Position numbers and translations under genes: made by a program. A DNA stretch of 64,000 nt, taken from positions 806,001 to 870,000 of the forward strand of contig NZ_CP021023.1 of the NCBI RefSeq assembly GCF_002117005.1, given 5' to 3'. The notes under the pieces are model-generated. The model was not told the DNA's origin, did no database searches, and saw only the letters and a program-made list of their open reading frames with translations. Origin of the DNA: Sedimentisphaera salicampi (GTDB taxonomy: Bacteria; Planctomycetota; Phycisphaerae; Sedimentisphaerales; Sedimentisphaeraceae). Shown here in pieces: positions 1 through 64,000 of the stretch. Positions within the stretch are counted from its first letter, which is position 1. Each line of letters starts with the position of its first letter.

Positions 1-61
1 AACCAAATACAAGCGAGGGAATGATAATCGATGCCAGAATTGATAATCTGAGGTAACACAT
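1..61 (-). CDS. Start of a divergent gene cut by the window edge (N-terminal 20 residues, signal-like)
   Basis: On the minus strand an ATG at 59-61 follows a strong Shine-Dalgarno (SD) sequence (GGGGAG, six bases upstream). It opens a frame that stays open to base 1. The peptide begins MCYLRLSILASIII, a hydrophobic run typical of a signal peptide or membrane anchor. Only about 20 residues are visible, so the product cannot be named. The gene is divergent from gyrA and about 300 bp from it. The call rests on the SD and hydrophobic start alone. Confidence 0.45.
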   Translation of the reverse strand, partial: MCYLRLSILASIIIPSLVFG

Positions 62-241
62 GTTTTTCTCCCCTGTAATAATACTTACTTTTATCCGAAG
101 CTTACTTACTTTCTTATTTCCAATCGGCTTTGAGCCTATCAAATTTCAAAAGCGGTTTCAAGAAGAAAAAAAAAATTTTCGTTGAACGTGTGAGCGGTAA
201 TGCCACTGCTAAATGTTTTGTTTTTTGGGCAGCTATAAATT

Positions 242-269
242 TTGACTCCGCAGCGTTTTTAAGTATAAT
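242..269 (+). promoter_or_regulatory. Sigma70-type promoter of gyrA
   Basis: TTGACT at 242-247 and a perfect TATAAT at 264-269 are separated by 16 bp. Transcription would start near 276 and give a leader of about 80 nt before gyrA. It is one of the best promoter matches in the window. Confidence 0.7.
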
Positions 270-303
270 TAAGGCTCTTATTTTATTCAGAAATCAATGT
301 TAG

Positions 304-333
304 GGGCTCTCTCTCTGATTATGCTGAGAGCCC
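304..333 (+). promoter_or_regulatory. Hairpin in the gyrA 5' leader
   Basis: GGGCTCTC (304-311) and GAGAGCCC (326-333) form a perfect 8-bp stem with a 14-nt loop. It sits between the promoter and the SD (GGAG, 342-345). No U-tract follows, so it is not a classical terminator. It could stabilise the mRNA or regulate gyrA, but this is inference. Confidence 0.5.
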
Positions 334-357
334 TGATTTACGGAGCAGAACAATCCG

Positions 358-2922
358 ATGACAGACGAGATAAATAGGCCGGAATTTAAAGAGTTCATCG
401 AGGAGAAATCAATCCTTGATGAGATGAAGCATTCGTATCTGAATTATTCGATGAGCGTGATAGTATCACGTGCTCTCCCGGATGTTCGAGACGGGCTCAA
501 GCCCTCTCAGAGGCGAATTCTGGTGGCGATGAACGATTTGAACCTAGGGCCTCGCGGAAAACACAGAAAATGCGCCAAGATTGCCGGTGATACCAGCGGT
601 AACTATCATCCCCACGGCGAGGCTGTTGTGTATCCCACGCTGGTTCGCATGGGTCAGGGCTGGAGCATGCGTTATATGCTCGTTGACCCGCAGGGCAACT
701 TCGGGAGCATAGACGGCGACCCTCCAGCTGCAATGCGTTACACCGAAGCACGTATGCACGCCGCTGCTACGGATATGCTTGAAGACATCAACAAAGAGAC
801 TGTTGACTTCGTGCAGAACTACGATGAAACCAGAACCGAACCTGTTGTTTTGCCGTCGAAATTCCCCAATCTGCTCGTAAACGGCTCAACAGGAATTGCC
901 GTTGGAATGGCAACGAATATGGCCCCGCACAACATCACAGAAGTGTGCAGGGCGATGATAAAGCTCATAGACAACCCCGAAAGCACAATCCTCGATCTTA
1001 TGGAAGATCTGCCCGGGCCGGATTTCCCCACAGGCGGGATAATCTGCGGCAAAAAGGGCATTATGGATGCCTACACCAATGGGCGCGGGCATGTGCGAGT
1101 TCGGTGCAGGTATGATGTTGAGGAAACGAAGACCGGCAAGAGCAAGATCATCATCACAGAGATCCCTTATATGGTTGTGAAAACCAACGTGGTATCGAAA
1201 ATTGCCGACTGCGTTCACAGCGGGCTCCTGCCAGAGGTGGCAGATGTGAACGACGAATCGGACAGGAAAGGGCTGAGAATCGTTGTTGATATCAAGAAGG
1301 ATGCAGAGCCGGAAGTTGTTATCAACAAGCTCTTCAAATATACCCAGCTTCAAACCACCTTCGCTATAAACAACGTTGTGCTGGTGAACAACCGCCCGAT
1401 GACGCTCAATATGCGTCAGCTGATGCAGGAATACCTTGACCACCGCAAAGACGTAATACGAAGAAGAACCCAGTTCCTGCTGAGAAAATCACGCAACAGG
1501 GCACACATTCTCGAAGGTTTGATTCTTGCGGTAAGCGATATTGATGAAATAATCGAGCTGATCAAGAGCTCGCCTGATGTGCCTAATGCCAAGCTCAATC
1601 TTATGAACAAACCCCTCAAGCTCGTTGAGTCTGCAACGCTGAAAAGGCTTCTGCCTGAAGATTTCCTATCCGAGGCAGAAGGGGGAGAGAAATATCTCAC
1701 AGGCCCGCAGGCTGATGCGATCCTTGGTATGCAGCTTCAGAAGCTCACCGGCCTTGAGATTGAGAAGCTTGCCAATGAGTATGCAAAGCTTGCCGAGCAG
1801 ATAAGGCATTACGAAAAGATCCTCGCAGATGAGAAAATCGTGTTTTCCATGATACGCGAAGACCTCTCTGAGATGGTGGAGAAATACGGAGATAAAAGAC
1901 GAACCGAAATCACAGAGGCGGTAGAGGATTTTGATATCGAAGACCTCATCCAGGAAGAGAAGGTTGTGGTAACGGTGAGCCATGAAGGATACGTTAAGCG
2001 TATGCCGATAGACACCTACCGCAAGCAGGGACGAGGCGGACGCGGAATAATCGGGTCAGACAGCAAAGACGACGACTTTATAGAGAGGCTCTTCATCGCC
2101 AGCACGCACGACTACCTTATGGTGTTTACCGATAACGGCCGGTGCTACTGGCTCAAGGTGTATCGAATTCCGAACCTCTCAAGGCAGAGCAAGGGCAGAA
2201 GCATCGCCAACCTCCTCGAGCTGGGCGATTCAAGAATTATGTCTATCATAAATGTTCGCGAGTTCGACCAGCGCAACCTGATTTTCGCCACTCGCAAGGG
2301 CATTGTTAAGAAGACTGTTCTCGAGGCTTACGGTAATGTCCGTGCTAACGGCGTGAATGCGATCAAGCTCGATGAAGACGACGACCTTATAAGCGTTGGT
2401 ATTACCGGCGGCAGCGATGAGATCCTGCTGGCTACCAAAAACGGAATGAGCATAAGATTCAGCGAGGAAGACGTTCGCCAGATGGGGCGAACAGCTCGAG
2501 GCGTTAAGGGCATTAGGCTCAAATCCGATGACAAAGCAGTAGGGATGATTATCCTCGAGCCCGGCAGCTCAATCCTGACAATATGCGAAAACGGCTTCGG
2601 CAAACGAACTGCCCTGAGCGAATACCGCTTGCAGTCTCGCGGCGGCTCGGGAATCATAAATATTAAGAAGTCCGATAGGAACGGCGATGTTGTCGCAGTT
2701 ATGCCGGCAGCAGACAAAGACGATATAATGATGATTACCAGAAACGGGATTATCATAAGAACCGGCCTCGAAGAGGTGCGGGAAATCGGCAGGAATACGG
2801 CAGGCGTAAGGCTGATTAAGCTCGGCAAAGATGATCAGGTGGTCTCAACTGCGAGAATCGTAAACGAGCAGGAAGCTGAGGCTGAAGTGGAAGCGGCTGA
2901 AGAGGCCGAGGAAGAAAAGTAA
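358..2922 (+). CDS. gyrA: DNA gyrase subunit A
   Basis: This is the breakage-reunion subunit of DNA gyrase, acting with GyrB in the cytoplasm to introduce negative supercoils. At 854 aa it has normal GyrA length. The N-terminal half carries the winged-helix region with catalytic Tyr128 in RYTEAR. The C-terminal half is a beta-pinwheel with a GyrA-box-like QGRGGRG motif (about residue 560), which favours gyrase over topoisomerase IV. The tail is a short acidic Glu/Ala stretch. The ATG start has GGAG 12 bases upstream. At the positions matching E. coli Ser83 and Asp87, which anchor the quinolone water-metal bridge, this protein has Ala89 and Pro93. gyrB is not adjacent; the gene has its own promoter and terminator. 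Confidence 0.96.
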   Translation: MTDEINRPEFKEFIEEKSILDEMKHSYLNYSMSVIVSRALPDVRDGLKPSQRRILVAMNDLNLGPRGKHRKCAKIAGDTSGNYHPHGEAVVYPTLVRMGQGWSMRYMLVDPQGNFGSIDGDPPAAMRYTEARMHAAATDMLEDINKETVDFVQNYDETRTEPVVLPSKFPNLLVNGSTGIAVGMATNMAPHNITEVCRAMIKLIDNPESTILDLMEDLPGPDFPTGGIICGKKGIMDAYTNGRGHVRVRCRYDVEETKTGKSKIIITEIPYMVVKTNVVSKIADCVHSGLLPEVADVNDESDRKGLRIVVDIKKDAEPEVVINKLFKYTQLQTTFAINNVVLVNNRPMTLNMRQLMQEYLDHRKDVIRRRTQFLLRKSRNRAHILEGLILAVSDIDEIIELIKSSPDVPNAKLNLMNKPLKLVESATLKRLLPEDFLSEAEGGEKYLTGPQADAILGMQLQKLTGLEIEKLANEYAKLAEQIRHYEKILADEKIVFSMIREDLSEMVEKYGDKRRTEITEAVEDFDIEDLIQEEKVVVTVSHEGYVKRMPIDTYRKQGRGGRGIIGSDSKDDDFIERLFIASTHDYLMVFTDNGRCYWLKVYRIPNLSRQSKGRSIANLLELGDSRIMSIINVREFDQRNLIFATRKGIVKKTVLEAYGNVRANGVNAIKLDEDDDLISVGITGGSDEILLATKNGMSIRFSEEDVRQMGRTARGVKGIRLKSDDKAVGMIILEPGSSILTICENGFGKRTALSEYRLQSRGGSGIINIKKSDRNGDVVAVMPAADKDDIMMITRNGIIIRTGLEEVREIGRNTAGVRLIKLGKDDQVVSTARIVNEQEAEAEVEAAEEAEEEK

Positions 2923-3004
2923 AGGGTTAGGGCAGGCTTGAAGAGCTGACTCATTCCTTGAATCGCATCTATTGCGGCGCTTTATATATTGTTGACAAAT
3001 CCTT

Positions 3005-3044
3005 AATCGGGCAGTTTCGATATTGATACTGCCCGATTTTTTTT
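3005..3044 (+). terminator. Rho-independent terminator of gyrA
   Basis: ATCGGGCAGT (3006-3015) pairs perfectly with ACTGCCCGAT (3028-3037), and a run of eight T follows. It lies 83 bp after the gyrA stop. The convergent GH30-like gene ends at 3124, so the hairpin separates the two units. Confidence 0.85.
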
Positions 3045-3123
3045 AATTATTTCTTTTCATATCCAGCTCCAGTTAGAAAGCCAAATACCAGAAAACAAAA
3101 ACATCAGGGCATAACCGTCCTTT

Positions 3124-5886
3124 TTACTGCTGCACCCAAAATTCAACAGAGAAAGGGGATAATTCACGTGAGAACTGCCGCCCTTTTCTGATACCCACAT
3201 ATTTTCCGATGTTGTTTCTGGTTTGCGAAGTATAGCAATAGCCTTTAAACTCAGCATCAACCCCCATATCAATATTGTATTCAAAAGGAGTATCAGATGA
3301 GCGATTAGTTAAAGCAATAACCAATTTGCTCTCAGGCGTTTTCCACGCCAGAATTCGCTGATTTTTTCGGGTCTGCTCTTCATCTACACGACAAACAACT
3401 GAATCCCACGGCATATATTTCAAGAATCCTGCAACAGCATTCCAGTGATACCAATTGTACTGCCAGTGTTTCTTTTTGATGTCAACATAACGTGTAAAAT
3501 CGTTATCACTTGAAGGCCGCCAAAAACCAAGGCCAAACCGCTCACCTATAAGAGTGTCAGTAGGTTTGAGGGCATGCAGCCAGAACCATGCAGGAGATTC
3601 ATTAAAAGCAAACCAGTTCATAATAGATTGAGCAGTATTTACAAATCTCCACTGAGAACCTGCGCCATCAAGATATTCGAATTCTACATTCAGCACAGGC
3701 CTTCCTTCTGCATCTTTCTTGAATCGGGAATCGCTGTATCTGATTTGTTCATCAGAATTTTTCCCGACACGATGCCAAGACCACCCATCCACGTATTCAA
3801 GAGCCTTGGAATCATCTCGAATAAGTATCGAGCCTTTGCCGTACTGGCCAGCCTGACTGTCTGCATGTATGAAAAGCTCAGGGAATTCATTCTTAACAAT
3901 CGGCGCGACTGCTCGAAACGTATCGCAGTACTCCTGCCCGCTATACTCACAGCAGCCGTAGCCTGCCTCACCAACGGTGGGTTCATTCTGCAAAGAAAAC
4001 ATTTTGACAGGGGCGATATTTTCCTGAACATATCTTAAATCTTTAACAATTGAATTGCCAAATTCAGTCAAAAATGTTTTATCAAATTTTTTCAGAGAAC
4101 CGCCAACAAACCTATTGTTAGATTTGAAATACGGAGCTGGAGACCAATACTCAAAGTTAAAGCCTTCAATACCGGATTCATCTATCATTTCTGCCAGTTC
4201 GCTGTTCTGAGAGCTCCAATTCTGCTCAAACTGCTTTCGCTCATCATCCAGCCCTGTATAAAAGAGCCCCATAGGAAGCCTCATATAACGGAATCCATGG
4301 CCGAATCCGAGCAGTTCATTATAGAATCTCTTTCGTTCCGATTCGGTTAAATCCCCCGGAATGCCCTTGCTGCGGTTGATTCCGCCCCTCCTTTCGGCTT
4401 CCGGCTGAATCTCCACACCAAGCCCCCAAACGGTTTGCTTCTCTTGACCTAACCGAACTGTGTATGAGCCGGACTCTGGATCTTGCAGTGATTGGGATTT
4501 CGGGTCTAACCCCTGCATTTCAGCGTACTCATATTTGATCGAATCGGCAATAACCAAACCATCTGCTTCGTTAGAAAGCTCCACATACCCTGAACGGCCT
4601 GCCCGCCCCTTTTCAAAGAAATGTGTACCCAGCAGTTTCCATTCACCGCCCGGCTTTCGCTGGTCAACAGTGTAGGTTGTTTGGCCGGATCTATGATGAA
4701 CTGTATATTTCGCATTTGACGCACGGTCAGGGTCGCCATCGGGAAGCCAGTAATAAACATTATACCAGCCCGAAACCAGAAAGCCTTGAAAATCAGGCTG
4801 CCATGGCCGCCATGCTATTATTTCCGGCTCATCCGACGGTTTCAAAGTACGGTAGAAACGGGTATGCCCCGCCCTTGAATAACGGTAGAATCTTCCGTAA
4901 TAATTGTCTGCATAAGTCGATTTCGGCCACCAGCCTTTAACCCTGCTTGAATTAATTCCCCACCCGGATGTTACAATAATATCCGGGTCAACCAAGCGTA
5001 TTGTATCAAAATTTAACGAGTAGCCGGAACTTAGCGAATTTTTCCCTGTGATTTTTAATTTTACAATCTGCCCGCCCGGGGAATCAACTTCCACCACGCC
5101 CGCTGTAAACATTGAATACTGCAAATCAGGATTAAACGAATCGATCTTACTGCCTAAATTTTTATTATCAAAAGACACTTTGTATTCGGCACCAGCCGAG
5201 CTTAATACGTTTCGTATTAGAATCACATAAAAACCATCTTTTTCTGCCTGAACAGGATACTTCACGACTGCCCCCGGGCTGTCAGATTTTATTCGATAAT
5301 AGAAGCCATCTTGTGAATTAACATCGCTCACATACTGGATATCTGAAGAGTCAGAAACCTCAAGCGGCTGAATCTTTTTTAGAGACAGTTCAGAGAAGGA
5401 GAGATTATAACTTTCGGAATCTTTATTTTTACCTACAGCCTTAAACCTGAATTTTTTGGAGCCGGCTGTCTGAAAACGATGCACACCCAAATTGACAGTT
5501 CTGAAGCTGTATTCTCCGCAGAGATCACCCTGATCGATCTTCAGGCCTTCACCAGCCAAACTTAATTCATCATTATCACTGCCCACAAGCAGCTCATAGA
5601 TGCCGTTATCAGGTTGATTGCGCTGCCTGACTTGCAGGGCATAAAATCCTGCTTCAGGGACATCAACAGCAAATTCAACGAACTGTTTTTTTTCGCTTAG
5701 ATATGCATGCTGATAACTGCTCCCTTGCGAAGATGCTTGTGCTGAATCTTTGCGAACTTCCAAAGAGGCACCCTTGGAAACCTCCGCATCAAGCTCTGTA
5801 AATCTATAAGTAAACACCTTCTCAGCGGAAAGAGCTGAGCTGTTTGACAGCAGTACTGCTGCCAAAACGGCAACCAGCTTCGCCAT
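3124..5886 (-). CDS. Secreted GH30-like glycoside hydrolase with tandem beta-sandwich modules and golvesin-like domain
   Basis: A predicted exported clan GH-A enzyme, closest in my reading to GH30 (xylanases, glucuronoxylanases, 1,6-galactanases). The ATG at 5884-5886 gives a clean signal peptide with GCGAG upstream; an in-frame ATG at 5910 has a poorer site. Order from the chosen start (920 aa): signal peptide about 1-21, two carbohydrate-binding-like beta-sandwich modules (about 25-170 and 190-298), a golvesin C-terminal-like domain (about 300-455, with motifs WYNVYYWLPDG, TVDQR, VIADSIK), then the catalytic barrel and side sandwich (about 485-920). The likely acid/base is Glu635 in SLQNEP. 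The likely nucleophile is Glu735, since a second Glu two residues on is Gln in the paralogue. It is a close paralogue of the C-terminal half of the product at 14949-20711. It is the last gene of its operon, 36 bp after the 852-aa gene. The exact substrate is not determined. Confidence 0.82.
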   Translation of the reverse strand: MAKLVAVLAAVLLSNSSALSAEKVFTYRFTELDAEVSKGASLEVRKDSAQASSQGSSYQHAYLSEKKQFVEFAVDVPEAGFYALQVRQRNQPDNGIYELLVGSDNDELSLAGEGLKIDQGDLCGEYSFRTVNLGVHRFQTAGSKKFRFKAVGKNKDSESYNLSFSELSLKKIQPLEVSDSSDIQYVSDVNSQDGFYYRIKSDSPGAVVKYPVQAEKDGFYVILIRNVLSSAGAEYKVSFDNKNLGSKIDSFNPDLQYSMFTAGVVEVDSPGGQIVKLKITGKNSLSSGYSLNFDTIRLVDPDIIVTSGWGINSSRVKGWWPKSTYADNYYGRFYRYSRAGHTRFYRTLKPSDEPEIIAWRPWQPDFQGFLVSGWYNVYYWLPDGDPDRASNAKYTVHHRSGQTTYTVDQRKPGGEWKLLGTHFFEKGRAGRSGYVELSNEADGLVIADSIKYEYAEMQGLDPKSQSLQDPESGSYTVRLGQEKQTVWGLGVEIQPEAERRGGINRSKGIPGDLTESERKRFYNELLGFGHGFRYMRLPMGLFYTGLDDERKQFEQNWSSQNSELAEMIDESGIEGFNFEYWSPAPYFKSNNRFVGGSLKKFDKTFLTEFGNSIVKDLRYVQENIAPVKMFSLQNEPTVGEAGYGCCEYSGQEYCDTFRAVAPIVKNEFPELFIHADSQAGQYGKGSILIRDDSKALEYVDGWSWHRVGKNSDEQIRYSDSRFKKDAEGRPVLNVEFEYLDGAGSQWRFVNTAQSIMNWFAFNESPAWFWLHALKPTDTLIGERFGLGFWRPSSDNDFTRYVDIKKKHWQYNWYHWNAVAGFLKYMPWDSVVCRVDEEQTRKNQRILAWKTPESKLVIALTNRSSDTPFEYNIDMGVDAEFKGYCYTSQTRNNIGKYVGIRKGRQFSRELSPFSVEFWVQQ

Positions 5887-5922
5887 TATAATCTCGCTTT
5901 TTATCATCATAATAAAACTGCA

Positions 5923-8481
5923 TCATTCATATATAAAGTAGGCTGTGGCAACTGTGTCAGTATCGGCTGTTGTGCGAACCCAATAGGCATTGAAACCTTC
6001 AGGGAAACGGTGCTTAACAGTACAGTCTGCGGGAATTTGAATCTTACGGTAAGTTTTCCAAGTGCCCTGTCCGTCGATATCCACTTCGATGCATACCTCT
6101 ACAGGTTCATCGTTTTTATGAGAAAGCTCCAGAGTTTTATGCTCGTAACCTGTCATCAAATACGGATCTGACGGCTCCCCAGCCTTAACATGGGTATCCT
6201 TCCAAGGGCCTCCCCTGCCGACAGGTTTGCCAAACTCCCAGAGATCATCGACTGCACCAACCCAAAGGGCAACTTTGCCATCCTCGGAACGAATAATATG
6301 TTTATTGCTCTCTGGAGCATTGTCAGCAATGCCGGAAAGTATTAAAAGGCCTCGCCAGCTGCAGTAATCTGCGATACGGCGATTGTGTGTTGCCACTGGA
6401 CGTATTTTGGAAAAACCGCCAGCATTTTTCGCCGGCAGTTCATAGAACGTGCCGTGAGCATTGAACAGGTCTCTTTCAGTTACAACTTCTCGGGAAATAC
6501 GCTCTAAACCAACCGGTCCGGTTTTATCAAAAGACTTATCACCTTTCGGAAGACGAAAACGTTTTCCCTTTTCGTCAACATATATCAGAGAAGCCTGATC
6601 TACGCTTATAACATCTCTAGGAACTTCCATATTTTCCTGCATAAAGGCATGGGCTTCTTCATCATCAACTCTGCACAAGATCATAGAACCTTTGCTATCC
6701 AGCATCATCTCATAATAGCCGGCGTTCTTAACTTTTCCGTTTTCTCTGATTTTAGCTGAAAATTGAAGCGTTTTTTTGTTTTCTCCGCGTGCTCGTATAT
6801 AACCGCCGCAGAGAGCTGAACTATCAGCTTTAGCTATACCATCAAACATTTTGTCCGGCTGGGTTGTGCGTTTTTCATGGCTGCTGTACTGGAAAAATAC
6901 TGTTACGCGTTCACAGTCCTTGTTGGTATGTACTCGAATCCATTCGCCCTTGTCTGAAGCTGAAAAAGCTGTCCATTTATAGCCGCCAGAATCTACAGTT
7001 ACAGTTTTAAGGTGCTCCCAGCTGCCGTCACCAAGCTTATCCACCTCAAATATAAACTCAACGGGTTTATCCTGCTGATGAACCAAATGCACGCTGCGAT
7101 TTTCAAAACCGGCAAAAAGGTACGGATCCGAAGCCTGCTGCTTTTTAACAGAATCATTCAGCCACACTGCCCCTCGGCCAATCGGTTTACCAAAACTGTC
7201 CAGCTGGTCGCTGCTTATAAACCTCAGGTTAGACTGAGACTGGCCGGGTGAGGCCATATCCCCTTTAGCGTTGAGAGTATTTAAGAACTCGCTTCTGGCA
7301 GTAACATTGCATCCCAAAACAACTTTCTCCCGCCACTGGGCAAAATCACCAAGCACCATCAAATAAGTTGACATCGGCCTGATTCCGCTGCGATCCTCAC
7401 GAGAAAAGCTCTTTGGAAACTGCCAAAACATCCCGTGCATATTCATAAGAAGCTCTTCTTCACCGATATCTCTAATTCTTGGCCACTCGGTATTCCATCC
7501 GTGCGCACCATCATAAGTATGAGAAGCTTTCGGTAAGCGGTAAAAGCTCCATTGCCCATTATCAAGCAGAGCGAGAATCAAAGAACGCTGATCCCAGCCA
7601 ATTGACCAAAGCTGGTCGGAACTGTTAGAATTGCCGTAGATTCCTCCTGGGCCTGTTACCTCAGTGAACTGATCTCTGCGGACAAGCTGCCAGTCCCCCT
7701 GCCCGTACCACTCTGCCAAAGCACCTGAGGGGATTGTAGGGTCGGTTTTTGCCCTAGGGCCTTTTTGTCCGTTATTCGCATAAACGAGCCGGTCTTGAGC
7801 TAAATAAAGTCCTTTTCCGTGATAGCCGGGCAAATCACTCTTAATCCCTTCTGGCGGAGCACCCGAATTGCCGTCTCTAATCAAACAATTAACTTCAAGA
7901 GTATTAACGTTGACTTCATAAAGCCCTTCTTCCATAGTTGCATAATATACTTTCGATGAAGGCTCAAACAAATGCCGAGCAATGCCTGTATGCCGGCCCA
8001 TCATCTTAGAATAAGGAATAACTCTAACATTACGCTCATCATCAACAACATAAGGACCGATGAACAGCTGGTTCGACTCACGATGAATCATACGAGCGGC
8101 GGGCGTGCCTCCAATGCTTTCAGGATGGGCAGTAAGATTTAAATCGCCATCAATTTCATAAAGATTTTCTCCGTCCGAACCTTTTGGGCTATGAGGGGCG
8201 TAAGTAACAACCCAGAGCCGATTAGCCCAAGGCACAACTGCACCAGTGCCGCATTCTCTGTTATCATTGAAATATGCAAGATGCGGATAAACACCCGACC
8301 AGCTTGAACGAGGTTCTGACCCGGCCACAGCGCTGCCTGCAGAAAAGAGAACAGAGCTAATCAGGAAAAGAAACATCAATGATTGAGGTAATTGTTTCTT
8401 TCTCGAGAATAACGAGATGACTTTTTGAGCAGTACTGAGAGCCTTAATTTTAGACAATGAGCAACCGGATAAAAGTTCCAC
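5923..8481 (-). CDS. Secreted protein of unknown function with internal ~180-residue duplication
   Basis: I do not recognise this 852-aa protein. It starts at GTG (8479-8481) with GAAAGGA just upstream and no better ATG. A long basic n-region precedes a hydrophobic stretch at about 34-53 with a plausible cleavage site, so export is expected. The first 340 residues contain repeated short strand-like units with Trp/Tyr (LWVVTY, LFIGPYV, LWSIGW), compatible with a beta-propeller. Residues about 349-532 and 676-852 are copies of one module. Both contain HG(M/T)F(W/Y)xxP, then IRPxxT, then FGKPxGRGxxW, then SDPYLxxGxE and a C-terminal sandwich-like part. No catalytic motif is evident. It has its own promoter at 8537-8564 and precedes the GH30-like gene by 36 bp, so a role in the same polysaccharide is likely. 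Confidence 0.7.
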   Translation of the reverse strand: MELLSGCSLSKIKALSTAQKVISLFSRKKQLPQSLMFLFLISSVLFSAGSAVAGSEPRSSWSGVYPHLAYFNDNRECGTGAVVPWANRLWVVTYAPHSPKGSDGENLYEIDGDLNLTAHPESIGGTPAARMIHRESNQLFIGPYVVDDERNVRVIPYSKMMGRHTGIARHLFEPSSKVYYATMEEGLYEVNVNTLEVNCLIRDGNSGAPPEGIKSDLPGYHGKGLYLAQDRLVYANNGQKGPRAKTDPTIPSGALAEWYGQGDWQLVRRDQFTEVTGPGGIYGNSNSSDQLWSIGWDQRSLILALLDNGQWSFYRLPKASHTYDGAHGWNTEWPRIRDIGEEELLMNMHGMFWQFPKSFSREDRSGIRPMSTYLMVLGDFAQWREKVVLGCNVTARSEFLNTLNAKGDMASPGQSQSNLRFISSDQLDSFGKPIGRGAVWLNDSVKKQQASDPYLFAGFENRSVHLVHQQDKPVEFIFEVDKLGDGSWEHLKTVTVDSGGYKWTAFSASDKGEWIRVHTNKDCERVTVFFQYSSHEKRTTQPDKMFDGIAKADSSALCGGYIRARGENKKTLQFSAKIRENGKVKNAGYYEMMLDSKGSMILCRVDDEEAHAFMQENMEVPRDVISVDQASLIYVDEKGKRFRLPKGDKSFDKTGPVGLERISREVVTERDLFNAHGTFYELPAKNAGGFSKIRPVATHNRRIADYCSWRGLLILSGIADNAPESNKHIIRSEDGKVALWVGAVDDLWEFGKPVGRGGPWKDTHVKAGEPSDPYLMTGYEHKTLELSHKNDEPVEVCIEVDIDGQGTWKTYRKIQIPADCTVKHRFPEGFNAYWVRTTADTDTVATAYFIYE

Positions 8482-8536
8482 TTTGATTCCTTTCGAAATA
8501 AATTGACTTAGCTTAATGCAATAAAAACTGAATTGA

Positions 8537-8564
8537 AGTATAATTTATAAAGGCAGAGCTTCAA
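8537..8564 (-). promoter_or_regulatory. Promoter of the 852-aa/GH30-like gene pair
   Basis: Read on the minus strand: TTGAAG (-35, 8559-8564), 16-bp spacer, TATACT (-10, 8537-8542). It sits between the symporter stop and the GTG of the 852-aa gene and gives a leader of about 50 nt. The -35 and the sequence upstream of it closely match the promoter at 24046-24073. Confidence 0.6.
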
Positions 8565-8580
8565 CGCCATTTTTAACAAA

Positions 8581-10269
8581 TCAATCACCAAATTTATTTT
8601 TCAATAAACGAAAGTTTATGATAATTACAGCCAATATAAGTGCAGATGCAGCAATTAACAAAACTTTCCTTCCCTGCTCATTGAGAACAGCAATAATCAG
8701 AATTACCAATCCAGTTGAAAGAACATATGCAGAAATCAGAAAATGCCTCAACCTCCCCGCCTTAGCGAGAGAGGGCACTTTATCTGCGGAATCCCTTATT
8801 TCTATAACTCTGGAGCTATTTATTGATTCATTGCTGCCTGTAAATTCAAACAGCAGCAGCACAGAAACAGGTAATATTATTCCAATAATCCAAATTTCCA
8901 GCAAAAGCGGGTTTTCGATAAACCCCGATTTGGATTCAATAAAAGGCTTTAATAAAATCATCCCCGCAATACTTACCGAAAATGTTGCAATGACGGAGCT
9001 GAAGCCAATCTTCCGAGAAAACAAACTCCAGATTGAAGGAAGAACTATAGGCGTTACCAACATTCCTGTCAGATGCAGGACAACATTTTCTGCGCCTCCT
9101 AAAGAAGGAATCAAAACTGCAATAGATATAACAATTAAGCCCAGCAATAACGAAACAAAACGCCCAAACAACAACATCGATTTTTCAGTAATTCGAAAGC
9201 GGGCAATTTTGCCGTAAATCTCACGAGAGAATGCACCTGCAAAAACATTTATTTGTGAGTTAACCGTACTTGCTGTGGCGGCAAACATAGAAGCCGCTAT
9301 GAGCCCCAGCATCCCAGAAGGCAATACAGACTGACAGGCCATGATAAAGGCTTTTTCTGAATTTGCGTTTGAATCTATAATCCTATACATCATAGGAGGA
9401 AGCATCCAAAATATCGGACTCACCAAGAAGAGAAGACCAAAGAGCAACGCCGCCTTTTTAGCGTCTTGTTTTGATGAAACGCACAAAAAACGCTGCACAA
9501 ATGCCCACTGCCCTCCAATTTTAAAGAAATGAATAATGACCCATCCAACAAGAAACAGCGGAGGGAACTCCCTGCTGTATGGTATGAAAAACCTTTCGGG
9601 TGCATTGTCAATAAACGATTTAATTCCTCCAACCTCATTTAACAGCAATGGGATTACAATTAGTACTGAGGCGGTCAAAACAACAAATTGAATCACATCA
9701 GCCATTAAAACTGCCCAAAGCCCGCCAGCAGCAGCAACAAGCACCATTGAGACCCCGCAAATCACAATCGCCCAGTAAACTGACAGAGTTTGGCTGTTGC
9801 TGCCAGCTAAGAAGTGCCCTTCCGGGACTACAATCAACGCTGAAAGAATAACAGATACCGCATACAAAGCAATTCCAACATCAATCATACGGAAAATCGT
9901 TGATATCCAAGAATAAAAGTGTACTGCTTTCCGTCCAAAGCGATTCTCTATATATTCTGCAGGCGTAACTGCTCCTGATACCTTCCAGCGAGCAGCGATT
10001 GTGAAAGCCACCAACCATGCTGAAATCCCAATCATCATCAGTATGCTGACACCAACCAGCCCCTGGCGAAAGGCAATGCCGCCCCATACAACAAAAGTTC
10101 CTGAAGTGAACATAGCCATATGTCCTGAAATCCCCGCTATCCACCAAGGGGAACTTTCGCCTGCAGCAAACATATCTTTAGTATTTTTGATTTGGGAAGA
10201 ATATAATATACCAAGCGTTAAAAGGCCTGCTATATAACCTAAGAAGATGACAATGTCGAATTCAGTCAT
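8581..10269 (-). CDS. Sodium:solute symporter (SSS/SLC5 family), probably for a sugar
   Basis: A 562-aa inner-membrane secondary transporter with about 13-14 predicted hydrophobic helices and no signal peptide. The family imports sugars, amino acids or other solutes with sodium. Diagnostic stretches include an N-terminal LGYIAGLLTLG helix, the GRK loop after helix 3, and the core segment around residues 327-352 (MFAATASTVNSQIN followed by FAGAFSREI), which in this family contributes to the Na2 site. It lies 35 bp after the XylR-like regulator and before the secreted unknown and GH30-like genes, so import of a released sugar or oligosaccharide is the natural role. The SD is weak. Substrate is inferred only from context. 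Confidence 0.85.
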   Translation of the reverse strand: MTEFDIVIFLGYIAGLLTLGILYSSQIKNTKDMFAAGESSPWWIAGISGHMAMFTSGTFVVWGGIAFRQGLVGVSILMMIGISAWLVAFTIAARWKVSGAVTPAEYIENRFGRKAVHFYSWISTIFRMIDVGIALYAVSVILSALIVVPEGHFLAGSNSQTLSVYWAIVICGVSMVLVAAAGGLWAVLMADVIQFVVLTASVLIVIPLLLNEVGGIKSFIDNAPERFFIPYSREFPPLFLVGWVIIHFFKIGGQWAFVQRFLCVSSKQDAKKAALLFGLLFLVSPIFWMLPPMMYRIIDSNANSEKAFIMACQSVLPSGMLGLIAASMFAATASTVNSQINVFAGAFSREIYGKIARFRITEKSMLLFGRFVSLLLGLIVISIAVLIPSLGGAENVVLHLTGMLVTPIVLPSIWSLFSRKIGFSSVIATFSVSIAGMILLKPFIESKSGFIENPLLLEIWIIGIILPVSVLLLFEFTGSNESINSSRVIEIRDSADKVPSLAKAGRLRHFLISAYVLSTGLVILIIAVLNEQGRKVLLIAASALILAVIIINFRLLKNKFGD

Positions 10270-10304
10270 AGTTTTATCTTGCTCTATTACTGCTGACGGG
10301 CCCC

Positions 10305-11465
10305 CTAGTCAACTGCGTTGCTCTTTGAGTATCTTTTACGAAACTCATCTGGAGTTATCCCCACGGCATTTTTGAAAAAACGTGAAAAATGCTGTGGATT
10401 GGTAAACTCAAACTTTGAAGCTATCAAATTTACTGAGAGCCTTGAATTTAGCAGCTTATCCTTTGCCATACCTATCCTGAGGCGGGTTATCTCTCCGGCA
10501 ACAGAACGATTTATTGCAGCATCAAATCTCTTTTCCAAAGCGCTTCGAGAAAAACATATATGGTCGGTTACATCTGATACTGAAATTTTACGCTGATAGT
10601 TGCTTCTTATAAAAATCAAAGCTTCTCTGACAATAGGGTCCTCTACTGCCAACACATCAGTTGACTGACGTGTTACAATTCTTACAGGTTCAATATTCAT
10701 CACACGGGCAGTTTCTTCCCCTGAGATAATCCTGTCTAAATGCTCGAGGGTACGATAACCAGCACCTTCAAAATCAAGTTCAATGCTTGAAAGTGCAGGA
10801 CGGGAAAGATGGCATATCAAGCTGTCGTTATCTACTCCCAAAACAGAGACCTCTTCAGGAACACTTACAGAAACAAGTTTGCAGGCATCCAATACAATCC
10901 TTGCGATATCGTCATTACATACCAGCAAAGCAATAGGCTTAGGCAGGGAATATATCCAGTCGGCAAGTTCTTTACGAGCCTGATTTATTTTTGTACTGCT
11001 GGATAAATTAAGGTTGTATGAATACAGCTCTGCCCCATTCTGTTCTATGATTCTATTAAAAGCGGTCTTTCGCTCATTGGCCCAAGTGATATTTCCACAA
11101 CTAATATAGCCGAAACGTTTGTGTCCAAGAGCAAATAAGTAATCACCTGCCATTTGCGCAATAGCCTCAGAATCGGCTTTCAAAGCAGCCACATCACTGC
11201 CTGCGGTATTATCAAGAGACATAACAACCTTGGGTTTATTAAAAGAGAGGATATTCTTTATGTCATAGTAGCCAAAAACAATCATCGCATCCGGATTTTG
11301 CTGGTTACACCACTTGGCAGGAAAAAGACCGCTATCGCAAACGTATTTGGGCGGGGGCAACAAAACGTCCCAAGATGGATTGAATCTAAGATAAGACTCC
11401 ACACCGGAAAGAAAACTTCTTCCGGGGCCTCGGGAGGTATCTACTAAAATCAGCAACTGTTTCAT
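10305..11465 (-). CDS. XylR-like transcriptional regulator (LacI-type sugar-binding domain plus AraC HTH)
   Basis: 386 aa, close to the length of E. coli XylR (about 390). The N-terminal 270 residues resemble a periplasmic-binding/LacI-type ligand domain (MKQLLILVDTSRGPGRSFL, LGHKRFGYISC, ALLVCNDDIA, VSVLGVDND, LSSIELDFEGAG). Residues about 280-383 form an AraC-family double helix-turn-helix, with the C-terminal signature NPQHFSRFFKNAVGITPDEFRKRY. It is expected to sense a sugar and activate or repress the genes it heads. The symporter starts 35 bp downstream. A promoter with a palindrome between -35 and -10 precedes it, suggesting autoregulation. Xylose as ligand is only suggested by family resemblance and the GH120/GH3 content elsewhere. 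Confidence 0.85.
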   Translation of the reverse strand: MKQLLILVDTSRGPGRSFLSGVESYLRFNPSWDVLLPPPKYVCDSGLFPAKWCNQQNPDAMIVFGYYDIKNILSFNKPKVVMSLDNTAGSDVAALKADSEAIAQMAGDYLFALGHKRFGYISCGNITWANERKTAFNRIIEQNGAELYSYNLNLSSSTKINQARKELADWIYSLPKPIALLVCNDDIARIVLDACKLVSVSVPEEVSVLGVDNDSLICHLSRPALSSIELDFEGAGYRTLEHLDRIISGEETARVMNIEPVRIVTRQSTDVLAVEDPIVREALIFIRSNYQRKISVSDVTDHICFSRSALEKRFDAAINRSVAGEITRLRIGMAKDKLLNSRLSVNLIASKFEFTNPQHFSRFFKNAVGITPDEFRKRYSKSNAVD

Positions 11466-11498
11466 TCATTTCGCCGTAATTCAAACACTTTTCACGAG

Positions 11499-11526
11499 AG
11501 TATATAAAGCCGCCTTTATAAATCAA
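11499..11526 (-). promoter_or_regulatory. Promoter of the XylR-like operon
   Basis: On the minus strand TTGATT (-35, 11521-11526) and TATACT (-10, 11499-11504) are spaced 16 bp apart. The -10 is 34 bp upstream of the regulator's start. Confidence 0.6.
11503..11520. promoter_or_regulatory. Palindromic operator candidate between -35 and -10
   Basis: TATAAAG (11503-11509) and CTTTATA (11514-11520) form a perfect 7-bp inverted repeat around CCGC. It fills the spacer of the XylR-like promoter. This placement is typical for a repressor or autoregulator site, but the binding protein is unknown. Confidence 0.5.
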
Positions 11527-11600
11527 GGCTTGCCGGTAAATACGCAATGGAGTGAAACCCTTCGACTTTTATACTTTAGCCAACCCTTTTGTTTTTCATA

Positions 11601-11637
11601 AAGAAACAGCCTGCTGCAAGATTAACTTGCGGCAGGC
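11601..11637 (-). terminator. Terminator downstream of the GH2 gene
   Basis: On the minus strand GCCTGCCGCAAG pairs with CTTGCAGCAGGC across a 5-nt loop with one mismatch (11609-11637), followed by the U-rich TGTTTCTTT. It ends the unit that includes the GH2 gene and insulates the XylR-like operon. Confidence 0.65.
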
Positions 11638-11700
11638 CTAAACAATTTTCTTTGCTTCAGGTTTATGCCTCAAGCAAAATATACAAAAAGTGTTTTAAAT

Positions 11701-14883
<3,183 letters not shown>

Positions 14884-14948
14884 TTATCCTTTCTTGTTAT
14901 GTTTTTATAAATGCTGTGGTTAATATTTTCCTGCGTGAGCTGATTAAA

Positions 14949-17900
14949 TCACTGCTGCACCCAAAATTCAATGGAAAACGGCGGAACTTCACACGAAATC
15001 TGCTCTCCGCTGCTGCTGCCAATGAAGTCCCCATCGTTATTGCGAGTTTGTGAAGTGTATCTATAGCCTTTGAAAACTTCATTTACACCAACATCAACAT
15101 TAAAGACAAACGGGGCGTCTGGAGATCGGTTAGTTACCGCTAATACTAATTTCCCATCAGGCGTCTTCCATGCCAATATACGATTATCCATACGGACGCT
15201 GTCTTCATCAACATTATATATTACCGAGTCCCAAGGCATATACTTAAGAAAGCCGGCAATTGCGTTCCAATGATACCAATTGTACTGCCAGTGCCCCTTT
15301 TCTATGCTCGCATATTTGCTGAAGTCGCTGTCGCTTGAAGGACGCCAAAATCCCAAACCAAACCTTTCTCCAAGCAACTCAGTAGGCTTGAGAGCATGCA
15401 GCCAAAACCATGTTGGAGATTCAATAAACGAAAACCAATTCATTATAGATTGAGCAGTATTGACTGTCCTCCACGCAGAACCTGCTCCGAGATTATACTG
15501 CCATTCGCTATTAAAAACGGGCTTGCCTTCCGTATCCATATTGAAATGTGATTCTGCATACCTGATTTTTTCATCGGAGTTTTTGCCCTGCCAATGCCAA
15601 GACCAGCCATCTACATATTGCAAAGCAGAAGGGTCATCTCTCAATAATTCACTGCCATGGCCGTATTGGCCGGCCTCGCTGTCGGCATGAATAAAAAGCT
15701 CGGGAAAAGAAGATTTTATAATCGGCGCTACAACCTTAAAAGTATCGTAATACTGCTGATCGGTGTATTCGCAGCAGCCATAGCCGGCACCGCTAACGCT
15801 GGGCTCATTCTGCAGAGAAAACATTTTGACAGGCGCAATATTTTCCTGGACATACTGCAAATCATCCACAATTGAATTCCCAAAATCAGTTAGAAAGGCC
15901 TCATCAAATTGTTTCAAAGAACCGCCTATGAACTTATTATTCGATTTAAAATACGGAGCAGGAGACCAGTACTCAAAGTTAAAGCCTTCAATGCCGGATT
16001 CTTCTATCATTTCAGCCATTTCCCTGTTTTGCGAGCTCCAGCTCTGCTCAAACTGCTTTTGCTCATCATTCAGCCCTGTATAAAAGAGCCCCATTGGAAG
16101 ACGCATATAACGGAATCCATGGCCGAATCCGAGCAGCTCATCATAAAAGCGCTGGCGCTCGCTTTCAGTTAAATCAGAAGGAATGCCTCGGGCTCTGTTA
16201 GAATCAGAACCTCTCAAATCTTCAGGCTGAATCTCCACGCCAAGCCCCCAAACGGTTTGCTTGCTCTGGTTGTGCTGAACAATGTATGTACCTGTTTCTG
16301 CGTCTTGCAGCGGCGGAGTCTGAGGAGGCGGAGCGTCTTGAGAGAGCGCATATTCAAATTTGATTGAATCGGCAATCACAATCCCATCAGCATCGTTAGA
16401 AAGCTCCACGTATCCTGAACGTCCGGCACGCCCCTGCTCGAAGAAATGAGTACCTAAAAGTTTCCATTCACCGCCCGGCTGTCGCTGGTCGACCAAATAT
16501 GTAGTTTCCCCGCCTTTATGATATACAGTGTAAGGTGCATTTGAAGCACGGTCAGGTCTGCCGTCCGGAAGCCAGTAATAAACATTATACCATCCCGGCA
16601 CAAGAAAGCCTGTAAAATCAGGTCCCCATGGCTTCCAAGCAAATTTTTCAATAGTATCGCAGGGCTCAAGAGGAGGCCAGCGAAACCGGCAGTATCCAGG
16701 CGTAGAATAACTATACCATCTTCCATAGTGGTTCTGCGCGAATTGAGATGTTGGCCACCAGCCAGCAGTTCTTTCTCCATTGATTCCCCAGCCTGCTGTA
16801 ACGATAATATCAGGGCTTACCAACTGAATATTATCTATACCAATTTTATAACCGCTGCTGTTGTCATTTTTCCCAATCGTCCTGAATTCAAATATTTTTG
16901 TGCCAGAGCTGACAACATCCAAAACCCCCATGATTTCCATAGAATAAGATTCTTCAGGGCTGTACTGATCTACAATTGCTCCCAACGGTTCATCATCTAT
17001 ATAAAGCTGATACTGCCCACCGTCTTGCCCATTGACATTTCTAACAGTAACAACTTGATTTCCAGTTTCAGTTATATCAACAGGGACTCGCAGAATCTGG
17101 CTCGACATCTCAGAATTAACCTGATAATGATAGCCATCTGCCGAGTTCGTGCTGCTTTCATTACTCAAGGCATTTGAGGGCAAAGCCGAAACAGGCTTTA
17201 CCTCTTTTAACGCTATATCAATTAAAGACAAGTTATAATCGTCTGAATCTGGATTTTTACCGATAACTTTAAATTTGAATTTCTTAACCCCTTCTGAAGC
17301 AAAGGTATAAAGTCCCAAATTTGCTTTTTCAACCATTGCTTCGGTGATAATGTCCCCTTGGTCGAATGTGAGATTTTTTCCGACAGGGTTATAATCAAAG
17401 CCATTTTCGCTTATGTAAAGCTGATACATACCGCTGTCTGGTTCTTTTCTATTAACCACCTGAATTGAGTAAGTGCCCGGATTCGGCAAGTAAACATCAA
17501 ACTCAACAAAATCGTTTACAGCCTGAAGGTCTGCATGAACATACTGATGCTGCGGGAGATACCATTTCCAAGACTCACTTTCATTTGAAACTTCCCCTCC
17601 AGAAGAAACAGCAACCGGCAAATCGTTACAATTGTATGTTTGAATATTAGGCACATAATAATCAGGCTCATCAGAAAAACAAAAATCAAACGGATATAAA
17701 CCGCAATTAAACCAGCTTGAAGCCAACACTGCAAGATCTGCAAGGCCCACCTTACAGTCCGGCTGATTGCCTTCATCGCCTCCGCCCGCAACATCAAACT
17801 GCAAATCCAAATCCTGCAGATTGCTGCAAACGGGAGTTTCGCTGACCTCATAACAGAGATCAGCAATTTCAGCCTCATCCTTTGCGTAATTATAGATGCG

Positions 17901-20711
17901 CAAATCATCCATAACTCCATTGAATACGCCGCTGATTGTCCCGTCATCCTGCAAAATACTGCCCCCGATTACAAGCTGGGCATCAGTTTTATTGATCCTG
18001 AATCCGGGCTCACTGTCAACTTTGGCTCCATTATAATAAAGCTTTCCGCCATCTTCATCTACTGTAAATGCAAGATGTGTCCATTCGCCAACGAGAGGGG
18101 GATCATAAGACATATTTTTAGTACCAACGCCTGCCGAGCTGATGCTCATAGAATCGCCTGTTGGCGGTATCGTCCAGAACCAGTCTGCACCGCTGGTCTG
18201 CCAGTCTGAGCCTTCGCGTTTAGAGATTATGCCTGTCCATCTGCCGGGAACGCCTTCCCACTTTACCCATAAAGACACAGTGATTTCATCGCTTAATTCC
18301 GCCGGCGAATCGGAGCCGGCAAGTGCTGCTGCATCAGAATATTGGCCAAAATCAAGGCCTTCGCTGGTCTTAGCAGGATTAGCCCCCGGAACAAATGCAT
18401 CAACATTCAGAGATCCCCCCTGGGAGATCGCATCCCTATTTTCCCCGCTGCTGTCAATGTATTTACCGAAGCTGCCGGGGATATATTCAGAGCTTACATA
18501 TTTAGACATATCCAATGTCCAATGCGCAACTTTTCTTTTAACAGCCAAGCTCACCACATCCGAATACACCATACCGCCGTCGTGGGATACTTGGCAGTAA
18601 TAATAACCTTCATCGCTAAGCTGAACATTCTCAATATAAAAGTCTGGGTTAATGCTGGGAGTGCCTTTAGGCTGGTCAGTGGACGAATCAATCTCGCCGC
18701 TTTCTGAGAAGTACCATTGGCAAACCGGATTAGACAAATTATCTATACTTACTGAAAACTCAGCGTCCTCGCCCCAATCGACTATATGATCGTTCGGCTG
18801 AGATTTAATTATATCCGATTCGTTCATTACACTGAGCGAGACATTGTCCACCCAATGATCCCGCTGCAGAGATTCAATTTGAAGTATTAAGCTGCTTCCC
18901 TCATCAATATTTGAGTCTGAAAATGAATCAGTGTCTATAAGAAACTCAAAGGTCTGCCAGGCTAACCAGTCTCCTACTTCTGTATCGCCTGAGTGAGTGT
19001 AGGTCATGGGGATTTCCGACGACCAAAGATGCGACCCATCATCCTGAAGCAAACTGGCCTTCATAACCGCATCTGTTGCAGTAGCAAGCCATCGCACCAA
19101 GCAGGCGTTAAACCTGAGGCGGAAAATTTCTCCTGAGGACCAAGGATGCTGAATTATCTGACGAATTGTTCCGGTTGTGCTTCCCGCTGGAAGGCGGAGC
19201 ACCTGATTACCCTCAGGCCCCGGAACAGACTTTCTTGTTTCAACAAATTTTGATTCCAGCTTAACTCTCTTCTGCGCAGCTTCAAGAGAATCCCAGTTAG
19301 GCACATCAATCAGCAAATTGTCGGCATCAGGCCTGTGCGGCTCTTCAAAATCACCATTAGAAACCAATTCATCCTCTTCGGAGATTTCATCCTGCGGATT
19401 ATCTTTAAACATCTGCCAAAAGAAAATCCAAGGATCAATATAATAAGCTTGGCCTTCTTCAATAACTCGAAATTCAAAGTGTGTATGAGGGCGGTTTCCG
19501 CTATAGACACCTCCTGAGAGCGCATAGTTTTCGCCTTTCGTTATAGTTTCGTGTTCAGGCATAAGCATTTCATCAAGATGGTGCGCCTGGAGCCACCACG
19601 TGCTCCCATTAGCCCAATGGCGAACGCCACGCCAGCGATTATTAATATCGCCGGCCTCCAGAGAATCAAAGAGGTAATGGTCATCAAAACCTATCGGGGC
19701 ATAAAGCGGTGTTTCCGGAGGCATATTAATATCCAGTCCTTCATGCGTATATGTTGGTTTTTGAGGGCCGATCCACACATTCCTTCCATACCAGCAGTCC
19801 CGAATATCCGGGCTGTCGCGTGTCTCGGGATACCACCAATGAATTTCTTCCGGGCAGATGCGGTCATTTAGATCATTAACCACAAGGCGGGCTTTCCGTT
19901 TCGGACGACATTTCGTCCTGTGAACCATCCAGCCTCCGTCATCCTCAAAGATATCGCTCACGGCATCCAGCCAGATGCGCATTCCATTAACCACCCACGG
20001 CTCGTAAAAACTTTCCTGATCAGCAACAATCCGCTCAAACCGGTAATTCTCTCCGTCTATATCAAACTCGGCAGAAAATGAGTAGTTTGGACTTTCAGTA
20101 ATATGAGCTTCTGTTGACAGCAATCGAATTCTGCGAACCTGACCGCTGCGTAATGTAAAATGAAATTCATCACCAATATTCAATTCAACTGGTGTGATAG
20201 TATTTTTGGCTGTTCTCTGAACCACGCGCTGAGCTGCAGGGACAAATTTAACAGCATCAGCCACGATTTCGGCATTTTGTTTTTTAGTGCCGTCCAGTTC
20301 GACATAAGAATCCCCATCCAGCTGATATGTTCCCATAAAATGCCATCCGGGATTTTCCTTTTGAATGAAGGGGTGCGTAGTTATCCCGCCGGTATGCTTA
20401 ACATTCCAATAAGCAAAAACATCTTTGTCTTCATAATCCCGCCAGTACAAATACACATCAAAACGGCCATCAATATTCGGGCTGTAGCGGGCATAACTGG
20501 GAGAAGGGTTTGATCCATCGCTCACAGCAACACTTCCGCTCCATGAATTCGGATCATTGAGCATTGTAAAGCCGGTCTGTGAAAATTTATCAGAAGCAGT
20601 ATCTATCACTATCTGGTTTGCAGAACTTGCCTCATCGCCAAGTACAGCATTGCCATTCAGCAAAGATAAGGCAATCACCGCAAACAGAAATATTTTAAAC
20701 GAATGTGGCAT
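14949..20711 (-). CDS. Giant secreted fusion: golvesin-like, M23 peptidase-like, CBM, Ig, LamG, dockerin-like, and GH30-like enzyme
   Basis: 1920 aa from the ATG at 20709-20711, which has AAGGGAG six bases upstream; an in-frame ATG 17 codons earlier lacks a good site. Order: signal peptide (1-25); golvesin-like domain (about 30-160); M23/LytM-like domain (about 300-420) with HEGLD (His323, Asp327), His377 and HTH (His409, His411), the full zinc/catalytic set; CBM4-like module (about 450-630); Ig-like (about 635-725); LamG (about 728-955); dockerin-like repeat (about 968-1015); two beta-sandwich modules (about 1020-1300); second golvesin-like domain (about 1301-1455); GH30-like catalytic part (about 1485-1920) with acid/base Glu1636 in SLQNEP and nucleophile Glu1736 in NSEW. 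Residues about 450-1015 match the 703-aa neighbour and about 1020-1920 match the 920-aa GH30-like protein. It therefore reads as a three-way fusion. No frameshift interrupts it. GH2 follows by 68 bp. Confidence 0.85.
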   Translation of the reverse strand: MPHSFKIFLFAVIALSLLNGNAVLGDEASSANQIVIDTASDKFSQTGFTMLNDPNSWSGSVAVSDGSNPSPSYARYSPNIDGRFDVYLYWRDYEDKDVFAYWNVKHTGGITTHPFIQKENPGWHFMGTYQLDGDSYVELDGTKKQNAEIVADAVKFVPAAQRVVQRTAKNTITPVELNIGDEFHFTLRSGQVRRIRLLSTEAHITESPNYSFSAEFDIDGENYRFERIVADQESFYEPWVVNGMRIWLDAVSDIFEDDGGWMVHRTKCRPKRKARLVVNDLNDRICPEEIHWWYPETRDSPDIRDCWYGRNVWIGPQKPTYTHEGLDINMPPETPLYAPIGFDDHYLFDSLEAGDINNRWRGVRHWANGSTWWLQAHHLDEMLMPEHETITKGENYALSGGVYSGNRPHTHFEFRVIEEGQAYYIDPWIFFWQMFKDNPQDEISEEDELVSNGDFEEPHRPDADNLLIDVPNWDSLEAAQKRVKLESKFVETRKSVPGPEGNQVLRLPAGSTTGTIRQIIQHPWSSGEIFRLRFNACLVRWLATATDAVMKASLLQDDGSHLWSSEIPMTYTHSGDTEVGDWLAWQTFEFLIDTDSFSDSNIDEGSSLILQIESLQRDHWVDNVSLSVMNESDIIKSQPNDHIVDWGEDAEFSVSIDNLSNPVCQWYFSESGEIDSSTDQPKGTPSINPDFYIENVQLSDEGYYYCQVSHDGGMVYSDVVSLAVKRKVAHWTLDMSKYVSSEYIPGSFGKYIDSSGENRDAISQGGSLNVDAFVPGANPAKTSEGLDFGQYSDAAALAGSDSPAELSDEITVSLWVKWEGVPGRWTGIISKREGSDWQTSGADWFWTIPPTGDSMSISSAGVGTKNMSYDPPLVGEWTHLAFTVDEDGGKLYYNGAKVDSEPGFRINKTDAQLVIGGSILQDDGTISGVFNGVMDDLRIYNYAKDEAEIADLCYEVSETPVCSNLQDLDLQFDVAGGGDEGNQPDCKVGLADLAVLASSWFNCGLYPFDFCFSDEPDYYVPNIQTYNCNDLPVAVSSGGEVSNESESWKWYLPQHQYVHADLQAVNDFVEFDVYLPNPGTYSIQVVNRKEPDSGMYQLYISENGFDYNPVGKNLTFDQGDIITEAMVEKANLGLYTFASEGVKKFKFKVIGKNPDSDDYNLSLIDIALKEVKPVSALPSNALSNESSTNSADGYHYQVNSEMSSQILRVPVDITETGNQVVTVRNVNGQDGGQYQLYIDDEPLGAIVDQYSPEESYSMEIMGVLDVVSSGTKIFEFRTIGKNDNSSGYKIGIDNIQLVSPDIIVTAGWGINGERTAGWWPTSQFAQNHYGRWYSYSTPGYCRFRWPPLEPCDTIEKFAWKPWGPDFTGFLVPGWYNVYYWLPDGRPDRASNAPYTVYHKGGETTYLVDQRQPGGEWKLLGTHFFEQGRAGRSGYVELSNDADGIVIADSIKFEYALSQDAPPPQTPPLQDAETGTYIVQHNQSKQTVWGLGVEIQPEDLRGSDSNRARGIPSDLTESERQRFYDELLGFGHGFRYMRLPMGLFYTGLNDEQKQFEQSWSSQNREMAEMIEESGIEGFNFEYWSPAPYFKSNNKFIGGSLKQFDEAFLTDFGNSIVDDLQYVQENIAPVKMFSLQNEPSVSGAGYGCCEYTDQQYYDTFKVVAPIIKSSFPELFIHADSEAGQYGHGSELLRDDPSALQYVDGWSWHWQGKNSDEKIRYAESHFNMDTEGKPVFNSEWQYNLGAGSAWRTVNTAQSIMNWFSFIESPTWFWLHALKPTELLGERFGLGFWRPSSDSDFSKYASIEKGHWQYNWYHWNAIAGFLKYMPWDSVIYNVDEDSVRMDNRILAWKTPDGKLVLAVTNRSPDAPFVFNVDVGVNEVFKGYRYTSQTRNNDGDFIGSSSGEQISCEVPPFSIEFWVQQ

Positions 20712-20783
20712 AAATTTCTCCCTTAAGAGAATCTTTTCTGAAATTTTCATTAAAGCTGCCAAAAATTAAGCAGCAATATGACG

Positions 20784-20819
20784 ATAAAACGCCGGACGGC
20801 TGATTAGAACCATCCGGCG
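20784..20819 (-). terminator. Terminator of the pseudopilin/LamG operon
   Basis: On the minus strand CGCCGGATGG (20810-20819) pairs with CCGTCCGGCG (20790-20799) over ten positions with one G-U pair, followed by TTTTATC. It separates the 703-aa protein gene from the giant fusion gene, whose transcription must start downstream of it or by read-through. Confidence 0.8.
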
Positions 20820-20853
20820 AAATTTATTTAACATCGCTTAAGACTAAAATATT

Positions 20854-22965
20854 TTAATAACAATAGTCTTCAGGATATAGACCGCAATTGAGCCATGTAG
20901 AGGCAAACTCAAGGAAGTCCGGCAGGCCAATCTTGCAATCCGGCTGGTCGCCTTCCGGGCCGCCGCCTGCAACATCAAACTGCAAATCCAAATCAAGCAT
21001 ATTGCTGCAAACTGGTGTTTCGCTGATATCGTAGTAGATATCTGCGATTTCAGCTTCATCCTTGGCATAATTATAGATGCGCAAATCATCCATAACTCCA
21101 TTGAATGCACCGCCAATTGTGCCGTCTTCTCTCAAGATGCTGCCTCCAATTACAAGCTGGGCATCGGTTTTATTGATCTTGAAATCGGGCTCAGTATCAA
21201 CATTGACACCATTATAATAAAGTTTACCGCCGTCAGCATTAGCTGTAAAGGCAAGATGAGTCCATTCGCCTTCTGCTGGAGGATCATAAGAGAGATTCTC
21301 AGTACCAACGCCTGCCGAGCTGATGCTCATATAATCGCCTGACGGAGGTATCGTCCAGAACCAGTCTGACCCGCTCTGCCAGTCAGGGTCTTGACGTTTA
21401 GAAACAATGCCTGTCCAGCTTCCAGGGACGCCTTCCGACTTAACCCACAAAGATACAGTGATCTCGTCGCTGAATTCAGCAGGTGAATCGGTGCCTCCAA
21501 GTGCTGCTGCATCAGGATTTTCGTCAAGGTCTAAGCCTTCATTGGTCTTAGCAGGGTCTGCACCGGGAACAAAGGCATCAACAGCAGGAACTGCGTAAGG
21601 AACCGCATCGCGGCCTTCTCCGCTGCTGTCCAGATAAGTATCGTTTACAAAGTCAGCGGTGTCCAATGTCCAGTGAGCTACGATACGCTTAACTGCCAAG
21701 CCGGCAGTATCTGAATAGACTGTTCCGCCGTCATTTGTTACTTCACAGTAGTAATAACCTTCATCACTGAGCTGAACATTATCAATTGTGAGGGTTGGGT
21801 CTGTATCCGTAGAGCCAATGGCCTGATCCTCAGCAGGGTCAATCACTCCGTCAGCAGAGAGATACCACTGATATGTTTCCTGAGAAATGCTGTCTGCAGT
21901 TAATGTAAAGGCTGCAGTATCGCCTGTAGAAACGACCTGACTCTCAGGCTGCTGAGTAATTATCGGAACACTTTGGAGCGTTTCAAACATCCAATCAGCA
22001 CCGGCAATATTATCTTGACTGCCTACAGGATAGCCTAAACCTTCATCCACGCTCCAATAGTACAGCCCATCAAAGTTGAGACCTGTAACAGTTACGCTGG
22101 CAATCTCAGGTGATTCTGTGCCGAGGGCGATAGTGTCAACATAATAAAGATTCGGATCTTCGGAAACATTCTGGTCTTCGCTCATAAACAGGTGATGCTC
22201 GGTTATATCCGGATTTATCTGTGAAGGGTTGGATGGGTCTAATCCAGTGTTCCACTGCAAATTAACATCAACCTGATTCCCTGCCGGAGTGCCTACATTG
22301 TCTGCTCCATAGGCAGGAACAGGGTTATGTGCACCAGCGGCCGGTTCAGCCTGCAGGGAAACATTATCAACCCAATGATTACGATTAACTGAACTTACCT
22401 CTAAAATCAGATCAGAGCCTTCACTAACGCCTTCACCAGAAAAGAGTGCGGGGTCAATCTCAAACTCGAATGCCTGATAAGGCTCCCAATCCCCAACTTC
22501 ATTTGCGCCGGTATGAGTACCAGTCATATCAACTTCTGCTGACCAGAGCTCAGTCATCTCAGCATCATCCTGGAGCAGGCGTGCGCCCATAACACCGTCT
22601 GTGGCCGGGGCTTCCCAGCGAACAGAGCAGGCGTTAAACGAAAGCCTGTAAACCTCTGCATGAGACCATGGATGGTATGTAGATTGCTGAATTACACCAG
22701 TGCTCCACCCGCCAGTCATCCTAAGCACCTGATTGCCTTCAGGGCCTGGAACCGCAGTTCTGTTATCTACCTCCTTGGTCTCTAATCGAACTAAATTGTC
22801 ATCATGCCCTGACACCCAATCAGTTACTGTCGTAACGTAATTGTTCGCCCCGGGCAGGTTGGGATCTTGAAAGCCTCCATTAGAAATCAATTCTGTTCCT
22901 TCGGCGCTGAACGCTGCACAATGAGCGAAAATCATCGCCATGACTACACTAAAAATACTTTTCAT
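20854..22965 (-). CDS. Secreted LamG-domain protein with CBM4-like, Fn3-like, Ig-like and dockerin-like modules
   Basis: 703 aa from the ATG at 22963-22965, with AAAGGA nine bases upstream; the longer frame would start at TTG. Order: signal peptide (about 1-21), CBM4-like module (25-210, ending DNVSL), fibronectin-like region (215-335), Ig-like domain (340-425, DEGYYYCEV), LamG (430-650) and a C-terminal calcium-loop-like dockerin repeat (655-703, LDLQFDV then WLNCGLYPEDY). No catalytic residues are recognised, so it is probably a carbohydrate-binding or surface-display protein. It shares its whole domain string, and long nearly identical DNA stretches in LamG, with the middle of the 1920-aa protein. 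It is co-oriented 61 bp after a pseudopilin gene and ends at a strong terminator. Confidence 0.78.
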   Translation of the reverse strand: MKSIFSVVMAMIFAHCAAFSAEGTELISNGGFQDPNLPGANNYVTTVTDWVSGHDDNLVRLETKEVDNRTAVPGPEGNQVLRMTGGWSTGVIQQSTYHPWSHAEVYRLSFNACSVRWEAPATDGVMGARLLQDDAEMTELWSAEVDMTGTHTGANEVGDWEPYQAFEFEIDPALFSGEGVSEGSDLILEVSSVNRNHWVDNVSLQAEPAAGAHNPVPAYGADNVGTPAGNQVDVNLQWNTGLDPSNPSQINPDITEHHLFMSEDQNVSEDPNLYYVDTIALGTESPEIASVTVTGLNFDGLYYWSVDEGLGYPVGSQDNIAGADWMFETLQSVPIITQQPESQVVSTGDTAAFTLTADSISQETYQWYLSADGVIDPAEDQAIGSTDTDPTLTIDNVQLSDEGYYYCEVTNDGGTVYSDTAGLAVKRIVAHWTLDTADFVNDTYLDSSGEGRDAVPYAVPAVDAFVPGADPAKTNEGLDLDENPDAAALGGTDSPAEFSDEITVSLWVKSEGVPGSWTGIVSKRQDPDWQSGSDWFWTIPPSGDYMSISSAGVGTENLSYDPPAEGEWTHLAFTANADGGKLYYNGVNVDTEPDFKINKTDAQLVIGGSILREDGTIGGAFNGVMDDLRIYNYAKDEAEIADIYYDISETPVCSNMLDLDLQFDVAGGGPEGDQPDCKIGLPDFLEFASTWLNCGLYPEDYCY

Positions 22966-23026
22966 AATACACAATCCTTTCAAAAAAACATAAAATACTA
23001 TTCTTGCTGCCTTAAAAACTAATCAT

Positions 23027-23923
23027 TCATTCCGGTAATGAACGCATCCAGTCCGGCCATTCTGTAATCTCTCGAGATTCCCAATTTTTGTGCCATTCGG
23101 TATCCCAAAGGTTCTTGAGCAGGATTTCGCTAACAGAACCATCTGCAAAAACCCAATTTACACCGCCGGTTTGATGACGATTCGTGCATACTCGCCTCAT
23201 TTCATCACTGGTAGCGTAAATATAATCGCCGTCATTTTCAGGCGGCTGAGCGTCTCTGGTAGGACGAGTTAGAAACGCGCCGCAATCACCGAGCATTGGA
23301 ACTTGGCGAGGAGACCGCATCTCTGTTATACGCTTGAATTTATTCTTATCCGGATAGGCCCCGCCATCCGATTCTTCAGTGCTGGTTATCCACCAGTTTT
23401 GACCGTAGCTGCCCTCAATTTCAGCGATCTCTTCGTTCTCCTGCATTAACTGAGTAAAGGGACTCCCCCACCAACTGAATCGCCAGTTCAAACGGTTATT
23501 GAAACGCTCAGGTCTCTGCTCTGGAGCTTTGGTCGCTGCAGCGCATTCCAAGATCTCAGGATCCTGATAGTACGGCCGCATAACCACAAACCATGTGCCT
23601 GAACCTCGCGGGTTAAATTCCGGGTCTAAGCAGCTCGGGGGAAAACGAGAATCATTATCATTAGTGTACATCGTGTAGATAGCCCCCCATTGTTTGAGAT
23701 GGGTCTGACAAATTGTTCTTTTTGCCTGAATACGAGCCCTTGCAAGAGAAGGTATGAGAACAGCCATAAGCAGCGCAATAATCGAAATTACAACGAGCAA
23801 TTCAATCAATGTGAAGCCTGCCTGCGAGCGGCGGCTGTAAAATTTAGGCAATAAATTTTTGCCTTCTATGCCTAAGTTGGGTGAAACTTTTTTATTTAAA
23901 AACGCCTGGTTAAACCTTTTCAT
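23027..23923 (-). CDS. Pseudopilin-like protein with prepilin N-terminus and C-terminal H-X-DG motif
   Basis: 298 aa from the ATG at 23921-23923, chosen because GAAAGGA lies six bases upstream; an in-frame ATG eleven codons earlier has none. A class III prepilin signal (AGFTLIELLVVISIIALLM) starts near residue 35, with Gly before Phe as the prepilin-peptidase site. The N-terminal methylated Phe and hydrophobic helix would insert into the inner membrane and assemble into a pilus- or type II secretion-like fibre. Near the C-terminus NRHQTGG...FADGS resembles the processing-associated H-X9-DG motif of the family expanded in planctomycetes. It is first in an operon with the LamG protein and has its own promoter at 24046-24073. 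Confidence 0.85.
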   Translation of the reverse strand: MKRFNQAFLNKKVSPNLGIEGKNLLPKFYSRRSQAGFTLIELLVVISIIALLMAVLIPSLARARIQAKRTICQTHLKQWGAIYTMYTNDNDSRFPPSCLDPEFNPRGSGTWFVVMRPYYQDPEILECAAATKAPEQRPERFNNRLNWRFSWWGSPFTQLMQENEEIAEIEGSYGQNWWITSTEESDGGAYPDKNKFKRITEMRSPRQVPMLGDCGAFLTRPTRDAQPPENDGDYIYATSDEMRRVCTNRHQTGGVNWVFADGSVSEILLKNLWDTEWHKNWESREITEWPDWMRSLPE

Positions 23924-23956
23924 ATAATATCCTTTCGAGAATATTAGCAGTTTCAT

Positions 23957-24384
23957 GTATTAAACTGGCCATTTGCTAAAATCTTTCGCTTAAGTCAAAG
24001 AATTAATCTTAATACTGGAACATCAAGCCAAAGCCTTATGTATTAAGATAACGTTTATGGAAGCTGTCTTCAACACCACTTTTAACAAAAGTATCACCAT
24101 ATTTTATTTTTTATGGTGTATAATGCGGCAATAGTCATAAAATTTCGAGATAAACTATTTCGGGCTTCGCGCGTGGCAGTGTCAAAATAGATGCTTTGCT
24201 TTATCCCCCTGTATTCTCAATTCTCATGCTCAACATACTTCCGTATTGCCTCTTCATTCCATTTACAGGTTTATACCTGTAAAATTGAGGCGGAAAAGCC
24301 AAATGATAATCTGCAGAAAAGATTTTACACTACCAAAAACTTCGTCATCCGGCAAACAAAATACCTTTAAGGGCATATATACTG
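23957..24384. other. Divergent intergenic region (promoters and inverted repeats, no gene)
   Basis: Between the pseudopilin and ABC operons there is no convincing gene. Besides the minus promoter at 24046-24073 it contains CACCATA/TATGGTG (24095-24101 and 24112-24118). It also holds a perfect 9-bp inverted repeat TTTACAGGT-TTAT-ACCTGTAAA (24262-24283) without a T-run. The latter could be an operator or a small transcript end. Confidence 0.5.
24046..24073 (-). promoter_or_regulatory. Promoter of the pseudopilin/LamG operon
   Basis: Minus strand: TTGAAG (-35, 24068-24073), 16-bp spacer, TTATCT (-10, 24046-24051). Leader length is about 115 nt to the chosen ATG. The -35 and the 25 bp upstream of it match the 852-aa gene promoter at 8559-8590. 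Confidence 0.55.
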
Positions 24385-24412
24385 TTGACATAGAAAAAAC
24401 AAAAATTATAAA
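24385..24412 (+). promoter_or_regulatory. Promoter of the GldAFG-like ABC operon
   Basis: A perfect TTGACA (24385-24390), 16-bp spacer and TATAAA (24407-24412) predict a start near 24419 and a leader of about 145 nt. The leader contains a perfect 8-bp hairpin, GCAGAAAC/GTTTCTGC, at 24501-24526. Confidence 0.7.
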
Positions 24413-24564
24413 TCTCATTTTCAGCAGGTATTACGAATCCTGCTGGATTTTACGGCTTTGAGTTGTTTGTCTACAAATCAGGGCCGGCTTTTTTTCAGCG
24501 GCAGAAACTTTGAGATAGGTTTCTGCGGGTAAAAAGTTTAAACGATTTTATGGAGTCTCGATTT

Positions 24565-25272
24565 ATGATCAAAGTAGAAGAGCTGCGTCGAACATTTGGC
24601 CCCATAGTCGCAGTGGACTCAATCTCGTTTGAGGTTGAGAAAGGCGAGGTTCTGGGCTTTCTTGGCCCGAACGGAGCAGGCAAAAGCACTGCAATGAAGA
24701 TGATCACCTGCTTCTTAGAACCAGACAGCGGCACAGCAAGTGTCTGCGGCTGCGATATCATCAAATCACCCGTAGAGGCGAGAAAGAAAATGGGGTATCT
24801 CGCCGAGAGCGCGCCGGCATACAACGAAATGACGGTAAGCGGCTTTCTTAATTTCATCTGCGATGCCCGAGAAATCAAAGGGCAAGAACGCAAGGATGCT
24901 GTTGAGAGAGTTGTTAATATGTGCTCAATTGAAGGAGTTTACCATCAATCGATAGAAACTCTCTCCAAGGGCTACAAGCGAAGGGTTGGGCTTGCCCAAG
25001 CCCTCATCCACGACCCGGAAGTTATGATTCTCGATGAGCCCACCGACGGGCTGGATCCGAATCAGAAACACGAAGTTCGAGAGCTGATCAACTCGATGGC
25101 CAAAGAAAAGGCCACGGTGATCTCCACCCACATACTCGAAGAGGTGGAGGCGGTATGCTCAAGAACGATAATCATCGACAAGGGCAAGATCCTCGTTGAT
25201 TCCACGCCGGATAAGCTCAAGCAGGAACATAACTGCGGTCTTGATGAAGTATTCCGTAAGATAACAATGTAA
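24565..25272 (+). CDS. ABC transporter ATP-binding protein (GldA-like)
   Basis: The cytoplasmic ATPase of an ABC-2 type exporter or membrane-remodelling complex. All hallmarks are present: Walker A GPNGAGKST, signature LSKGYKRR, Walker B VMILDEP, and the H-loop His in STHILEE. The preferred start is the ATG at 24565 (235 aa), with GGAG nine bases upstream. An in-frame ATG at 24550 overlaps that site and has no SD of its own. It is first of four plus-strand genes (ATPase, permease, GldG-like, DUF4340) and lies 14 bp before the permease. In Bacteroidota the homologous GldA-GldF-GldG complex serves gliding. Here no other gliding genes are seen, so the substrate is unknown. Confidence 0.9.
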   Translation: MIKVEELRRTFGPIVAVDSISFEVEKGEVLGFLGPNGAGKSTAMKMITCFLEPDSGTASVCGCDIIKSPVEARKKMGYLAESAPAYNEMTVSGFLNFICDAREIKGQERKDAVERVVNMCSIEGVYHQSIETLSKGYKRRVGLAQALIHDPEVMILDEPTDGLDPNQKHEVRELINSMAKEKATVISTHILEEVEAVCSRTIIIDKGKILVDSTPDKLKQEHNCGLDEVFRKITM

Positions 25273-25286
25273 ATGGAGAGCGTTTT

Positions 25287-26018
25287 ATGAACGGTTTTAA
25301 ATCTGTATTCAAAAGAGAATTCAAGGGATACTTCGCAACCCCTGTTGCTTACGTGTTCCTTGTGATTTTCCTTTTCTTTTCAGGATATCTCACATTCAAA
25401 CAGGGATTTTTCGAGGCAAGGCAGGCAGATATGCACCTTTTCTTCGAAAACCTTCCGCTGCTTTTCGTATTCATCGTTCCGTCTGTAGCAATGAGGCTCT
25501 GGGCAGAGGAGCGGAAAACAGGCTCAATTGAGCTGCTTTTCACTTTGCCAATAACGGTATCTCAGGCGGTGCTTGGTAAGTTCTTTGCAGCATGGGCGTT
25601 TCTTGCAGTTGGCCTTGGGCTCACATTCCCCATGCCCATGACAGTGAGCTATCTGGGCAACCCCGACGGCGGGCTTATAGCGGCGGGCTATCTGGCGTCG
25701 CTTCTTATGGCAGGCGGATTCCTCGCTATTGGGATTTTCTTCTCCGCCCTTTGCAAAAATCAGGTTATCAGCTTTATCCTTTCGGTTGTGGCGTGCGCTG
25801 TTTTTGTATTCAGCGGTATGCCCTCAACGATGGGCTATCTGGATACATTCCTCCCGGGAGGAATGGTTCAGGCAGCTGCTGGACTGAGCTTCCAGAATCA
25901 TTTCGATTCTATGCAGAAGGGAATAATAAGGCTCAGCGACCTTGGATATTTTGCAGTAATGATTGCCGGATGGGTTTACGCCTGCACTATTATTCTTGAT
26001 GAAAGGAAGGCAGACTGA
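25287..26018 (+). CDS. ABC-2 type permease (GldF-like)
   Basis: A 243-aa integral membrane protein with about six hydrophobic helices. The motif MRLWAEERKTGSIELLFTLP after helix 2 is characteristic of the GldF/ABC-2 permease group that pairs with GldA-type ATPases and GldG-type partners. The ATG at 25287 follows GGAGAG. Its stop overlaps the start of the next gene (TGATG), so translation is coupled. It would form the membrane channel of the complex. Confidence 0.88.
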   Translation: MNGFKSVFKREFKGYFATPVAYVFLVIFLFFSGYLTFKQGFFEARQADMHLFFENLPLLFVFIVPSVAMRLWAEERKTGSIELLFTLPITVSQAVLGKFFAAWAFLAVGLGLTFPMPMTVSYLGNPDGGLIAAGYLASLLMAGGFLAIGIFFSALCKNQVISFILSVVACAVFVFSGMPSTMGYLDTFLPGGMVQAAAGLSFQNHFDSMQKGIIRLSDLGYFAVMIAGWVYACTIILDERKAD

Positions 26019-28009
26019 TGAATAGAACACTAAAAGCATGGCTTGCAGTTTTCTTTGTACTGGTGATTGTCTTCTGCGCCAATACATTTATGCAGAGGGC
26101 ACTAAGAGGAATTAAAGCCGACGTTACAGAAAGGCAGATTTACACCCTTTCAGATGGCACAAAAAATATAATCGATAAACTAAATCAGCCGATAACGCTT
26201 AAGCTTTATTATGCTGAGAAGGCGGCTATGAAAGGGCCGGATAAGATTCGTTTCTTCAATATATACTACGATTTCGTGAAATCGCTGCTTGAGGAATACG
26301 AATCAGTAAGCGACGGGATGATTAACCTTGAGGTTATAGACCCCCGCCCCTATTCGGAGGCCGAGACAGAAGCCCTCGCACACGGGCTGAAGAAGTTTCC
26401 GATTACAGAAGAAGAGAATTTCTTTTTCGGGCTCGTCGTGCAGACGCAGTTCGGGGTGGAGAAAACAATCCCGTTCTTCTCGCCTGAAAGGCAGGATTTT
26501 GTGGAGTATGACATAAGCTACCTCATAGATACTGCTATCACAAGAGAGAAGAAAAAGATTGGCGTTGTAAGCTCTCTGCCGGTAACAGGGCAGGATGTTT
26601 CTGATTATATGGCTCGAATGATGCGTATGCAGGGCCAGCAGCCCGAACCGGCATGGACTTTCATAAACCAGCTTAAAGAAGGCAACTACAACGTTGAGAA
26701 CATCGGGACGGATGTGAACAAGATTGAAAACGTTGACATCTTGATGGTGATTCATCCCAAAGACCTGCCAGAGAGCACGCTTTTTGCGATTGACCAGTTC
26801 GCTGTTACAGGCGGGCGCACTATAATCTGCACAGACCCGCACGCATTTGTTGACCAGCCGGACAGAAAGAAGCAGATGGGCGGACAGATGCCCTCGCAAA
26901 GCTCCAGCCTCAACGAACTTCTTGCAAAATGGGGCGTTGAGATGAAAGAGAAGAAATTCGCCGGCGACAGCTCCCTTGCAATTGACACGCCGCTCGGTCC
27001 TAACCAGCGAGCTGCTCCGCTGATCGGGTATCTCGGGCTAAAGGATGAATGCTTCAATGAAGACCATCCGATAAGCTCAAGCCTCAACGATGTGCGTATG
27101 CTCTTTGCCGGAGCCTTAAAATTCAGCGAGAAGGAAGGAGTAAACGTTGAGCCGCTGCTTTCCACCACCAATCGCGGGAATACGTGGTCTGTGGATAATC
27201 AGTTTGAACTTATGAGACCTAATCCCGAAAGGCTGATGCAGAAATTCACCCCGGGCGATAAACCAGTGGATATGGCCTGCATTATTACCGGCAAGCTCGA
27301 AACGAACTTCCCCGAGGGGATTGAAGTGGAAGTAGAAACGGAAGACGATGAACAAGATGCTCCGGAAGCAGAAAAACAGAGCAGCGAAGAAGATGCGGAA
27401 GAGCAGACAAAAACCAAACACCTCGACCCTGCCGCGGAAACAAGCGAAGACTGCGCGGTTGTTGTGTTCAGCGATGTGGATTTCATCTCTGATATGGTGG
27501 CCTACCGCGATGCCTTCTTCGGCTCAAAGATGGAAGTGGCCGATAACGCTTCAGTTCTTCTCAATGCAATAGAGCACATCTCCGGTTCGAGCGACCTATT
27601 GAGCATCAGAAGCCGCGGAACCCATAAACGGCCGTTCACTGTGGTTGAAAAGATTGAACAGAAGGCCGAAGAGAGAACCGCCGAACAGGAAGAAAAGATC
27701 AAGGCTGAAATAAGCGGCTTCGAAAAAGAGCTCCAGGAGATCATTCAGAATTCCAAAGGCGATACTGATGAGGTGATCGGAAGCTCCATAATGAAGAAGA
27801 AAAAAGAGCTTGAACTGAAGATCAGAAAGGCCAAGGCAAGGCTGCAGGATGTAAAACGTGAAAGACGTGAGGAGATTGAGGCCCTCGGCAACAAACTGAG
27901 GAATATCAATATGCTCCTTGCTCCGGGCGTTATCCTCGTTATAGCGATAATCCTATGGCTTATGAGAGCTACCAAGAGAAGAAATTTTGTTTCGAACAGA
28001 AGAGATTAA
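26018..28009 (+). CDS. GldG-like ABC transporter auxiliary membrane protein
   Basis: 663 aa. An N-terminal membrane helix (about 8-30) is followed by a large extracytoplasmic domain of the GldG/ABC auxiliary type, which begins RQIYTLSDGTKNIIDKL and contains LMVIHPKDLPESTLFAIDQF. There is an acidic low-complexity insert (about 430-465), a strongly charged coiled coil (about 550-630) and a C-terminal membrane helix (about 633-652). It overlaps the permease stop by one base and precedes the DUF4340 gene by 21 bp. Family members accompany ABC-2 permeases, but their biochemical role is not settled. The coiled coil could reach along the envelope or mediate oligomerisation, which is inference. Confidence 0.85.
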   Translation: MNRTLKAWLAVFFVLVIVFCANTFMQRALRGIKADVTERQIYTLSDGTKNIIDKLNQPITLKLYYAEKAAMKGPDKIRFFNIYYDFVKSLLEEYESVSDGMINLEVIDPRPYSEAETEALAHGLKKFPITEEENFFFGLVVQTQFGVEKTIPFFSPERQDFVEYDISYLIDTAITREKKKIGVVSSLPVTGQDVSDYMARMMRMQGQQPEPAWTFINQLKEGNYNVENIGTDVNKIENVDILMVIHPKDLPESTLFAIDQFAVTGGRTIICTDPHAFVDQPDRKKQMGGQMPSQSSSLNELLAKWGVEMKEKKFAGDSSLAIDTPLGPNQRAAPLIGYLGLKDECFNEDHPISSSLNDVRMLFAGALKFSEKEGVNVEPLLSTTNRGNTWSVDNQFELMRPNPERLMQKFTPGDKPVDMACIITGKLETNFPEGIEVEVETEDDEQDAPEAEKQSSEEDAEEQTKTKHLDPAAETSEDCAVVVFSDVDFISDMVAYRDAFFGSKMEVADNASVLLNAIEHISGSSDLLSIRSRGTHKRPFTVVEKIEQKAEERTAEQEEKIKAEISGFEKELQEIIQNSKGDTDEVIGSSIMKKKKELELKIRKAKARLQDVKRERREEIEALGNKLRNINMLLAPGVILVIAIILWLMRATKRRNFVSNRRD

Positions 28010-28030
28010 TCCGGTATTAGGAGTTCTTAT

Positions 28031-29332
28031 ATGGTAATGACAGATAAAAAACTATCGATACTTGCGATAGCAGCTCTTGCGGCAGTTGTTCTTGTAACAG
28101 CTCAGTCTATGTTTACAGGCGGGCAGAGCCGTGAGGACAGCGATCAGATTACTTACCTTATCCAAGGGCTTGATATGGATATGGTATCCGGGATTTCGAT
28201 AAAAGGCTCCTCCGGCGAGCCGGTATCGATCATCAAGGAAGACGGCGAGTATTATGTGGAATCGCTTAGCGGATATCCTGTGAAGGTATCAAAGCTCAAC
28301 GAGATGATTTCCAAATGCCTCGATGTTAAAATCGGCAAGGTTTATACAACCAACCCGAGCAATTTCGAAGACCTTGAAGTTACAAAAGACAAGGCAAGAT
28401 ACAATATTCAGTTCCTTGCTTCGGACGGGAAGGTTGTTACAGGTCTGATTGTGGGCAAGAACAAGGGCTCTGGCAATTATGTGCGTAAGTTCGCAGATAA
28501 CAATGTTTATGTCTCCGAGGAATCTTTCTTCGCAAGCACCAGCGCAAACAGCTATGTTGAGAGAAACATCGTGAAGGTAGAAGGTACTGATGTTGAGAAG
28601 GTTTCTGTAAAGACGCCTGAAGGCAGCTACGAAATCACAAACGAAAACGGCAGCAAAAAGCTGATAGGCATCCCTGAGGGCATGCAGACCAAGGGAACGG
28701 ATTTCCATTCTGTGCTTGATGCTCTGGGCAGGGTGAACTTCACAGACGTTGCCAAGGCCTCGGAAATGACAGAGCTTAACTTTGAATATAAGTATGTATC
28801 CCTTCTGAATGATTCCACGGTTTACACCTTCGAAATTGCAAAGAAAGGCAAGGACTACTGGGCCAAATGCTCCGCTGAATTCACAAACAAAGAGAAAGTG
28901 ATAAAGAAGAATGAGGTGGAAAGCGAAGAAGAGCTTAAGAAGAAGGAAGAGATCCTGCTTAAGCGTGAAGCCGCAGCAAAATTCAATGACCGCCACGAAG
29001 GCTGGGTATATAAACTCCCGTCTTGGAACGCTAAAAACCTCACAAAGCACTTCGACGACCTCATAGAAAAGATTCCGGAAGAAAAGCCGACAGAGAAGGT
29101 TGAAGATGCTCAAGGCCAAACCGCTGAAAAAGCCACTGCTGAAGAGAAATCACAGGACAGCACGGAGGGGCCTGCTGCAAAGCAATCTGCTGAGCAAACA
29201 TCGGAAAAAGAGCCTTCTGAAAACGGCGAAAGCAAACCCGCCGAGCAGCAGAAAAAGAAAGGCAGCGCAGAGCAAAACGATAAACAGACCGAAGGCAATG
29301 ACAATAATCAGACGGCCGAAGAATCCGAATAA
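28031..29332 (+). CDS. DUF4340 membrane-anchored protein
   Basis: 433 aa. An N-terminal hydrophobic helix (about 8-25) anchors an exported domain typical of DUF4340 (GLDMDMVSGISIKG, IIKEDGEYYVESLSGYPVK, DALGRVNFTDVA). From about residue 345 the protein is a low-complexity Glu/Lys/Gln/Ala/Ser tail, probably disordered. It has AGGAG upstream of the ATG and is the last gene of the GldAFG-like operon, where DUF4340 proteins are commonly found. Function is unknown. A strong terminator follows. Confidence 0.82.
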   Translation: MVMTDKKLSILAIAALAAVVLVTAQSMFTGGQSREDSDQITYLIQGLDMDMVSGISIKGSSGEPVSIIKEDGEYYVESLSGYPVKVSKLNEMISKCLDVKIGKVYTTNPSNFEDLEVTKDKARYNIQFLASDGKVVTGLIVGKNKGSGNYVRKFADNNVYVSEESFFASTSANSYVERNIVKVEGTDVEKVSVKTPEGSYEITNENGSKKLIGIPEGMQTKGTDFHSVLDALGRVNFTDVAKASEMTELNFEYKYVSLLNDSTVYTFEIAKKGKDYWAKCSAEFTNKEKVIKKNEVESEEELKKKEEILLKREAAAKFNDRHEGWVYKLPSWNAKNLTKHFDDLIEKIPEEKPTEKVEDAQGQTAEKATAEEKSQDSTEGPAAKQSAEQTSEKEPSENGESKPAEQQKKKGSAEQNDKQTEGNDNNQTAEESE

Positions 29333-29364
29333 ACCTCAATAATTACAGAAACCTCTAAAATAAT

Positions 29365-29395
29365 AAAGGGCGTTCCTTTTGGTTCGCCCTTTTTT
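29365..29395 (+). terminator. Terminator of the GldAFG/DUF4340 operon
   Basis: AAAGGGCG (29365-29372) pairs with CGCCCTTT (29385-29392) and T's continue to 29395. It is 33 bp after the DUF4340 stop. Confidence 0.85.
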
Positions 29396-29455
29396 AGCTT
29401 CAAAATTTCTACATAAATAACCCTGCTAAATACAAAGAAATATATCGCAAATATA

Positions 29456-29488
29456 CGTCCAATTTAAAGACTAACTTTGAATTGGACG
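29456..29488 (-). terminator. Long hairpin, possible terminator of the ROK operon
   Basis: A 14-bp inverted repeat (29456-29469 and 29475-29488, one mismatch/wobble, loop ACTAA) lies 103 bp past the ROK gene stop on the minus strand. The following sequence is only moderately U-rich (TATATTTG). It may terminate the minus operon or act as a processing stem. Confidence 0.45.
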
Positions 29489-29590
29489 CTAAAATGTATT
29501 ACAGAAGAACATTTCAGAAGAGGGTCTTTTAATGTTCTGCACAGTTTCCGGCCATGCTTTTTTTCGGGGTTAACAGGGCAGCTGCCTTAA

Positions 29591-30694
29591 TTATTTATCC
29601 AGCTGGCTCAAGGCATAGGCGTATGCCCCTATTGAGACGGCTTGGCTTGTATCAAGCACTGCCTTTCCGATTCCAATACGTTTCATAGCGTCGTAGGGGA
29701 TTTCTTTATCGCTTCCGGGAATCTTCAGCTGCTTGACCTTGCCTTCGATGAATTCCTTCCGCCCTTCTTCGCTCTCCAGATCTATGGTTGTCTGAACGAT
29801 TCTCGGCTGGGGCTCGCCGGCGTAGCTGCTGATAGTTCCGTTCATCTGCTTCAGGGCTGCATCTATAAACATATCGTATGCAGCGGAAAGCCCGCCCCCT
29901 ATTACGATGATACCATCAATCAGGGTGATTGCATTGGCAAGAGAATCGCCTACTATCTCGCCCAGCTCGGCAAACGAATCCAGCGCAGCCTGTTTATTGC
30001 CCTCTTGAGTGCCGTTTGCGATTTCGTAAATATCCTTGGGCTCGGGGGCATTTTCCTGCGATATTCCAGCAAGCTCTGCATACTTGTTCTTTACCGCCCT
30101 TATGCTCACGCCCTCTTCAGCGAAGCACTCAGGATACTTACTGTTCCTTGTGATCCATATCTCGCCGGCGGCGGAGTTATCCCCTATAAAGAGCTCTCCG
30201 TTCGAAACTATCCCCGCTCCGAATCCTGTTCCTATTGTTATGCCGAACAGATTCTTGAAGCGTGTTGGCGAGCCTGCCTTCTCAAGCATACTGTTTACCT
30301 TAGGCAGGAATCCGGCGATAGCCTCGCCGTAAACAAACAAATCCCCGTCGTTGTTTATATAAACGGGAATCTGGAATTTCTCTTCCAAGTAGCTGCCAAG
30401 CGGTATTCCGCCCGCATAAGCGGGCAGGTTGCCTACGTTATCTATAATCCCGTTGGGATAATCCGCAGGGCCGGGGAATGCAAAGCTGATTGCCGCCGGT
30501 TTTTGAGGGAGCTTCTCGATCACCTCAGAAAAACCCTTCACCATTGAACCAAGGCTCTTATCAAGGTCCTCTGCGAAGGCGGGCAGTTTAACCGGCTCAA
30601 CAATTTCCTTCATATCCTGCATCGCAGAGAAAACGAAATTCGTTCCCCCTGCATCAAGGGTTAATACAATTCTGTTATCATTTGTCGGATTCAT
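29591..30694 (-). CDS. ROK-family sugar kinase
   Basis: 367 aa, cytoplasmic. ROK proteins phosphorylate glucose, fructose, mannose, allose or N-acetylhexosamines. The phosphate-binding motif DAGGTN is at 14-19. A substrate loop carries FPGPADYPNGIIDNVGNLPAY, the catalytic Asp lies in NNDGD (Asp116), and GTGFGAGIVSNGEL is conserved. The classical ROK zinc site (CxCGxxGC) is missing; the equivalent stretch has a single Cys (residue 190). There is no N-terminal HTH, so it is a kinase rather than an NagC-type repressor. It follows the FucP-like transporter by 16 bp in an operon with a GH92 mannosidase, making mannose or a related hexose a likely substrate. Confidence 0.85.
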   Translation of the reverse strand: MNPTNDNRIVLTLDAGGTNFVFSAMQDMKEIVEPVKLPAFAEDLDKSLGSMVKGFSEVIEKLPQKPAAISFAFPGPADYPNGIIDNVGNLPAYAGGIPLGSYLEEKFQIPVYINNDGDLFVYGEAIAGFLPKVNSMLEKAGSPTRFKNLFGITIGTGFGAGIVSNGELFIGDNSAAGEIWITRNSKYPECFAEEGVSIRAVKNKYAELAGISQENAPEPKDIYEIANGTQEGNKQAALDSFAELGEIVGDSLANAITLIDGIIVIGGGLSAAYDMFIDAALKQMNGTISSYAGEPQPRIVQTTIDLESEEGRKEFIEGKVKQLKIPGSDKEIPYDAMKRIGIGKAVLDTSQAVSIGAYAYALSQLDK

Positions 30695-30710
30695 CTCTCA
30701 CCTCATTTAA

Positions 30711-31886
30711 TCAAGGACTCGGTACTGCTTCTGGTTCAATCTGCTTCGGCTTATCCTTCTCAAGGGAAAGTACCAGAAGATACACAAAGCAGATTACAGG
30801 AACGATAAAGGCTTTAGTGCCGAGCTCCATATCAACAAGACTGCCCATAACCAGCGGCACGAGCGCCCCGCCGGAGATAGCCATACACATAAGGCCGCTG
30901 AGCTCGCTTCCGCGGGCTGGGTCCTTCTCCACTGTAATTGAGAAGAGCATTGGCCAGATATTAGCAAATCCGAGGCCTGCAAGCAATACGCCCAGTACTG
31001 CTATCTTCGCCGCACCGAACATTAGTATCAACCCGCCGGCAAGCCCCATCAGGGCTGAGAGCCTGAAGAAGGTACGCTGAGAGAGGAAGTTCAATACAGC
31101 ACCCCCGCCGAGACGGCCGACTGTCAGCATAAGGAAGAAAAATGCAGGGCCGAATCTTGAGGCTGTGGTTTCTTCAAGCCCCATCTTTTCAAGAAGAGGA
31201 AGGAGGAACCTTGCCATACATACCTCAGAGCCCACATAAAGGAAGATCCCGAGAACCGCTAAAGCGTAAACAGGCTTTTTCAAAAGACCAAGGCCGGACT
31301 TCAGGCTTGGTGGAACGTCTGCCTTTGTCTCGTTTACTTTGATAGTGCAAACCCAAATAAAAGCTGCTGCCATAAGCACGAAGAAAATCGGGAATACGCC
31401 TCTCCAGCCAAGTGTTTTGAATATCGCAAAACCTGCAACAGCCGTTACCAGATATGAGGAAACTGAGCTTCCGATTCCCTTGAAGCCCTGAGCGAAGCTG
31501 AGATTGCGGCCGTATTTGCCTTCAGCGCTCACATCGTGCATAATCGGATTTCCGGCTACCTGAAGGAACGTTGTTCCAATCCCCAGAACAAAAATGCAGC
31601 CGAGAAGAACGGCAAATGTAGGGTCCACTAGGCAGGGTATCAGCATAGCTGCTGCATTGAGGCCAAGGCCGAGAAGGAGAAGCCTTTTCTTGCCGATTCT
31701 TGCTGCCAGAAGACCGCCAGGTACACTGAAAACAGCGAACGCTATAAATACAAAGAACGATAGAAGGGTTGCTGTTACGTTGCTGAGCTCGTAATTCTCC
31801 CTTACTGCCTCAGACATCGGGCCCATTGCATCTGCAACGCCCATCATCAGAAATACAAAAAGTATTGGAATTGTTTGGATTCTCAC
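30711..31886 (-). CDS. MFS sugar transporter (FucP-like)
   Basis: 391 aa with about twelve membrane helices and no signal peptide. It resembles the FucP/glucose-galactose MFS group: LLSFFVFIAFAVFSVPGGLLAARIGKK in the first half, TTFLQVAGNP in helix 4 and GLGFANIWPMLFS in the second half. It should import a free hexose by proton symport. The start is GTG with AAAGGAAG upstream. It sits between GH92 (71 bp upstream) and the ROK kinase (16 bp downstream), which fits release, uptake and phosphorylation of one sugar. Confidence 0.83.
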   Translation of the reverse strand: MRIQTIPILFVFLMMGVADAMGPMSEAVRENYELSNVTATLLSFFVFIAFAVFSVPGGLLAARIGKKRLLLLGLGLNAAAMLIPCLVDPTFAVLLGCIFVLGIGTTFLQVAGNPIMHDVSAEGKYGRNLSFAQGFKGIGSSVSSYLVTAVAGFAIFKTLGWRGVFPIFFVLMAAAFIWVCTIKVNETKADVPPSLKSGLGLLKKPVYALAVLGIFLYVGSEVCMARFLLPLLEKMGLEETTASRFGPAFFFLMLTVGRLGGGAVLNFLSQRTFFRLSALMGLAGGLILMFGAAKIAVLGVLLAGLGFANIWPMLFSITVEKDPARGSELSGLMCMAISGGALVPLVMGSLVDMELGTKAFIVPVICFVYLLVLSLEKDKPKQIEPEAVPSP

Positions 31887-31957
31887 GGTTCTTCCTTTCG
31901 TTTAATTAACCAGTCATTGCGATTTGTACATTAACACTCTAAAGCCTGCCTCTGCTC

Positions 31958-34261
31958 TTACTCCAATTCTTTAGACATTGAGTAAGGAGCATCGGAAGGA
32001 TCATCTCCCCAGTCTTTGTTTGGTTTATCTGACATATCGAAGGATACTCTTCCGCCGTTTTGGATATCTTCATAATTCAGATAAGTCTTCGAATACGGCT
32101 TGCCGTTCAAACGGGCGGTTTCGATATAGATATTATCTTTGCAGTTATCTTCCGCTTCCACAGTGAAAGTATTTCCGTTTTCGAGCTTCATCTCAGCCTC
32201 TTCAAAAATCGGGCTTCCTATCACAAACTCACCTGAACCAGGGCATACTGGATAAAAGCCGAGAGCTGAGAATACATACCACGCTGAGGTCTGGCCGTTA
32301 TCCTCATCCCCGCAAAGACCGTCGGGGGTGGGCTGGTAGAGCCTGTCCATAACCTCTCTGATCCATTTCTGAGCCTTCCAAGGCTGGCCTGCATAGTTGT
32401 ACAGGTAAATCATATGCTGGATCGGCTGATTGCCGTGGGCGTACTGCCCCATATCTACAACGGTCATCTCTATGATCTCGTGTATCGGGAAGCCGTAATA
32501 AGAAGCGTCGTATTTCGGAGGCGTTGAGAAAACAGAATCAAGCTTCTCTGTGAACGCTTTCTTTCCGCCCATCAGGTTCATAAGCCCCTGAGGGTCCTGG
32601 AAGACAGACCACGTATAATGCCAGGCTGAGCCTTCTGTGAAAACTCCGCCCCACTTCTCCGGTACGAATGGAGACTGCCATTTGCCGCTTTCTTTTTTGC
32701 CTCTCATAAAGTTTGTGCTTTCATCAAAAACGTTTCTGTAGAACTGAGCCCTCTTGCGGAAACGTTCAATATGCTCTTTCGGCTTGTCCAGAGCCTTTGC
32801 AAGCTTCCAAATTGTATAATCCGCATAGCTGTATTCCAGAGTGCGGGCGATGCTTTCATTTACTCCGACATCGCAGGGAATATAACCCTTTTCGTTGTAA
32901 TAGTCAACGCCGAGCCGGCCTACCGATGAGAGATTCGGATGCTGGTTTTCGGAATTTTTCAGAATAGCCTCGTAAAGGGTTTCAATATCGTAGCCTCTGA
33001 TTCCGCTGAGGTAGGTATTTGCGATTATCGAAGCAGAATTAGAGCCCACCATGCAGTCTCTGTGCCCCGGGCTTGCCCATTCCGGAAGCCAGCCGCTCTC
33101 CTTGTAGGTGTTTACAAGGCCTTTCATAATATCAGCGTTGAGCTCAGGGTACATTACTGTGAAAAACGGGAAGACTGCGCGGAATGTATCCCAGAAGCCG
33201 TTGTCTGTGAACATATAGCCGGGAAGCACCTTCCCGTTATAAGGGCTGTAATGAACCATCTCGCCGTCTTCATCGAATTCATAGAACTTCCTCGGAAAAA
33301 GAAGAGTGCGGTAAAGGGCTGTATAGAAATTGCCGAATTGCTTTTCAGTGCCGCCTTTAACCTTGATCCTGTTTAGCTGGGAATTCCAAATATCTTTAGC
33401 TTTGGAGCGGGTCTGAGAGAAAGTTTCATTGCCTATTTCTCGTTTGAGATTGAGCTCTGCCTGCTCAGGACTGATAAACGAAGAGGCCACTTTAACGTTC
33501 ACAGGCTCGCCCTTGATGGTCTTAAACCGGACTGCTGCACCGACGTGCTTGCCCTTCTCTTCACTGCTGCCCTTCCTGATGTTCCAGTCGCTCCAAGTTG
33601 AAACCTCTTCAAAATCCTTGTCGAAAACCGCTGCGAAGTAGTTGTGGAAGTTATCAGGTACGCCCCCGCTGTTGTTGCGGCAGTAACCTTTGATCATTCG
33701 CTTTTCGGGGATTATCTTTACGTATGAGCCCTGATTGAAGGCATCCAGCAATACGTAGGATTCATCTGATTCGGGGAATGTAAAGCGAAATTGAGCCGCC
33801 CTTTCGGAAGGAGTGATCTCGGCGGTAACATCATAATCTGCCAGATAAGCCTTGTAGTAATGCGGTTTTACCGTTTCGGCCTTATGAGAAAACCAGCTTG
33901 AGCGTTCTTCTGTCCTAACTGAAAGCTCACCGACTACCGGCATCAGTGCAAAGCGGGCATAATCGTTGATCCAAGGGCTAGGCTGATGGGTCTGCTTGAA
34001 GCCGCAGATCTTGTAGTCGTCGTAGTTGTAGCACCAGCCGTTGTTCTGGTCGGTGTTGGTTACAGGGGTCCAGAAATTCATGCCCCAAGGAAGCGCTATC
34101 GCAGGATAAGTGTTGCCGTTGGAAAATTCGAATGCAGAATCAGAGCCTACCAGCGGATTTACATAATCCAAGGGCGATTGACTTTCTTCAGCCATTACCG
34201 GAGTACAAACAAAAAAAGCGATTAGGAGCGATAATGCAACGTATTTATAAATTATATTCAT
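31958..34261 (-). CDS. Secreted GH92 alpha-mannosidase
   Basis: 767 aa, normal for GH92 (calcium-dependent exo-alpha-mannosidases). A signal peptide (1-24) is followed by DYVNPLVGSD, the usual GH92 beginning, and PAIALPWGMNFWTP. The catalytic alpha/alpha barrel has the general acid in FTEGSAWHYTW (Glu543), GNQPIQHMIYLYNYAG, and the base pair in GDEDNGQTSAWYVFSALGFYPVCPG (Asp652, Asp654). The ATG has GGAG eight bases upstream. It lies 36 bp after the 735-aa protein and precedes the FucP-like transporter and ROK kinase. It should release mannose from alpha-mannosides such as N-glycans or mannans. Confidence 0.93.
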   Translation of the reverse strand: MNIIYKYVALSLLIAFFVCTPVMAEESQSPLDYVNPLVGSDSAFEFSNGNTYPAIALPWGMNFWTPVTNTDQNNGWCYNYDDYKICGFKQTHQPSPWINDYARFALMPVVGELSVRTEERSSWFSHKAETVKPHYYKAYLADYDVTAEITPSERAAQFRFTFPESDESYVLLDAFNQGSYVKIIPEKRMIKGYCRNNSGGVPDNFHNYFAAVFDKDFEEVSTWSDWNIRKGSSEEKGKHVGAAVRFKTIKGEPVNVKVASSFISPEQAELNLKREIGNETFSQTRSKAKDIWNSQLNRIKVKGGTEKQFGNFYTALYRTLLFPRKFYEFDEDGEMVHYSPYNGKVLPGYMFTDNGFWDTFRAVFPFFTVMYPELNADIMKGLVNTYKESGWLPEWASPGHRDCMVGSNSASIIANTYLSGIRGYDIETLYEAILKNSENQHPNLSSVGRLGVDYYNEKGYIPCDVGVNESIARTLEYSYADYTIWKLAKALDKPKEHIERFRKRAQFYRNVFDESTNFMRGKKESGKWQSPFVPEKWGGVFTEGSAWHYTWSVFQDPQGLMNLMGGKKAFTEKLDSVFSTPPKYDASYYGFPIHEIIEMTVVDMGQYAHGNQPIQHMIYLYNYAGQPWKAQKWIREVMDRLYQPTPDGLCGDEDNGQTSAWYVFSALGFYPVCPGSGEFVIGSPIFEEAEMKLENGNTFTVEAEDNCKDNIYIETARLNGKPYSKTYLNYEDIQNGGRVSFDMSDKPNKDWGDDPSDAPYSMSKELE

Positions 34262-34297
34262 TTAGATTTCTCCAATTTTACGAATCTCTTTGAGTTC

Positions 34298-36505
34298 TTA
34301 CCAAAAAATATTGACGCTTTGAATTTCTTCAAAAGCAGGCGATTTGAAAAATAAGGTTTTGCTCTCTTTATGCCATGAAAAATCAGCAAACTTTTTATTA
34401 TCTATAAGCATTCTTGCCGGCTTTTCAGGCAAACGAATTCGGGAAACAATTTCTACATCTCTTGGAGCAGACAGTTTTAATTGAATGCCATCGTCAAGTT
34501 TTTCCCAGCTCTCAATCCTCGCTGCAGAGGCTATTGGCTGGGCTTTATTCTTCTTAAGTTTTTTCAAATCCATGAGCCAAATGCGCTGGCCGGGCCTTAC
34601 TGATACTTTTTTCTTCACAGGCAGGTGGCTTTCTAACAGATCGACAAACAATCCCTCGAGCTCAAGCGGCTTATCACTTATTGAATCTTCTAAGCATGCC
34701 GCTATTACATAAGGCCCGCGATTAAGCTGGAGGTAATTATTTCGATTAAACTGCATGCCCGCTGCATTAGCTGCCTTTATCAAAATTGAGCGATATTCAT
34801 CAGCAGCTGATTCAGAGCGGCTGTAGTAGGCGGGGTGCTTACGCGCCAAGAAAACCCTTCCCTCTCCAAAGCCGTAATTCCCTGCTTCTGCATCAGGCAT
34901 TATGCCCAACAGTTCCAGTAAATGCTTGGACGGTGAGGCATAGTTATTATCGCCCTTATTCCACCATTCAGAGACATTATTGAACGGGTCTTCATCAGCT
35001 CCCACATAAACCAACACCCCGCCCTGGGCAGTCCACTCGGCCAAGGCCTGATTAACAGCAGGTGTCTGCGGCTTCATAAATTCGTAGCTGAGAACAAGAA
35101 CCTTATAGTCCTTGAGGTAATTGGCAAACCTTACTGTATTATCCAGCTGAACGGTCTGAACAGGTATTCCGTGTTTTAGAAGCGGAAGCGTCAAACCGTA
35201 AAAACCAGAGAAATCCTCAATTTCTGATTCGCTGGCCCTTTTGGGGTTGTCCTTATTCTCTGCTGCCTCACGGAAAACGGGCTCTGCTCTTTGGAACATA
35301 GCCGAATCAGCAATCAAAACTCCGATCCCATGAGCTGCATTTACCCATTCAATCTCTTCCTGACGCATATCTCGAAGCTGGTTAAAGACTGTGCAGAGCG
35401 TGGCTGCATAATCATCAGGTATCGGTTTGGCGTTTTCTGAGCCTCTGGGATAACTTCTTTTAAAGACTCTATGCGGCCAAGGACATATTTCATAACGCCA
35501 TATATGGGGCTGGAGCAGCGAAGCAATCAATGTTGCTTTATAATTATATTTGTAATCGTCCCAGCCATAGCCTGAATTATCCTCGATTGGATCGTGAAGA
35601 AACCACAAACGCCGATCAGTATTGCGAACTAGTTCCTGCATAACTCCATATTCCAGAAAAGCAGTTTCAAAAGTGCGTTCTGCCCGTTTGCCCTCGTAAA
35701 CATTCGGAGTTCTGGAAGTACCCGTCCAGACCTGAGCAATACAGCCGTCTATAACGTCCGAATCGATCAGAGAAGACTGGGGAGAAACAATATTCCAATG
35801 GGTATAGTTAATGAGGCTGTGAGTTGGAACATAGATCCTCAATTCTCTATTGTGTTTTCTAAGGGCGTAATCCTTGCAGGCCTCAGCTACACGCCGAATG
35901 GTTCGTGTGTAAAGGTAATATTTCAGCTGACTTGCCTTGTATTGAGCATTGATGGACGAGTCCGGGCGGGTAAAAGGTTCATCGTAATAAAGCTTCCATT
36001 CCTTCTGAAACTTTTCAGAAAACCCTGTATAAGCCCAAAATTCCGGCTCCTCCAGGTGTATAGCTAAAACTCCTGCATCAATTGCAGCTTTAAGCTTTTC
36101 GGTAATATAGTCTGCAAACTCGATTGAGGGGACAATGTAAGGATTCATATGTCCGTGGAGCTTTTGCGAACCATCAGCATGAACTTGAGAGAGAGACATA
36201 ATTGAGCTGCCCTCAAAATCCCTGAAGTCCGAGTACTGCCCCCACGCTATTCCCGTCATCAGGTGCGGGAGATAATTCTTCTGCTTCCAAGACTGCAAAT
36301 CATCAATGAGATCGGATCGGGAAGCACCATAAACCATTGCAAAATCATTTCGGAAATCGCATTCAGGAGAATACGGCCTGCTGTCCTGAAATCCCGTCAA
36401 CTCAAGGCTTCGGTCTGTTACAAGCCTCACATCGTTATCCGCATAGCTGTATAAGGAGCAGACCGATAAAACCATGCCTGCAATCAATATTGTACAGTTC
36501 TTCAT
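34298..36505 (-). CDS. Putative secreted GH-A-like protein with GATase-like domain
   Basis: 735 aa from the ATG at 36503-36505; a GTG three codons earlier overlaps the SD AAAAGGTG. Signal peptide about 1-22. Residues about 55-400 resemble a TIM barrel with AIHLEEPEFWAYTGF (possible catalytic Glu) and WFLHDPIEDN. Residues about 415-570 resemble the class I glutamine amidotransferase-like/trimerisation domain of GH42-type enzymes (YKVLVLSYEFMKP, LAEWTAQGGVLVYVG). A small C-terminal sandwich follows. I cannot assign a family. It heads the GH92/FucP/ROK gene set, so a role on mannose-containing glycan is plausible. A TATAAT lies upstream at 36538-36543. Confidence 0.65.
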   Translation of the reverse strand: MKNCTILIAGMVLSVCSLYSYADNDVRLVTDRSLELTGFQDSRPYSPECDFRNDFAMVYGASRSDLIDDLQSWKQKNYLPHLMTGIAWGQYSDFRDFEGSSIMSLSQVHADGSQKLHGHMNPYIVPSIEFADYITEKLKAAIDAGVLAIHLEEPEFWAYTGFSEKFQKEWKLYYDEPFTRPDSSINAQYKASQLKYYLYTRTIRRVAEACKDYALRKHNRELRIYVPTHSLINYTHWNIVSPQSSLIDSDVIDGCIAQVWTGTSRTPNVYEGKRAERTFETAFLEYGVMQELVRNTDRRLWFLHDPIEDNSGYGWDDYKYNYKATLIASLLQPHIWRYEICPWPHRVFKRSYPRGSENAKPIPDDYAATLCTVFNQLRDMRQEEIEWVNAAHGIGVLIADSAMFQRAEPVFREAAENKDNPKRASESEIEDFSGFYGLTLPLLKHGIPVQTVQLDNTVRFANYLKDYKVLVLSYEFMKPQTPAVNQALAEWTAQGGVLVYVGADEDPFNNVSEWWNKGDNNYASPSKHLLELLGIMPDAEAGNYGFGEGRVFLARKHPAYYSRSESAADEYRSILIKAANAAGMQFNRNNYLQLNRGPYVIAACLEDSISDKPLELEGLFVDLLESHLPVKKKVSVRPGQRIWLMDLKKLKKNKAQPIASAARIESWEKLDDGIQLKLSAPRDVEIVSRIRLPEKPARMLIDNKKFADFSWHKESKTLFFKSPAFEEIQSVNIFW

Positions 36506-36537
36506 CAAATTCACCTTTTAGCGAGTTATGTATATAC

Positions 36538-36543
36538 ATTATA
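36538..36543 (-). promoter_or_regulatory. -10 element upstream of the GH-A-like/GH92/FucP/ROK operon
   Basis: A perfect TATAAT on the minus strand lies 32 bp from the start codon. A TTGCAA about 19 bp upstream is a poor, widely spaced -35, so this promoter may need an activator. Confidence 0.4.
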
Positions 36544-36614
36544 CGTCTTTACGTTCGCAGTTTTGCAAAACGGCATATCTTACTGCGGAACAGTTTTAGC
36601 ACAAGCCCTTCAGA

Positions 36615-39600
36615 TTAAAAAATCGGAACTTCTCTTGAATCAGAACCGGAAGGCTTCCACTTAACCTCAAGCAGTTCTCCGCCCTCGTTCTCAAAATACT
36701 CTACCTTGACCGAGTAGATACCTTTAGTTAGAGGAACAGTCATGGTTTTCGTATCTGCAGCGTCATGCACGCCGTCATTATCCAATACTTTACCGCCCAC
36801 AGTTAGGCGAGAACCATCATCTGAACGAATGCTGAAAGTATAAACACCATCTTTTTCAACAGTTAAGGAGCCCTTATAAAGAACTGCAAAATTGTCATTA
36901 AATCTGAACCTTTTTACATTGCTGTCAACTGCAATACCGCTTTTAACGGGCTCAAGAGATGCAAAGTCCGGAAGTTTCTGGAAATACCCCTTATAAAGCT
37001 GATATCTGAATCGGACAGGTTTCTCAAGATCCGGAGCAAGGGGCTCGGCCTTGGTAAAGGTCTTGCTTTGGACAGGACTGTACAAACCGTCGCTGGAAGC
37101 AATAGCAAGAACCGTTGTCTCGGTGTCTATTTTGAACGGAGTCGTGTATTCTTTTCCATCAGTTTGCGGGTCAGATCCATCAAGTGTATAGAATATATCG
37201 CCCTTCTCAGATTCGAGACTTACTTCAACGCTGTCAACAAAGAAGTCTTGAGCTGATTTTATCTCGGGATACTTCAATGATTTTGCGGGCTTATATTCCT
37301 TAAACGGAACTATTTCAATTTTGTCGAGAATAGGTTCATGTATTTCGGCATCTGTCATTGCATTATAAAACTCAGATAAGTCGATAGTTTTGCCGGCCTT
37401 GAGAGTTACAGGGCTAATATCAAAAACCTTCTGCTGAGCAAATGATTTTCCGACAGGACGACAGATTAAGCGATCGATTTTATATTTCTCTTCGCCAAAG
37501 GTTTTGGTTACTTTGAGGCTCGCAGTTTTGTTATTTTTATCAAGCGTTACAACAGCCCAGAATTTAGGATAGAACAGGGGCAACTTCACCTTGCCTTGCT
37601 TTTCCATTGAAACTGGAGCAAGATACAAAGTGTTTTTTGTAACATCAACGCCCGCTCCAGCAAGCACATCTGTTACAAACCATGTTACCGGAGCTGTCAT
37701 ATAAGTAACCTCATCCGGCTGCCATAGATTTTGCGTCCATGTCCAGCCGTTGCGCAGATGCACAAGCTGGATGTGTTTCATGATGTCCAGACCATCCTGC
37801 AAAAATCCTGCCTGTATTGCGGCCATAGCAGTATAGCTTTCAAGATAAAACGGCCAGCAGGTTGACTTGCCGTAATCGCCCTGTTCGGCCTGCTTGGCTG
37901 GAATATCCCATACTTTAGGTGCATAATAATCAACCGAATTACCGACATTTGTTTTCAGCTGGGCGATAATTGAAGATTTGACCATCTCAACAGGGAAATT
38001 CTCGTTCCACTGACAATAACGGGAAACGAACTGCCCCGCCAACTGCCCGCTGAACATCACATCATCAAGGCGGTTCGTGCCGTCAGGATCGCATCCATAG
38101 GCAAAATACTCACCGTTCCACAAATAATTAACAGCATCCTGAACACTTCTTTCCTTCTGATATCGGCATTCTTGAGCAAGCTGATTCTCGTCCAGGGCAT
38201 CAAAAAGAACCGCTGCGGCATCCATGAAAACCGGATAAGTTGTTGCGGTGTATGAATAAATCTCCGGATGCCAGAAATCGTCATAGGTAGTGTAGCCAAC
38301 GGGTATCTCCAAGTCGTAGAGCATTCTTTCTTTCAGGAAAGCAACCGCACCCTTAATCTCATCGCGGAACTGGGCTATGTATTCTAAATCTCCTGTCTGC
38401 TGATATTCTTTTGCAAGCTGCACGAGCCAACTGCCGGAATTATCAAGCATCCAGCCCTCTGGGGTTGGAGTTTGGCCGTCTCTGGAGGCAATACCGATGT
38501 AGTAGTGGCCGTCGAAGTGGAGAATTTGGTCCATCGAACCGGGCGTATGGCCGAACAGCTCCATTTCAGAACGGTCTATTTCTGTGAAGAATTTTTGGAA
38601 GAACGGATGCGAACTCATGCGCTGGTCCATAGTACCAGCCAATCCGCCCATCATACCCTCCATCACGGTGAAATCTCCAGCTTTGTTGAGAATAGAGTTT
38701 GTATAAATAACGTAGCCGCTGTTTATCAGCTTGAATTTGAGCCAATCCGGCATAGTTGAATCGAGAACCGGTTTATGCCACTCACGTGATTTCCTGAGAA
38801 TTCTCGAGCGATTTTTTGCTGCATAGGAAACAAGCTCTTTAATATTATCGAAATAGTTATGGTAATACCGGCAGTAATCAGCCGAACCGAAATAAGTAAC
38901 TGGATCGGCTTTTTCACGGTCAATTCGGTATTCGGGAGCGAACCATGCCAGCATAAAACGGACTGTTTTGGATTCGCCAGCCTTAAGATGCGTTTTTATA
39001 GCAACAGCGGAAGCAGCAGCTCCTTCGCCATGCGAGGAGAGAGGCTGGCTCATATCAGGATCAAACTCGCCTGACTTTACAAAAGATTTCCACGTTTGAG
39101 GATTATCAACTTTCCATTCGGGAAGAAAGGTTATTTCAGCACCTGAAGTTTTTTCAGCAAGAATTGCTGTTTTGTTGTTATAGTTCTGGTAGGTCATTTT
39201 TGATGGCTTAAGCTTTTTTGAATACTGCAAGAGCCCTGAGAAACTGCCCACTTTCAGGGGGGCAACGCGGGTTTGCGGCTTTTCCATAGGCTGTAAGCCT
39301 TTTTCGGGGTGCTGGTCTTTTACTGTATTCAGCCCCCAAGCATTATTGCTAACTTGATTGAATATAGATGGGTCAGCGTAGTCAGAGATTCCTCTTGCGA
39401 TAATGTCTTCCCAAGAAAATGCAACACTGAAATCACTGTCTTTGCCAGTGATATTTTTCACAGTAACATCAAGCCAAGCAACAGGCAGCGAGGAATCTTT
39501 GATGTTATGGGGAATAAGGCCGGAGTAAGCGTTGAGTGTAACACCATTGCCGTAATCGCATTTGATTGTGGGAAAAAGCCCTTTATAGGTAACGTTGTCC

Positions 39601-39971
39601 ACCGTATCCATACCGGCAACGCTATTGAGCTGCAGGAGTTTTGCATCTTCTCCGTTCCAGTAAGCCAGGAAACTGCCCTGCACATCTTTCAACACTCCTG
39701 CTTCGTGAGTATTATTCAGAGCGATACGAGTGAAAGCTCCGTTTGGAGCAATATCAAAGCAACCTGTACCGATACCGCCGAGCGGCACACCACTGGGACC
39801 TTTGTGATTCTTCAAAGCCAGATAGTCATAATCGGACTTCCCCACTTTAACCATATCTCTTCGTTCCTGCATCGCATTAACTTCGTCTGCACCGTAGTCA
39901 ATTTCTTCAGCCAAAGCAGCAGCTCCGAGAATACTGACAACAATAAAACACGCTAATCTTTTTACTTTCAT
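36615..39971 (-). CDS. Secreted GH116-like glycosidase with chitobiase-type and PA14 C-terminal domains
   Basis: 1118 aa. A signal peptide (1-21) precedes a GBA2-type N-terminal beta domain with GVPLGGIGTGCFDIAPNGAFTR. An alpha/alpha barrel (about 400-800) follows, with candidate nucleophile Glu438 in FTVMEGM and candidate acid Asp564/565 in YTTYDDFW. After it come a chitobiase/Fn3-like domain (about 900-974, IFYTLDGSDP) and a PA14 domain (about 985-1118, RFRYQLYKGYFQKLPDF, FSIRSDDGSRL). GH116 includes beta-glucosidases, beta-xylosidases and N-acetylglucosaminidases, so substrate is open. The SD AGGAG is six bases upstream. Its stop is 109 bp from the next operon's start, so it may be separately transcribed. 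Nucleophile and acid assignments are by motif resemblance only. Confidence 0.78.
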   Translation of the reverse strand: MKVKRLACFIVVSILGAAALAEEIDYGADEVNAMQERRDMVKVGKSDYDYLALKNHKGPSGVPLGGIGTGCFDIAPNGAFTRIALNNTHEAGVLKDVQGSFLAYWNGEDAKLLQLNSVAGMDTVDNVTYKGLFPTIKCDYGNGVTLNAYSGLIPHNIKDSSLPVAWLDVTVKNITGKDSDFSVAFSWEDIIARGISDYADPSIFNQVSNNAWGLNTVKDQHPEKGLQPMEKPQTRVAPLKVGSFSGLLQYSKKLKPSKMTYQNYNNKTAILAEKTSGAEITFLPEWKVDNPQTWKSFVKSGEFDPDMSQPLSSHGEGAAASAVAIKTHLKAGESKTVRFMLAWFAPEYRIDREKADPVTYFGSADYCRYYHNYFDNIKELVSYAAKNRSRILRKSREWHKPVLDSTMPDWLKFKLINSGYVIYTNSILNKAGDFTVMEGMMGGLAGTMDQRMSSHPFFQKFFTEIDRSEMELFGHTPGSMDQILHFDGHYYIGIASRDGQTPTPEGWMLDNSGSWLVQLAKEYQQTGDLEYIAQFRDEIKGAVAFLKERMLYDLEIPVGYTTYDDFWHPEIYSYTATTYPVFMDAAAVLFDALDENQLAQECRYQKERSVQDAVNYLWNGEYFAYGCDPDGTNRLDDVMFSGQLAGQFVSRYCQWNENFPVEMVKSSIIAQLKTNVGNSVDYYAPKVWDIPAKQAEQGDYGKSTCWPFYLESYTAMAAIQAGFLQDGLDIMKHIQLVHLRNGWTWTQNLWQPDEVTYMTAPVTWFVTDVLAGAGVDVTKNTLYLAPVSMEKQGKVKLPLFYPKFWAVVTLDKNNKTASLKVTKTFGEEKYKIDRLICRPVGKSFAQQKVFDISPVTLKAGKTIDLSEFYNAMTDAEIHEPILDKIEIVPFKEYKPAKSLKYPEIKSAQDFFVDSVEVSLESEKGDIFYTLDGSDPQTDGKEYTTPFKIDTETTVLAIASSDGLYSPVQSKTFTKAEPLAPDLEKPVRFRYQLYKGYFQKLPDFASLEPVKSGIAVDSNVKRFRFNDNFAVLYKGSLTVEKDGVYTFSIRSDDGSRLTVGGKVLDNDGVHDAADTKTMTVPLTKGIYSVKVEYFENEGGELLEVKWKPSGSDSREVPIF

Positions 39972-40029
39972 AATTTGCTCCTAATAGATACGGTCTGGAT
40001 AAATTTAAGCAATTAAAATGATGCTCCTT

Positions 40030-40056
40030 AGCATAAAAGAGCTCAGCTTTAATCAA
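40030..40056 (-). promoter_or_regulatory. Possible promoter of the GH116-like gene
   Basis: Minus strand TTGATT (40051-40056), 15-bp spacer, TATGCT (40030-40035). The spacing is short. The -35 TTGATT is shared with the XylR-like promoter and the one at 61114-61142. Confidence 0.35.
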
Positions 40057-40163
40057 TTCTCATCGCAAACCCTAAGCCAGTTAAAATTTATCACTCATTT
40101 ATTAACGAAAATGCTGATTTTACAATTACTAATCAGCAAAACTTATTTTGAACAATTCAAACA

Positions 40164-40179
40164 GCCTGCAAACGCAGAC
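40164..40179 (-). terminator. Weak hairpin after the GxGYxYP operon
   Basis: On the minus strand GTCTGC pairs with GCAGGC (one wobble) over a GTTT loop, followed by TGTTTGAATTGTT. It lies 18 bp after the stop of the last GxGYxYP gene. Confidence 0.4.
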
Positions 40180-40196
40180 TAAAAATTCTGCAGCAA

Positions 40197-41313
40197 TTAT
40201 TTTTGCCAGCCTTCAGAGAAATAAGGAAAATCTCTGAGATCAACGCTTTGATTTTGGTCAAAATCTGCAGAAATCCCTTCGCCTTTTTCAAGCCAGCTTT
40301 TTCCAAACTGAAAGAGATCAGTTTCGTCCACCCGGCAGTCTTTATTCAAATCACCCTTAAGATACGGTGAACAGGGGCCATCATTCATAAGAGATCTAAT
40401 TTCTTCGTGGGAAAGAGGTCTGCCGTATATGACCACATCGTCAAGTATTCCAAAGAAAGCTTCCTCAACCGCAGCTTCTGCGGGTTTGCCAATTCGAATC
40501 GGCACAGAGGTATTCGCTGGCGAATGAACGATATCAGTTCGTTCTGCAGCAAGCTCGCCATTTATATAAAGCCGACCTTCGTTTTCATTCAGTGTACAGG
40601 CGACATGCACCCACTCACCCGGCGAATAGCCGTTTGCTGCCATAATGGTTTGATGATTGGATTCACTGCCAACGCGGAACCATATCTCACCGGTCTCACG
40701 CAATTTAACATTCCAGCCGGTGCCGCTGTTATCGTTAGGCAATTTATCAACGGGAACCTGAAGCTGCAGTCTTCTGGATTTCATCCAGAAGGCAGCTGTG
40801 AGCCATTCGGATGAGCCTGCTTGATTGCCAAAGTCTATGCTGTCATCATCGCCGTCAAAGCGTATTGCACTAATACCTCTTTTGGCTTCGCCCTCAGAAG
40901 TAAATTCGGGACTGCCGAACTTTTCGTAAGAATGATTATCTGCAAAGCGGTTTTCAGTGTCTAATTCAAGCGGCCAGTATGCTGCTTTTGTGTTAAAATA
41001 CAATTGATCTATCATTTCATCGGGTGTTACAACCCTGACGTTATCATCAAAATCCTGAATAGCATTATGCACCTCCTCAAGACCATAACTCCATGCGTGG
41101 ACTATAACAAAACTATAACCTTCCTCACTGGTAGAATCTGCCGCTAACTGATTGATACTGTTTGCCAATTGTTCACCCGTTCGGCTGAGACCATCATACT
41201 GAGGCGAATCCCATAAAGTAAATCTGGTGGTTACCATAGGCTTGCCGTCAAACCACAGCATATCACCGTCATAGCGGGCATAATCCCCTGCAACATCTAC
41301 ATAGAACAAACCT
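40197..41313 (-). repeat. 1.1-kb near-identical block, copy in the second GxGYxYP gene
   Basis: Positions 40197-41313 align without gaps to 43065-44181 (offset 2868). By eye I count about 13 differences, most near the stop codon. Roughly 790 bp in the middle show none. Just upstream in the genes similarity drops abruptly. Confidence 0.85.
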
Positions 41314-43061
41314 GACAAATTATCGAAACGGGTGAATTTATTCGCATATTGCTTGTAGCTGCTGTAGGTTAAAGGTTTATCCCAACCGTCCGAGTAATTA
41401 TCTGGAATTACCAGCGTGTCAATATCTGCATTCTTCATGTAACCATTGAGTACAGTTGAATACGCATCCAGAGCTGAAAACTTTGAGGGATACATATATC
41501 CTAGACCACCTTGTACAGAAAAAGAGTCGGTCTCCGGTACATTTCGATACCACCAATCTATAACAGTTGGGGCGATTTCGGCCATAGCACCCGGCATTCC
41601 CCAGCCCATTGGAAACTGACCAAAATATTCTGAATCCAACCATCCAGAAGGTGGACGAAACAATACATTGATATTATCCATATCACTCATCATAAAAGCC
41701 ACATGATGAACATCAGACCGTTTTTCAAATTCCTTATCACTGATAGGCTGCTCAAGTTCTATTTCCGGTTCGTATGATGCCATTCCGGCAAATGTTGGAA
41801 GATTGAGCATATGATTGCTTGGAACCTGAAACACGTTTTTGCTGCTGACAAAGTCTACCATGTTCAATTCCCCTGCATCCAGAGCAGGATTGCCCCATCC
41901 CCAGACTGATGAATTATCGTGCAGTGAATCAATCACTTGCTCGGTAATCGAATAATCATCGTTCCACCAAGACATCGCTTTGATAGCTGCGCCCCAGTCT
42001 CGTAGAAAAGGTTTTTCATGCATATCCGTATGATGCATTATAATAGCATTATGGTTAAACCGATCCCAATAATTATCATAAAGCCACTGCTCTGTTTTAC
42101 CTCTACAGTCCATCACCTTTTGCAGCTCCGGCCATCTGCGATTTATATCGCTTTCAAGTGAGACATCCAAAGGGATGGCTTTAAGCACCCCCGCCAATGA
42201 CATAGCGACACTGAAAGAATCACTGTTGTCAATGTCATAAAGTATATAGCCTTTAACGTTATCTTTATACTCATTTATATAAAAAGAAAAATTATTTCTT
42301 CTTGTTGTAGTTATGTCGTACCTGTTTTTCATATCATCTAAATAAAGGGCATATCTTCCATCTTCATAGTCTAAGAAGTATATTTCGGGTTTTGTTTGAG
42401 CCAGAATACCCTGAAGCGTTATAAGTGCCACCCGCTCAACTTCGCTCAGGTCAGGAGAATGATAATCAATTACATAGAGATGGTCAGGGGCAGAAAAATT
42501 GAAATCCAGAGGAGCGCGATGAGCAGCTGCATTATCTATACAATAAGCACCCTCAACCGGCTGATCTATCACAAAATGGAGGTCCATCTTATTTGCTCCC
42601 CGTTTGACTTTAACCATATGGGAAACATAAGTCCAGTCTGTATTATCAGCGTCCAGCACAAATTCATCCTGTCCCAAATAATTATCATTATAATCAAAAA
42701 AACGTATCTGGACTTTCGCATCGCCAGTTGCACCGGGTATGGCTTTATAGGCATAACGAACCTGCATCTGTCCAGAACCGGTTACACTGACCCAATGACA
42801 GCGAAGACCTGTATTACCAGCAAAGCTTTGACGTTCAAGATAAAAACACTTTGAACCGTCAATACCATCATTGCTGATACTGACACCTTCAGAAGAATAC
42901 CAGCCGTAAAAATCGTTTTCAGAGCCACTGTTAAGAACCAGATTGGTGGATGTATCGCCCCCAGTCCATTCCGAATCTCCGACTGCAAAATTTCCAGCCA
43001 GACACAGGATCAAAAGCATTATTGCCAATTTTATCTTCAACATTATAGACATACGGAGCAT
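40197..43061 (-). CDS. Secreted GxGYxYP-domain putative glycosidase with LamG and dockerin-like C-terminus (copy 2)
   Basis: 954 aa. Signal peptide (about 1-28), an N-terminal CBM-like sandwich (30-180), then the GxGYxYP N-terminal and C-terminal domains (about 190-690) with the diagnostic motif at 519-525 (GLGYMYP). LamG (about 693-880) and two calcium-loop repeats (GDLNKDCRVDETDL at 903-916 and DFDQNQSVDLRDF at 933-945) follow. The GxGYxYP family is predicted to be glycoside hydrolases from genomic context; activity is not established. The start ATG lies 3 bp after the previous gene's stop. Its SD (GGGGGAAG) overlaps that gene's last codons, implying coupled translation. From residue about 583 to the end it is almost identical to its neighbour at the DNA level. 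Confidence 0.83.
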   Translation of the reverse strand: MLRMSIMLKIKLAIMLLILCLAGNFAVGDSEWTGGDTSTNLVLNSGSENDFYGWYSSEGVSISNDGIDGSKCFYLERQSFAGNTGLRCHWVSVTGSGQMQVRYAYKAIPGATGDAKVQIRFFDYNDNYLGQDEFVLDADNTDWTYVSHMVKVKRGANKMDLHFVIDQPVEGAYCIDNAAAHRAPLDFNFSAPDHLYVIDYHSPDLSEVERVALITLQGILAQTKPEIYFLDYEDGRYALYLDDMKNRYDITTTRRNNFSFYINEYKDNVKGYILYDIDNSDSFSVAMSLAGVLKAIPLDVSLESDINRRWPELQKVMDCRGKTEQWLYDNYWDRFNHNAIIMHHTDMHEKPFLRDWGAAIKAMSWWNDDYSITEQVIDSLHDNSSVWGWGNPALDAGELNMVDFVSSKNVFQVPSNHMLNLPTFAGMASYEPEIELEQPISDKEFEKRSDVHHVAFMMSDMDNINVLFRPPSGWLDSEYFGQFPMGWGMPGAMAEIAPTVIDWWYRNVPETDSFSVQGGLGYMYPSKFSALDAYSTVLNGYMKNADIDTLVIPDNYSDGWDKPLTYSSYKQYANKFTRFDNLSGLFYVDVAGDYARYDGDMLWFDGKPMVTTRFTLWDSPQYDGLSRTGEQLANSINQLAADSTSEEGYSFVIVHAWSYGLEEVHNAIQDFDDNVRVVTPDEMIDQLYFNTKAAYWPLELDTENRFADNHSYEKFGSPEFTSEGEAKRGISAIRFDGDDDSIDFGNQAGSSEWLTAAFWMKSRRLQLQVPVDKLPNDNSGTGWNVKLRETGEIWFRVGSESNHQTIMAANGYSPGEWVHVACTLNENEGRLYINGELAAERTDIVHSPANTSVPIRIGKPAEAAVEEAFFGILDDVVIYGRPLSHEEIRSLMNDGPCSPYLKGDLNKDCRVDETDLFQFGKSWLEKGEGISADFDQNQSVDLRDFPYFSEGWQK

Positions 43062-43064
43062 TTC

Positions 43065-44181
43065 TTACTTCCCCCAGCCTTCAGAGAAATAAGGAAAATC
43101 CCTGAGGTCAACGCTTTGATTTTGGTCAAAATCTGCAGAAATCCCTTCGCCTTTTTCAAGCCAGCTTTCCCCAAACTGAAAGAGATCAGTTTCATCCACC
43201 CGGCAGTCTTTATTCAAATCACCCTTAAGATACGGAGAACATGGGCCATCATTCATAAGAGATCTAATTTCTTCGTGGGAAAGAGGTCTGCCGTATATGA
43301 CCACATCGTCAAGTATTCCAAAGAAAGCTTCCTCAACCGCAGCTTCTGCGGGTTTGCCAATTCGAATCGGCACAGAGGTATTCGCTGGCGAATGAACGAT
43401 ATCAGTTCGTTCTGCAGCAAGCTCGCCATTTATATAAAGCCGACCTTCGTTTTCATTCAGTGTACAGGCGACATGCACCCACTCACCCGGCGAATAGCCG
43501 TTTGCTGCCATAATGGTTTGATGATTGGATTCACTGCCAACGCGGAACCATATCTCACCGGTCTCACGCAATTTAACATTCCAGCCGGTGCCGCTGTTAT
43601 CGTTAGGCAATTTATCAACGGGAACCTGAAGCTGCAGTCTTCTGGATTTCATCCAGAAGGCAGCTGTGAGCCATTCGGATGAGCCTGCTTGATTGCCAAA
43701 GTCTATGCTGTCATCATCGCCGTCAAAGCGTATTGCACTAATACCTCTTTTGGCTTCGCCCTCAGAAGTAAATTCGGGACTGCCGAACTTTTCGTAAGAA
43801 TGATTATCTGCAAAGCGGTTTTCAGTGTCTAATTCAAGCGGCCAGTATGCTGCTTTTGTGTTAAAATACAATTGATCTATCATTTCATCGGGTGTTACAA
43901 CCCTGACGTTATCATCAAAATCCTGAATAGCATTATGCACCTCCTCAAGACCATAACTCCATGCGTGGACTATAACAAAACTATAACCTTCCTCACTGGT
44001 AGAATCTGCCGCTAACTGATTGATACTGTTTGCCAATTGTTCACCCGTTCGGCTAAGACCATCATACTGAGGTGAATCCCATAAAGTAAATCTGGTGGTT
44101 ACCATAGGCTTGCCGTCAAACCACAGCATATCACCGTCATAGCGGGCATAATCCCCTGCAACATCTACATAGAACAAACCT
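43065..44181 (-). repeat. 1.1-kb near-identical block, copy in the first GxGYxYP gene
   Basis: Partner of 40197-41313. It encodes the end of the GxGYxYP domain, the LamG domain and the dockerin-like repeats. The sharp edge at 44181 points to gene conversion rather than simple recent duplication. Confidence 0.85.
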
Positions 44182-45908
44182 TTTAAATTGTCAAAGCGGG
44201 TGTAGTTGCCTGCAAAATCCTTGTAACCGCTGAATGTTAGAGGTTTATCCCATCCATCGGAATAATTGTCTAAAATAACCAGCGACTCAAGGTCTCCCTT
44301 TTTCATATAACTATTAAGCACGGTTGAATACCCATCAAGCTCGGGAAATTTGGAAGGGTACATATATCCCTGTCCTGAATATGCAGAGAAGGAATTTTTC
44401 TCATTGGCTTTACGGTACCACCAATCCATCACAGAAGGGCCTACTTCAGCCATAGAAGCCTGCATGCCCCAGCCCATTGGAAACTGACCGAAATACTGTG
44501 GGTCGAACCATTTTGAGAGCGGATGAAACACGACGTTGATATTGTCCATATCGCTCATCATAAAAGCAACATGGTGAACATCAGATTTCTTTTCATACTC
44601 CTTATCGCCCGCAGGCTGTTTCAATTCTATTTCCGGTTCATAAGAGGCCATTCCGGCAAATGTAGAAAGGTTAAGCATCCAGTCTGCTGGTACCTGAAAA
44701 AGGCTGTTCTGGCTGTGAAAATCTACTGCGCTCAATTCGCCAGGGGCTGCCGGATTATCCCAACCCCAAACAGAGGAATTAGGATTCATTGATTCAAACA
44801 CCTGCTGGGTTGCAGAGTAATCGATGTTCCACCATGAAATTGCTTTGGAAGCTGCTCCCAAATCCCGAAGGAAAAACTTTCTGCTGCTCTCATCGGTATC
44901 CTGAATCGTTATTGCATTATGGTTGAGCCTGTGCCAATAATTTTGATAAACCCATTGCTCTGTTTTGCCTCTGCAGTCGACAAGCTTTTGCAGCTCCGGC
45001 CATCTTCTATTTACATCGCTTTCAAGCGAAACATCCAGAGGAACAGCCCTCAGCACCCCAGTCAAAGACATAGCTGCGCTGAACGAGTCGCTGTCTTGGA
45101 AATCATAAAGCACGTAGCCGGCAAGGTCATCTTTATATTGATCAAGGTAAAAAGATAAGTAGTCATTCCTGGTGGTAGTTATGCCGTATCTGTTTTTCAA
45201 GTCATCCAGATACATTTGATACCTTCCGCCTCCATCTATAAAATACAACTCAGGCTTATTCTGTGCCAAAATCCCCTGCAACGAAGTAAGGGCTATTCGT
45301 TTGGCATCATTTAGATACTGAGAATGAAAATCAATCACATAGAGGTGGTCGGGAGGGGCAATGCCAAAATCTATAGGGGCTCGATAAACAGCTATATCAT
45401 CAACGCGAAAAGTTCCCTCGGTTGATTCATCAATCATGAACCGGACATCCACAACATCAGCACCTTCCTCCACTGGAACTATATGCGAAACATAAGTCCA
45501 TTCAGTAATTCCGGCATCAAGTGCGAATTGCTCCTGCCCTAAAAATTCATTATGGCTGGAAAAGCGAACATCAACTTGCGCATCGCTGCTTGCCCCATCC
45601 ATTGCCATGATGGCAAATCGAATCATTATTTCCCCGCAGCCAGTAACGTTTATCTCATCGCTGAGAAGATCTTGGTAACGGTCTGAGAAGTTGCGTTTTA
45701 GCTCAAAACACTGAACTCCTTCGGTGCCGTCATTAACTATACTCACCCCATAGGAATGATTCCAACCATAAAAATCATTTTCAGCGCTGCCGTTAAGAAT
45801 CAGATTAGTTGCAGTATCACCGCCTACCCAATCCTCGCCGGCAACAGCGGCTCCGCCAAACTGATACATAAGGAGAACTGCTATAACCGCTTGCTTTTTT
45901 AATGCCAT
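43065..45908 (-). CDS. Secreted GxGYxYP-domain putative glycosidase with LamG and dockerin-like C-terminus (copy 1)
   Basis: 947 aa with the same order as the following gene: signal peptide (1-23), CBM-like sandwich, GxGYxYP domains with GQGYMYP near residue 515, LamG, and two dockerin-like calcium loops. The N-terminal 580 residues are clearly homologous but diverged from the neighbour, while the rest is nearly identical. SD AGGA is seven bases before the ATG. It follows the second pseudopilin gene by 168 bp. That gap holds a GGCCGC/GCGGCC hairpin (46034-46052) and an inverted repeat TGAAAA-ACA-TTTTCA (45983-45997), so it may be separately initiated. Confidence 0.83.
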   Translation of the reverse strand: MALKKQAVIAVLLMYQFGGAAVAGEDWVGGDTATNLILNGSAENDFYGWNHSYGVSIVNDGTEGVQCFELKRNFSDRYQDLLSDEINVTGCGEIMIRFAIMAMDGASSDAQVDVRFSSHNEFLGQEQFALDAGITEWTYVSHIVPVEEGADVVDVRFMIDESTEGTFRVDDIAVYRAPIDFGIAPPDHLYVIDFHSQYLNDAKRIALTSLQGILAQNKPELYFIDGGGRYQMYLDDLKNRYGITTTRNDYLSFYLDQYKDDLAGYVLYDFQDSDSFSAAMSLTGVLRAVPLDVSLESDVNRRWPELQKLVDCRGKTEQWVYQNYWHRLNHNAITIQDTDESSRKFFLRDLGAASKAISWWNIDYSATQQVFESMNPNSSVWGWDNPAAPGELSAVDFHSQNSLFQVPADWMLNLSTFAGMASYEPEIELKQPAGDKEYEKKSDVHHVAFMMSDMDNINVVFHPLSKWFDPQYFGQFPMGWGMQASMAEVGPSVMDWWYRKANEKNSFSAYSGQGYMYPSKFPELDGYSTVLNSYMKKGDLESLVILDNYSDGWDKPLTFSGYKDFAGNYTRFDNLKGLFYVDVAGDYARYDGDMLWFDGKPMVTTRFTLWDSPQYDGLSRTGEQLANSINQLAADSTSEEGYSFVIVHAWSYGLEEVHNAIQDFDDNVRVVTPDEMIDQLYFNTKAAYWPLELDTENRFADNHSYEKFGSPEFTSEGEAKRGISAIRFDGDDDSIDFGNQAGSSEWLTAAFWMKSRRLQLQVPVDKLPNDNSGTGWNVKLRETGEIWFRVGSESNHQTIMAANGYSPGEWVHVACTLNENEGRLYINGELAAERTDIVHSPANTSVPIRIGKPAEAAVEEAFFGILDDVVIYGRPLSHEEIRSLMNDGPCSPYLKGDLNKDCRVDETDLFQFGESWLEKGEGISADFDQNQSVDLRDFPYFSEGWGK

Positions 45909-46076
45909 AAATTAATCCTAATTGCCGTGAGGTTTAACTGCAAGATATTGTGCCAGAAGGCTGACAGGGAATGTCTAATTCCTGAAAAACATTTTCAAGA
46001 TTTTGTTTACGTTAATAAATTTCTTCTAACTCTGGCCGCCAAGGAAGCGGCCCGAGTATTATTTTATGACTCTTTA

Positions 46077-46895
46077 TTAGGGTTCAGGCCAACCGTCATG
46101 CATATACTTCATATCCGCTTTACCTTCATCAGTTACTGGAGTAAATGTCCCCGGATGCGCCCTGAGACGTTCAAATGCCTCAACGGTTTCATCGCTCAAT
46201 TTCCTAGTTTCAACATGACCGTCCACATAACCAAAATTAGTATTGCCTCTGTGCCAGACGGAGATCGGATCATGCCAGGTTTGGTCTTGCCATCTTTGTT
46301 TATATGGGCCGAGTGCCCAAGAGCCGCGATTGAAGTTGCGGCCGTCATACTCTCCAACAAAATTATAGGTTGTGCTTGGCGAAGAAATCTGGACTGTTCG
46401 CTCGAGGTGAGTCCAACCCCAGTCTAAAGTTCCATTGAGAGAGTCGGGGATAGAATATGTTCTGAAATTGCCTGATTTATCGGAAGGACAGTGATAAAGG
46501 TCCACGCTTTCTGTGTAAGGAAAGAGGCTTCCAAGCCGAATACCTTCCTTGCGATGCTCAATAGTTGGGCTGTCGATTATTGCCCCGCCGCCCCTTTGGC
46601 CTTCACTGTTCCAAGGAGCCCACGCCCAGTCCCATTTATTGGTCTGTATCCACTCCTGCTCTTTTGGATTGTACACGTTTGCCCCTGGAATTTTGCTGTC
46701 GTTGTCAGAGGCGTATGTATGCCAAGCAACGTTCAAACCACGTATATTGCTTTCACATACAAGCGTTTTTGCCATTTGCCTTGCCTGTGATAATGCAGGC
46801 ATAAGAATAGCCATAAGCAAAGCGATAATGGAAATGACCACCAACAATTCGATTAGCGTAAAAGCGCTGTTTAATTTAACATATTTATTTTTCAT
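46077..46895 (-). CDS. Pseudopilin-like protein with H-X9-DG motif
   Basis: 272 aa from the ATG at 46893-46895 (AGAAAGA lies upstream; two earlier in-frame ATGs are less likely). The prepilin motif AFTLIELLVVISIIALLM begins near residue 11, followed by a hydrophobic helix. The C-terminal half holds WHRGNTNFGYVDGH, an exact H-X9-DG pattern. It is expected to be processed by prepilin peptidase and inserted in the inner membrane or a fibre. It precedes the two GxGYxYP genes and repeats the arrangement at 20854-23923, where a pseudopilin also precedes LamG/dockerin-like genes. Confidence 0.85.
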   Translation of the reverse strand: MKNKYVKLNSAFTLIELLVVISIIALLMAILMPALSQARQMAKTLVCESNIRGLNVAWHTYASDNDSKIPGANVYNPKEQEWIQTNKWDWAWAPWNSEGQRGGGAIIDSPTIEHRKEGIRLGSLFPYTESVDLYHCPSDKSGNFRTYSIPDSLNGTLDWGWTHLERTVQISSPSTTYNFVGEYDGRNFNRGSWALGPYKQRWQDQTWHDPISVWHRGNTNFGYVDGHVETRKLSDETVEAFERLRAHPGTFTPVTDEGKADMKYMHDGWPEP

Positions 46896-46991
46896 TTGCA
46901 TTCTTTCTACTGTTATCAATTTTGTCAATGACCGATTCATACGTAGCTGCAGTCTGCTTTACGAAAGCTATTAAAACTCGTTCTTAAGAAC

Positions 46992-47026
46992 TATAAAAGG
47001 GGGAGCTCCGGAAAATCCGGAACCCC
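46992..47026 (-). terminator. Terminator of the PEP-CTERM/LamG operon
   Basis: On the minus strand GGGGTTCCGGA (47016-47026) pairs with TCCGGAGCTCCCC (47000-47012) with a small bulge, followed by CCTTTTATAG. It is 15 bp after the 651-aa protein stop. Confidence 0.75.
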
Positions 47027-47041
47027 TTCCCTGAAAATGTT

Positions 47042-48997
47042 TTATTCGGCAGGATACATTCCTGAATCGAGCCATTGGGTTACCATTACCATGAAATCAT
47101 CCATATTAACGGCGCAGTCGCCTGTCAGATCGTACCATACAAGATCTTTCAGGCAAATTGTTTCGCCCGTTTCGTCCTGATACAAACCGGCAATATGTTC
47201 CGAGCTCAGTGCGTAATTATACACCTGAATATCATCAAGTGCACCATCAAAACGCTGGCCGATGTCATCGCCAATTCTGCCAATGTAGAATGTGGAGTCT
47301 TCGCCGCCCTGCATCGGATAGTCTGATTCACCTGCAAACTGGCCGTTGAGATACACTCTGCCGACTTCGCCGGTGTAAACTGCTGCGAAATGATACCATT
47401 CATTCGGCTGTACTGAATCCTGACCGGAGGTAACGTAACCATCTCCCCACGACTGCATTACGAGCTGCTTTGCAGGGCCGTCAACAAGAACCATGAACAT
47501 ATTATCATCATTGCTGGTCCAGTCGTCGCGTTTAGAAACGAGTACATTCCAGTCAACACTCGGATCGCTGTGCTGAGTCCACTTGAACCATCCGCTAACA
47601 GTAAACTGATCTGAATATTCTGCCGGGTTAAATGCTCCTGCATCTGCCCAACCATCATTTTCATAAATCTTTACAGCACCGTTGGCCTTTAAAGTATTCG
47701 GGTCCTGATCGCCGTTTACGAAACCGTCAACAAATTCCGGAGTTCCGCCAACAGCGGCGTCAATCCCTGAACTGGTGAGGTCTATATACTGATTTTCGGT
47801 ATAATCGCTGTCATCAAGGCTCCAGTGCGCTAATTTACGGCGAATGCCGAGTGAAACCACATCGGAATGAAGTGTAAGGGAACCGGAAGAAACTGCACAG
47901 TAATAGAATGCCTCATCAGTCAAGTCCACATCAGTAAGCGTCAATGCAGCCTCGCTGGTGAGTGCCTGATCGCCATCGTCAACAACATCATCTGCGGACT
48001 TATACCATTGATAGGATATTGTTGAGTCAAACAAGGTTTCGGCTGCGACCGTAAAGTCCACGTCGCTTCCAGAATCAGCTACCACAGTCTCGGGCTGTTC
48101 AATAATAGACAAGGTTACATAGCTGCCGAAAGACCAAACCGGCCCTTGAATGGTTTCAGGGTCTTCAGGCCCGCTTACACCGCCGCCTGCAAGGGTAACG
48201 CCCTCATCTATCCGCCAAAGGTATTGTTTATTGAAAGACAAACCTGTCAGCGTGTATGTCCCTGTTGGGCCGTCAGCGTTTACATCATCCTGAAGCGTCC
48301 ATCCGCTGCCATCGTTGAGATAAACATAGTGGGTAACTATATTTGGGTCAGTAATGGTCGGATCAGAAATTTTCAGCCCTGTCTTCCAGCTCAAGTCAAC
48401 ATCACAAGCTTCATTCTGGACAGTTCCAACATCCTGAGCACCGTTTTCCGGCACAGGGTCCCATGCAGACGGTCCGAACAGAGCAATATTGTCAACTTTA
48501 ACAGCGCCATTGAAACTGTTATAAACTCCGTTACTGAGTTCAACAGCAGCTTCGGCAACATTTGCAAAATCCACTGTAAACTGGCCGGTCAGTGTGTTCC
48601 ATCCGAATCCGGTATGTTCAGTAATCTCTTCTAAGACTATGTCGCCGACCCAGTCTCCCTGATCATCAAAGCACTGAATTCTGAAGAGATAACCTTCGGT
48701 TTGCGGAGTAGCGGATACCCATGTTGCATAGTCAATACTGTAACCAAGCTCCATTCCCTGATAAACCGAAAACCGTTCACTGCGAGCAAAAGCTCCATAG
48801 TCTTCAGGGTTTTCAAGATTCGCTTCATTACTGTCCATGTACAGCTCACCGTTGGCGAATGAAAGGTTTTGACCACCCCACGAACCGGTTTCCGGCCAAT
48901 TGGCATTACCATCGGCAAAATCACCGTTAGTAATAAGATTAGCCTGCGCAATTCCTGTTATAGCTAATATCAGTAAAAAATAAAAAGTCTTATTCAT
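47042..48997 (-). CDS. Secreted LamG protein with CBM4-like, Fn3-like, Ig-like and dockerin-like modules
   Basis: 651 aa with a signal peptide (1-19, ending AQA). The CBM4-like module (20-175) is about 70% identical by eye to the whole PEP-CTERM protein at 50730-51332. A fibronectin-like region (178-290), an Ig-like domain (298-385, DEAFYYCAV), LamG (388-605) and a C-terminal dockerin-like repeat (610-651, DLTGDCAVNMDDFMVMVTQW) follow. No catalytic motif is seen; a carbohydrate-binding or cell-surface role is inferred. AAGGAG is six bases before the ATG. It is last in an operon with the 537-aa protein (37 bp upstream) and the PEP-CTERM protein, ending at a clear terminator. Confidence 0.8.
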   Translation of the reverse strand: MNKTFYFLLILAITGIAQANLITNGDFADGNANWPETGSWGGQNLSFANGELYMDSNEANLENPEDYGAFARSERFSVYQGMELGYSIDYATWVSATPQTEGYLFRIQCFDDQGDWVGDIVLEEITEHTGFGWNTLTGQFTVDFANVAEAAVELSNGVYNSFNGAVKVDNIALFGPSAWDPVPENGAQDVGTVQNEACDVDLSWKTGLKISDPTITDPNIVTHYVYLNDGSGWTLQDDVNADGPTGTYTLTGLSFNKQYLWRIDEGVTLAGGGVSGPEDPETIQGPVWSFGSYVTLSIIEQPETVVADSGSDVDFTVAAETLFDSTISYQWYKSADDVVDDGDQALTSEAALTLTDVDLTDEAFYYCAVSSGSLTLHSDVVSLGIRRKLAHWSLDDSDYTENQYIDLTSSGIDAAVGGTPEFVDGFVNGDQDPNTLKANGAVKIYENDGWADAGAFNPAEYSDQFTVSGWFKWTQHSDPSVDWNVLVSKRDDWTSNDDNMFMVLVDGPAKQLVMQSWGDGYVTSGQDSVQPNEWYHFAAVYTGEVGRVYLNGQFAGESDYPMQGGEDSTFYIGRIGDDIGQRFDGALDDIQVYNYALSSEHIAGLYQDETGETICLKDLVWYDLTGDCAVNMDDFMVMVTQWLDSGMYPAE

Positions 48998-49034
48998 ATC
49001 TTTCTCCTTATATTGATTTATTCAATTAATCTAT

Positions 49035-50648
49035 TTAGAAGGCCTGTGGAGTGTAATTACCGTCATTCAGCCATTCCTCTGCAAGCAGAGAGAAATCAAC
49101 GAAATCTACTACGCAATCACCATTCAGGTCAACTTCCGGCCTTAGTTCCTCCAGACAGCGGCGATCACCTGTCTCATCGTAATACAGGTCGTATATATCT
49201 GTGTCAGAGAGAGCATAGTTGAAGACCTTGAAGTCATCAATTGCACCATCAAACCATTCTGCGGTGCTGTCATTGCGGCCAATCCAGAACGTGGCATCAC
49301 TCTTGGTTCCCATAACATAGTTATCATTCGCAGCCTCAAGTTCACTGTTCAGCCATATTTCAGCGCGCTGACTTGAATCATAAGTTATAACCAGATGATG
49401 CCATTGTCCGGGTGTTATTGCACCGCCGCCGGTACCAATCCAGCCGCCTCCGGGTGTTTCCATAATTACAGCTCCGTCCCAATCATCATATACGTGCACC
49501 ATATACTGAATAGAATCGAAGCCCCAGCCGTCTCGTTTAGACCATAGATTGTTGTAAACCGAATCAAGGCCTGTATCGTTCCAATTGAGCCAGAGACTAA
49601 CCGACCATTCGCCTGATTCTGCAGCAGGGTCAAATGTGCCAGCGTTGGCTGTTCCGGCGAGATGATCAATTTCAACAGCACCGTTTGGTTTTAAGTTTTC
49701 AATATCCTGATCGCCTGTTACTACGCCGTCAACAAAGTTCACCGGTACAGATTGTTCTATATTTGCGTTATGCCCGTTACCTGTTAGATCGGAATAATAA
49801 TTGGGGTCTGACCCCGCGACATCAGCCTCGTCCATACTCCAGTGCGCCACAAGGTCGCCAAAACTCAAGAATGCAGCATTGGTAGTTATAGTACTTGAAT
49901 TTACTGATGCTTCACAGTAATAAAAACCAGTGTCAGCGGATGTTACATCAGCAATAGTCAATGTTGCTGCTGTCTCTCCGGAAAGCAGCTGGTCATCTTC
50001 GCCGCCAATAATTGAATCGGCAGACTTGTACCATTGGTATGATGGAGTATTTCCGGAAGCAGCGTCTGCTTCAGCAGTAAAGCTAACATCATCACCTTCA
50101 TTTGCCAATACACCTTCCGGCTGGGTAACGATCCAAAGGTCTGCCTCAATTAAAATATTATCAATTATCAAGTCGCCGGTGAAATCATTGAATACACCCA
50201 AACTAACACGAACATCAGCTGTGGAAGTGCCGGCGGGAGCTGAAGCTGAACCACTCGCTGTTATTGTTGAGCTCCCTGTATCAGCCAGATCTACATTCTC
50301 CTCGCCGAGAAAAGAGCCGCTGGAATCGAAAAACCTCAACTGAAACAAACCGGCCAAATCATCGCTGGAAAAATTGTCTACCGAATACTCAAAGCTGTAA
50401 TTGTATGTTGTAGCAGAAGCGCTGAATTTGTCGCTTATTATATCAGCATGGTCGCTGGCAGCGTCTGTACGCAGATATCCGTCGTTATAAGAGAAATCAA
50501 CTACACCGTTGCCCCCAGTACCGCTGTTCCAATACTGGTCTGGCGGATCCGCTTCAAAGTCTCCGTTAGGCAGAATATTTGCCTCCGCGGCAACACCCAT
50601 AAACCCAATGAAAGCTAAAACCAAAAAATAGCTAATGCTTTTTTTCAT
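49035..50648 (-). CDS. Secreted LamG protein with Ig-like and dockerin-like modules
   Basis: 537 aa from the ATG at 50646-50648, which has AAGGAG six bases upstream; a longer in-frame start nine codons earlier lacks one. Signal peptide (about 1-23, ending AEA), an N-terminal CBM4-like module (about 24-170, NILPNGDFEADPPDQYW), Ig-like domain (about 175-265, SADTGFYYCEA), LamG (about 275-485) and a terminal calcium-loop repeat (VDLNGDCVVDFVDFSLLAEEWL). It has no recognised catalytic residues. It lies between the PEP-CTERM gene (81 bp) and the 651-aa gene (37 bp), all on the minus strand. Confidence 0.8.
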   Translation of the reverse strand: MKKSISYFLVLAFIGFMGVAAEANILPNGDFEADPPDQYWNSGTGGNGVVDFSYNDGYLRTDAASDHADIISDKFSASATTYNYSFEYSVDNFSSDDLAGLFQLRFFDSSGSFLGEENVDLADTGSSTITASGSASAPAGTSTADVRVSLGVFNDFTGDLIIDNILIEADLWIVTQPEGVLANEGDDVSFTAEADAASGNTPSYQWYKSADSIIGGEDDQLLSGETAATLTIADVTSADTGFYYCEASVNSSTITTNAAFLSFGDLVAHWSMDEADVAGSDPNYYSDLTGNGHNANIEQSVPVNFVDGVVTGDQDIENLKPNGAVEIDHLAGTANAGTFDPAAESGEWSVSLWLNWNDTGLDSVYNNLWSKRDGWGFDSIQYMVHVYDDWDGAVIMETPGGGWIGTGGGAITPGQWHHLVITYDSSQRAEIWLNSELEAANDNYVMGTKSDATFWIGRNDSTAEWFDGAIDDFKVFNYALSDTDIYDLYYDETGDRRCLEELRPEVDLNGDCVVDFVDFSLLAEEWLNDGNYTPQAF

Positions 50649-50681
50649 AATTTTCTCCTTACTAAAGAATTTCATTTAATA

Positions 50682-50713
50682 GAAGGGGCTTGAATACCAT
50701 CAAGGCTCCCTTC
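50682..50713 (-). terminator. Hairpin between the PEP-CTERM gene and the 537-aa gene
   Basis: On the minus strand GAAGGGAGCCTTGA pairs with TCAAGCCCCTTC with two bulges, followed by TATTAAATG. It may partly terminate or attenuate after the PEP-CTERM gene. The U-tract is weak. Confidence 0.4.
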
Positions 50714-50729
50714 AGTTCACATAACGTTT

Positions 50730-51332
50730 TTACGCTGAGCGTCTTTTCCTCATCATTGCTGCAGCGCCTAATCCGAGAAGTGAAAGCGAAGCCGGCTCGG
50801 GAACTATCGAAACATTATCAACCTTAACAGCTCCGTTGAAATTGTTATAGGTTCCGTTACTCAATTCAACAGCAGCTAACGCCGCATTTTCGAGCCCCAC
50901 TGTAGTCTGGCCTGTGAGCGTGTTCCAACTGAACCCCGTATGATCAGTAATCTCTTCTAACACAGTATCCCCAATCCAGTTTTCCTGTTCATCATAGAAC
51001 TGAAGTCTGAAGAGATACCCTTCAGTCTGGGGGGTCGAGGATATCCATGTAGCATAGTCAATGCTGTAATCAAGCTGCATACCCTGATAAACCGAAAAGC
51101 GATCACTGCGTGCGTTAGCCCCATAGTCTTCAGTGTTTTCAAGATTCTCAGCATTAGTGTCCATGTACAACTCACCGTTGTCAAATGTAAGAGTTGCACC
51201 GCCCCAGTTGCCTCTTTCCGGCCAATTGTCAGTCCCGTTTGCGAAATCACCATTGGCAATATAATTCGCATGAGAACTAACTGCTATAGCTGCAACAGCA
51301 GCTAACATTAAAATACTTTTTACTTTTTCCAT
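50730..51332 (-). CDS. PEP-CTERM sorting-domain protein with single CBM4-like module
   Basis: 200 aa. A signal peptide (1-22), one CBM4-like beta-sandwich (about 23-175) and a C-terminal PEP-CTERM signal (178-200: PEPASLSLLGLG, hydrophobic run, then MRKRRSA). The signal should be recognised by an exosortase, which is not in this window, and handled as a surface or extracellular-matrix protein. The module is a close paralogue of residues 20-175 of the 651-aa protein two genes downstream. GAGGG precedes the ATG by seven bases. An IS3 element ends 98 bp upstream, which may have removed or replaced the native promoter. Confidence 0.88.
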   Translation of the reverse strand: MEKVKSILMLAAVAAIAVSSHANYIANGDFANGTDNWPERGNWGGATLTFDNGELYMDTNAENLENTEDYGANARSDRFSVYQGMQLDYSIDYATWISSTPQTEGYLFRLQFYDEQENWIGDTVLEEITDHTGFSWNTLTGQTTVGLENAALAAVELSNGTYNNFNGAVKVDNVSIVPEPASLSLLGLGAAAMMRKRRSA

Positions 51333-51430
51333 TTTTTTACCCTCGAAAAATTAATAAAACAATTTACACAATTTTCTTTACTGTGCTCACACCTTAAAAT
51401 AAGCGCGAGCACACCTTTAAAAAACGCTTT

Positions 51431-51455
51431 TGTCTAGTCCTGAGTATAGTTGACA
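51431..51455 (+). repeat. IS3 left terminal inverted repeat
   Basis: 25 bp, starting TG and matching the right end at about 20 positions, with one gap. It contains a -35-like TTGACA. Confidence 0.8.
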
Positions 51456-51494
51456 GATATCAGAATAGATGTTAATTAAATTTCAGGAATATTT

Positions 51495-51911
51495 ATGAAA
51501 GACAAAAGACCTACAGGCACTCGTTATAGTGAAGCATTTAAGTTGCAAGTGGTAAATGAGCTTGAATCTGGTAAACTCTCATGTATAAATGAAGCCAATA
51601 TTCGTTATGGAATAGCAGGAAGCCACACCGTTAAGCGTTGGCTTAAGAAATACGGCCGAAACCATTTAATACCAAAGAGGATACGCGTGGAAAGACCAGA
51701 TGAACATGACCGGTTAAAGCAATTAAAAGCAGAGAACAAAGAGCTGAAAGAAGCTCTCGCAGATGCTTATTTAGAAAAGCTTGTAAGTGATTCTCGATTT
51801 GAAGTTACCTGTGAGCAGTTTGGCTTGGACAGTGAAGAAGTCAAAAAAAAACTAGATACGAAACGGCACACAAGGCTTACAAAAGGGCTTCAGAAAAGGA
51901 AGAAAAAGTAA
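51495..51911 (+). CDS. IS3-family transposase OrfA
   Basis: 138 aa. The N-terminal 55 residues are a helix-turn-helix of the IS3 OrfA/Tnp_1 type (YSEAFKLQVVNELESG, HTVKRWLKKYG). A short leucine-zipper-like coiled coil (about 72-100) follows, used in this family for dimerisation. AGGA lies six bases before the ATG. A run of nine A's at 51843-51851, inside the gene, is the probable -1 frameshift site for making the OrfAB fusion. OrfA alone would act as DNA-binding regulator of transposition. Confidence 0.9.
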   Translation: MKDKRPTGTRYSEAFKLQVVNELESGKLSCINEANIRYGIAGSHTVKRWLKKYGRNHLIPKRIRVERPDEHDRLKQLKAENKELKEALADAYLEKLVSDSRFEVTCEQFGLDSEEVKKKLDTKRHTRLTKGLQKRKKK

Positions 51912-51973
51912 CCATAACTGAAATATGCTGCGCATCAGGCATAAGCCGCCAGTATTTTTATAAGACTCGTAAA

Positions 51974-52726
51974 GTGCGTCAAAAGCAGCTTATTGATGAG
52001 GCTTTTATAATGGATTTGGTAAACCAGGAGCGTTCCTTGCAGCCTCAATTAGGCTGCAGAAAGCTCTTGTCGCTGATATCTGAGGACTTATCAGAAGCGG
52101 GGGTTAGTATAGGTCGAGATCGGTTTTTCGATTTGATGGGCAAGTTTAATAAGCTGATCAAGCCTAAAAGACGCAGCACCTCAACGACTAACAGCCGGCA
52201 CAGGTTTCGGGTCTATAGTAATAAGCTTAAAGATATGAATCTGCAAGGCCCAAATGAGGCAATTGTAAGTGATATAACTTATATACGCACCGATCAGGGT
52301 TTTGTCTATCTTGCTCTTGTAATGGATGCCTTCAGCCGCAAGGTCATAGGTTATGATTGCAGTGATAGTCTTGAGGCCGAGGGTTGTTTAAGAGCCTTGA
52401 ACCGAGCATTGAAGCAGATCCCCACCTCAGCAAAGGCGGTTCATCATTCCGATCGAGGCTGCCAGTACTGCTGCAATGCTTATATTGATATGCTCCAAGA
52501 AGCTGGTATTGGTATCAGCATGACAGAAGATAAACATTGTTATGAAAATGCTAAGGCAGAGCGGCTTAACGGAATAATGAAACATGAATATGGTTTGTGC
52601 AATACCTTTGCGAAAAAGGAACATGCCTATGAGGCAGTAAAACAAGCGGTGTTGCTTTATAATACCCGCCGCCCGCATGCAGCATTAGGCTATCGAATAC
52701 CAGAGGCGGTGCACTTGGCAGCGTGA
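51974..52726 (+). CDS. IS3-family transposase OrfB (DDE integrase)
   Basis: Shown from a GTG at 51974 (250 aa), but the -1 frame is open back through the OrfA gene to the A9 run at 51843-51851. The true product is therefore probably an OrfAB fusion made by frameshifting; the upstream frame reads naturally (EICCASGISRQYFYKTRK). The catalytic triad is visible: Asp in VSDITYI, Asp in HHSDRG, and Glu 36 residues later in AKAERLNG (D-35-E). The C-terminal YNTRRPHAALGYRIP is typical of IS3 elements. No interruption is seen, so the element may be active. Confidence 0.9.
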   Translation: MRQKQLIDEAFIMDLVNQERSLQPQLGCRKLLSLISEDLSEAGVSIGRDRFFDLMGKFNKLIKPKRRSTSTTNSRHRFRVYSNKLKDMNLQGPNEAIVSDITYIRTDQGFVYLALVMDAFSRKVIGYDCSDSLEAEGCLRALNRALKQIPTSAKAVHHSDRGCQYCCNAYIDMLQEAGIGISMTEDKHCYENAKAERLNGIMKHEYGLCNTFAKKEHAYEAVKQAVLLYNTRRPHAALGYRIPEAVHLAA

Positions 52727-52779
52727 TATATTCCTCCGTTCCGGTCGCCCTTCGGGCTCCCTCCACTACGGAATATATC
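52725..52779 (+). terminator. Hairpin at the end of the transposase gene
   Basis: GATATATTCC (52725-52734) and GGAATATATC (52770-52779) form a 10-bp stem enclosing a second small hairpin GCCC-TTC-GGGC (52747-52757). It overlaps the OrfB stop codon. There is no clear U-tract, so it may protect or regulate the mRNA rather than terminate. Confidence 0.5.
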
Positions 52780-52811
52780 GTTAAATCGTAATAGAAAAGA
52801 GAAAAGAAAAG

Positions 52812-52837
52812 TGTCAACTTTAAACCAGGACTTGACA
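52812..52837 (-). repeat. IS3 right terminal inverted repeat
   Basis: 26 bp complementary to the left end, ending in CA as usual for IS3-family elements. Confidence 0.8.
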
Positions 52838-53204
52838 TTGCTCACTACCTGCTTATCACATCTCCTTTCTTGTCTGCGGCTAATCCTGCCTGCTGTATTG
52901 TTGAGAAAAAGCCAAACCCTTCTATTCATAATTTTTACGCTTTCAAAGCCAATCAAATTTTGCCAAATTATGCCGTATTACGCATATGATAAGAGCAGTT
53001 TAAAAAATCAAAGCTCATCGAAATCCAAGCCCCTGAAATCACCTCTATTTCTGCCTGAAAAAGGCTGGAGTACTATTAAAAACATTTTTAAGTATTTCAT
53101 AGCAGGTCTTCGGCCAAGTACGAGGGCTCAGTTTACAAATATAAGAAATATCAACATCTAAATGAAGGCCATTTTGCGTTAATATAAAGCCATTTTCCGC
53201 AAAT
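52838..53204. other. Intergenic region without recognisable gene
   Basis: Between the IS right end and the sugar porter terminator I see no SD-supported frame. Two short direct repeats, GCCATTTTGCG (53168-53178) and GCCATTTTCCGC (53189-53200), are the only structure noted. Confidence 0.4.
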
Positions 53205-53235
53205 AAAAAAGCTGTTTAATCCTCACAAACATTGC
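53205..53235 (-). terminator. Terminator of the sugar porter operon
   Basis: On the minus strand GC-AA-TGTTT pairs with AAACAGC across a short loop (53211-53235), followed by TTTTTT (53205-53210). It lies 54 bp after the sugar porter stop. The stem is short. Confidence 0.5.
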
Positions 53236-53288
53236 CTATTCTGCCTTAGTTTAATTTCAATCTTCCCCTGCTGAAAAATGCACTCGTT

Positions 53289-54674
53289 TTACAACCAGCT
53301 TTTGGCTATCTCTTCAAGGCTTTTGCCTTTTGTTTCCGGCACAAAGAAAAGAACGAACAAAAATGCTGCTCCGCACACGCCGGCATAAATCCAAAATACC
53401 GAGCCTTTAAAGGTTTCAAGCATATAAGGGAAAAACACAGAGACAAGAAAGCAGGCTGTCCACAGACACACAGTGGCAACAGACATTGCTCTGCCTCGAA
53501 TTTTTGTCGGAAATATTTCAGATATTACTACCCAGACAACCGGCCCCATAGCTACGGCAAATGAAGCAACATAGGTCAATACAAAAAGCAGCACCCATGG
53601 GCCTTCAAACTGTTCCATTCGAATTGCCCTGCCGAGCAGCAGCAAACTTATCCCCATCCCGGCACTTGCAATCAACAATAAAGGCTTCCTTCCAAGCTTA
53701 TCCACAACAGCAATAGCCACAACAGTAAAGGTTAAATTCACAATTCCCACAATAACAGTATCTGAAAGAGCCGATTCCGCTGTCAATCCTGCGTTTTTGA
53801 AAATTTCCGGAGCATAGTATAGAACGATATTTATTCCGGTGATTTGCTGGAGGATGGCGAGTCCTGCACCGATAATCAAAGCCATCCTTATCCCGGGTTT
53901 GAACAGATCCCAAATCGAGCCGCTCTCCATTGCGATGGTATCCTTTATTTCTTTTAATTCGGCTTCAGCATGCTCACTGCCGCCCACCTTTGTAAGGATA
54001 TTTCTCGCCTTCTTTTCTTTGCCTGCTTCTGTTAACCACCTCGGACTTTCCGGAACCAAAAAAAGCAAACCAAAAAACAGTATCGCCGGCACCGCTTCCG
54101 AGCCGAACATCCATCTCCAGCCGTACTCAACATTCCAAGCTTCGCCGCCCTGGCGAGCAATCATAGTGTTTACAAAATAGACAACCAGCATTCCGCCTAT
54201 AATGGCAAACTGGTTTAAGGAAACCAGCCGCCCCCTTATTCTGGCTGGGGATATTTCAGCTATATACAAAGGCGACAGCATTGAGGCAGCTCCTACTCCT
54301 AACCCACCTACAATCCTGGCGATAATAAAATCAAATAATTGATAAGGCATAGCCGACCACATCGCAGAGATAAAGAACATTCCCCCCGCAAGCATCATAA
54401 CACGCTTCCTGCCAAAACGGTCGCTAAGCGTCCCTGCAAACATAGCCCCGAAAATACATCCAACAAGTGCAGCGGAGGCAGCCCAGCCGGTCATCATAGA
54501 ATTCAGTTCAAAACGGGTGCGCAGAAAACCAATCGCACCGGAAATTACCGCTGTATCATAACCAAACAGCAAACCGCCAAGGGCAGCTACTGCCGCAACA
54601 ACAGCTACGTAACTCAAACTTCCCTGCGATATTGCAGAGGGCTGATTAACAGTATTCATTCCATTTTCAGTCAT
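53289..54674 (-). CDS. MFS sugar porter, XylE-like (sugar:H+ symporter)
   Basis: 461 aa with about twelve membrane helices. All sugar-porter signatures are present: GYDTAVISGA (about 38-47), DRFGRKR, PESPRWL, QQITGINIVLYYAP, DKLGRKP, GPVVWVVISEIFPTKIRGRAMS and PETKGKSLEEI. The closest well-known relatives are the xylose (XylE), galactose and arabinose:proton symporters. AAAGG is six bases before the ATG. The start is 9 bp after the URO-D-family gene, so co-transcription is likely; the GH120 beta-xylosidase lies upstream of that. Xylose import fits the context best, but specificity is inferred. Confidence 0.9.
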   Translation of the reverse strand: MTENGMNTVNQPSAISQGSLSYVAVVAAVAALGGLLFGYDTAVISGAIGFLRTRFELNSMMTGWAASAALVGCIFGAMFAGTLSDRFGRKRVMMLAGGMFFISAMWSAMPYQLFDFIIARIVGGLGVGAASMLSPLYIAEISPARIRGRLVSLNQFAIIGGMLVVYFVNTMIARQGGEAWNVEYGWRWMFGSEAVPAILFFGLLFLVPESPRWLTEAGKEKKARNILTKVGGSEHAEAELKEIKDTIAMESGSIWDLFKPGIRMALIIGAGLAILQQITGINIVLYYAPEIFKNAGLTAESALSDTVIVGIVNLTFTVVAIAVVDKLGRKPLLLIASAGMGISLLLLGRAIRMEQFEGPWVLLFVLTYVASFAVAMGPVVWVVISEIFPTKIRGRAMSVATVCLWTACFLVSVFFPYMLETFKGSVFWIYAGVCGAAFLFVLFFVPETKGKSLEEIAKSWL

Positions 54675-54683
54675 TTAAAACCT

Positions 54684-55952
54684 TTAAAAATCTCGCCCAA
54701 GCGCCTTGAACATTGCAACGACATTATCTATCGGGACATTGCTTTGTATATTGTGAATCGAAGTGGCTGCGAAGCCATTTTTTTGCTGAAAAATCTCGAT
54801 TCTTTCAGAAACTTCCCTGTAAACTTCTTCAGGTGTCCCGAAAGGCAGGGTGTTCTGAGTATCAACTAATCCGCCCCAAAAAGTAATATCTTTACCGAAG
54901 CGATCTACTAGCTCCTGCGGTTCCATCCCTGCAGCCGAACATTGTACAGGATTAAGAATATCAAACCCGGCTTCTATGAACTCCGGAATCAATTGCTTTA
55001 CGGCTCCGCAGGAATGAATAAACACCTTCCATGAAGTATTTTGATGTATAAAATCATTAATCGCTTTATGAAACGGCTTATACAAATCACGGTAAGCCTG
55101 CGGTGAAATGAACAGCCCTGTCTGCATTCCGAAATCAGTGCCGGTGGTAAAAACCGCCTGTACATCATCTCCGAGAGCTTCTGCAAGCAGCCCAAGATTT
55201 TCGAGGGCTATCTCGCATTGTTTTTCAAAGACTGCATAGACATAATCCCGCCTCGCAACAGTTGAAACATACCATTCTTCGACATCCCTAATGCCGGGAG
55301 TGTGTTTCATCCCCACAGCCGGAATCATAGCAATATCGCCAAACGGCGTACCCGGAGAGGTAAGAACCGCCCCTTTCCCACGTTCTGCGGCAGCTTTGGC
55401 TTCCTTCTTATAATACTCTATATCACTCTCCGAAAGTACACCGAACTCAACACAGTTATCCGCCGGATTAAGCTTTTCTTCATCTATCGGCTCTTGACGG
55501 CAAATTGCATCAAAGTAAAACCCATCCTTCGGCATATGACCGCTTGGAGGGACTGATGTATCACCTTGCGGGTGAAGGAATAAGCCTCCCTCACCATCCG
55601 GTGTTACATTGAAATCACCCGGCACGAGGACTTCTGTTCCGTCAAATAGCGTAAACGGCTTCCAGTCTTTATTTTCAAAGCCAAACATATTCTTTGGCCC
55701 AAAGACACCCATAACATCAATCCCCAAGGCCTCCATCAGTTTACTGTCCAGCTCACCAAGCATCTGGTAAGGCTCTATAACTTTGACACGATAATCCTTT
55801 TCACCAAGCACGGTCTGACGCAATTTTGATAAAGTGCTAACTGCGATGCCCGTTACGGCTGTAGCTCCAAAGTCCACACATACCTGATCAACGGGTTCGT
55901 GATTTAATGTTTTTTGAAGACGCTGTCGAGAATTCAAAGCATCTTTTGGCAT
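54684..55952 (-). CDS. Uroporphyrinogen decarboxylase (URO-D/MtaA) superfamily protein
   Basis: 422 aa, cytoplasmic, longer than haem-pathway HemE (about 350). It has the URO-D/methyltransferase barrel ending in FWGGLVDTQNTLPFGTPEEVYREV. A His-X-Cys pair (His313, Cys315 in FIHSCGAVK) plus Cys338 (PVQCSAAGM) matches zinc ligands of MtaA/CmuA-type methyltransferases rather than HemE. AAAGGGAG precedes the ATG. It sits 91 bp after GH120 and 9 bp before the sugar porter, so a haem role is unlikely. Homologues of this type recur in planctomycete and Bacteroidota sugar operons without a known reaction. Methyl removal from a methylated sugar is a speculative option. Confidence 0.75.
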   Translation of the reverse strand: MPKDALNSRQRLQKTLNHEPVDQVCVDFGATAVTGIAVSTLSKLRQTVLGEKDYRVKVIEPYQMLGELDSKLMEALGIDVMGVFGPKNMFGFENKDWKPFTLFDGTEVLVPGDFNVTPDGEGGLFLHPQGDTSVPPSGHMPKDGFYFDAICRQEPIDEEKLNPADNCVEFGVLSESDIEYYKKEAKAAAERGKGAVLTSPGTPFGDIAMIPAVGMKHTPGIRDVEEWYVSTVARRDYVYAVFEKQCEIALENLGLLAEALGDDVQAVFTTGTDFGMQTGLFISPQAYRDLYKPFHKAINDFIHQNTSWKVFIHSCGAVKQLIPEFIEAGFDILNPVQCSAAGMEPQELVDRFGKDITFWGGLVDTQNTLPFGTPEEVYREVSERIEIFQQKNGFAATSIHNIQSNVPIDNVVAMFKALGRDF

Positions 55953-56043
55953 ACGTATCTCCCTTTGCTTGATTTCACTGTAAAGAAATCATTTAACTTT
56001 CAATATCTTCATAATTTGCGGGCAGCGGCCGAATAATTATTTA

Positions 56044-58332
56044 CTACCTAACTTTAAAGCTCACATCGCCTTCTTTAATTTCTTCAAAAGGACCCGGGGT
56101 TGGATTGCCCTTACTTCTTTGAGCTTTTAAATAATCGGTATCAACTTTTAGATTAGAGCCGTCACAGTCCAGATAAGGCAAGTCTGAAATTTCAGTTCTG
56201 CCAAGAATTTCTGTAGTAATCAGCATAGTATCCGCTGAAACCGCAGACTCGGGAAACGCCAGCTCTATATTACTATCATCTCTGGAAAGCTTTAACTCAG
56301 GGTCGAAGTCCTGTAAGACAATCGGATTTTCCTCGCTCTCAGAAGCTTCAGCCCCATTCAGGAAGACATTTCCGCCCATATATACCGGCAGAATCGCCTT
56401 GTCGTAAGATGCAAGGCCATCGCCGCCAATGAAGATGTTGTTGTAAAAACGATTGTCTCCGTTTTTGATGTTGCTCAGCCCTGCAATTTCCGTGGAATGA
56501 GGCTTATGATAAGGCGTTTCACGGTTGAACTCAGCACTTCTAAAAATCTCTCCAGCGAACAAATTATGGACGTACGCCCCGCCCTGCGAATTGTCATAAA
56601 ATGCTCTGCGTGAAAGAAGGATGTTATTATCAACAACAAAAGGCCCGTGATTAACCTCAACAAACAAATCCTCATAGACATCATTATCGTGGAATAAATT
56701 ACGCGTTACCCGAGTTCCCTGAGTCATCCAGTCCAGCCACATTCCTCTTGCCGTACGGTAGATATGATTATCGCTGATCAAACAATCAATTGGAGCATGC
56801 AGTTTAATGCCTGCCATTTCAGCCCCGGAAAACAGCTGCCGGACGTGAATATCGTGAATTTCATTATCCTTGATCGTGCTGAAAACAGCGCCGAGACTGC
56901 CGACCAGCCCCGCCTGCTCGCAGTGAGAAATGGTATTTTTGCGCACTGTATGATGGCCGATATTATTTTTCTCCCATCCATTATCTTTTGCACGTTTAAT
57001 TGTTTGAACATAACCCACTGCAGTGTCTTGGGAGGTGTTATCCCATTTATCTCCATACTTCCCAAGCGTAACACCTGTACAGGTTGAGTAGCTGATTTGG
57101 TTATTCTCTATTAGCCAACCCTTGCTCCAATGCGTTCCAATCAGTCCGATCTGTTCGGCCGTCGGCGGAGCCCAAGGTGTAGCAGCGTGCATCAATTTGA
57201 AGCCGCGTACAGTGATATAATTTCTCCCTGGCTTTTCAGGGTAAAAAACAGTCTGGCGCACATTGATCTCAACCTGCTCCCTGTTGGGGTTTACATCCTT
57301 GAACTGTGCCCAGATCGTTGTTTGTGAATCGCTCACTTCGGCATACCATAAACCTGAATTAGAAGAGTTCATTTCGGGGCTCCACAGAGGATTCTTAACA
57401 GGCTTTGAACCGCTGCTTAGAAAAACTAAGCAAATGGTCTGATTTCCGCTTACGGGTTTAATCCGGGCGGTAAAGCTGTCCCAAGACTGCCATCCAGCGG
57501 TATTTGGTATATCAGCAGTTCCCAGGAGCTTCCCTTCCGGAGAATCCAGACGAATCTCTATAAGGCCGCCAGTAGTGTCTGAAGCTGCACCGAAAGTTAT
57601 CTGGCCGGCATTCTCTCCAAAATCAACATCATACCGCGCCCAGTCGCCATGCTGGATAAAAGCAATGCACTGACCTCCCTGAGATGCAGGCTCCTTTCTA
57701 ACCCCATGCTGGGTTGAGAAATCGGCGGCGGGAATTTTCTCTCCCCCCTCAGGCTTAATCCAGTTCACATTCAACAGATAAGAAGAGGGCTGACGATATG
57801 CCCAGATGGGCTGTTTTTTCACAGGCTGCAAAACTTGGGACTTCTCAGAAGCTTCGGTTAGCCAATGACCGTTCAGATACACCGCACCGGTATGGTGTTC
57901 CCGGCCTCTCGCATCAAACCAGTCTCCTGAAATCAGATCATCATAAGGATTGAATCCACCAAAAAAACTGTTGGGCTTGGTTATCTTCCATGTGTCATTC
58001 TGAACCTTTTCCCAATCGGTAACCCGCTCTGACCCTTTGATCACAACATCCTCGCCTGCAGCTGCCTGATACACAATACGCCTCTTATTTGATTCACCCC
58101 CTCGCGGCGGATTGATCCGCTCACGGTAAACTCCTTCGTGAACAGTTATCACATCACCTGGCTGAGCAATCTTAGCGGCTGCGGAAATTGTTTTAAAAGG
58201 GGCATTTAAAAAGCCCTCATTGCTATCACTGCCGTCTTTAGAGACGTGATACTGCTGCCCTGCGGCTATTGAGCAGAGCATAAAAGCAGCCGCCAAAGAT
58301 AAATTTACCTTGGATTTAGATATCACATTCAT
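56044..58332 (-). CDS. Secreted GH120 beta-xylosidase with inserted CBM6-like domain
   Basis: 762 aa. A signal peptide (1-25) precedes a right-handed parallel beta-helix closely resembling GH120 (Thermoanaerobacterium XylC): YHVSKDGSDSNEG, ITVHEGVYRERINPP, NSFFGGFNPY, PWAPPTAEQIGLIG, IAGIKLHAPID. Catalytic candidates are Asp534 in GMWLDWMTQGTRV and Glu559 in LFVEVNHGP, matching the XylC Asp382/Glu405 pair. Residues about 195-310 are a CBM6-like sandwich (GDWARYDVDFG, AGWQSWDSFTARI). It is inserted between the two halves of the GH120 fold where XylC has only a short loop. It removes xylose from xylo-oligosaccharides, probably outside the cytoplasm. It heads an operon with the URO-D-family protein and a XylE-like porter. 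Confidence 0.9.
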   Translation of the reverse strand: MNVISKSKVNLSLAAAFMLCSIAAGQQYHVSKDGSDSNEGFLNAPFKTISAAAKIAQPGDVITVHEGVYRERINPPRGGESNKRRIVYQAAAGEDVVIKGSERVTDWEKVQNDTWKITKPNSFFGGFNPYDDLISGDWFDARGREHHTGAVYLNGHWLTEASEKSQVLQPVKKQPIWAYRQPSSYLLNVNWIKPEGGEKIPAADFSTQHGVRKEPASQGGQCIAFIQHGDWARYDVDFGENAGQITFGAASDTTGGLIEIRLDSPEGKLLGTADIPNTAGWQSWDSFTARIKPVSGNQTICLVFLSSGSKPVKNPLWSPEMNSSNSGLWYAEVSDSQTTIWAQFKDVNPNREQVEINVRQTVFYPEKPGRNYITVRGFKLMHAATPWAPPTAEQIGLIGTHWSKGWLIENNQISYSTCTGVTLGKYGDKWDNTSQDTAVGYVQTIKRAKDNGWEKNNIGHHTVRKNTISHCEQAGLVGSLGAVFSTIKDNEIHDIHVRQLFSGAEMAGIKLHAPIDCLISDNHIYRTARGMWLDWMTQGTRVTRNLFHDNDVYEDLFVEVNHGPFVVDNNILLSRRAFYDNSQGGAYVHNLFAGEIFRSAEFNRETPYHKPHSTEIAGLSNIKNGDNRFYNNIFIGGDGLASYDKAILPVYMGGNVFLNGAEASESEENPIVLQDFDPELKLSRDDSNIELAFPESAVSADTMLITTEILGRTEISDLPYLDCDGSNLKVDTDYLKAQRSKGNPTPGPFEEIKEGDVSFKVR

Positions 58333-58420
58333 TTGTTATTATCCCTTCCCTTATTTAGCATTAATTTTTTGAGATCAGTATTGTTAAACAACCGCTTTAC
58401 CGACTGCAATTAAACAGCAG

Positions 58421-61069
58421 CTAATTGCCTGCGTTTAACCAATTTTCAGCAAGGACGCGCAAGTCATAGGTATCGTAGATGGTCTGCCATTCCTGAGCTA
58501 TTGCAGAGAGGTCGAGCAAGTTCACGCTGCCGTCTTTGCTGAAATCTCCCGGGTTATATGAGGGCTTGAGCGAAACGTTATCAATCCTGAAACCGCCCTT
58601 CCAATCGTTCGGCCATCCTCCGCGGAAACGAAGCTGCACATATTCTGTACCATCCGGCAGGTTTATGCTGCCCTCGTTCAAAGTAGAAACATCAGCCCAG
58701 TCTCCCTGAGTTCTCAGTATGTCCAACCACTCCTGACCGAGCCAGCCGCCCTCTGCTTCGCCCAGTTCATTGTAAAACATAATCTGCAGCAGAGGAGAAT
58801 GCCCCGCAGATGTCTCCTGCCAGATGCCGGAGTTGAAACTGTATGTCAGATTTGCCCCTGAAGGCACCTTGACTAATGGGCTCTGAAGCTGGGCGCTGCC
58901 CTCTGTCTGGGTTTCAATGTACATAAAATGATTTCCCCCCTCTTCGATGAGGCTCGCTTGCCCGCCATTGTCTCCATCACCCTGCCAGCAAATCCAGCCG
59001 TCCTCAAAATCGCCGTTTATTATCAGGTTTGCATAGCCGGAACCAGTATCTGAGAAATTCCATTGAGCTTTGGAGTCTTCATCAGAAGACTCTGTAAGAG
59101 TTACAGAACCGGATTCAACTTTCAGCCTGCTTTTGAGCCCTGCTCTCTGCATACCCACATTTTCCAGGAAAAAGCTTTCATCTATTTGAATCAACTGCCA
59201 TTTGACGAAATTATCATTCTGATTATCCCGCACAAGACCAACATCGCGGCGGATTTCTGATGCGCTTAAACGAGACCTTTGGCCTGCATCTCCAGCGTCA
59301 ATATTATCAATGTAATAAAATGCTCCTGTGGGACGGAATTTCCATTGTGTGAAAGCTCCAGTATCATTTGGTGAAGTTGTGTTGAGCTTGCCGTCAATTA
59401 CAGCCATCCTTGCGGTCTCTCCGCTATTATCAACATACTGAGAGTAATAAGGGGGATTGCGGTCGCCCCAAGTAAGCTCTGCATGCCAGTGGGCATGGGA
59501 GCCCATCGTAATTGTTTTTCGGACAGATGGGCCAAAATCGTTTATAAAAACGTCTCGATTTGTGCTTATAAACTCCCATTTCGAATTTTTTGCATTTCTC
59601 TCGCTGGAACCGGCAAACAGCCAAACCCTGTTTTGGAGATCCCTGTAAACACTTGTACCGCTCCATGTTACCTCGTCCATCTGATAAGCAATCCTCTTGC
59701 CCTTACAGGCTTGAATAAATCTTCCTGCCGCAGGGACTACATTGTCCCAGAAAACCCCGCCTTCGCCAGGCCTGTCTCCGCTTAAATCGGCCTGAATCAT
59801 AATTTCTGCAAAACTGTGTACTTCAGGATTAACAAAAGGCTTGCCGTCATTATGTACCCACTCAATGAAACCTTTAAAAGAATCAACAGAGCCGTTTATA
59901 ACGTGCGTGCCGCCGATGTCTGTGTAGCCCTGGGTTGCAGAGTACCAGTTGTAAGCTGAATCCGAAGATAAGGTGGACGGGCCGAGCAATGGTACACTGT
60001 CAAGCTGGCCGCGACTGCGAAACTCCGCCATTACAGCCGCCATATTCTGCGGGCTGCTGTAGGGGTACTCCCAGTCCGGCTCATTGATAACCTCAACAAA
60101 ATCCCAGCGGTCTATGGAGTATCCATAATTGTCTTCAATATAATTTATCATTGCCACTGCACCATCGACGGTGCGTTCCGGAATAATCAGTCCATCAGAA
60201 CCGACATACCAATCGTGTAAATCGGATTTCGCTGTCAGATGCATTCCCAGATTGGCGCCCGGCGCTCGCATTGCCTGATCCATTGCCCTGTCAACAAAAT
60301 CTTTCATTGTTTGAGTAAGAAGCGGCTCTCCTGCCGCATCATAATTCAGCGGCTCAACGGCCAGGAAATTAATGCGGACAACATCGAAATCATCATGGCC
60401 GATTTGCGTAATTGCCTCTTCCATATTCCAGCCGTCTATCCAGGTCTGGTCCATACCCCAGTAATCAAGGCGTTTGGTAACCCCAGGGTCGGTGAGGTCA
60501 AAATATAAGGGTAAAGCGCCTTCGGATGGGTTAAGTTTGCCTTTGGCGTTGAGCTTAACGTTTCCGATACGCGCGCCGCCTTCCCACGGGTTATGTAAAC
60601 CGGCAGAGAAAACAACATCCATATACTTTGTTCCAGAGGGAGCTTGAAAATCACCGCTGTTTTGAGTGAGTATTCCCCACCAGTCACCGCTATCTTTCTG
60701 GACATCAAACTTCACCTGGCCAATCATATCTCCATGGTCTTTGGAGCCGTAGAACCTCACTTGAAAAACGGGATGAAGCTCTGAGGTGGTCTGCTGCCAG
60801 ATACCGGAATTGAAATTGAAGCTGAAATCCGATACAGGCGGAACAGCAAACAGATTGCTTCGGATATCCTGAGCTCCCATACCGCCGCCATTTTCCAGGC
60901 GTCCGCAAAGCATATCAGGCTTTTGGGGATGGTTAGCGTTTTCAACCCATGCGTTTGTGCTGAAATTCCAGTAATCACGCTGAGCCGAAAAATCATCATT
61001 AGGAATCAAATCCGCCTGCGATAATGCAGCTGCGGCAAAAAATACTACAAAACACGGCAACTTTTTCAT
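58421..61069 (-). CDS. Secreted GH-A-like glycosidase flanked by two CBM-like modules, with beta-trefoil-like and dockerin-like parts
   Basis: 882 aa. Signal peptide (1-19), CBM-like module A (about 20-172, FNFNSGIWQQT), TIM-barrel catalytic part (about 185-560) with acid/base candidate Glu330 in EVINEPDWE and nucleophile candidate Glu416 in FVNPEVHSF. A ricin/beta-trefoil-like region (about 570-675, QWKFRPTGAFYYIDNI, WQLIQIDESFFLENV) follows. CBM-like module B (about 683-838, SFNSGIWQET) is a copy of A. The C-terminus is dockerin-like (GDFSKDGSVNLLDLSAIAQEW). The barrel resembles agarase/porphyranase or GH39/GH30-type GH-A enzymes, but I cannot assign a family. AGGAG is nine bases from the ATG. 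Its own promoter is at 61114-61142, and GH120 follows 88 bp downstream. Confidence 0.75.
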   Translation of the reverse strand: MKKLPCFVVFFAAAALSQADLIPNDDFSAQRDYWNFSTNAWVENANHPQKPDMLCGRLENGGGMGAQDIRSNLFAVPPVSDFSFNFNSGIWQQTTSELHPVFQVRFYGSKDHGDMIGQVKFDVQKDSGDWWGILTQNSGDFQAPSGTKYMDVVFSAGLHNPWEGGARIGNVKLNAKGKLNPSEGALPLYFDLTDPGVTKRLDYWGMDQTWIDGWNMEEAITQIGHDDFDVVRINFLAVEPLNYDAAGEPLLTQTMKDFVDRAMDQAMRAPGANLGMHLTAKSDLHDWYVGSDGLIIPERTVDGAVAMINYIEDNYGYSIDRWDFVEVINEPDWEYPYSSPQNMAAVMAEFRSRGQLDSVPLLGPSTLSSDSAYNWYSATQGYTDIGGTHVINGSVDSFKGFIEWVHNDGKPFVNPEVHSFAEIMIQADLSGDRPGEGGVFWDNVVPAAGRFIQACKGKRIAYQMDEVTWSGTSVYRDLQNRVWLFAGSSERNAKNSKWEFISTNRDVFINDFGPSVRKTITMGSHAHWHAELTWGDRNPPYYSQYVDNSGETARMAVIDGKLNTTSPNDTGAFTQWKFRPTGAFYYIDNIDAGDAGQRSRLSASEIRRDVGLVRDNQNDNFVKWQLIQIDESFFLENVGMQRAGLKSRLKVESGSVTLTESSDEDSKAQWNFSDTGSGYANLIINGDFEDGWICWQGDGDNGGQASLIEEGGNHFMYIETQTEGSAQLQSPLVKVPSGANLTYSFNSGIWQETSAGHSPLLQIMFYNELGEAEGGWLGQEWLDILRTQGDWADVSTLNEGSINLPDGTEYVQLRFRGGWPNDWKGGFRIDNVSLKPSYNPGDFSKDGSVNLLDLSAIAQEWQTIYDTYDLRVLAENWLNAGN

Positions 61070-61113
61070 TAATTAATTCTCCTACGAGTTTTAGCGGTAA
61101 TTTTTTTATACCA

Positions 61114-61142
61114 GCTATAAGAACATTGCCTGCCTTAATCAA
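61114..61142 (-). promoter_or_regulatory. Promoter of the 882-aa GH-A-like gene
   Basis: Minus strand TTGATT (61137-61142), 17-bp spacer, TATAGC (61114-61119), 45 bp before the ATG. The -35 and following AAGGC resemble the XylR-like promoter. Confidence 0.5.
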
Positions 61143-61183
61143 GAATCGGCTTTCAAAATCGCTGCTTCTTTAAGACATATTCC

Positions 61184-61256
61184 AAAAACCGCTTGCCGGA
61201 TATGCTCAGAAACTGTGGACAAATGATCGCCTCTGGTTTTCTGGTATATCCGGCAA
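61184..61256 (-). terminator. Long inverted repeat between GH3 and the 882-aa gene, possible terminator
   Basis: TTGCCGGATAT (61193-61203) and ATATCCGGCAA (61246-61256) are perfect 11-bp arms 42 bp apart. On the minus strand the structure is followed by GCGGTTTTT. It would end GH3 transcription. The long loop makes it less certain. Confidence 0.4.
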
Positions 61257-61326
61257 AAACGGCTTTCAGATTTTTTAATTCCCAGCCGGCCAAGCAAGGT
61301 CTTTATTACTCAGCCGGAGCATAATC

Positions 61327-63915
61327 CTATTTTACGGTTATGCTTTCTTTCAGCTCAATATCAGCAGATGATGAGCCGATCAGAATTTCAAATTCACCGG
61401 GCTCAACAATGAATGATTTCGTCTTGCTGTCCCAGTAATTCAGGTCGCCGATCTCAAGGTCGAATGATATAGTTTTGCTTTGCCCAGACATAAGATTAAC
61501 CTTCTTGAATCTCTTAAGCTGCCTTTTTGGCTGGTAAACTGGAGATTCCACATTGCTCGCATACAGCTGAACTACTTCAGCCCCTTCCTTTGAGCCAATA
61601 TTCTCAAGAGTAAACTTTACAGTAACATTATCCTCTTCATTAACATACCTCTTGCTTATGTTAATATCGGAATATGCGAAATCAGTATAGCTTAGACCAT
61701 AGCCGAACGGATAGAGCGGCTTGCCATCAAAATACATATAGGTTCTTCCGTGCTGAGGCTCATAATCGTCCCAAGGCAGGAGCTGATCATCGGAGGCGAA
61801 GAAAGTTGCAGGGAGCTTGCCGGAAGGAGAATTCTTGCCGAACAATATATCTGCCAAGCCATTACCTCCCTGCTCGCCGGGATACCACATATTAACAATT
61901 GCAGGAATATTTTCGTCCATCCACGTAATCGCCATAGGGCTTCCGATTTGCAGAACAACAACGATATTCTGATTTACCTCGTAAACCTTCTTGAGAAAAT
62001 CAAGCTGCTCGGAAGGGAAGGCAAGCGTGTTTTTATCCCTGCCCTCAAATTCGTATCTCTGGTCCAGTCCCAAAGCTACAACGACAAGGTCGCTCTTTTC
62101 AGCGAGCTCAAGCTCATTTTCCAGGATCTCAGCGGGGTCGATATCCGGCTCCCGCCAATAAAGGTGTACCTGTGCTCCGCCGGCATCTTCTCTGTATTCG
62201 AGCTTTAAATCGTATTCTTCGCCGGCTTTAAGCCTCACTTTAGATTTAACCACACCGATCTGGAATTGCCATCTATCTAAGACAAGCTTTCCATCAATGT
62301 AAAGCCTTACGCCGTCATCAATATTCTCAGTAAGGAAGGTATGAACGCCTGTCTGATTAGGAATCAGCTTGCCTGAGTAAACAGCGGAGAAATTATCATA
62401 AGGTATCATAGGGTCAGGAGAGGAGCTGCCCCAGTCGAAATCAACAGTTCTCACTGTCCTTACAAATGGTTTCCCTTGGAAATCCGGAGTTGGGTAATAT
62501 TCAGCCCTTAATCCGTGCTCTCCTTCTTCTTCTGTTGGAGGTCTGTAGTTTGAAGTTGGAATCACAGACTTCATATCGTCCATAGCGATGGAAGATCTAA
62601 CATGCTTGACCGCTATGGATTGCCCCGAGCCGTTTTTCAAACCTTCCAAAACCGAAACATCGCCACCGACAGGTGTTCCCGAATACCCGCCGACATAATT
62701 CTCTGTTGCGTGAGTACCGAGAACCGCTACTCTCTTTACCCTCCCGGTGTCTATCGGGAGAAGCGGCTTACCATTTACGTTGTCATTTTTCAACAGAACG
62801 ATAGACTCTCGTGCGGCCTGTCTGGCAAGCGAGATGTGCTTATCGCAGCCCACCACAGACTTGGAGATCTTTGAAAACGGCACCTCTTCAGGTGGATCGA
62901 AGAATCCAAGCCTGAACAGGGTTCTCAGATTCGGATAGAGGGCTTTGTCAAGCTGCGAATCATTTACCATACCCTTATCATAAGCCTCGATAATATATTT
63001 CGGGAAGTCCGGGCGAAAGTCATCAATCACGTTTACACCGGCCTCAATCATAGGTTCAACCGTTTCCGGCGCAGTGCCGTAAATCCGGTGAGACTGCACC
63101 AGATCACCCGGAACCCCAACATCGGTAACAACGCTTCCATCGAATCCCCATTGATAACGAAGAAGCCCTTCAAGCAGCCATTTGTTTGTGCTGCAGGGGA
63201 TGTTGTTGATGCCGTTATACGCACTCATTATGGATTCGGCCTTTGCCTCGGTAACAGCCTTCTCGAAAGCCGGCAGATAATATTCACGCAGAGCCCTTTC
63301 GCTGATAAACGGACGGGTTGAATGACGCTTTGCCTCTATATTGTTAGCTACAAAGTGCTTGGGTGTGGCTGCAACCTTCAAATATTTTGGATGATCCCCT
63401 TGGAGGCCGGTGATGAATGAATAGCCCATACAGCCTGTAAGATAAGGGTCTTCGCCGTAGGTTTCTTCGGTTCTGCCCCATCTCGGATCACGGGCGATAT
63501 TGATAGTAGGGCTCCACATCGTCAAGCCTCTGTACTGAGTGTTTCTGGCGGGGTCGGAATTGTATTTTCCCCTCGCCTCATCGGATATCGCCGATGCTAT
63601 TTCGTGCATCAGATCGGTATTCCATGTAGAAGCAAGAGCTATTGCCTGCGGGAAGACCGTTGCCTTGCCGGCACGTGCAACACCATGAAGGCATTCGTTC
63701 CACCAATGAAAACTCGGTATTTCGAGCCTTTCAACGCCTCTGGTATTCATAACCATCTGCCACGCCTTTTCTTCTACAGTCAGCCGAGAGAGCAGGTCAT
63801 CTATCCTGTCTTCAACTTTAAGCTCAGGATTTCTAAAAGGATACTCATAACTCTCCGCGTAAACAAATGAGCTTATCAAAAATGCACTAACAATAAGAAC
63901 CATTACCTTCTTCAT
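61327..63915 (-). CDS. Secreted GH3 glycoside hydrolase with PA14 and Fn3-like domains
   Basis: 862 aa from the ATG at 63913-63915, which has GGGAG five bases upstream; an earlier in-frame ATG overlaps that site. Signal peptide (about 1-20). The GH3 N-terminal barrel (about 30-330) has NECLHGVARAG, WSPTINIARDPRWGRTEETYGEDP, KHFVANN and nucleophile candidate Asp265 in VVTDVGVPGD. The C-terminal sandwich is interrupted by a PA14 domain (about 470-600, GLRAEYYPTPDFQGKP). The fold ends with YPFGYGLSYTDF and an Fn3-like domain (FTLENIGSKEGAEVVQLY). Relatives are beta-glucosidases and beta-xylosidases. The residues after the nucleophile (GVP) differ from the usual W/C/Y-GA. The usual context in this window favours xylo-oligosaccharides. 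Confidence 0.9.
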   Translation of the reverse strand: MKKVMVLIVSAFLISSFVYAESYEYPFRNPELKVEDRIDDLLSRLTVEEKAWQMVMNTRGVERLEIPSFHWWNECLHGVARAGKATVFPQAIALASTWNTDLMHEIASAISDEARGKYNSDPARNTQYRGLTMWSPTINIARDPRWGRTEETYGEDPYLTGCMGYSFITGLQGDHPKYLKVAATPKHFVANNIEAKRHSTRPFISERALREYYLPAFEKAVTEAKAESIMSAYNGINNIPCSTNKWLLEGLLRYQWGFDGSVVTDVGVPGDLVQSHRIYGTAPETVEPMIEAGVNVIDDFRPDFPKYIIEAYDKGMVNDSQLDKALYPNLRTLFRLGFFDPPEEVPFSKISKSVVGCDKHISLARQAARESIVLLKNDNVNGKPLLPIDTGRVKRVAVLGTHATENYVGGYSGTPVGGDVSVLEGLKNGSGQSIAVKHVRSSIAMDDMKSVIPTSNYRPPTEEEGEHGLRAEYYPTPDFQGKPFVRTVRTVDFDWGSSSPDPMIPYDNFSAVYSGKLIPNQTGVHTFLTENIDDGVRLYIDGKLVLDRWQFQIGVVKSKVRLKAGEEYDLKLEYREDAGGAQVHLYWREPDIDPAEILENELELAEKSDLVVVALGLDQRYEFEGRDKNTLAFPSEQLDFLKKVYEVNQNIVVVLQIGSPMAITWMDENIPAIVNMWYPGEQGGNGLADILFGKNSPSGKLPATFFASDDQLLPWDDYEPQHGRTYMYFDGKPLYPFGYGLSYTDFAYSDINISKRYVNEEDNVTVKFTLENIGSKEGAEVVQLYASNVESPVYQPKRQLKRFKKVNLMSGQSKTISFDLEIGDLNYWDSKTKSFIVEPGEFEILIGSSSADIELKESITVK

Positions 63916-64000
63916 ATCTGCTCCCATATCGAAATTGAATTTTACTTTTTTTTAATTTTTCAATTAAAACCGATTTATAAATCTTTGCCGCTTTTACAAA

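Follow-up and report, generated by a model that had tools for sequence, protein, structure and literature searches.

A duplicated beta-propeller and jelly-roll protein of Sedimentisphaera salicampi and its relatives at SusC/SusD loci: a candidate family of glycan-cleaving enzymes

The stretch of DNA analysed here (the window, 64,000 nucleotides of Sedimentisphaera salicampi) encodes on its minus strand, at positions 5923 to 8481, an 852-residue protein that we interpret, with a probability of roughly 60%, as a secreted enzyme that cleaves glycans and belongs to a family not yet described. The protein carries an internal repeat, and its family has two forms, spreads over several phyla, is linked to SusC/SusD genes in Bacteroidota and keeps a set of conserved residues. 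We favour an enzyme because of this linkage, the glycoside hydrolase genes that flank family members, the invariant residues and the identity retained across phyla. The broader picture, to which we give about even odds, is that glycan-cleaving enzymes built on a beta-propeller form a new and widespread family, in which long versions are exported and short ones cytosolic, and which supplies the sole evident enzyme of many minimal SusC/SusD loci. Its long form would have arisen by duplication of part of the propeller together with a jelly-roll, and it would be present in about 10% of the genomes sampled from the window's phylum and in half of those from one Bacteroidota family.

The open reading frame has exactly the coordinates given in the initial annotation, and its strand is minus. 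It starts with GTG, with AAAGGA 6 nt upstream of the start codon, and residues 1-53 (8323..8481, minus strand), which include the hydrophobic sequence FLFLISSVLFSAGSAVAG, resemble a signal peptide by heuristic criteria rather than by SignalP; a heuristic sequence check found no lipobox adjoining the hydrophobic stretch. As the initial annotation had noticed, the neighbours are a sodium:solute symporter gene upstream (8581..10269, minus; SSF, PF00474 by Pfam) and a gene for a GH30-like enzyme with a golvesin/xanthan-lyase-type domain next downstream (3124..5910, minus). Since the three genes share a strand, the gaps on the two sides of the target are 99 nt (symporter) and 12 nt (GH30-like gene), and neither gap has a terminator-like site on the minus strand, the target is likely to be co-transcribed with both, in agreement with the earlier proposal.

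Beyond the symporter gene, also on the minus strand, lie genes for a regulator that joins a periplasmic-binding-protein domain with an AraC-type transcriptional domain (Peripla_BP_3 and HTH_18; 10305..11465), a LacZ-type GH2 beta-galactosidase (11701..14880; NF052611, above cut-off) and a second, multidomain GH30-like protein of 1937 residues (14949..20762), the catalytic region of which is 74% identical to that of the 928-residue neighbour of the target. The 1937-residue protein joins a weak M23-peptidase-like segment with Ig, laminin-G-like, golvesin-type and GH30-like domains. The GH30-like proteins show weak similarity to a solved xylanase, 1nof (E 4.2e-09 over about 80 residues), and have a domain resembling that of a Paenibacillus xanthan lyase (E 1.1e-18); no label more precise than "GH30-like" is warranted for these neighbours.

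No convincing match in Pfam, NCBIfam or the PDB sequences came from the sensitive profile search recommended in the initial annotation, whose description of an uncharacterised secreted protein agrees with this result and with the signal-peptide-like N-terminus. The best Pfam hit of the target had an E value of 0.087 and was spurious. Among 26 members compared with Pfam-A and NCBIfam, none scored above a curated cut-off; the best E value was 3.4e-4 (F5_F8_type_C, in 2 of the 26), and no Pfam family was matched in more than three of them. Against PDB sequences, phmmer returned nothing up to E 1 and a profile search nothing up to E 10. Word searches of open-access full texts gave no description that could be tied to the family, which has no name to search by.

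The duplication of residues 349-532 and 676-852, first seen by inspection, is real: the two segments align with a BLOSUM62 score of 220, as compared to a mean of 30 (sd 5, maximum 59) for 1000 shuffles. The repeat is also wider than first noted, as hhalign, using profiles built from 26 aligned relatives, paired residues 294-533 with 625-852 at E 1.5e-44 and 31% identity (pairwise score 254). Copy 1 (residues 294-533; 6883..7602, minus) comprises the last three blades of the first propeller and jelly-roll 1, and copy 2 (residues 625-852; 5926..6609, minus) comprises three blades and jelly-roll 2. The repeat claimed by the initial annotation stands, but the unit is probably not a self-standing module: it combines three propeller blades with a jelly-roll. 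The two motifs that it flagged were found, FGKPxGRGxxW at residues 430-440 and 750-760 and SDPYLxxGxE at 451-460 and 771-780. Both lie at the junction of propeller and jelly-roll, are conserved mainly at Gly, Pro, Trp and Ser positions, and are probably structural. A further motif in copy 2, RxxREVxTER (661-670), is conserved among long forms.

The long form is predicted to consist of a propeller, a jelly-roll, a partial propeller and a second jelly-roll. Both halves were modelled, and structure prediction of the parts, also recommended at the outset, gave propeller and jelly-roll folds. The full AlphaFold2 model (m16b23ddcfad9) was built from 8 aligned sequences, with a mean pLDDT of 69.8 and a pTM of 0.75, and several stretches of the first propeller are of low confidence. 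In this model the N-terminal part suspected of being propeller-like forms a beta-propeller (residues 68-430), which VIA-align matched to known structures with Z up to 14.1 (rmsd 4.7 A over 266 residues). The fold matches are tied at Z 12-14 among many propellers, including WD40 domains, two-component sensors, the lectins PLL2, PLL5 and PHL, the B12-binding proteins BtuG and BtuK and virginiamycin B lyase. Residues 62-432 (7186..8298, minus) are thus probably a seven-bladed propeller without a named relative.

Jelly-roll 1 (residues 434-533; 6883..7182, minus) is predicted to follow, with FGKPIGRGAVW and SDPYLFAGFE at its entrance, and according to the model and the family comparison a linker blade, present in long forms only, occupies residues 537-620 (6622..6873, minus). 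The second half was modelled better on its own (15 sequences, pLDDT 86.0, pTM 0.84). Its last 100 residues form jelly-roll 2 (residues 753-852; 5926..6225, minus; model m3dd93c4f0555), with VIA-align Z up to 8.9, a score that unrelated jelly-rolls reach likewise, and its first 220 residues form four blade-like strand groups, a region that the VIA-align search barely probed. In the members examined, the jelly-roll-bearing repeat unit always follows a propeller, and the jelly-roll is well modelled.

We compared these folds with those of known carbohydrate-active proteins. The C-terminal 100 residues share the fold of CBM6, CBM22 and CBM32 (Z 6.8-7.8, rmsd about 3 A, 92-102 residues), although Z values in this range are common to unrelated jelly-rolls, and protease domains and phage proteins reach up to 8.9. 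Unlike those binding modules, the jelly-rolls of the target have no Pfam CBM match and, in every member examined, are attached to propeller blades. A relation to the GH43/GH32 enzymes, which have a five-bladed propeller and a beta-sandwich, was considered because Foldseek matched such enzymes weakly, both with the full model (8hhv, E 6.4e-07) and with the second half alone; it is unconvincing, as the TM-scores are about 0.1-0.26 and Pfam gave no match. A GH43-like protein of the same genome (L002, PF04616) matches residues 278-435 at E 2.5e-4 only, which is too weak to establish such a relation, and two-propeller sensors (BT4663, from Foldseek) were likewise rejected at TM 0.2 and rmsd 30 A.

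Polysaccharide lyases with a propeller fold are known from families PL24, PL25 and PL42, which include ulvan lyases and, as the L-rhamnose-alpha-1,4-D-glucuronate lyase of the group, FoRham1 (excerpts of PMC10951650 and PMC8377490). The target family has in common with them a predicted beta-propeller, conserved His, Arg and Tyr residues and a proposed link to glycans, and differs from them in its jelly-rolls and its second partial propeller. Neither of the PDB searches, by phmmer or by profile, linked it to a solved member of these lyase families. Their His-His-Asp/Tyr/Arg site, with the spacing DxH-x19-H-x44-Y-x15-R derived from residue numbers in the excerpts of the same two papers, occurs in none of 74 members of the target family, and in three of the 74 if the Asp is left out. 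Known polysaccharide-lyase propellers are absent among the 50 listed VIA-align matches of the first propeller, an absence that excludes nothing.

The conserved residues were determined from 74 members (55 long and 19 short forms), after six fragments had been dropped from a set of 80. E76, Y94, R130, R163, E184, H221, K223, N237, D297, E332, R335 and D379 are identical in 74 of 74 (as printed, after rounding), and H133 is kept in 99%. At least 13 polar residues are therefore invariant or nearly so, and in both long and short forms all of them lie within the first propeller, which makes an enzyme likelier than a binding family. Jelly-roll 1 is conserved mainly at Gly, Trp, Ser, Pro, Asp and Arg, and copy 2 of the long forms has its own conserved set (R661, R664, E665, E669, R670, H699 and D705).

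In the window's phylum, sequence searches matched the family in 38 of 392 genomes. The phylum to which an Opitutia bacterium (G394) belongs had matches in 46 of 240 genomes, and for a Cytophagaceae bacterium (G395) the counts were 111 of 222 in its family and 6 of 395 in its class. Named records with members come from Phycisphaerae, Pirellulales, Omnitrophota, Kiritimatiellaeota, Opitutia and Cytophagaceae. Long forms have about 800-870 residues, and most share 40-60% identity with the window protein, which shares about 40-59% identity over nearly its full length with full-length members in other phyla; short forms have about 460-515 residues and consist of one module, without the second half. 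Crude gene calling returned no target in 5 of 39 stretches from the window's phylum (L056, L066, L070, L075 and L076) and in 4 of 20 from the G394 phylum (L142, L145, L150 and L158). Two long forms (L060, 8144-11098; L063, 7601-10546) have an insertion of ~150 residues inside the first jelly-roll, and a member of 1416 residues (L059, 2118-6368) has weak C-terminal dockerin-type and PEP-CTERM matches, which suggests that it is sorted to the envelope.

In a midpoint-rooted tree of 93 modules, the copy 1 modules of all 37 sampled long forms group in one clade and their copy 2 modules in a second, each with 100/100 support, and the copy 2 clade is nested among short-form modules. The tree omitted L060 and L063 on account of their insertion, and ten of the long forms of the second set were drawn at random. 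Because the copies form two separate clades and copy 2 is nested in this way, the tree is consistent with a single ancient duplication in an ancestor that resembled the short forms.

The link to carbohydrate uptake comes mainly from Bacteroidota-type loci, of which 28 were picked from the matches; they are mostly from one bacterial family and are not independent. The gene classes of SusC and SusD were checked with Pfam. Both genes lie upstream of the family gene in 22 of the 28 loci, and up- or downstream of it in 24; SusD is the immediate neighbour upstream in 17. The upstream run includes an ECF sigma or FecR gene in 16. Two of the loci are truncated at contig ends (L124 and L086), one has SusC with an uncalled SusD (L112), and two have no pair (L115 and L127). 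Five further genomes of the class-wide sample have the SusC/SusD pair as well, upstream in four and downstream in one. In ten genomes, SusD was the next upstream gene in 8 of 10 cases, as compared to a background of about 0.9% per gene (569 SusD genes, assuming 1.1 kb per gene). In a plasmid of Spirosoma oryzicola, a TonB-dependent receptor gene and a RagB/SusD gene precede a family gene annotated as "hypothetical protein".

The order ECF sigma, FecR, SusC, SusD and then the family gene is that of SusC/SusD-type polysaccharide utilisation loci, and in many loci of our sample the family gene is the sole further gene. In the window, which belongs to another phylum, symporter and regulator genes flank the target instead. 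Short and long forms occur together in 6 of the 28 loci, and sulfatase genes are found in the neighbouring run of 5. Glycoside hydrolase genes adjoin the family gene in individual loci: GH29 fucosidase genes on both sides, with an esterase-like gene (L152), GH2 and GH43+GDSL genes (L098) and a GH44-like gene (L095). An FAD-dependent oxidoreductase gene (PF12831) was observed in the run of four Bacteroidota-type loci (L117, L122, L123 and L129). The neighbourhood was uninformative as to the substrate: 42 loci with a called target, the window included, gave 97 operon-like neighbours (Pfam) with no family in more than four. Neighbour genes vary widely and no common substrate emerges from them.

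The site of action was assessed from the N-termini. A simple hydrophobicity test found a signal in 33 of 35 Bacteroidota-type members (2 unscored), and a loose lipobox pattern matched at most 8 of the 35; most of them look like signal peptidase I substrates. Among nine short forms outside the Bacteroidota type, two have a signal (one probably because of an over-long start), five have none and two were unscored. Exported and cytosolic versions thus apparently both exist, and together with the few possible lipoboxes this favours an enzyme, since it is unlike surface binding lipoproteins and makes a pure surface binding role less likely.

The main competitor of an enzyme, which we regard as considerably less probable, is a non-catalytic protein that binds glycans at the cell surface or in the periplasm as part of the SusC/SusD complex, with the jelly-rolls as its binding modules. 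The position of the family gene right behind SusD would suit such a protein, and a glycan-binding or sensing role would equally yield the SusC/SusD linkage; the resemblance of the jelly-rolls to CBM6, CBM22 and CBM32 and the presence of propeller lectins among the tied fold matches point the same way. However, the invariant charged residues of the propeller and the high identity across phyla argue against it, as do the apparent lack of a lipobox in most members, the short forms without a signal peptide outside Bacteroidota and the occurrence of the family in phyla where no SusC/SusD genes adjoin it. Of the "new carbohydrate-binding or lyase family" imagined in the initial annotation, the tie to carbohydrates draws its strongest support from the SusC/SusD genes upstream of relatives, while the binding module loses ground to an enzyme.

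An enzyme or binder for non-glycans, such as peptides or cofactors, is unlikely in our estimate. SusC/SusD-like pairs can import other nutrients, one family gene has an M14 carboxypeptidase gene directly upstream (L085), and B12-binding BtuG and BtuK are among the tied propellers. On the other hand, GH29, GH2, GH43, GH30-like and sulfatase genes adjoin the family gene in several unrelated loci, and we know of no peptide analogue with such a SusC/SusD linkage. It is still more improbable that the second half is a decayed, functionless copy and that only the first propeller and its jelly-roll matter. Short forms do live without this half, but in the 37 sampled long forms copy 2 is a single clade, and it has kept its own conserved residues, so it is probably under selection.

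If the protein is a glycan-cleaving enzyme, its catalytic site would lie in the first propeller, at the invariant Arg, His, Lys, Glu, Asp, Tyr and Asn residues. The jelly-rolls may hold or orient the sugar chain or stabilise the fold, and the second half of the long forms, as a partial copy, may reshape or extend the binding cleft. The substrate would be a poly- or oligosaccharide that is cut after import, or before import where the protein is lipid-anchored; cleavage would take place in the periplasm for most Bacteroidota members and in the cytosol for some short forms. In the window, the target would work alongside the GH30-like and LacZ-type enzymes, and the products may feed the symporter. 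As to the chemistry, propeller lyases use an Arg as neutraliser and a His as base, and by analogy with them only, we guess at a slight preference for beta-elimination over hydrolysis. Unsaturated-uronyl hydrolases of GH88 or GH105 as neighbours would favour a lyase; they are not among the 25 neighbour families listed. If the family is enzymatic, one assay campaign would reveal what hypothetical proteins of many genomes do and which substrate belongs to the minimal SusC/SusD loci, which are illegible to present annotation, and the duplication of part of a propeller would be an unusual route to extending a propeller enzyme.

Elsewhere in the window, the minus strand from 31958 to 63927 is rich in genes for carbohydrate enzymes (GH92, GH116, a GH120-like protein with CBM6, and GH3), with MFS and sugar transporter genes among them. 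Two putative GxGYxYP glycoside hydrolases are encoded in tandem at 40197-45908 (minus), and two proteins encoded inside the carbohydrate clusters, of 738 residues (34298-36514) and 882 residues (58421-61069), have no Pfam match at E 1e-6.

Follow-up and report, generated by a model that had tools for sequence, protein, structure and literature searches.

The window analysed here is a stretch of 64,000 nucleotides, bases 806001–870000 of the 3.19-Mb single-contig genome of Sedimentisphaera salicampi. Coordinates written with two dots refer to features on its minus strand. At 14949..20711 there is one open frame that encodes 1920 aa from an ATG at 20711; the frame extends to 14949–20762, giving 1937 aa if begun at an upstream TTG. 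Read from N- to C-terminus, the product consists of a signal peptide, a golvesin-like domain, an M23/LytM-like metallopeptidase, a CBM-like domain, an Ig domain, a LamG region, a dockerin-like repeat, a 12-residue linker, a xanthan-binding-like region, a second golvesin domain, and a GH30 region. The original prediction had taken this gene for three proteins joined in one frame, and that reading is borne out: the joins are exact and the same frame occurs in a second species. Indeed, the gene is almost certainly a genuine fusion of three secreted-protein genes, namely a golvesin/M23-like gene, a copy of the neighboring LamG gene, and a copy of a GH30 gene from the same cluster. Judging from the sequence, its product is one exported chain of ~1900 residues.

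Layout of the fused gene and its cluster

The first part of the chain begins with a signal peptide, recognized by eye (residues 1–25, MPHSFKIFLFAVIALSLLNGNAVLG; 20637..20711). It is followed by golvesin-like domain 1 (residues 27–157; 20241..20633), which scores 34.7 bits against Pfam PF25275, over the cut-off of 31.6, and by the M23/LytM-like metallopeptidase, which includes an N-terminal beta domain of its own (residues 158–440; 19392..20240), assigned from an AlphaFold2 model, LytM structures, and invariant residues. The middle part opens with the CBM-like beta domain (residues 445–630; 18822..19379), delimited by its match to the mature N-terminus of a 709-aa neighbor; this domain finds no match in Pfam and none of significance in the PDB, so the label “CBM-like” is a reading by eye. 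The Ig-like domain (residues 634–725; 18537..18812) matches Pfam Ig_3 with 36.7 bits and I-set with 32.9 bits, the Pfam match covering residues 635–709. The LamG region (residues 726–960; 17832..18536) matches Laminin_G_3 (PF13385) at 803–950 with 77.2 bits, against a cut-off of 27.6. The middle part closes with a single dockerin-like repeat (residues 961–1012; 17676..17831), the equivalent of the end of the 709-aa protein. Beyond the 12-aa linker (residues 1013–1024; 17640..17675), the last part comprises a xanthan-binding-module-like region (residues 1025–1310; 16782..17639), placed by structure-database matches to 7ehg, MiXBM (E 5e-11), and to part of 6f2p, a xanthan lyase (E 3e-23); golvesin domain 2 (residues 1311–1455; 16347..16781), with 78.1 bits against the PF25275 cut-off of 31.6 (98.4 bits for the whole protein, best stretch 1316–1453); and the GH30 catalytic region (residues 1471–1920; 14952..16301), assigned from an AlphaFold2 model, GH30 structures, and both catalytic Glu residues. 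In this genome, golvesin domains occur only in the fusion and in a 928-aa GH30 protein.

The dockerin-like element was correctly described as internal and near an old gene end, but it consists of just one EF-hand-like repeat, which Pfam does not recognize, and lacks the duplicated calcium-binding repeat of dockerin type I. Cohesin (PF00963) has no match in the whole genome, so no cellulosome is implied; a true dockerin is ruled out by the lack of both matches. The genome holds more than 30 Ig/LamG-type relatives, and those that were read end in a dockerin-like repeat. Elsewhere in the window, two putative glycosidases of the GxGYxYP type, each with a LamG domain, lie in tandem at 40197–43061 and 43065–45908.

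The fused gene belongs to a run of eight genes whose order is common to this genome and to that of a second species of the genus (G063): a prepilin-like gene, the 709-aa LamG gene, the fusion, a GH2 enzyme, a regulator, an SSF symporter, an 852-aa protein, and the 928-aa GH30 protein. By Pfam and BLASTP, the 709-aa product (20854..22983), a LamG/Ig/dockerin-like secreted protein, is a paralogue of the middle third of the fusion, and the 928-aa product (3124..5910), with a signal peptide, binding modules, golvesin, and GH30, is a paralogue of the last third. In the gap that separates the fused gene from the 709-aa gene, a pattern scan finds a terminator-like hairpin at 20790..20819 (12 pairs, 8 of them GC, then TTTTAT); it is the strongest listed, in a region whose count of such sites is not above the shuffled mean. 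Next to the fusion lies the gene for a GH2 enzyme of the beta-galactosidase type (11701..14880; 87.5% identical in the second species and in the same order), followed by a sugar-type transcription regulator with a periplasmic-binding-like domain and an AraC-type HTH (10305..11465; 93%) and a sodium/solute symporter of the SSF type (8581..10269; 91%), all three assigned by Pfam. The regulator appears in two pieces in the second species only because two sequence stretches meet inside the gene. The 852-aa protein (5923..8481; 92%) has neither a significant Pfam match nor a PDB match; a 738-aa protein at 34298–36514 likewise lacks a significant Pfam match. No RNA families or tRNAs were found in the 64-kb window.

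Joins, source proteins, and age of the fusion

BLASTP alignments place the joins precisely. Residue 444 of the fusion aligns with residue 27 of the 709-aa neighbor, right past its apparent signal peptide, and residue 1012 aligns with the final residue of that protein. Residue 1025 aligns with residue 34 of the 928-aa protein, again right past an apparent signal peptide, and this alignment continues to a shared final residue. The 12-aa linker has a counterpart in neither source protein. Identity to the neighbor is 54% over fusion residues 444–629 and 66% over 634–1012, and identity to the 928-aa protein is 61% over 1025–1920. These are the closest relatives in the genome: 54–67% for the LamG neighbor, where all others reach at most 37%, and 61% for the GH30 protein. 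The last third had been described as the equivalent of a 920-aa GH30-like protein at 3124–5886, which agrees with the 61% match, although the longest frame of that protein has 928 codons. The middle was said to be the equivalent of a 703-aa neighbor; the matches uphold this in part, but the neighbor has 709 aa and its segment at ~213–340 is missing from the fusion.

The internal dockerin-like repeat had also been taken to mark an old gene end. Five LamG paralogues whose ends were read, the 709-aa neighbor and four others, all end shortly past such a repeat, so the internal copy marks a former C-terminus; the joins, moreover, fall on mature protein ends. The reverse history, in which one long gene was split, is unlikely, because the LamG paralogues end at the dockerin-like repeat and because GH30 relatives outside the genus (G023, G369, and G675) lie in 668–901-aa frames without an M23 part.

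The second species carries the same fused frame without a stop, 89–92% identical, with both joins open and the linkers conserved. Comparison of the two species gives a dN/dS of 0.11 over the full length of the gene, 0.052 over the M23 part, and 0.093 over GH30; all domains of the fusion are under purifying selection, the M23 part being the most constrained. The dS between the fusion and its paralogues is ~1.0 and ~2.0, values near 2 being rough estimates, and the dS between the species is 0.47. The duplications therefore predate the species split. Could an assembly or sequencing error have joined three genes? The parts are paralogues of neighboring genes, which are able to mislead assembly. 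However, the same uninterrupted frame and the same linkers occur in a separate genome of another species, and the copies differ by 32–39% in protein, with a dS of 1–2, and are thus too unlike to be confused. No stop or frameshift lies at 17600–17700, the stretch for which the original prediction had considered one, and the second species reads through the same 12-aa linker. Such an error, or a frameshift, is ruled out by this agreement, and its probability is close to nil.

The fusion is narrowly distributed. Among 161 genomes of the order, the M23-like domain occurs in four: the two fusions and two others, in 720- and 835-aa frames, the former (G618) reading M23, PKD, golvesin. The M23–GH30 join is found within the order only in the two genomes of the genus. 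No further copies of the architecture were found in 161 order genomes, in samples of 248 class and 392 phylum genomes, or in a sample of 80 named loci, so the search for the same architecture in related genomes recovered it in the second species of the genus only. Within their phylum, Sedimentisphaerales are reported to show the largest number of unique module combinations, with ~10% of their CAZymes being multi-modular, and the available part of that account names no CAZyme–peptidase join among them (PMC11131199). A join of M23 and GH30 is described in the available parts of neither PMC9662197 nor PMC11131199. The original prediction had called a peptidase and a glycosidase in one chain unusual. 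Two-enzyme chains with M23 have precedent among peptidoglycan hydrolases (PMC9662197); hence, only the partner, a GH30 enzyme with binding modules, is unusual.

Two predicted catalytic parts and their relatives

Pfam M23 matches the fusion at residues 322–416 with 23.5 bits, below the cut-off of 28.7, and this part is therefore named “M23-like”. Across the genome, the M23 Pfam search gives nothing over the cut-off, and the only scoring frames are the fusion and one 1251-aa frame. The AlphaFold2 model of the part, built from 58 sequences, has a pLDDT of 92.5, and its C-terminal half matches LytM domains with Z 13–15 over ~125–144 residues, which agrees with the fold proposed from the sequence. 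Predicted ligands H323, D327, and H411 and catalytic H378 and H409 are all invariant in the 58 sequences. The pattern H(x)nD, an upstream His, and HxH reported for M23 enzymes is that of these five residues (PMC9662197). At position 317, the alignment has Tyr in 54 of 58 sequences and Phe in 3 of 58, and the fusion has Gln; the Tyr is the intermediate-stabilizing residue of M23 enzymes, a role that an Arg may also fill. A near-invariant Gly of the alignment is also replaced, by Pro, in the fusion. Thus, the earlier claim of an M23/LytM domain with all zinc and catalytic residues holds for the ligands and the catalytic histidines but not for the stabilizing Tyr, which is Gln. On the model, the part has an M23/LytM fold with catalytic residues conserved.

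The Pfam GH30 match of the last part covers the C-domain only and scores 20.5 bits, below the cut-off of 22. A profile of the fusion’s GH30 group finds GH30 structures with E 1e-9. The AlphaFold2 model, of moderate confidence (pLDDT 71), aligns with XynC over 356 residues (Z 29.3, rmsd 3.2) and has a barrel with a side beta domain. The acid/base E1636, in the motif NEP, and the nucleophile E1736 are both present in seven of seven aligned sequences. The last part is therefore GH30-like by sequence and, in the predicted model, GH30 by fold, as had been proposed along with its catalytic residues. As for the profile searches of each third, LamG passed (77.2 bits), whereas M23 and GH30 fell below their Pfam cut-offs and were upheld by structure prediction.

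How do the two parts compare with known systems? Like peptidase M23 (LytM, lysostaphin, ShyA, and phi29 gp13), the fusion has a predicted LytM fold, the H(x)nD and HxH motifs, and the upstream His. Unlike these, it scores below the Pfam cut-off, has an extra N-terminal beta domain, and keeps different partner domains, and its relatives are mostly standalone without an apparent signal peptide. In phage phi29 gp13 (3csq), too, the M23 unit has an enzyme partner, a lysozyme-like unit. This phage protein is reported to have Gln at the place that matches the Tyr (PMC9662197), as does the fusion. GH30 xylanases and glucosidases (XynC, 1nof, AcXbh30A, and glucocerebrosidase) share the fold over ~370 residues with Z 24–29 and have both Glu residues in place, but the fusion’s GH30 is only 13–18% identical to them and its close relatives are rare and form their own group. 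Among 392 Planctomycetota genomes, such relatives were found in two (G023 and G369), with one more in the order (G675), at 36–40% identity. This group may be a separate GH30 subfamily. Within the GH30-like group (the protein at 3124–5910; L031, L135, and L145), the relatives outside the genus carry an insertion of ~100 residues. The C-terminal modules of Paenibacillus xanthan lyase and MiXBM resemble the fusion in having a xanthan-binding-like module and then golvesin, in the same order; in the fusion, however, the enzyme that these modules accompany is GH30 and not one that cuts xanthan, and their xanthan-like binding specificity is putative.

The M23-like family was followed through one genome per species in 84,980 species. 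It has 92 confirmed loci, of which 80 were kept (L052–L131), and it occurs sporadically in Planctomycetota, Lentisphaerota, Kiritimatiellota, Verrucomicrobiota, Bacteroidota, Bacillota, Acidobacteriota, Latescibacterota, and other phyla, mostly in metagenome-assembled genomes. Most members are ~295 aa, standalone, and without an apparent signal peptide by a simple hydrophobicity rule, a rule that scored some Tat-substrate-like starts as negative (e.g., L062 and L068). A C-terminal golvesin domain, usually together with a hydrophobic leader, is present in 25 of the 80 loci, with a PKD domain between M23 and golvesin where looked at. These secreted M23–PKD–golvesin proteins (in Dyadobacter, Sphingobacterium, Acidobacteriota, Planctomycetota, and others) share with the fusion the M23-like family, export, and golvesin, but their golvesin is C-terminal after PKD, they have no glycosidase, and they form a separate clade. 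The tree separates the 18 sampled golvesin-bearing members from the 39 standalone ones; the fusion, on a long branch, falls between these two clades without a settled place. The gene neighbors of the family are mixed, with a FAD-dependent oxidoreductase the commonest (6 of 72) and no single pathway; some members adjoin SusD, sulfatase, GH92, or acetyl xylan esterase genes. No relative of the fusion’s GH30 was seen among the sampled neighbors. No description of the family was found, nor any paper in the open literature joining M23, golvesin, and polysaccharide utilization.

What the chain may do

The fusion is genuine and conserved, and its parts are all of known kinds; everything beyond the predicted folds and residues we infer. 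On balance, we lean slightly toward a mechanism in which the chain binds an exopolymer and cuts both its protein and its sugar parts, and the cluster takes up the products. In this mechanism, modules of the golvesin, xanthan-binding-like, LamG, and CBM-like kinds would attach the exported chain to polysaccharide outside the cell. The zinc site would cut peptide bonds in matrix protein cross-links or glycoproteins and GH30 would cut beta-glycosidic bonds, so that both matrix components would be opened at one spot. The GH2 enzyme would further cut the freed sugars, and sodium-coupled uptake through the SSF symporter would follow, under the control of the sugar-type regulator. The likely setting would be the breakdown of mat or sediment exopolymer. 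Xanthan-binding modules of the MiXBM-like kind improve xanthan breakdown in a xanthanase (PMC10049358), and the xanthan-binding-like modules here suggest an acidic exopolymer as the target. They are the one clue found to the type of substrate; the earlier proposal of algal or bacterial glycoprotein or wall material is a guess. In favor of the mechanism are the exact joins, the shared eight-gene cluster, the purifying selection in every domain, and the predicted folds with their conserved residues. In addition, golvesin is joined to the M23-like family in those 25 of 80 loci elsewhere, and some members of the family lie beside SusD, sulfatase, GH92, or acetyl xylan esterase genes. Against it stand the Gln for Tyr in M23, although the same is reported for phage phi29 gp13, the mixed family neighbors, and a xanthan-like specificity that derives solely from module similarity. 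Moreover, since most M23 relatives are standalone and lack an apparent signal peptide, they fit poorly with an obvious matrix role for the family.

Other functions have to be weighed against this one. The chain could be a lysin that attacks other bacteria, its binding modules and GH30 passing the sheath or capsule and its M23 part cutting peptidoglycan cross-links. Among solved structures, those nearest to the M23 part are peptidoglycan hydrolases and their regulators, and joined peptidase and glycosidase units are usual in peptidoglycan hydrolases (PMC9662197). However, Pfam finds no LysM, SH3b, or other peptidoglycan-binding domain in the fusion, and the gene sits within a sugar-utilization cluster. 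GH30 is not known as a family of peptidoglycan glycosidases, which also counts against a lysin, and we consider this function unlikely. Slightly less probable still are two further explanations, which we hold to be about equally improbable. In one, the chain is a polyprotein, exported whole and then cut at the linkers into three ordinary mature proteins; cutting at the joins would regenerate the source proteins, whose mature ends lie there, but inspection of the linkers by eye revealed no recognized processing site. In the other, the M23-like part has lost its peptidase activity and acts as a binding or regulatory module, as EnvC-type LytM domains do. The degenerate LytM domain of EnvC does rank high in the structure comparison, near active ones, and the replacements of the usual catalytic Tyr by Gln and of the near-invariant Gly by Pro would fit. 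Yet the zinc ligands and both catalytic histidines are all retained, and at a dN/dS of 0.052 this domain evolves under the strongest constraint in the chain.

A broader possibility, which we put forward tentatively as less probable than the dual-cutting mechanism itself, is that the M23 part represents a distinct, unnamed metallohydrolase family whose members, found across many phyla, mostly stay inside the cell and are otherwise exported along with golvesin. Its substrate would be not peptidoglycan but a peptide or amide bond linked with the degradation of polysaccharides, and its fusion to a glycosidase in this genus would have produced an enzyme that cuts matrix glycoconjugates in two ways.

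What does the fusion mean for this genus and for the family? The fused gene and the unfused paralogues of two of its three parts lie in the same cluster, which makes a clear record of how large modular enzymes of this group arise. If active as predicted, the product would be a naturally occurring enzyme that attacks an exopolymer from its protein and its sugar side alike, and it would offer a marker by which to trace a little-noticed M23-like family among bacteria that degrade polysaccharides.
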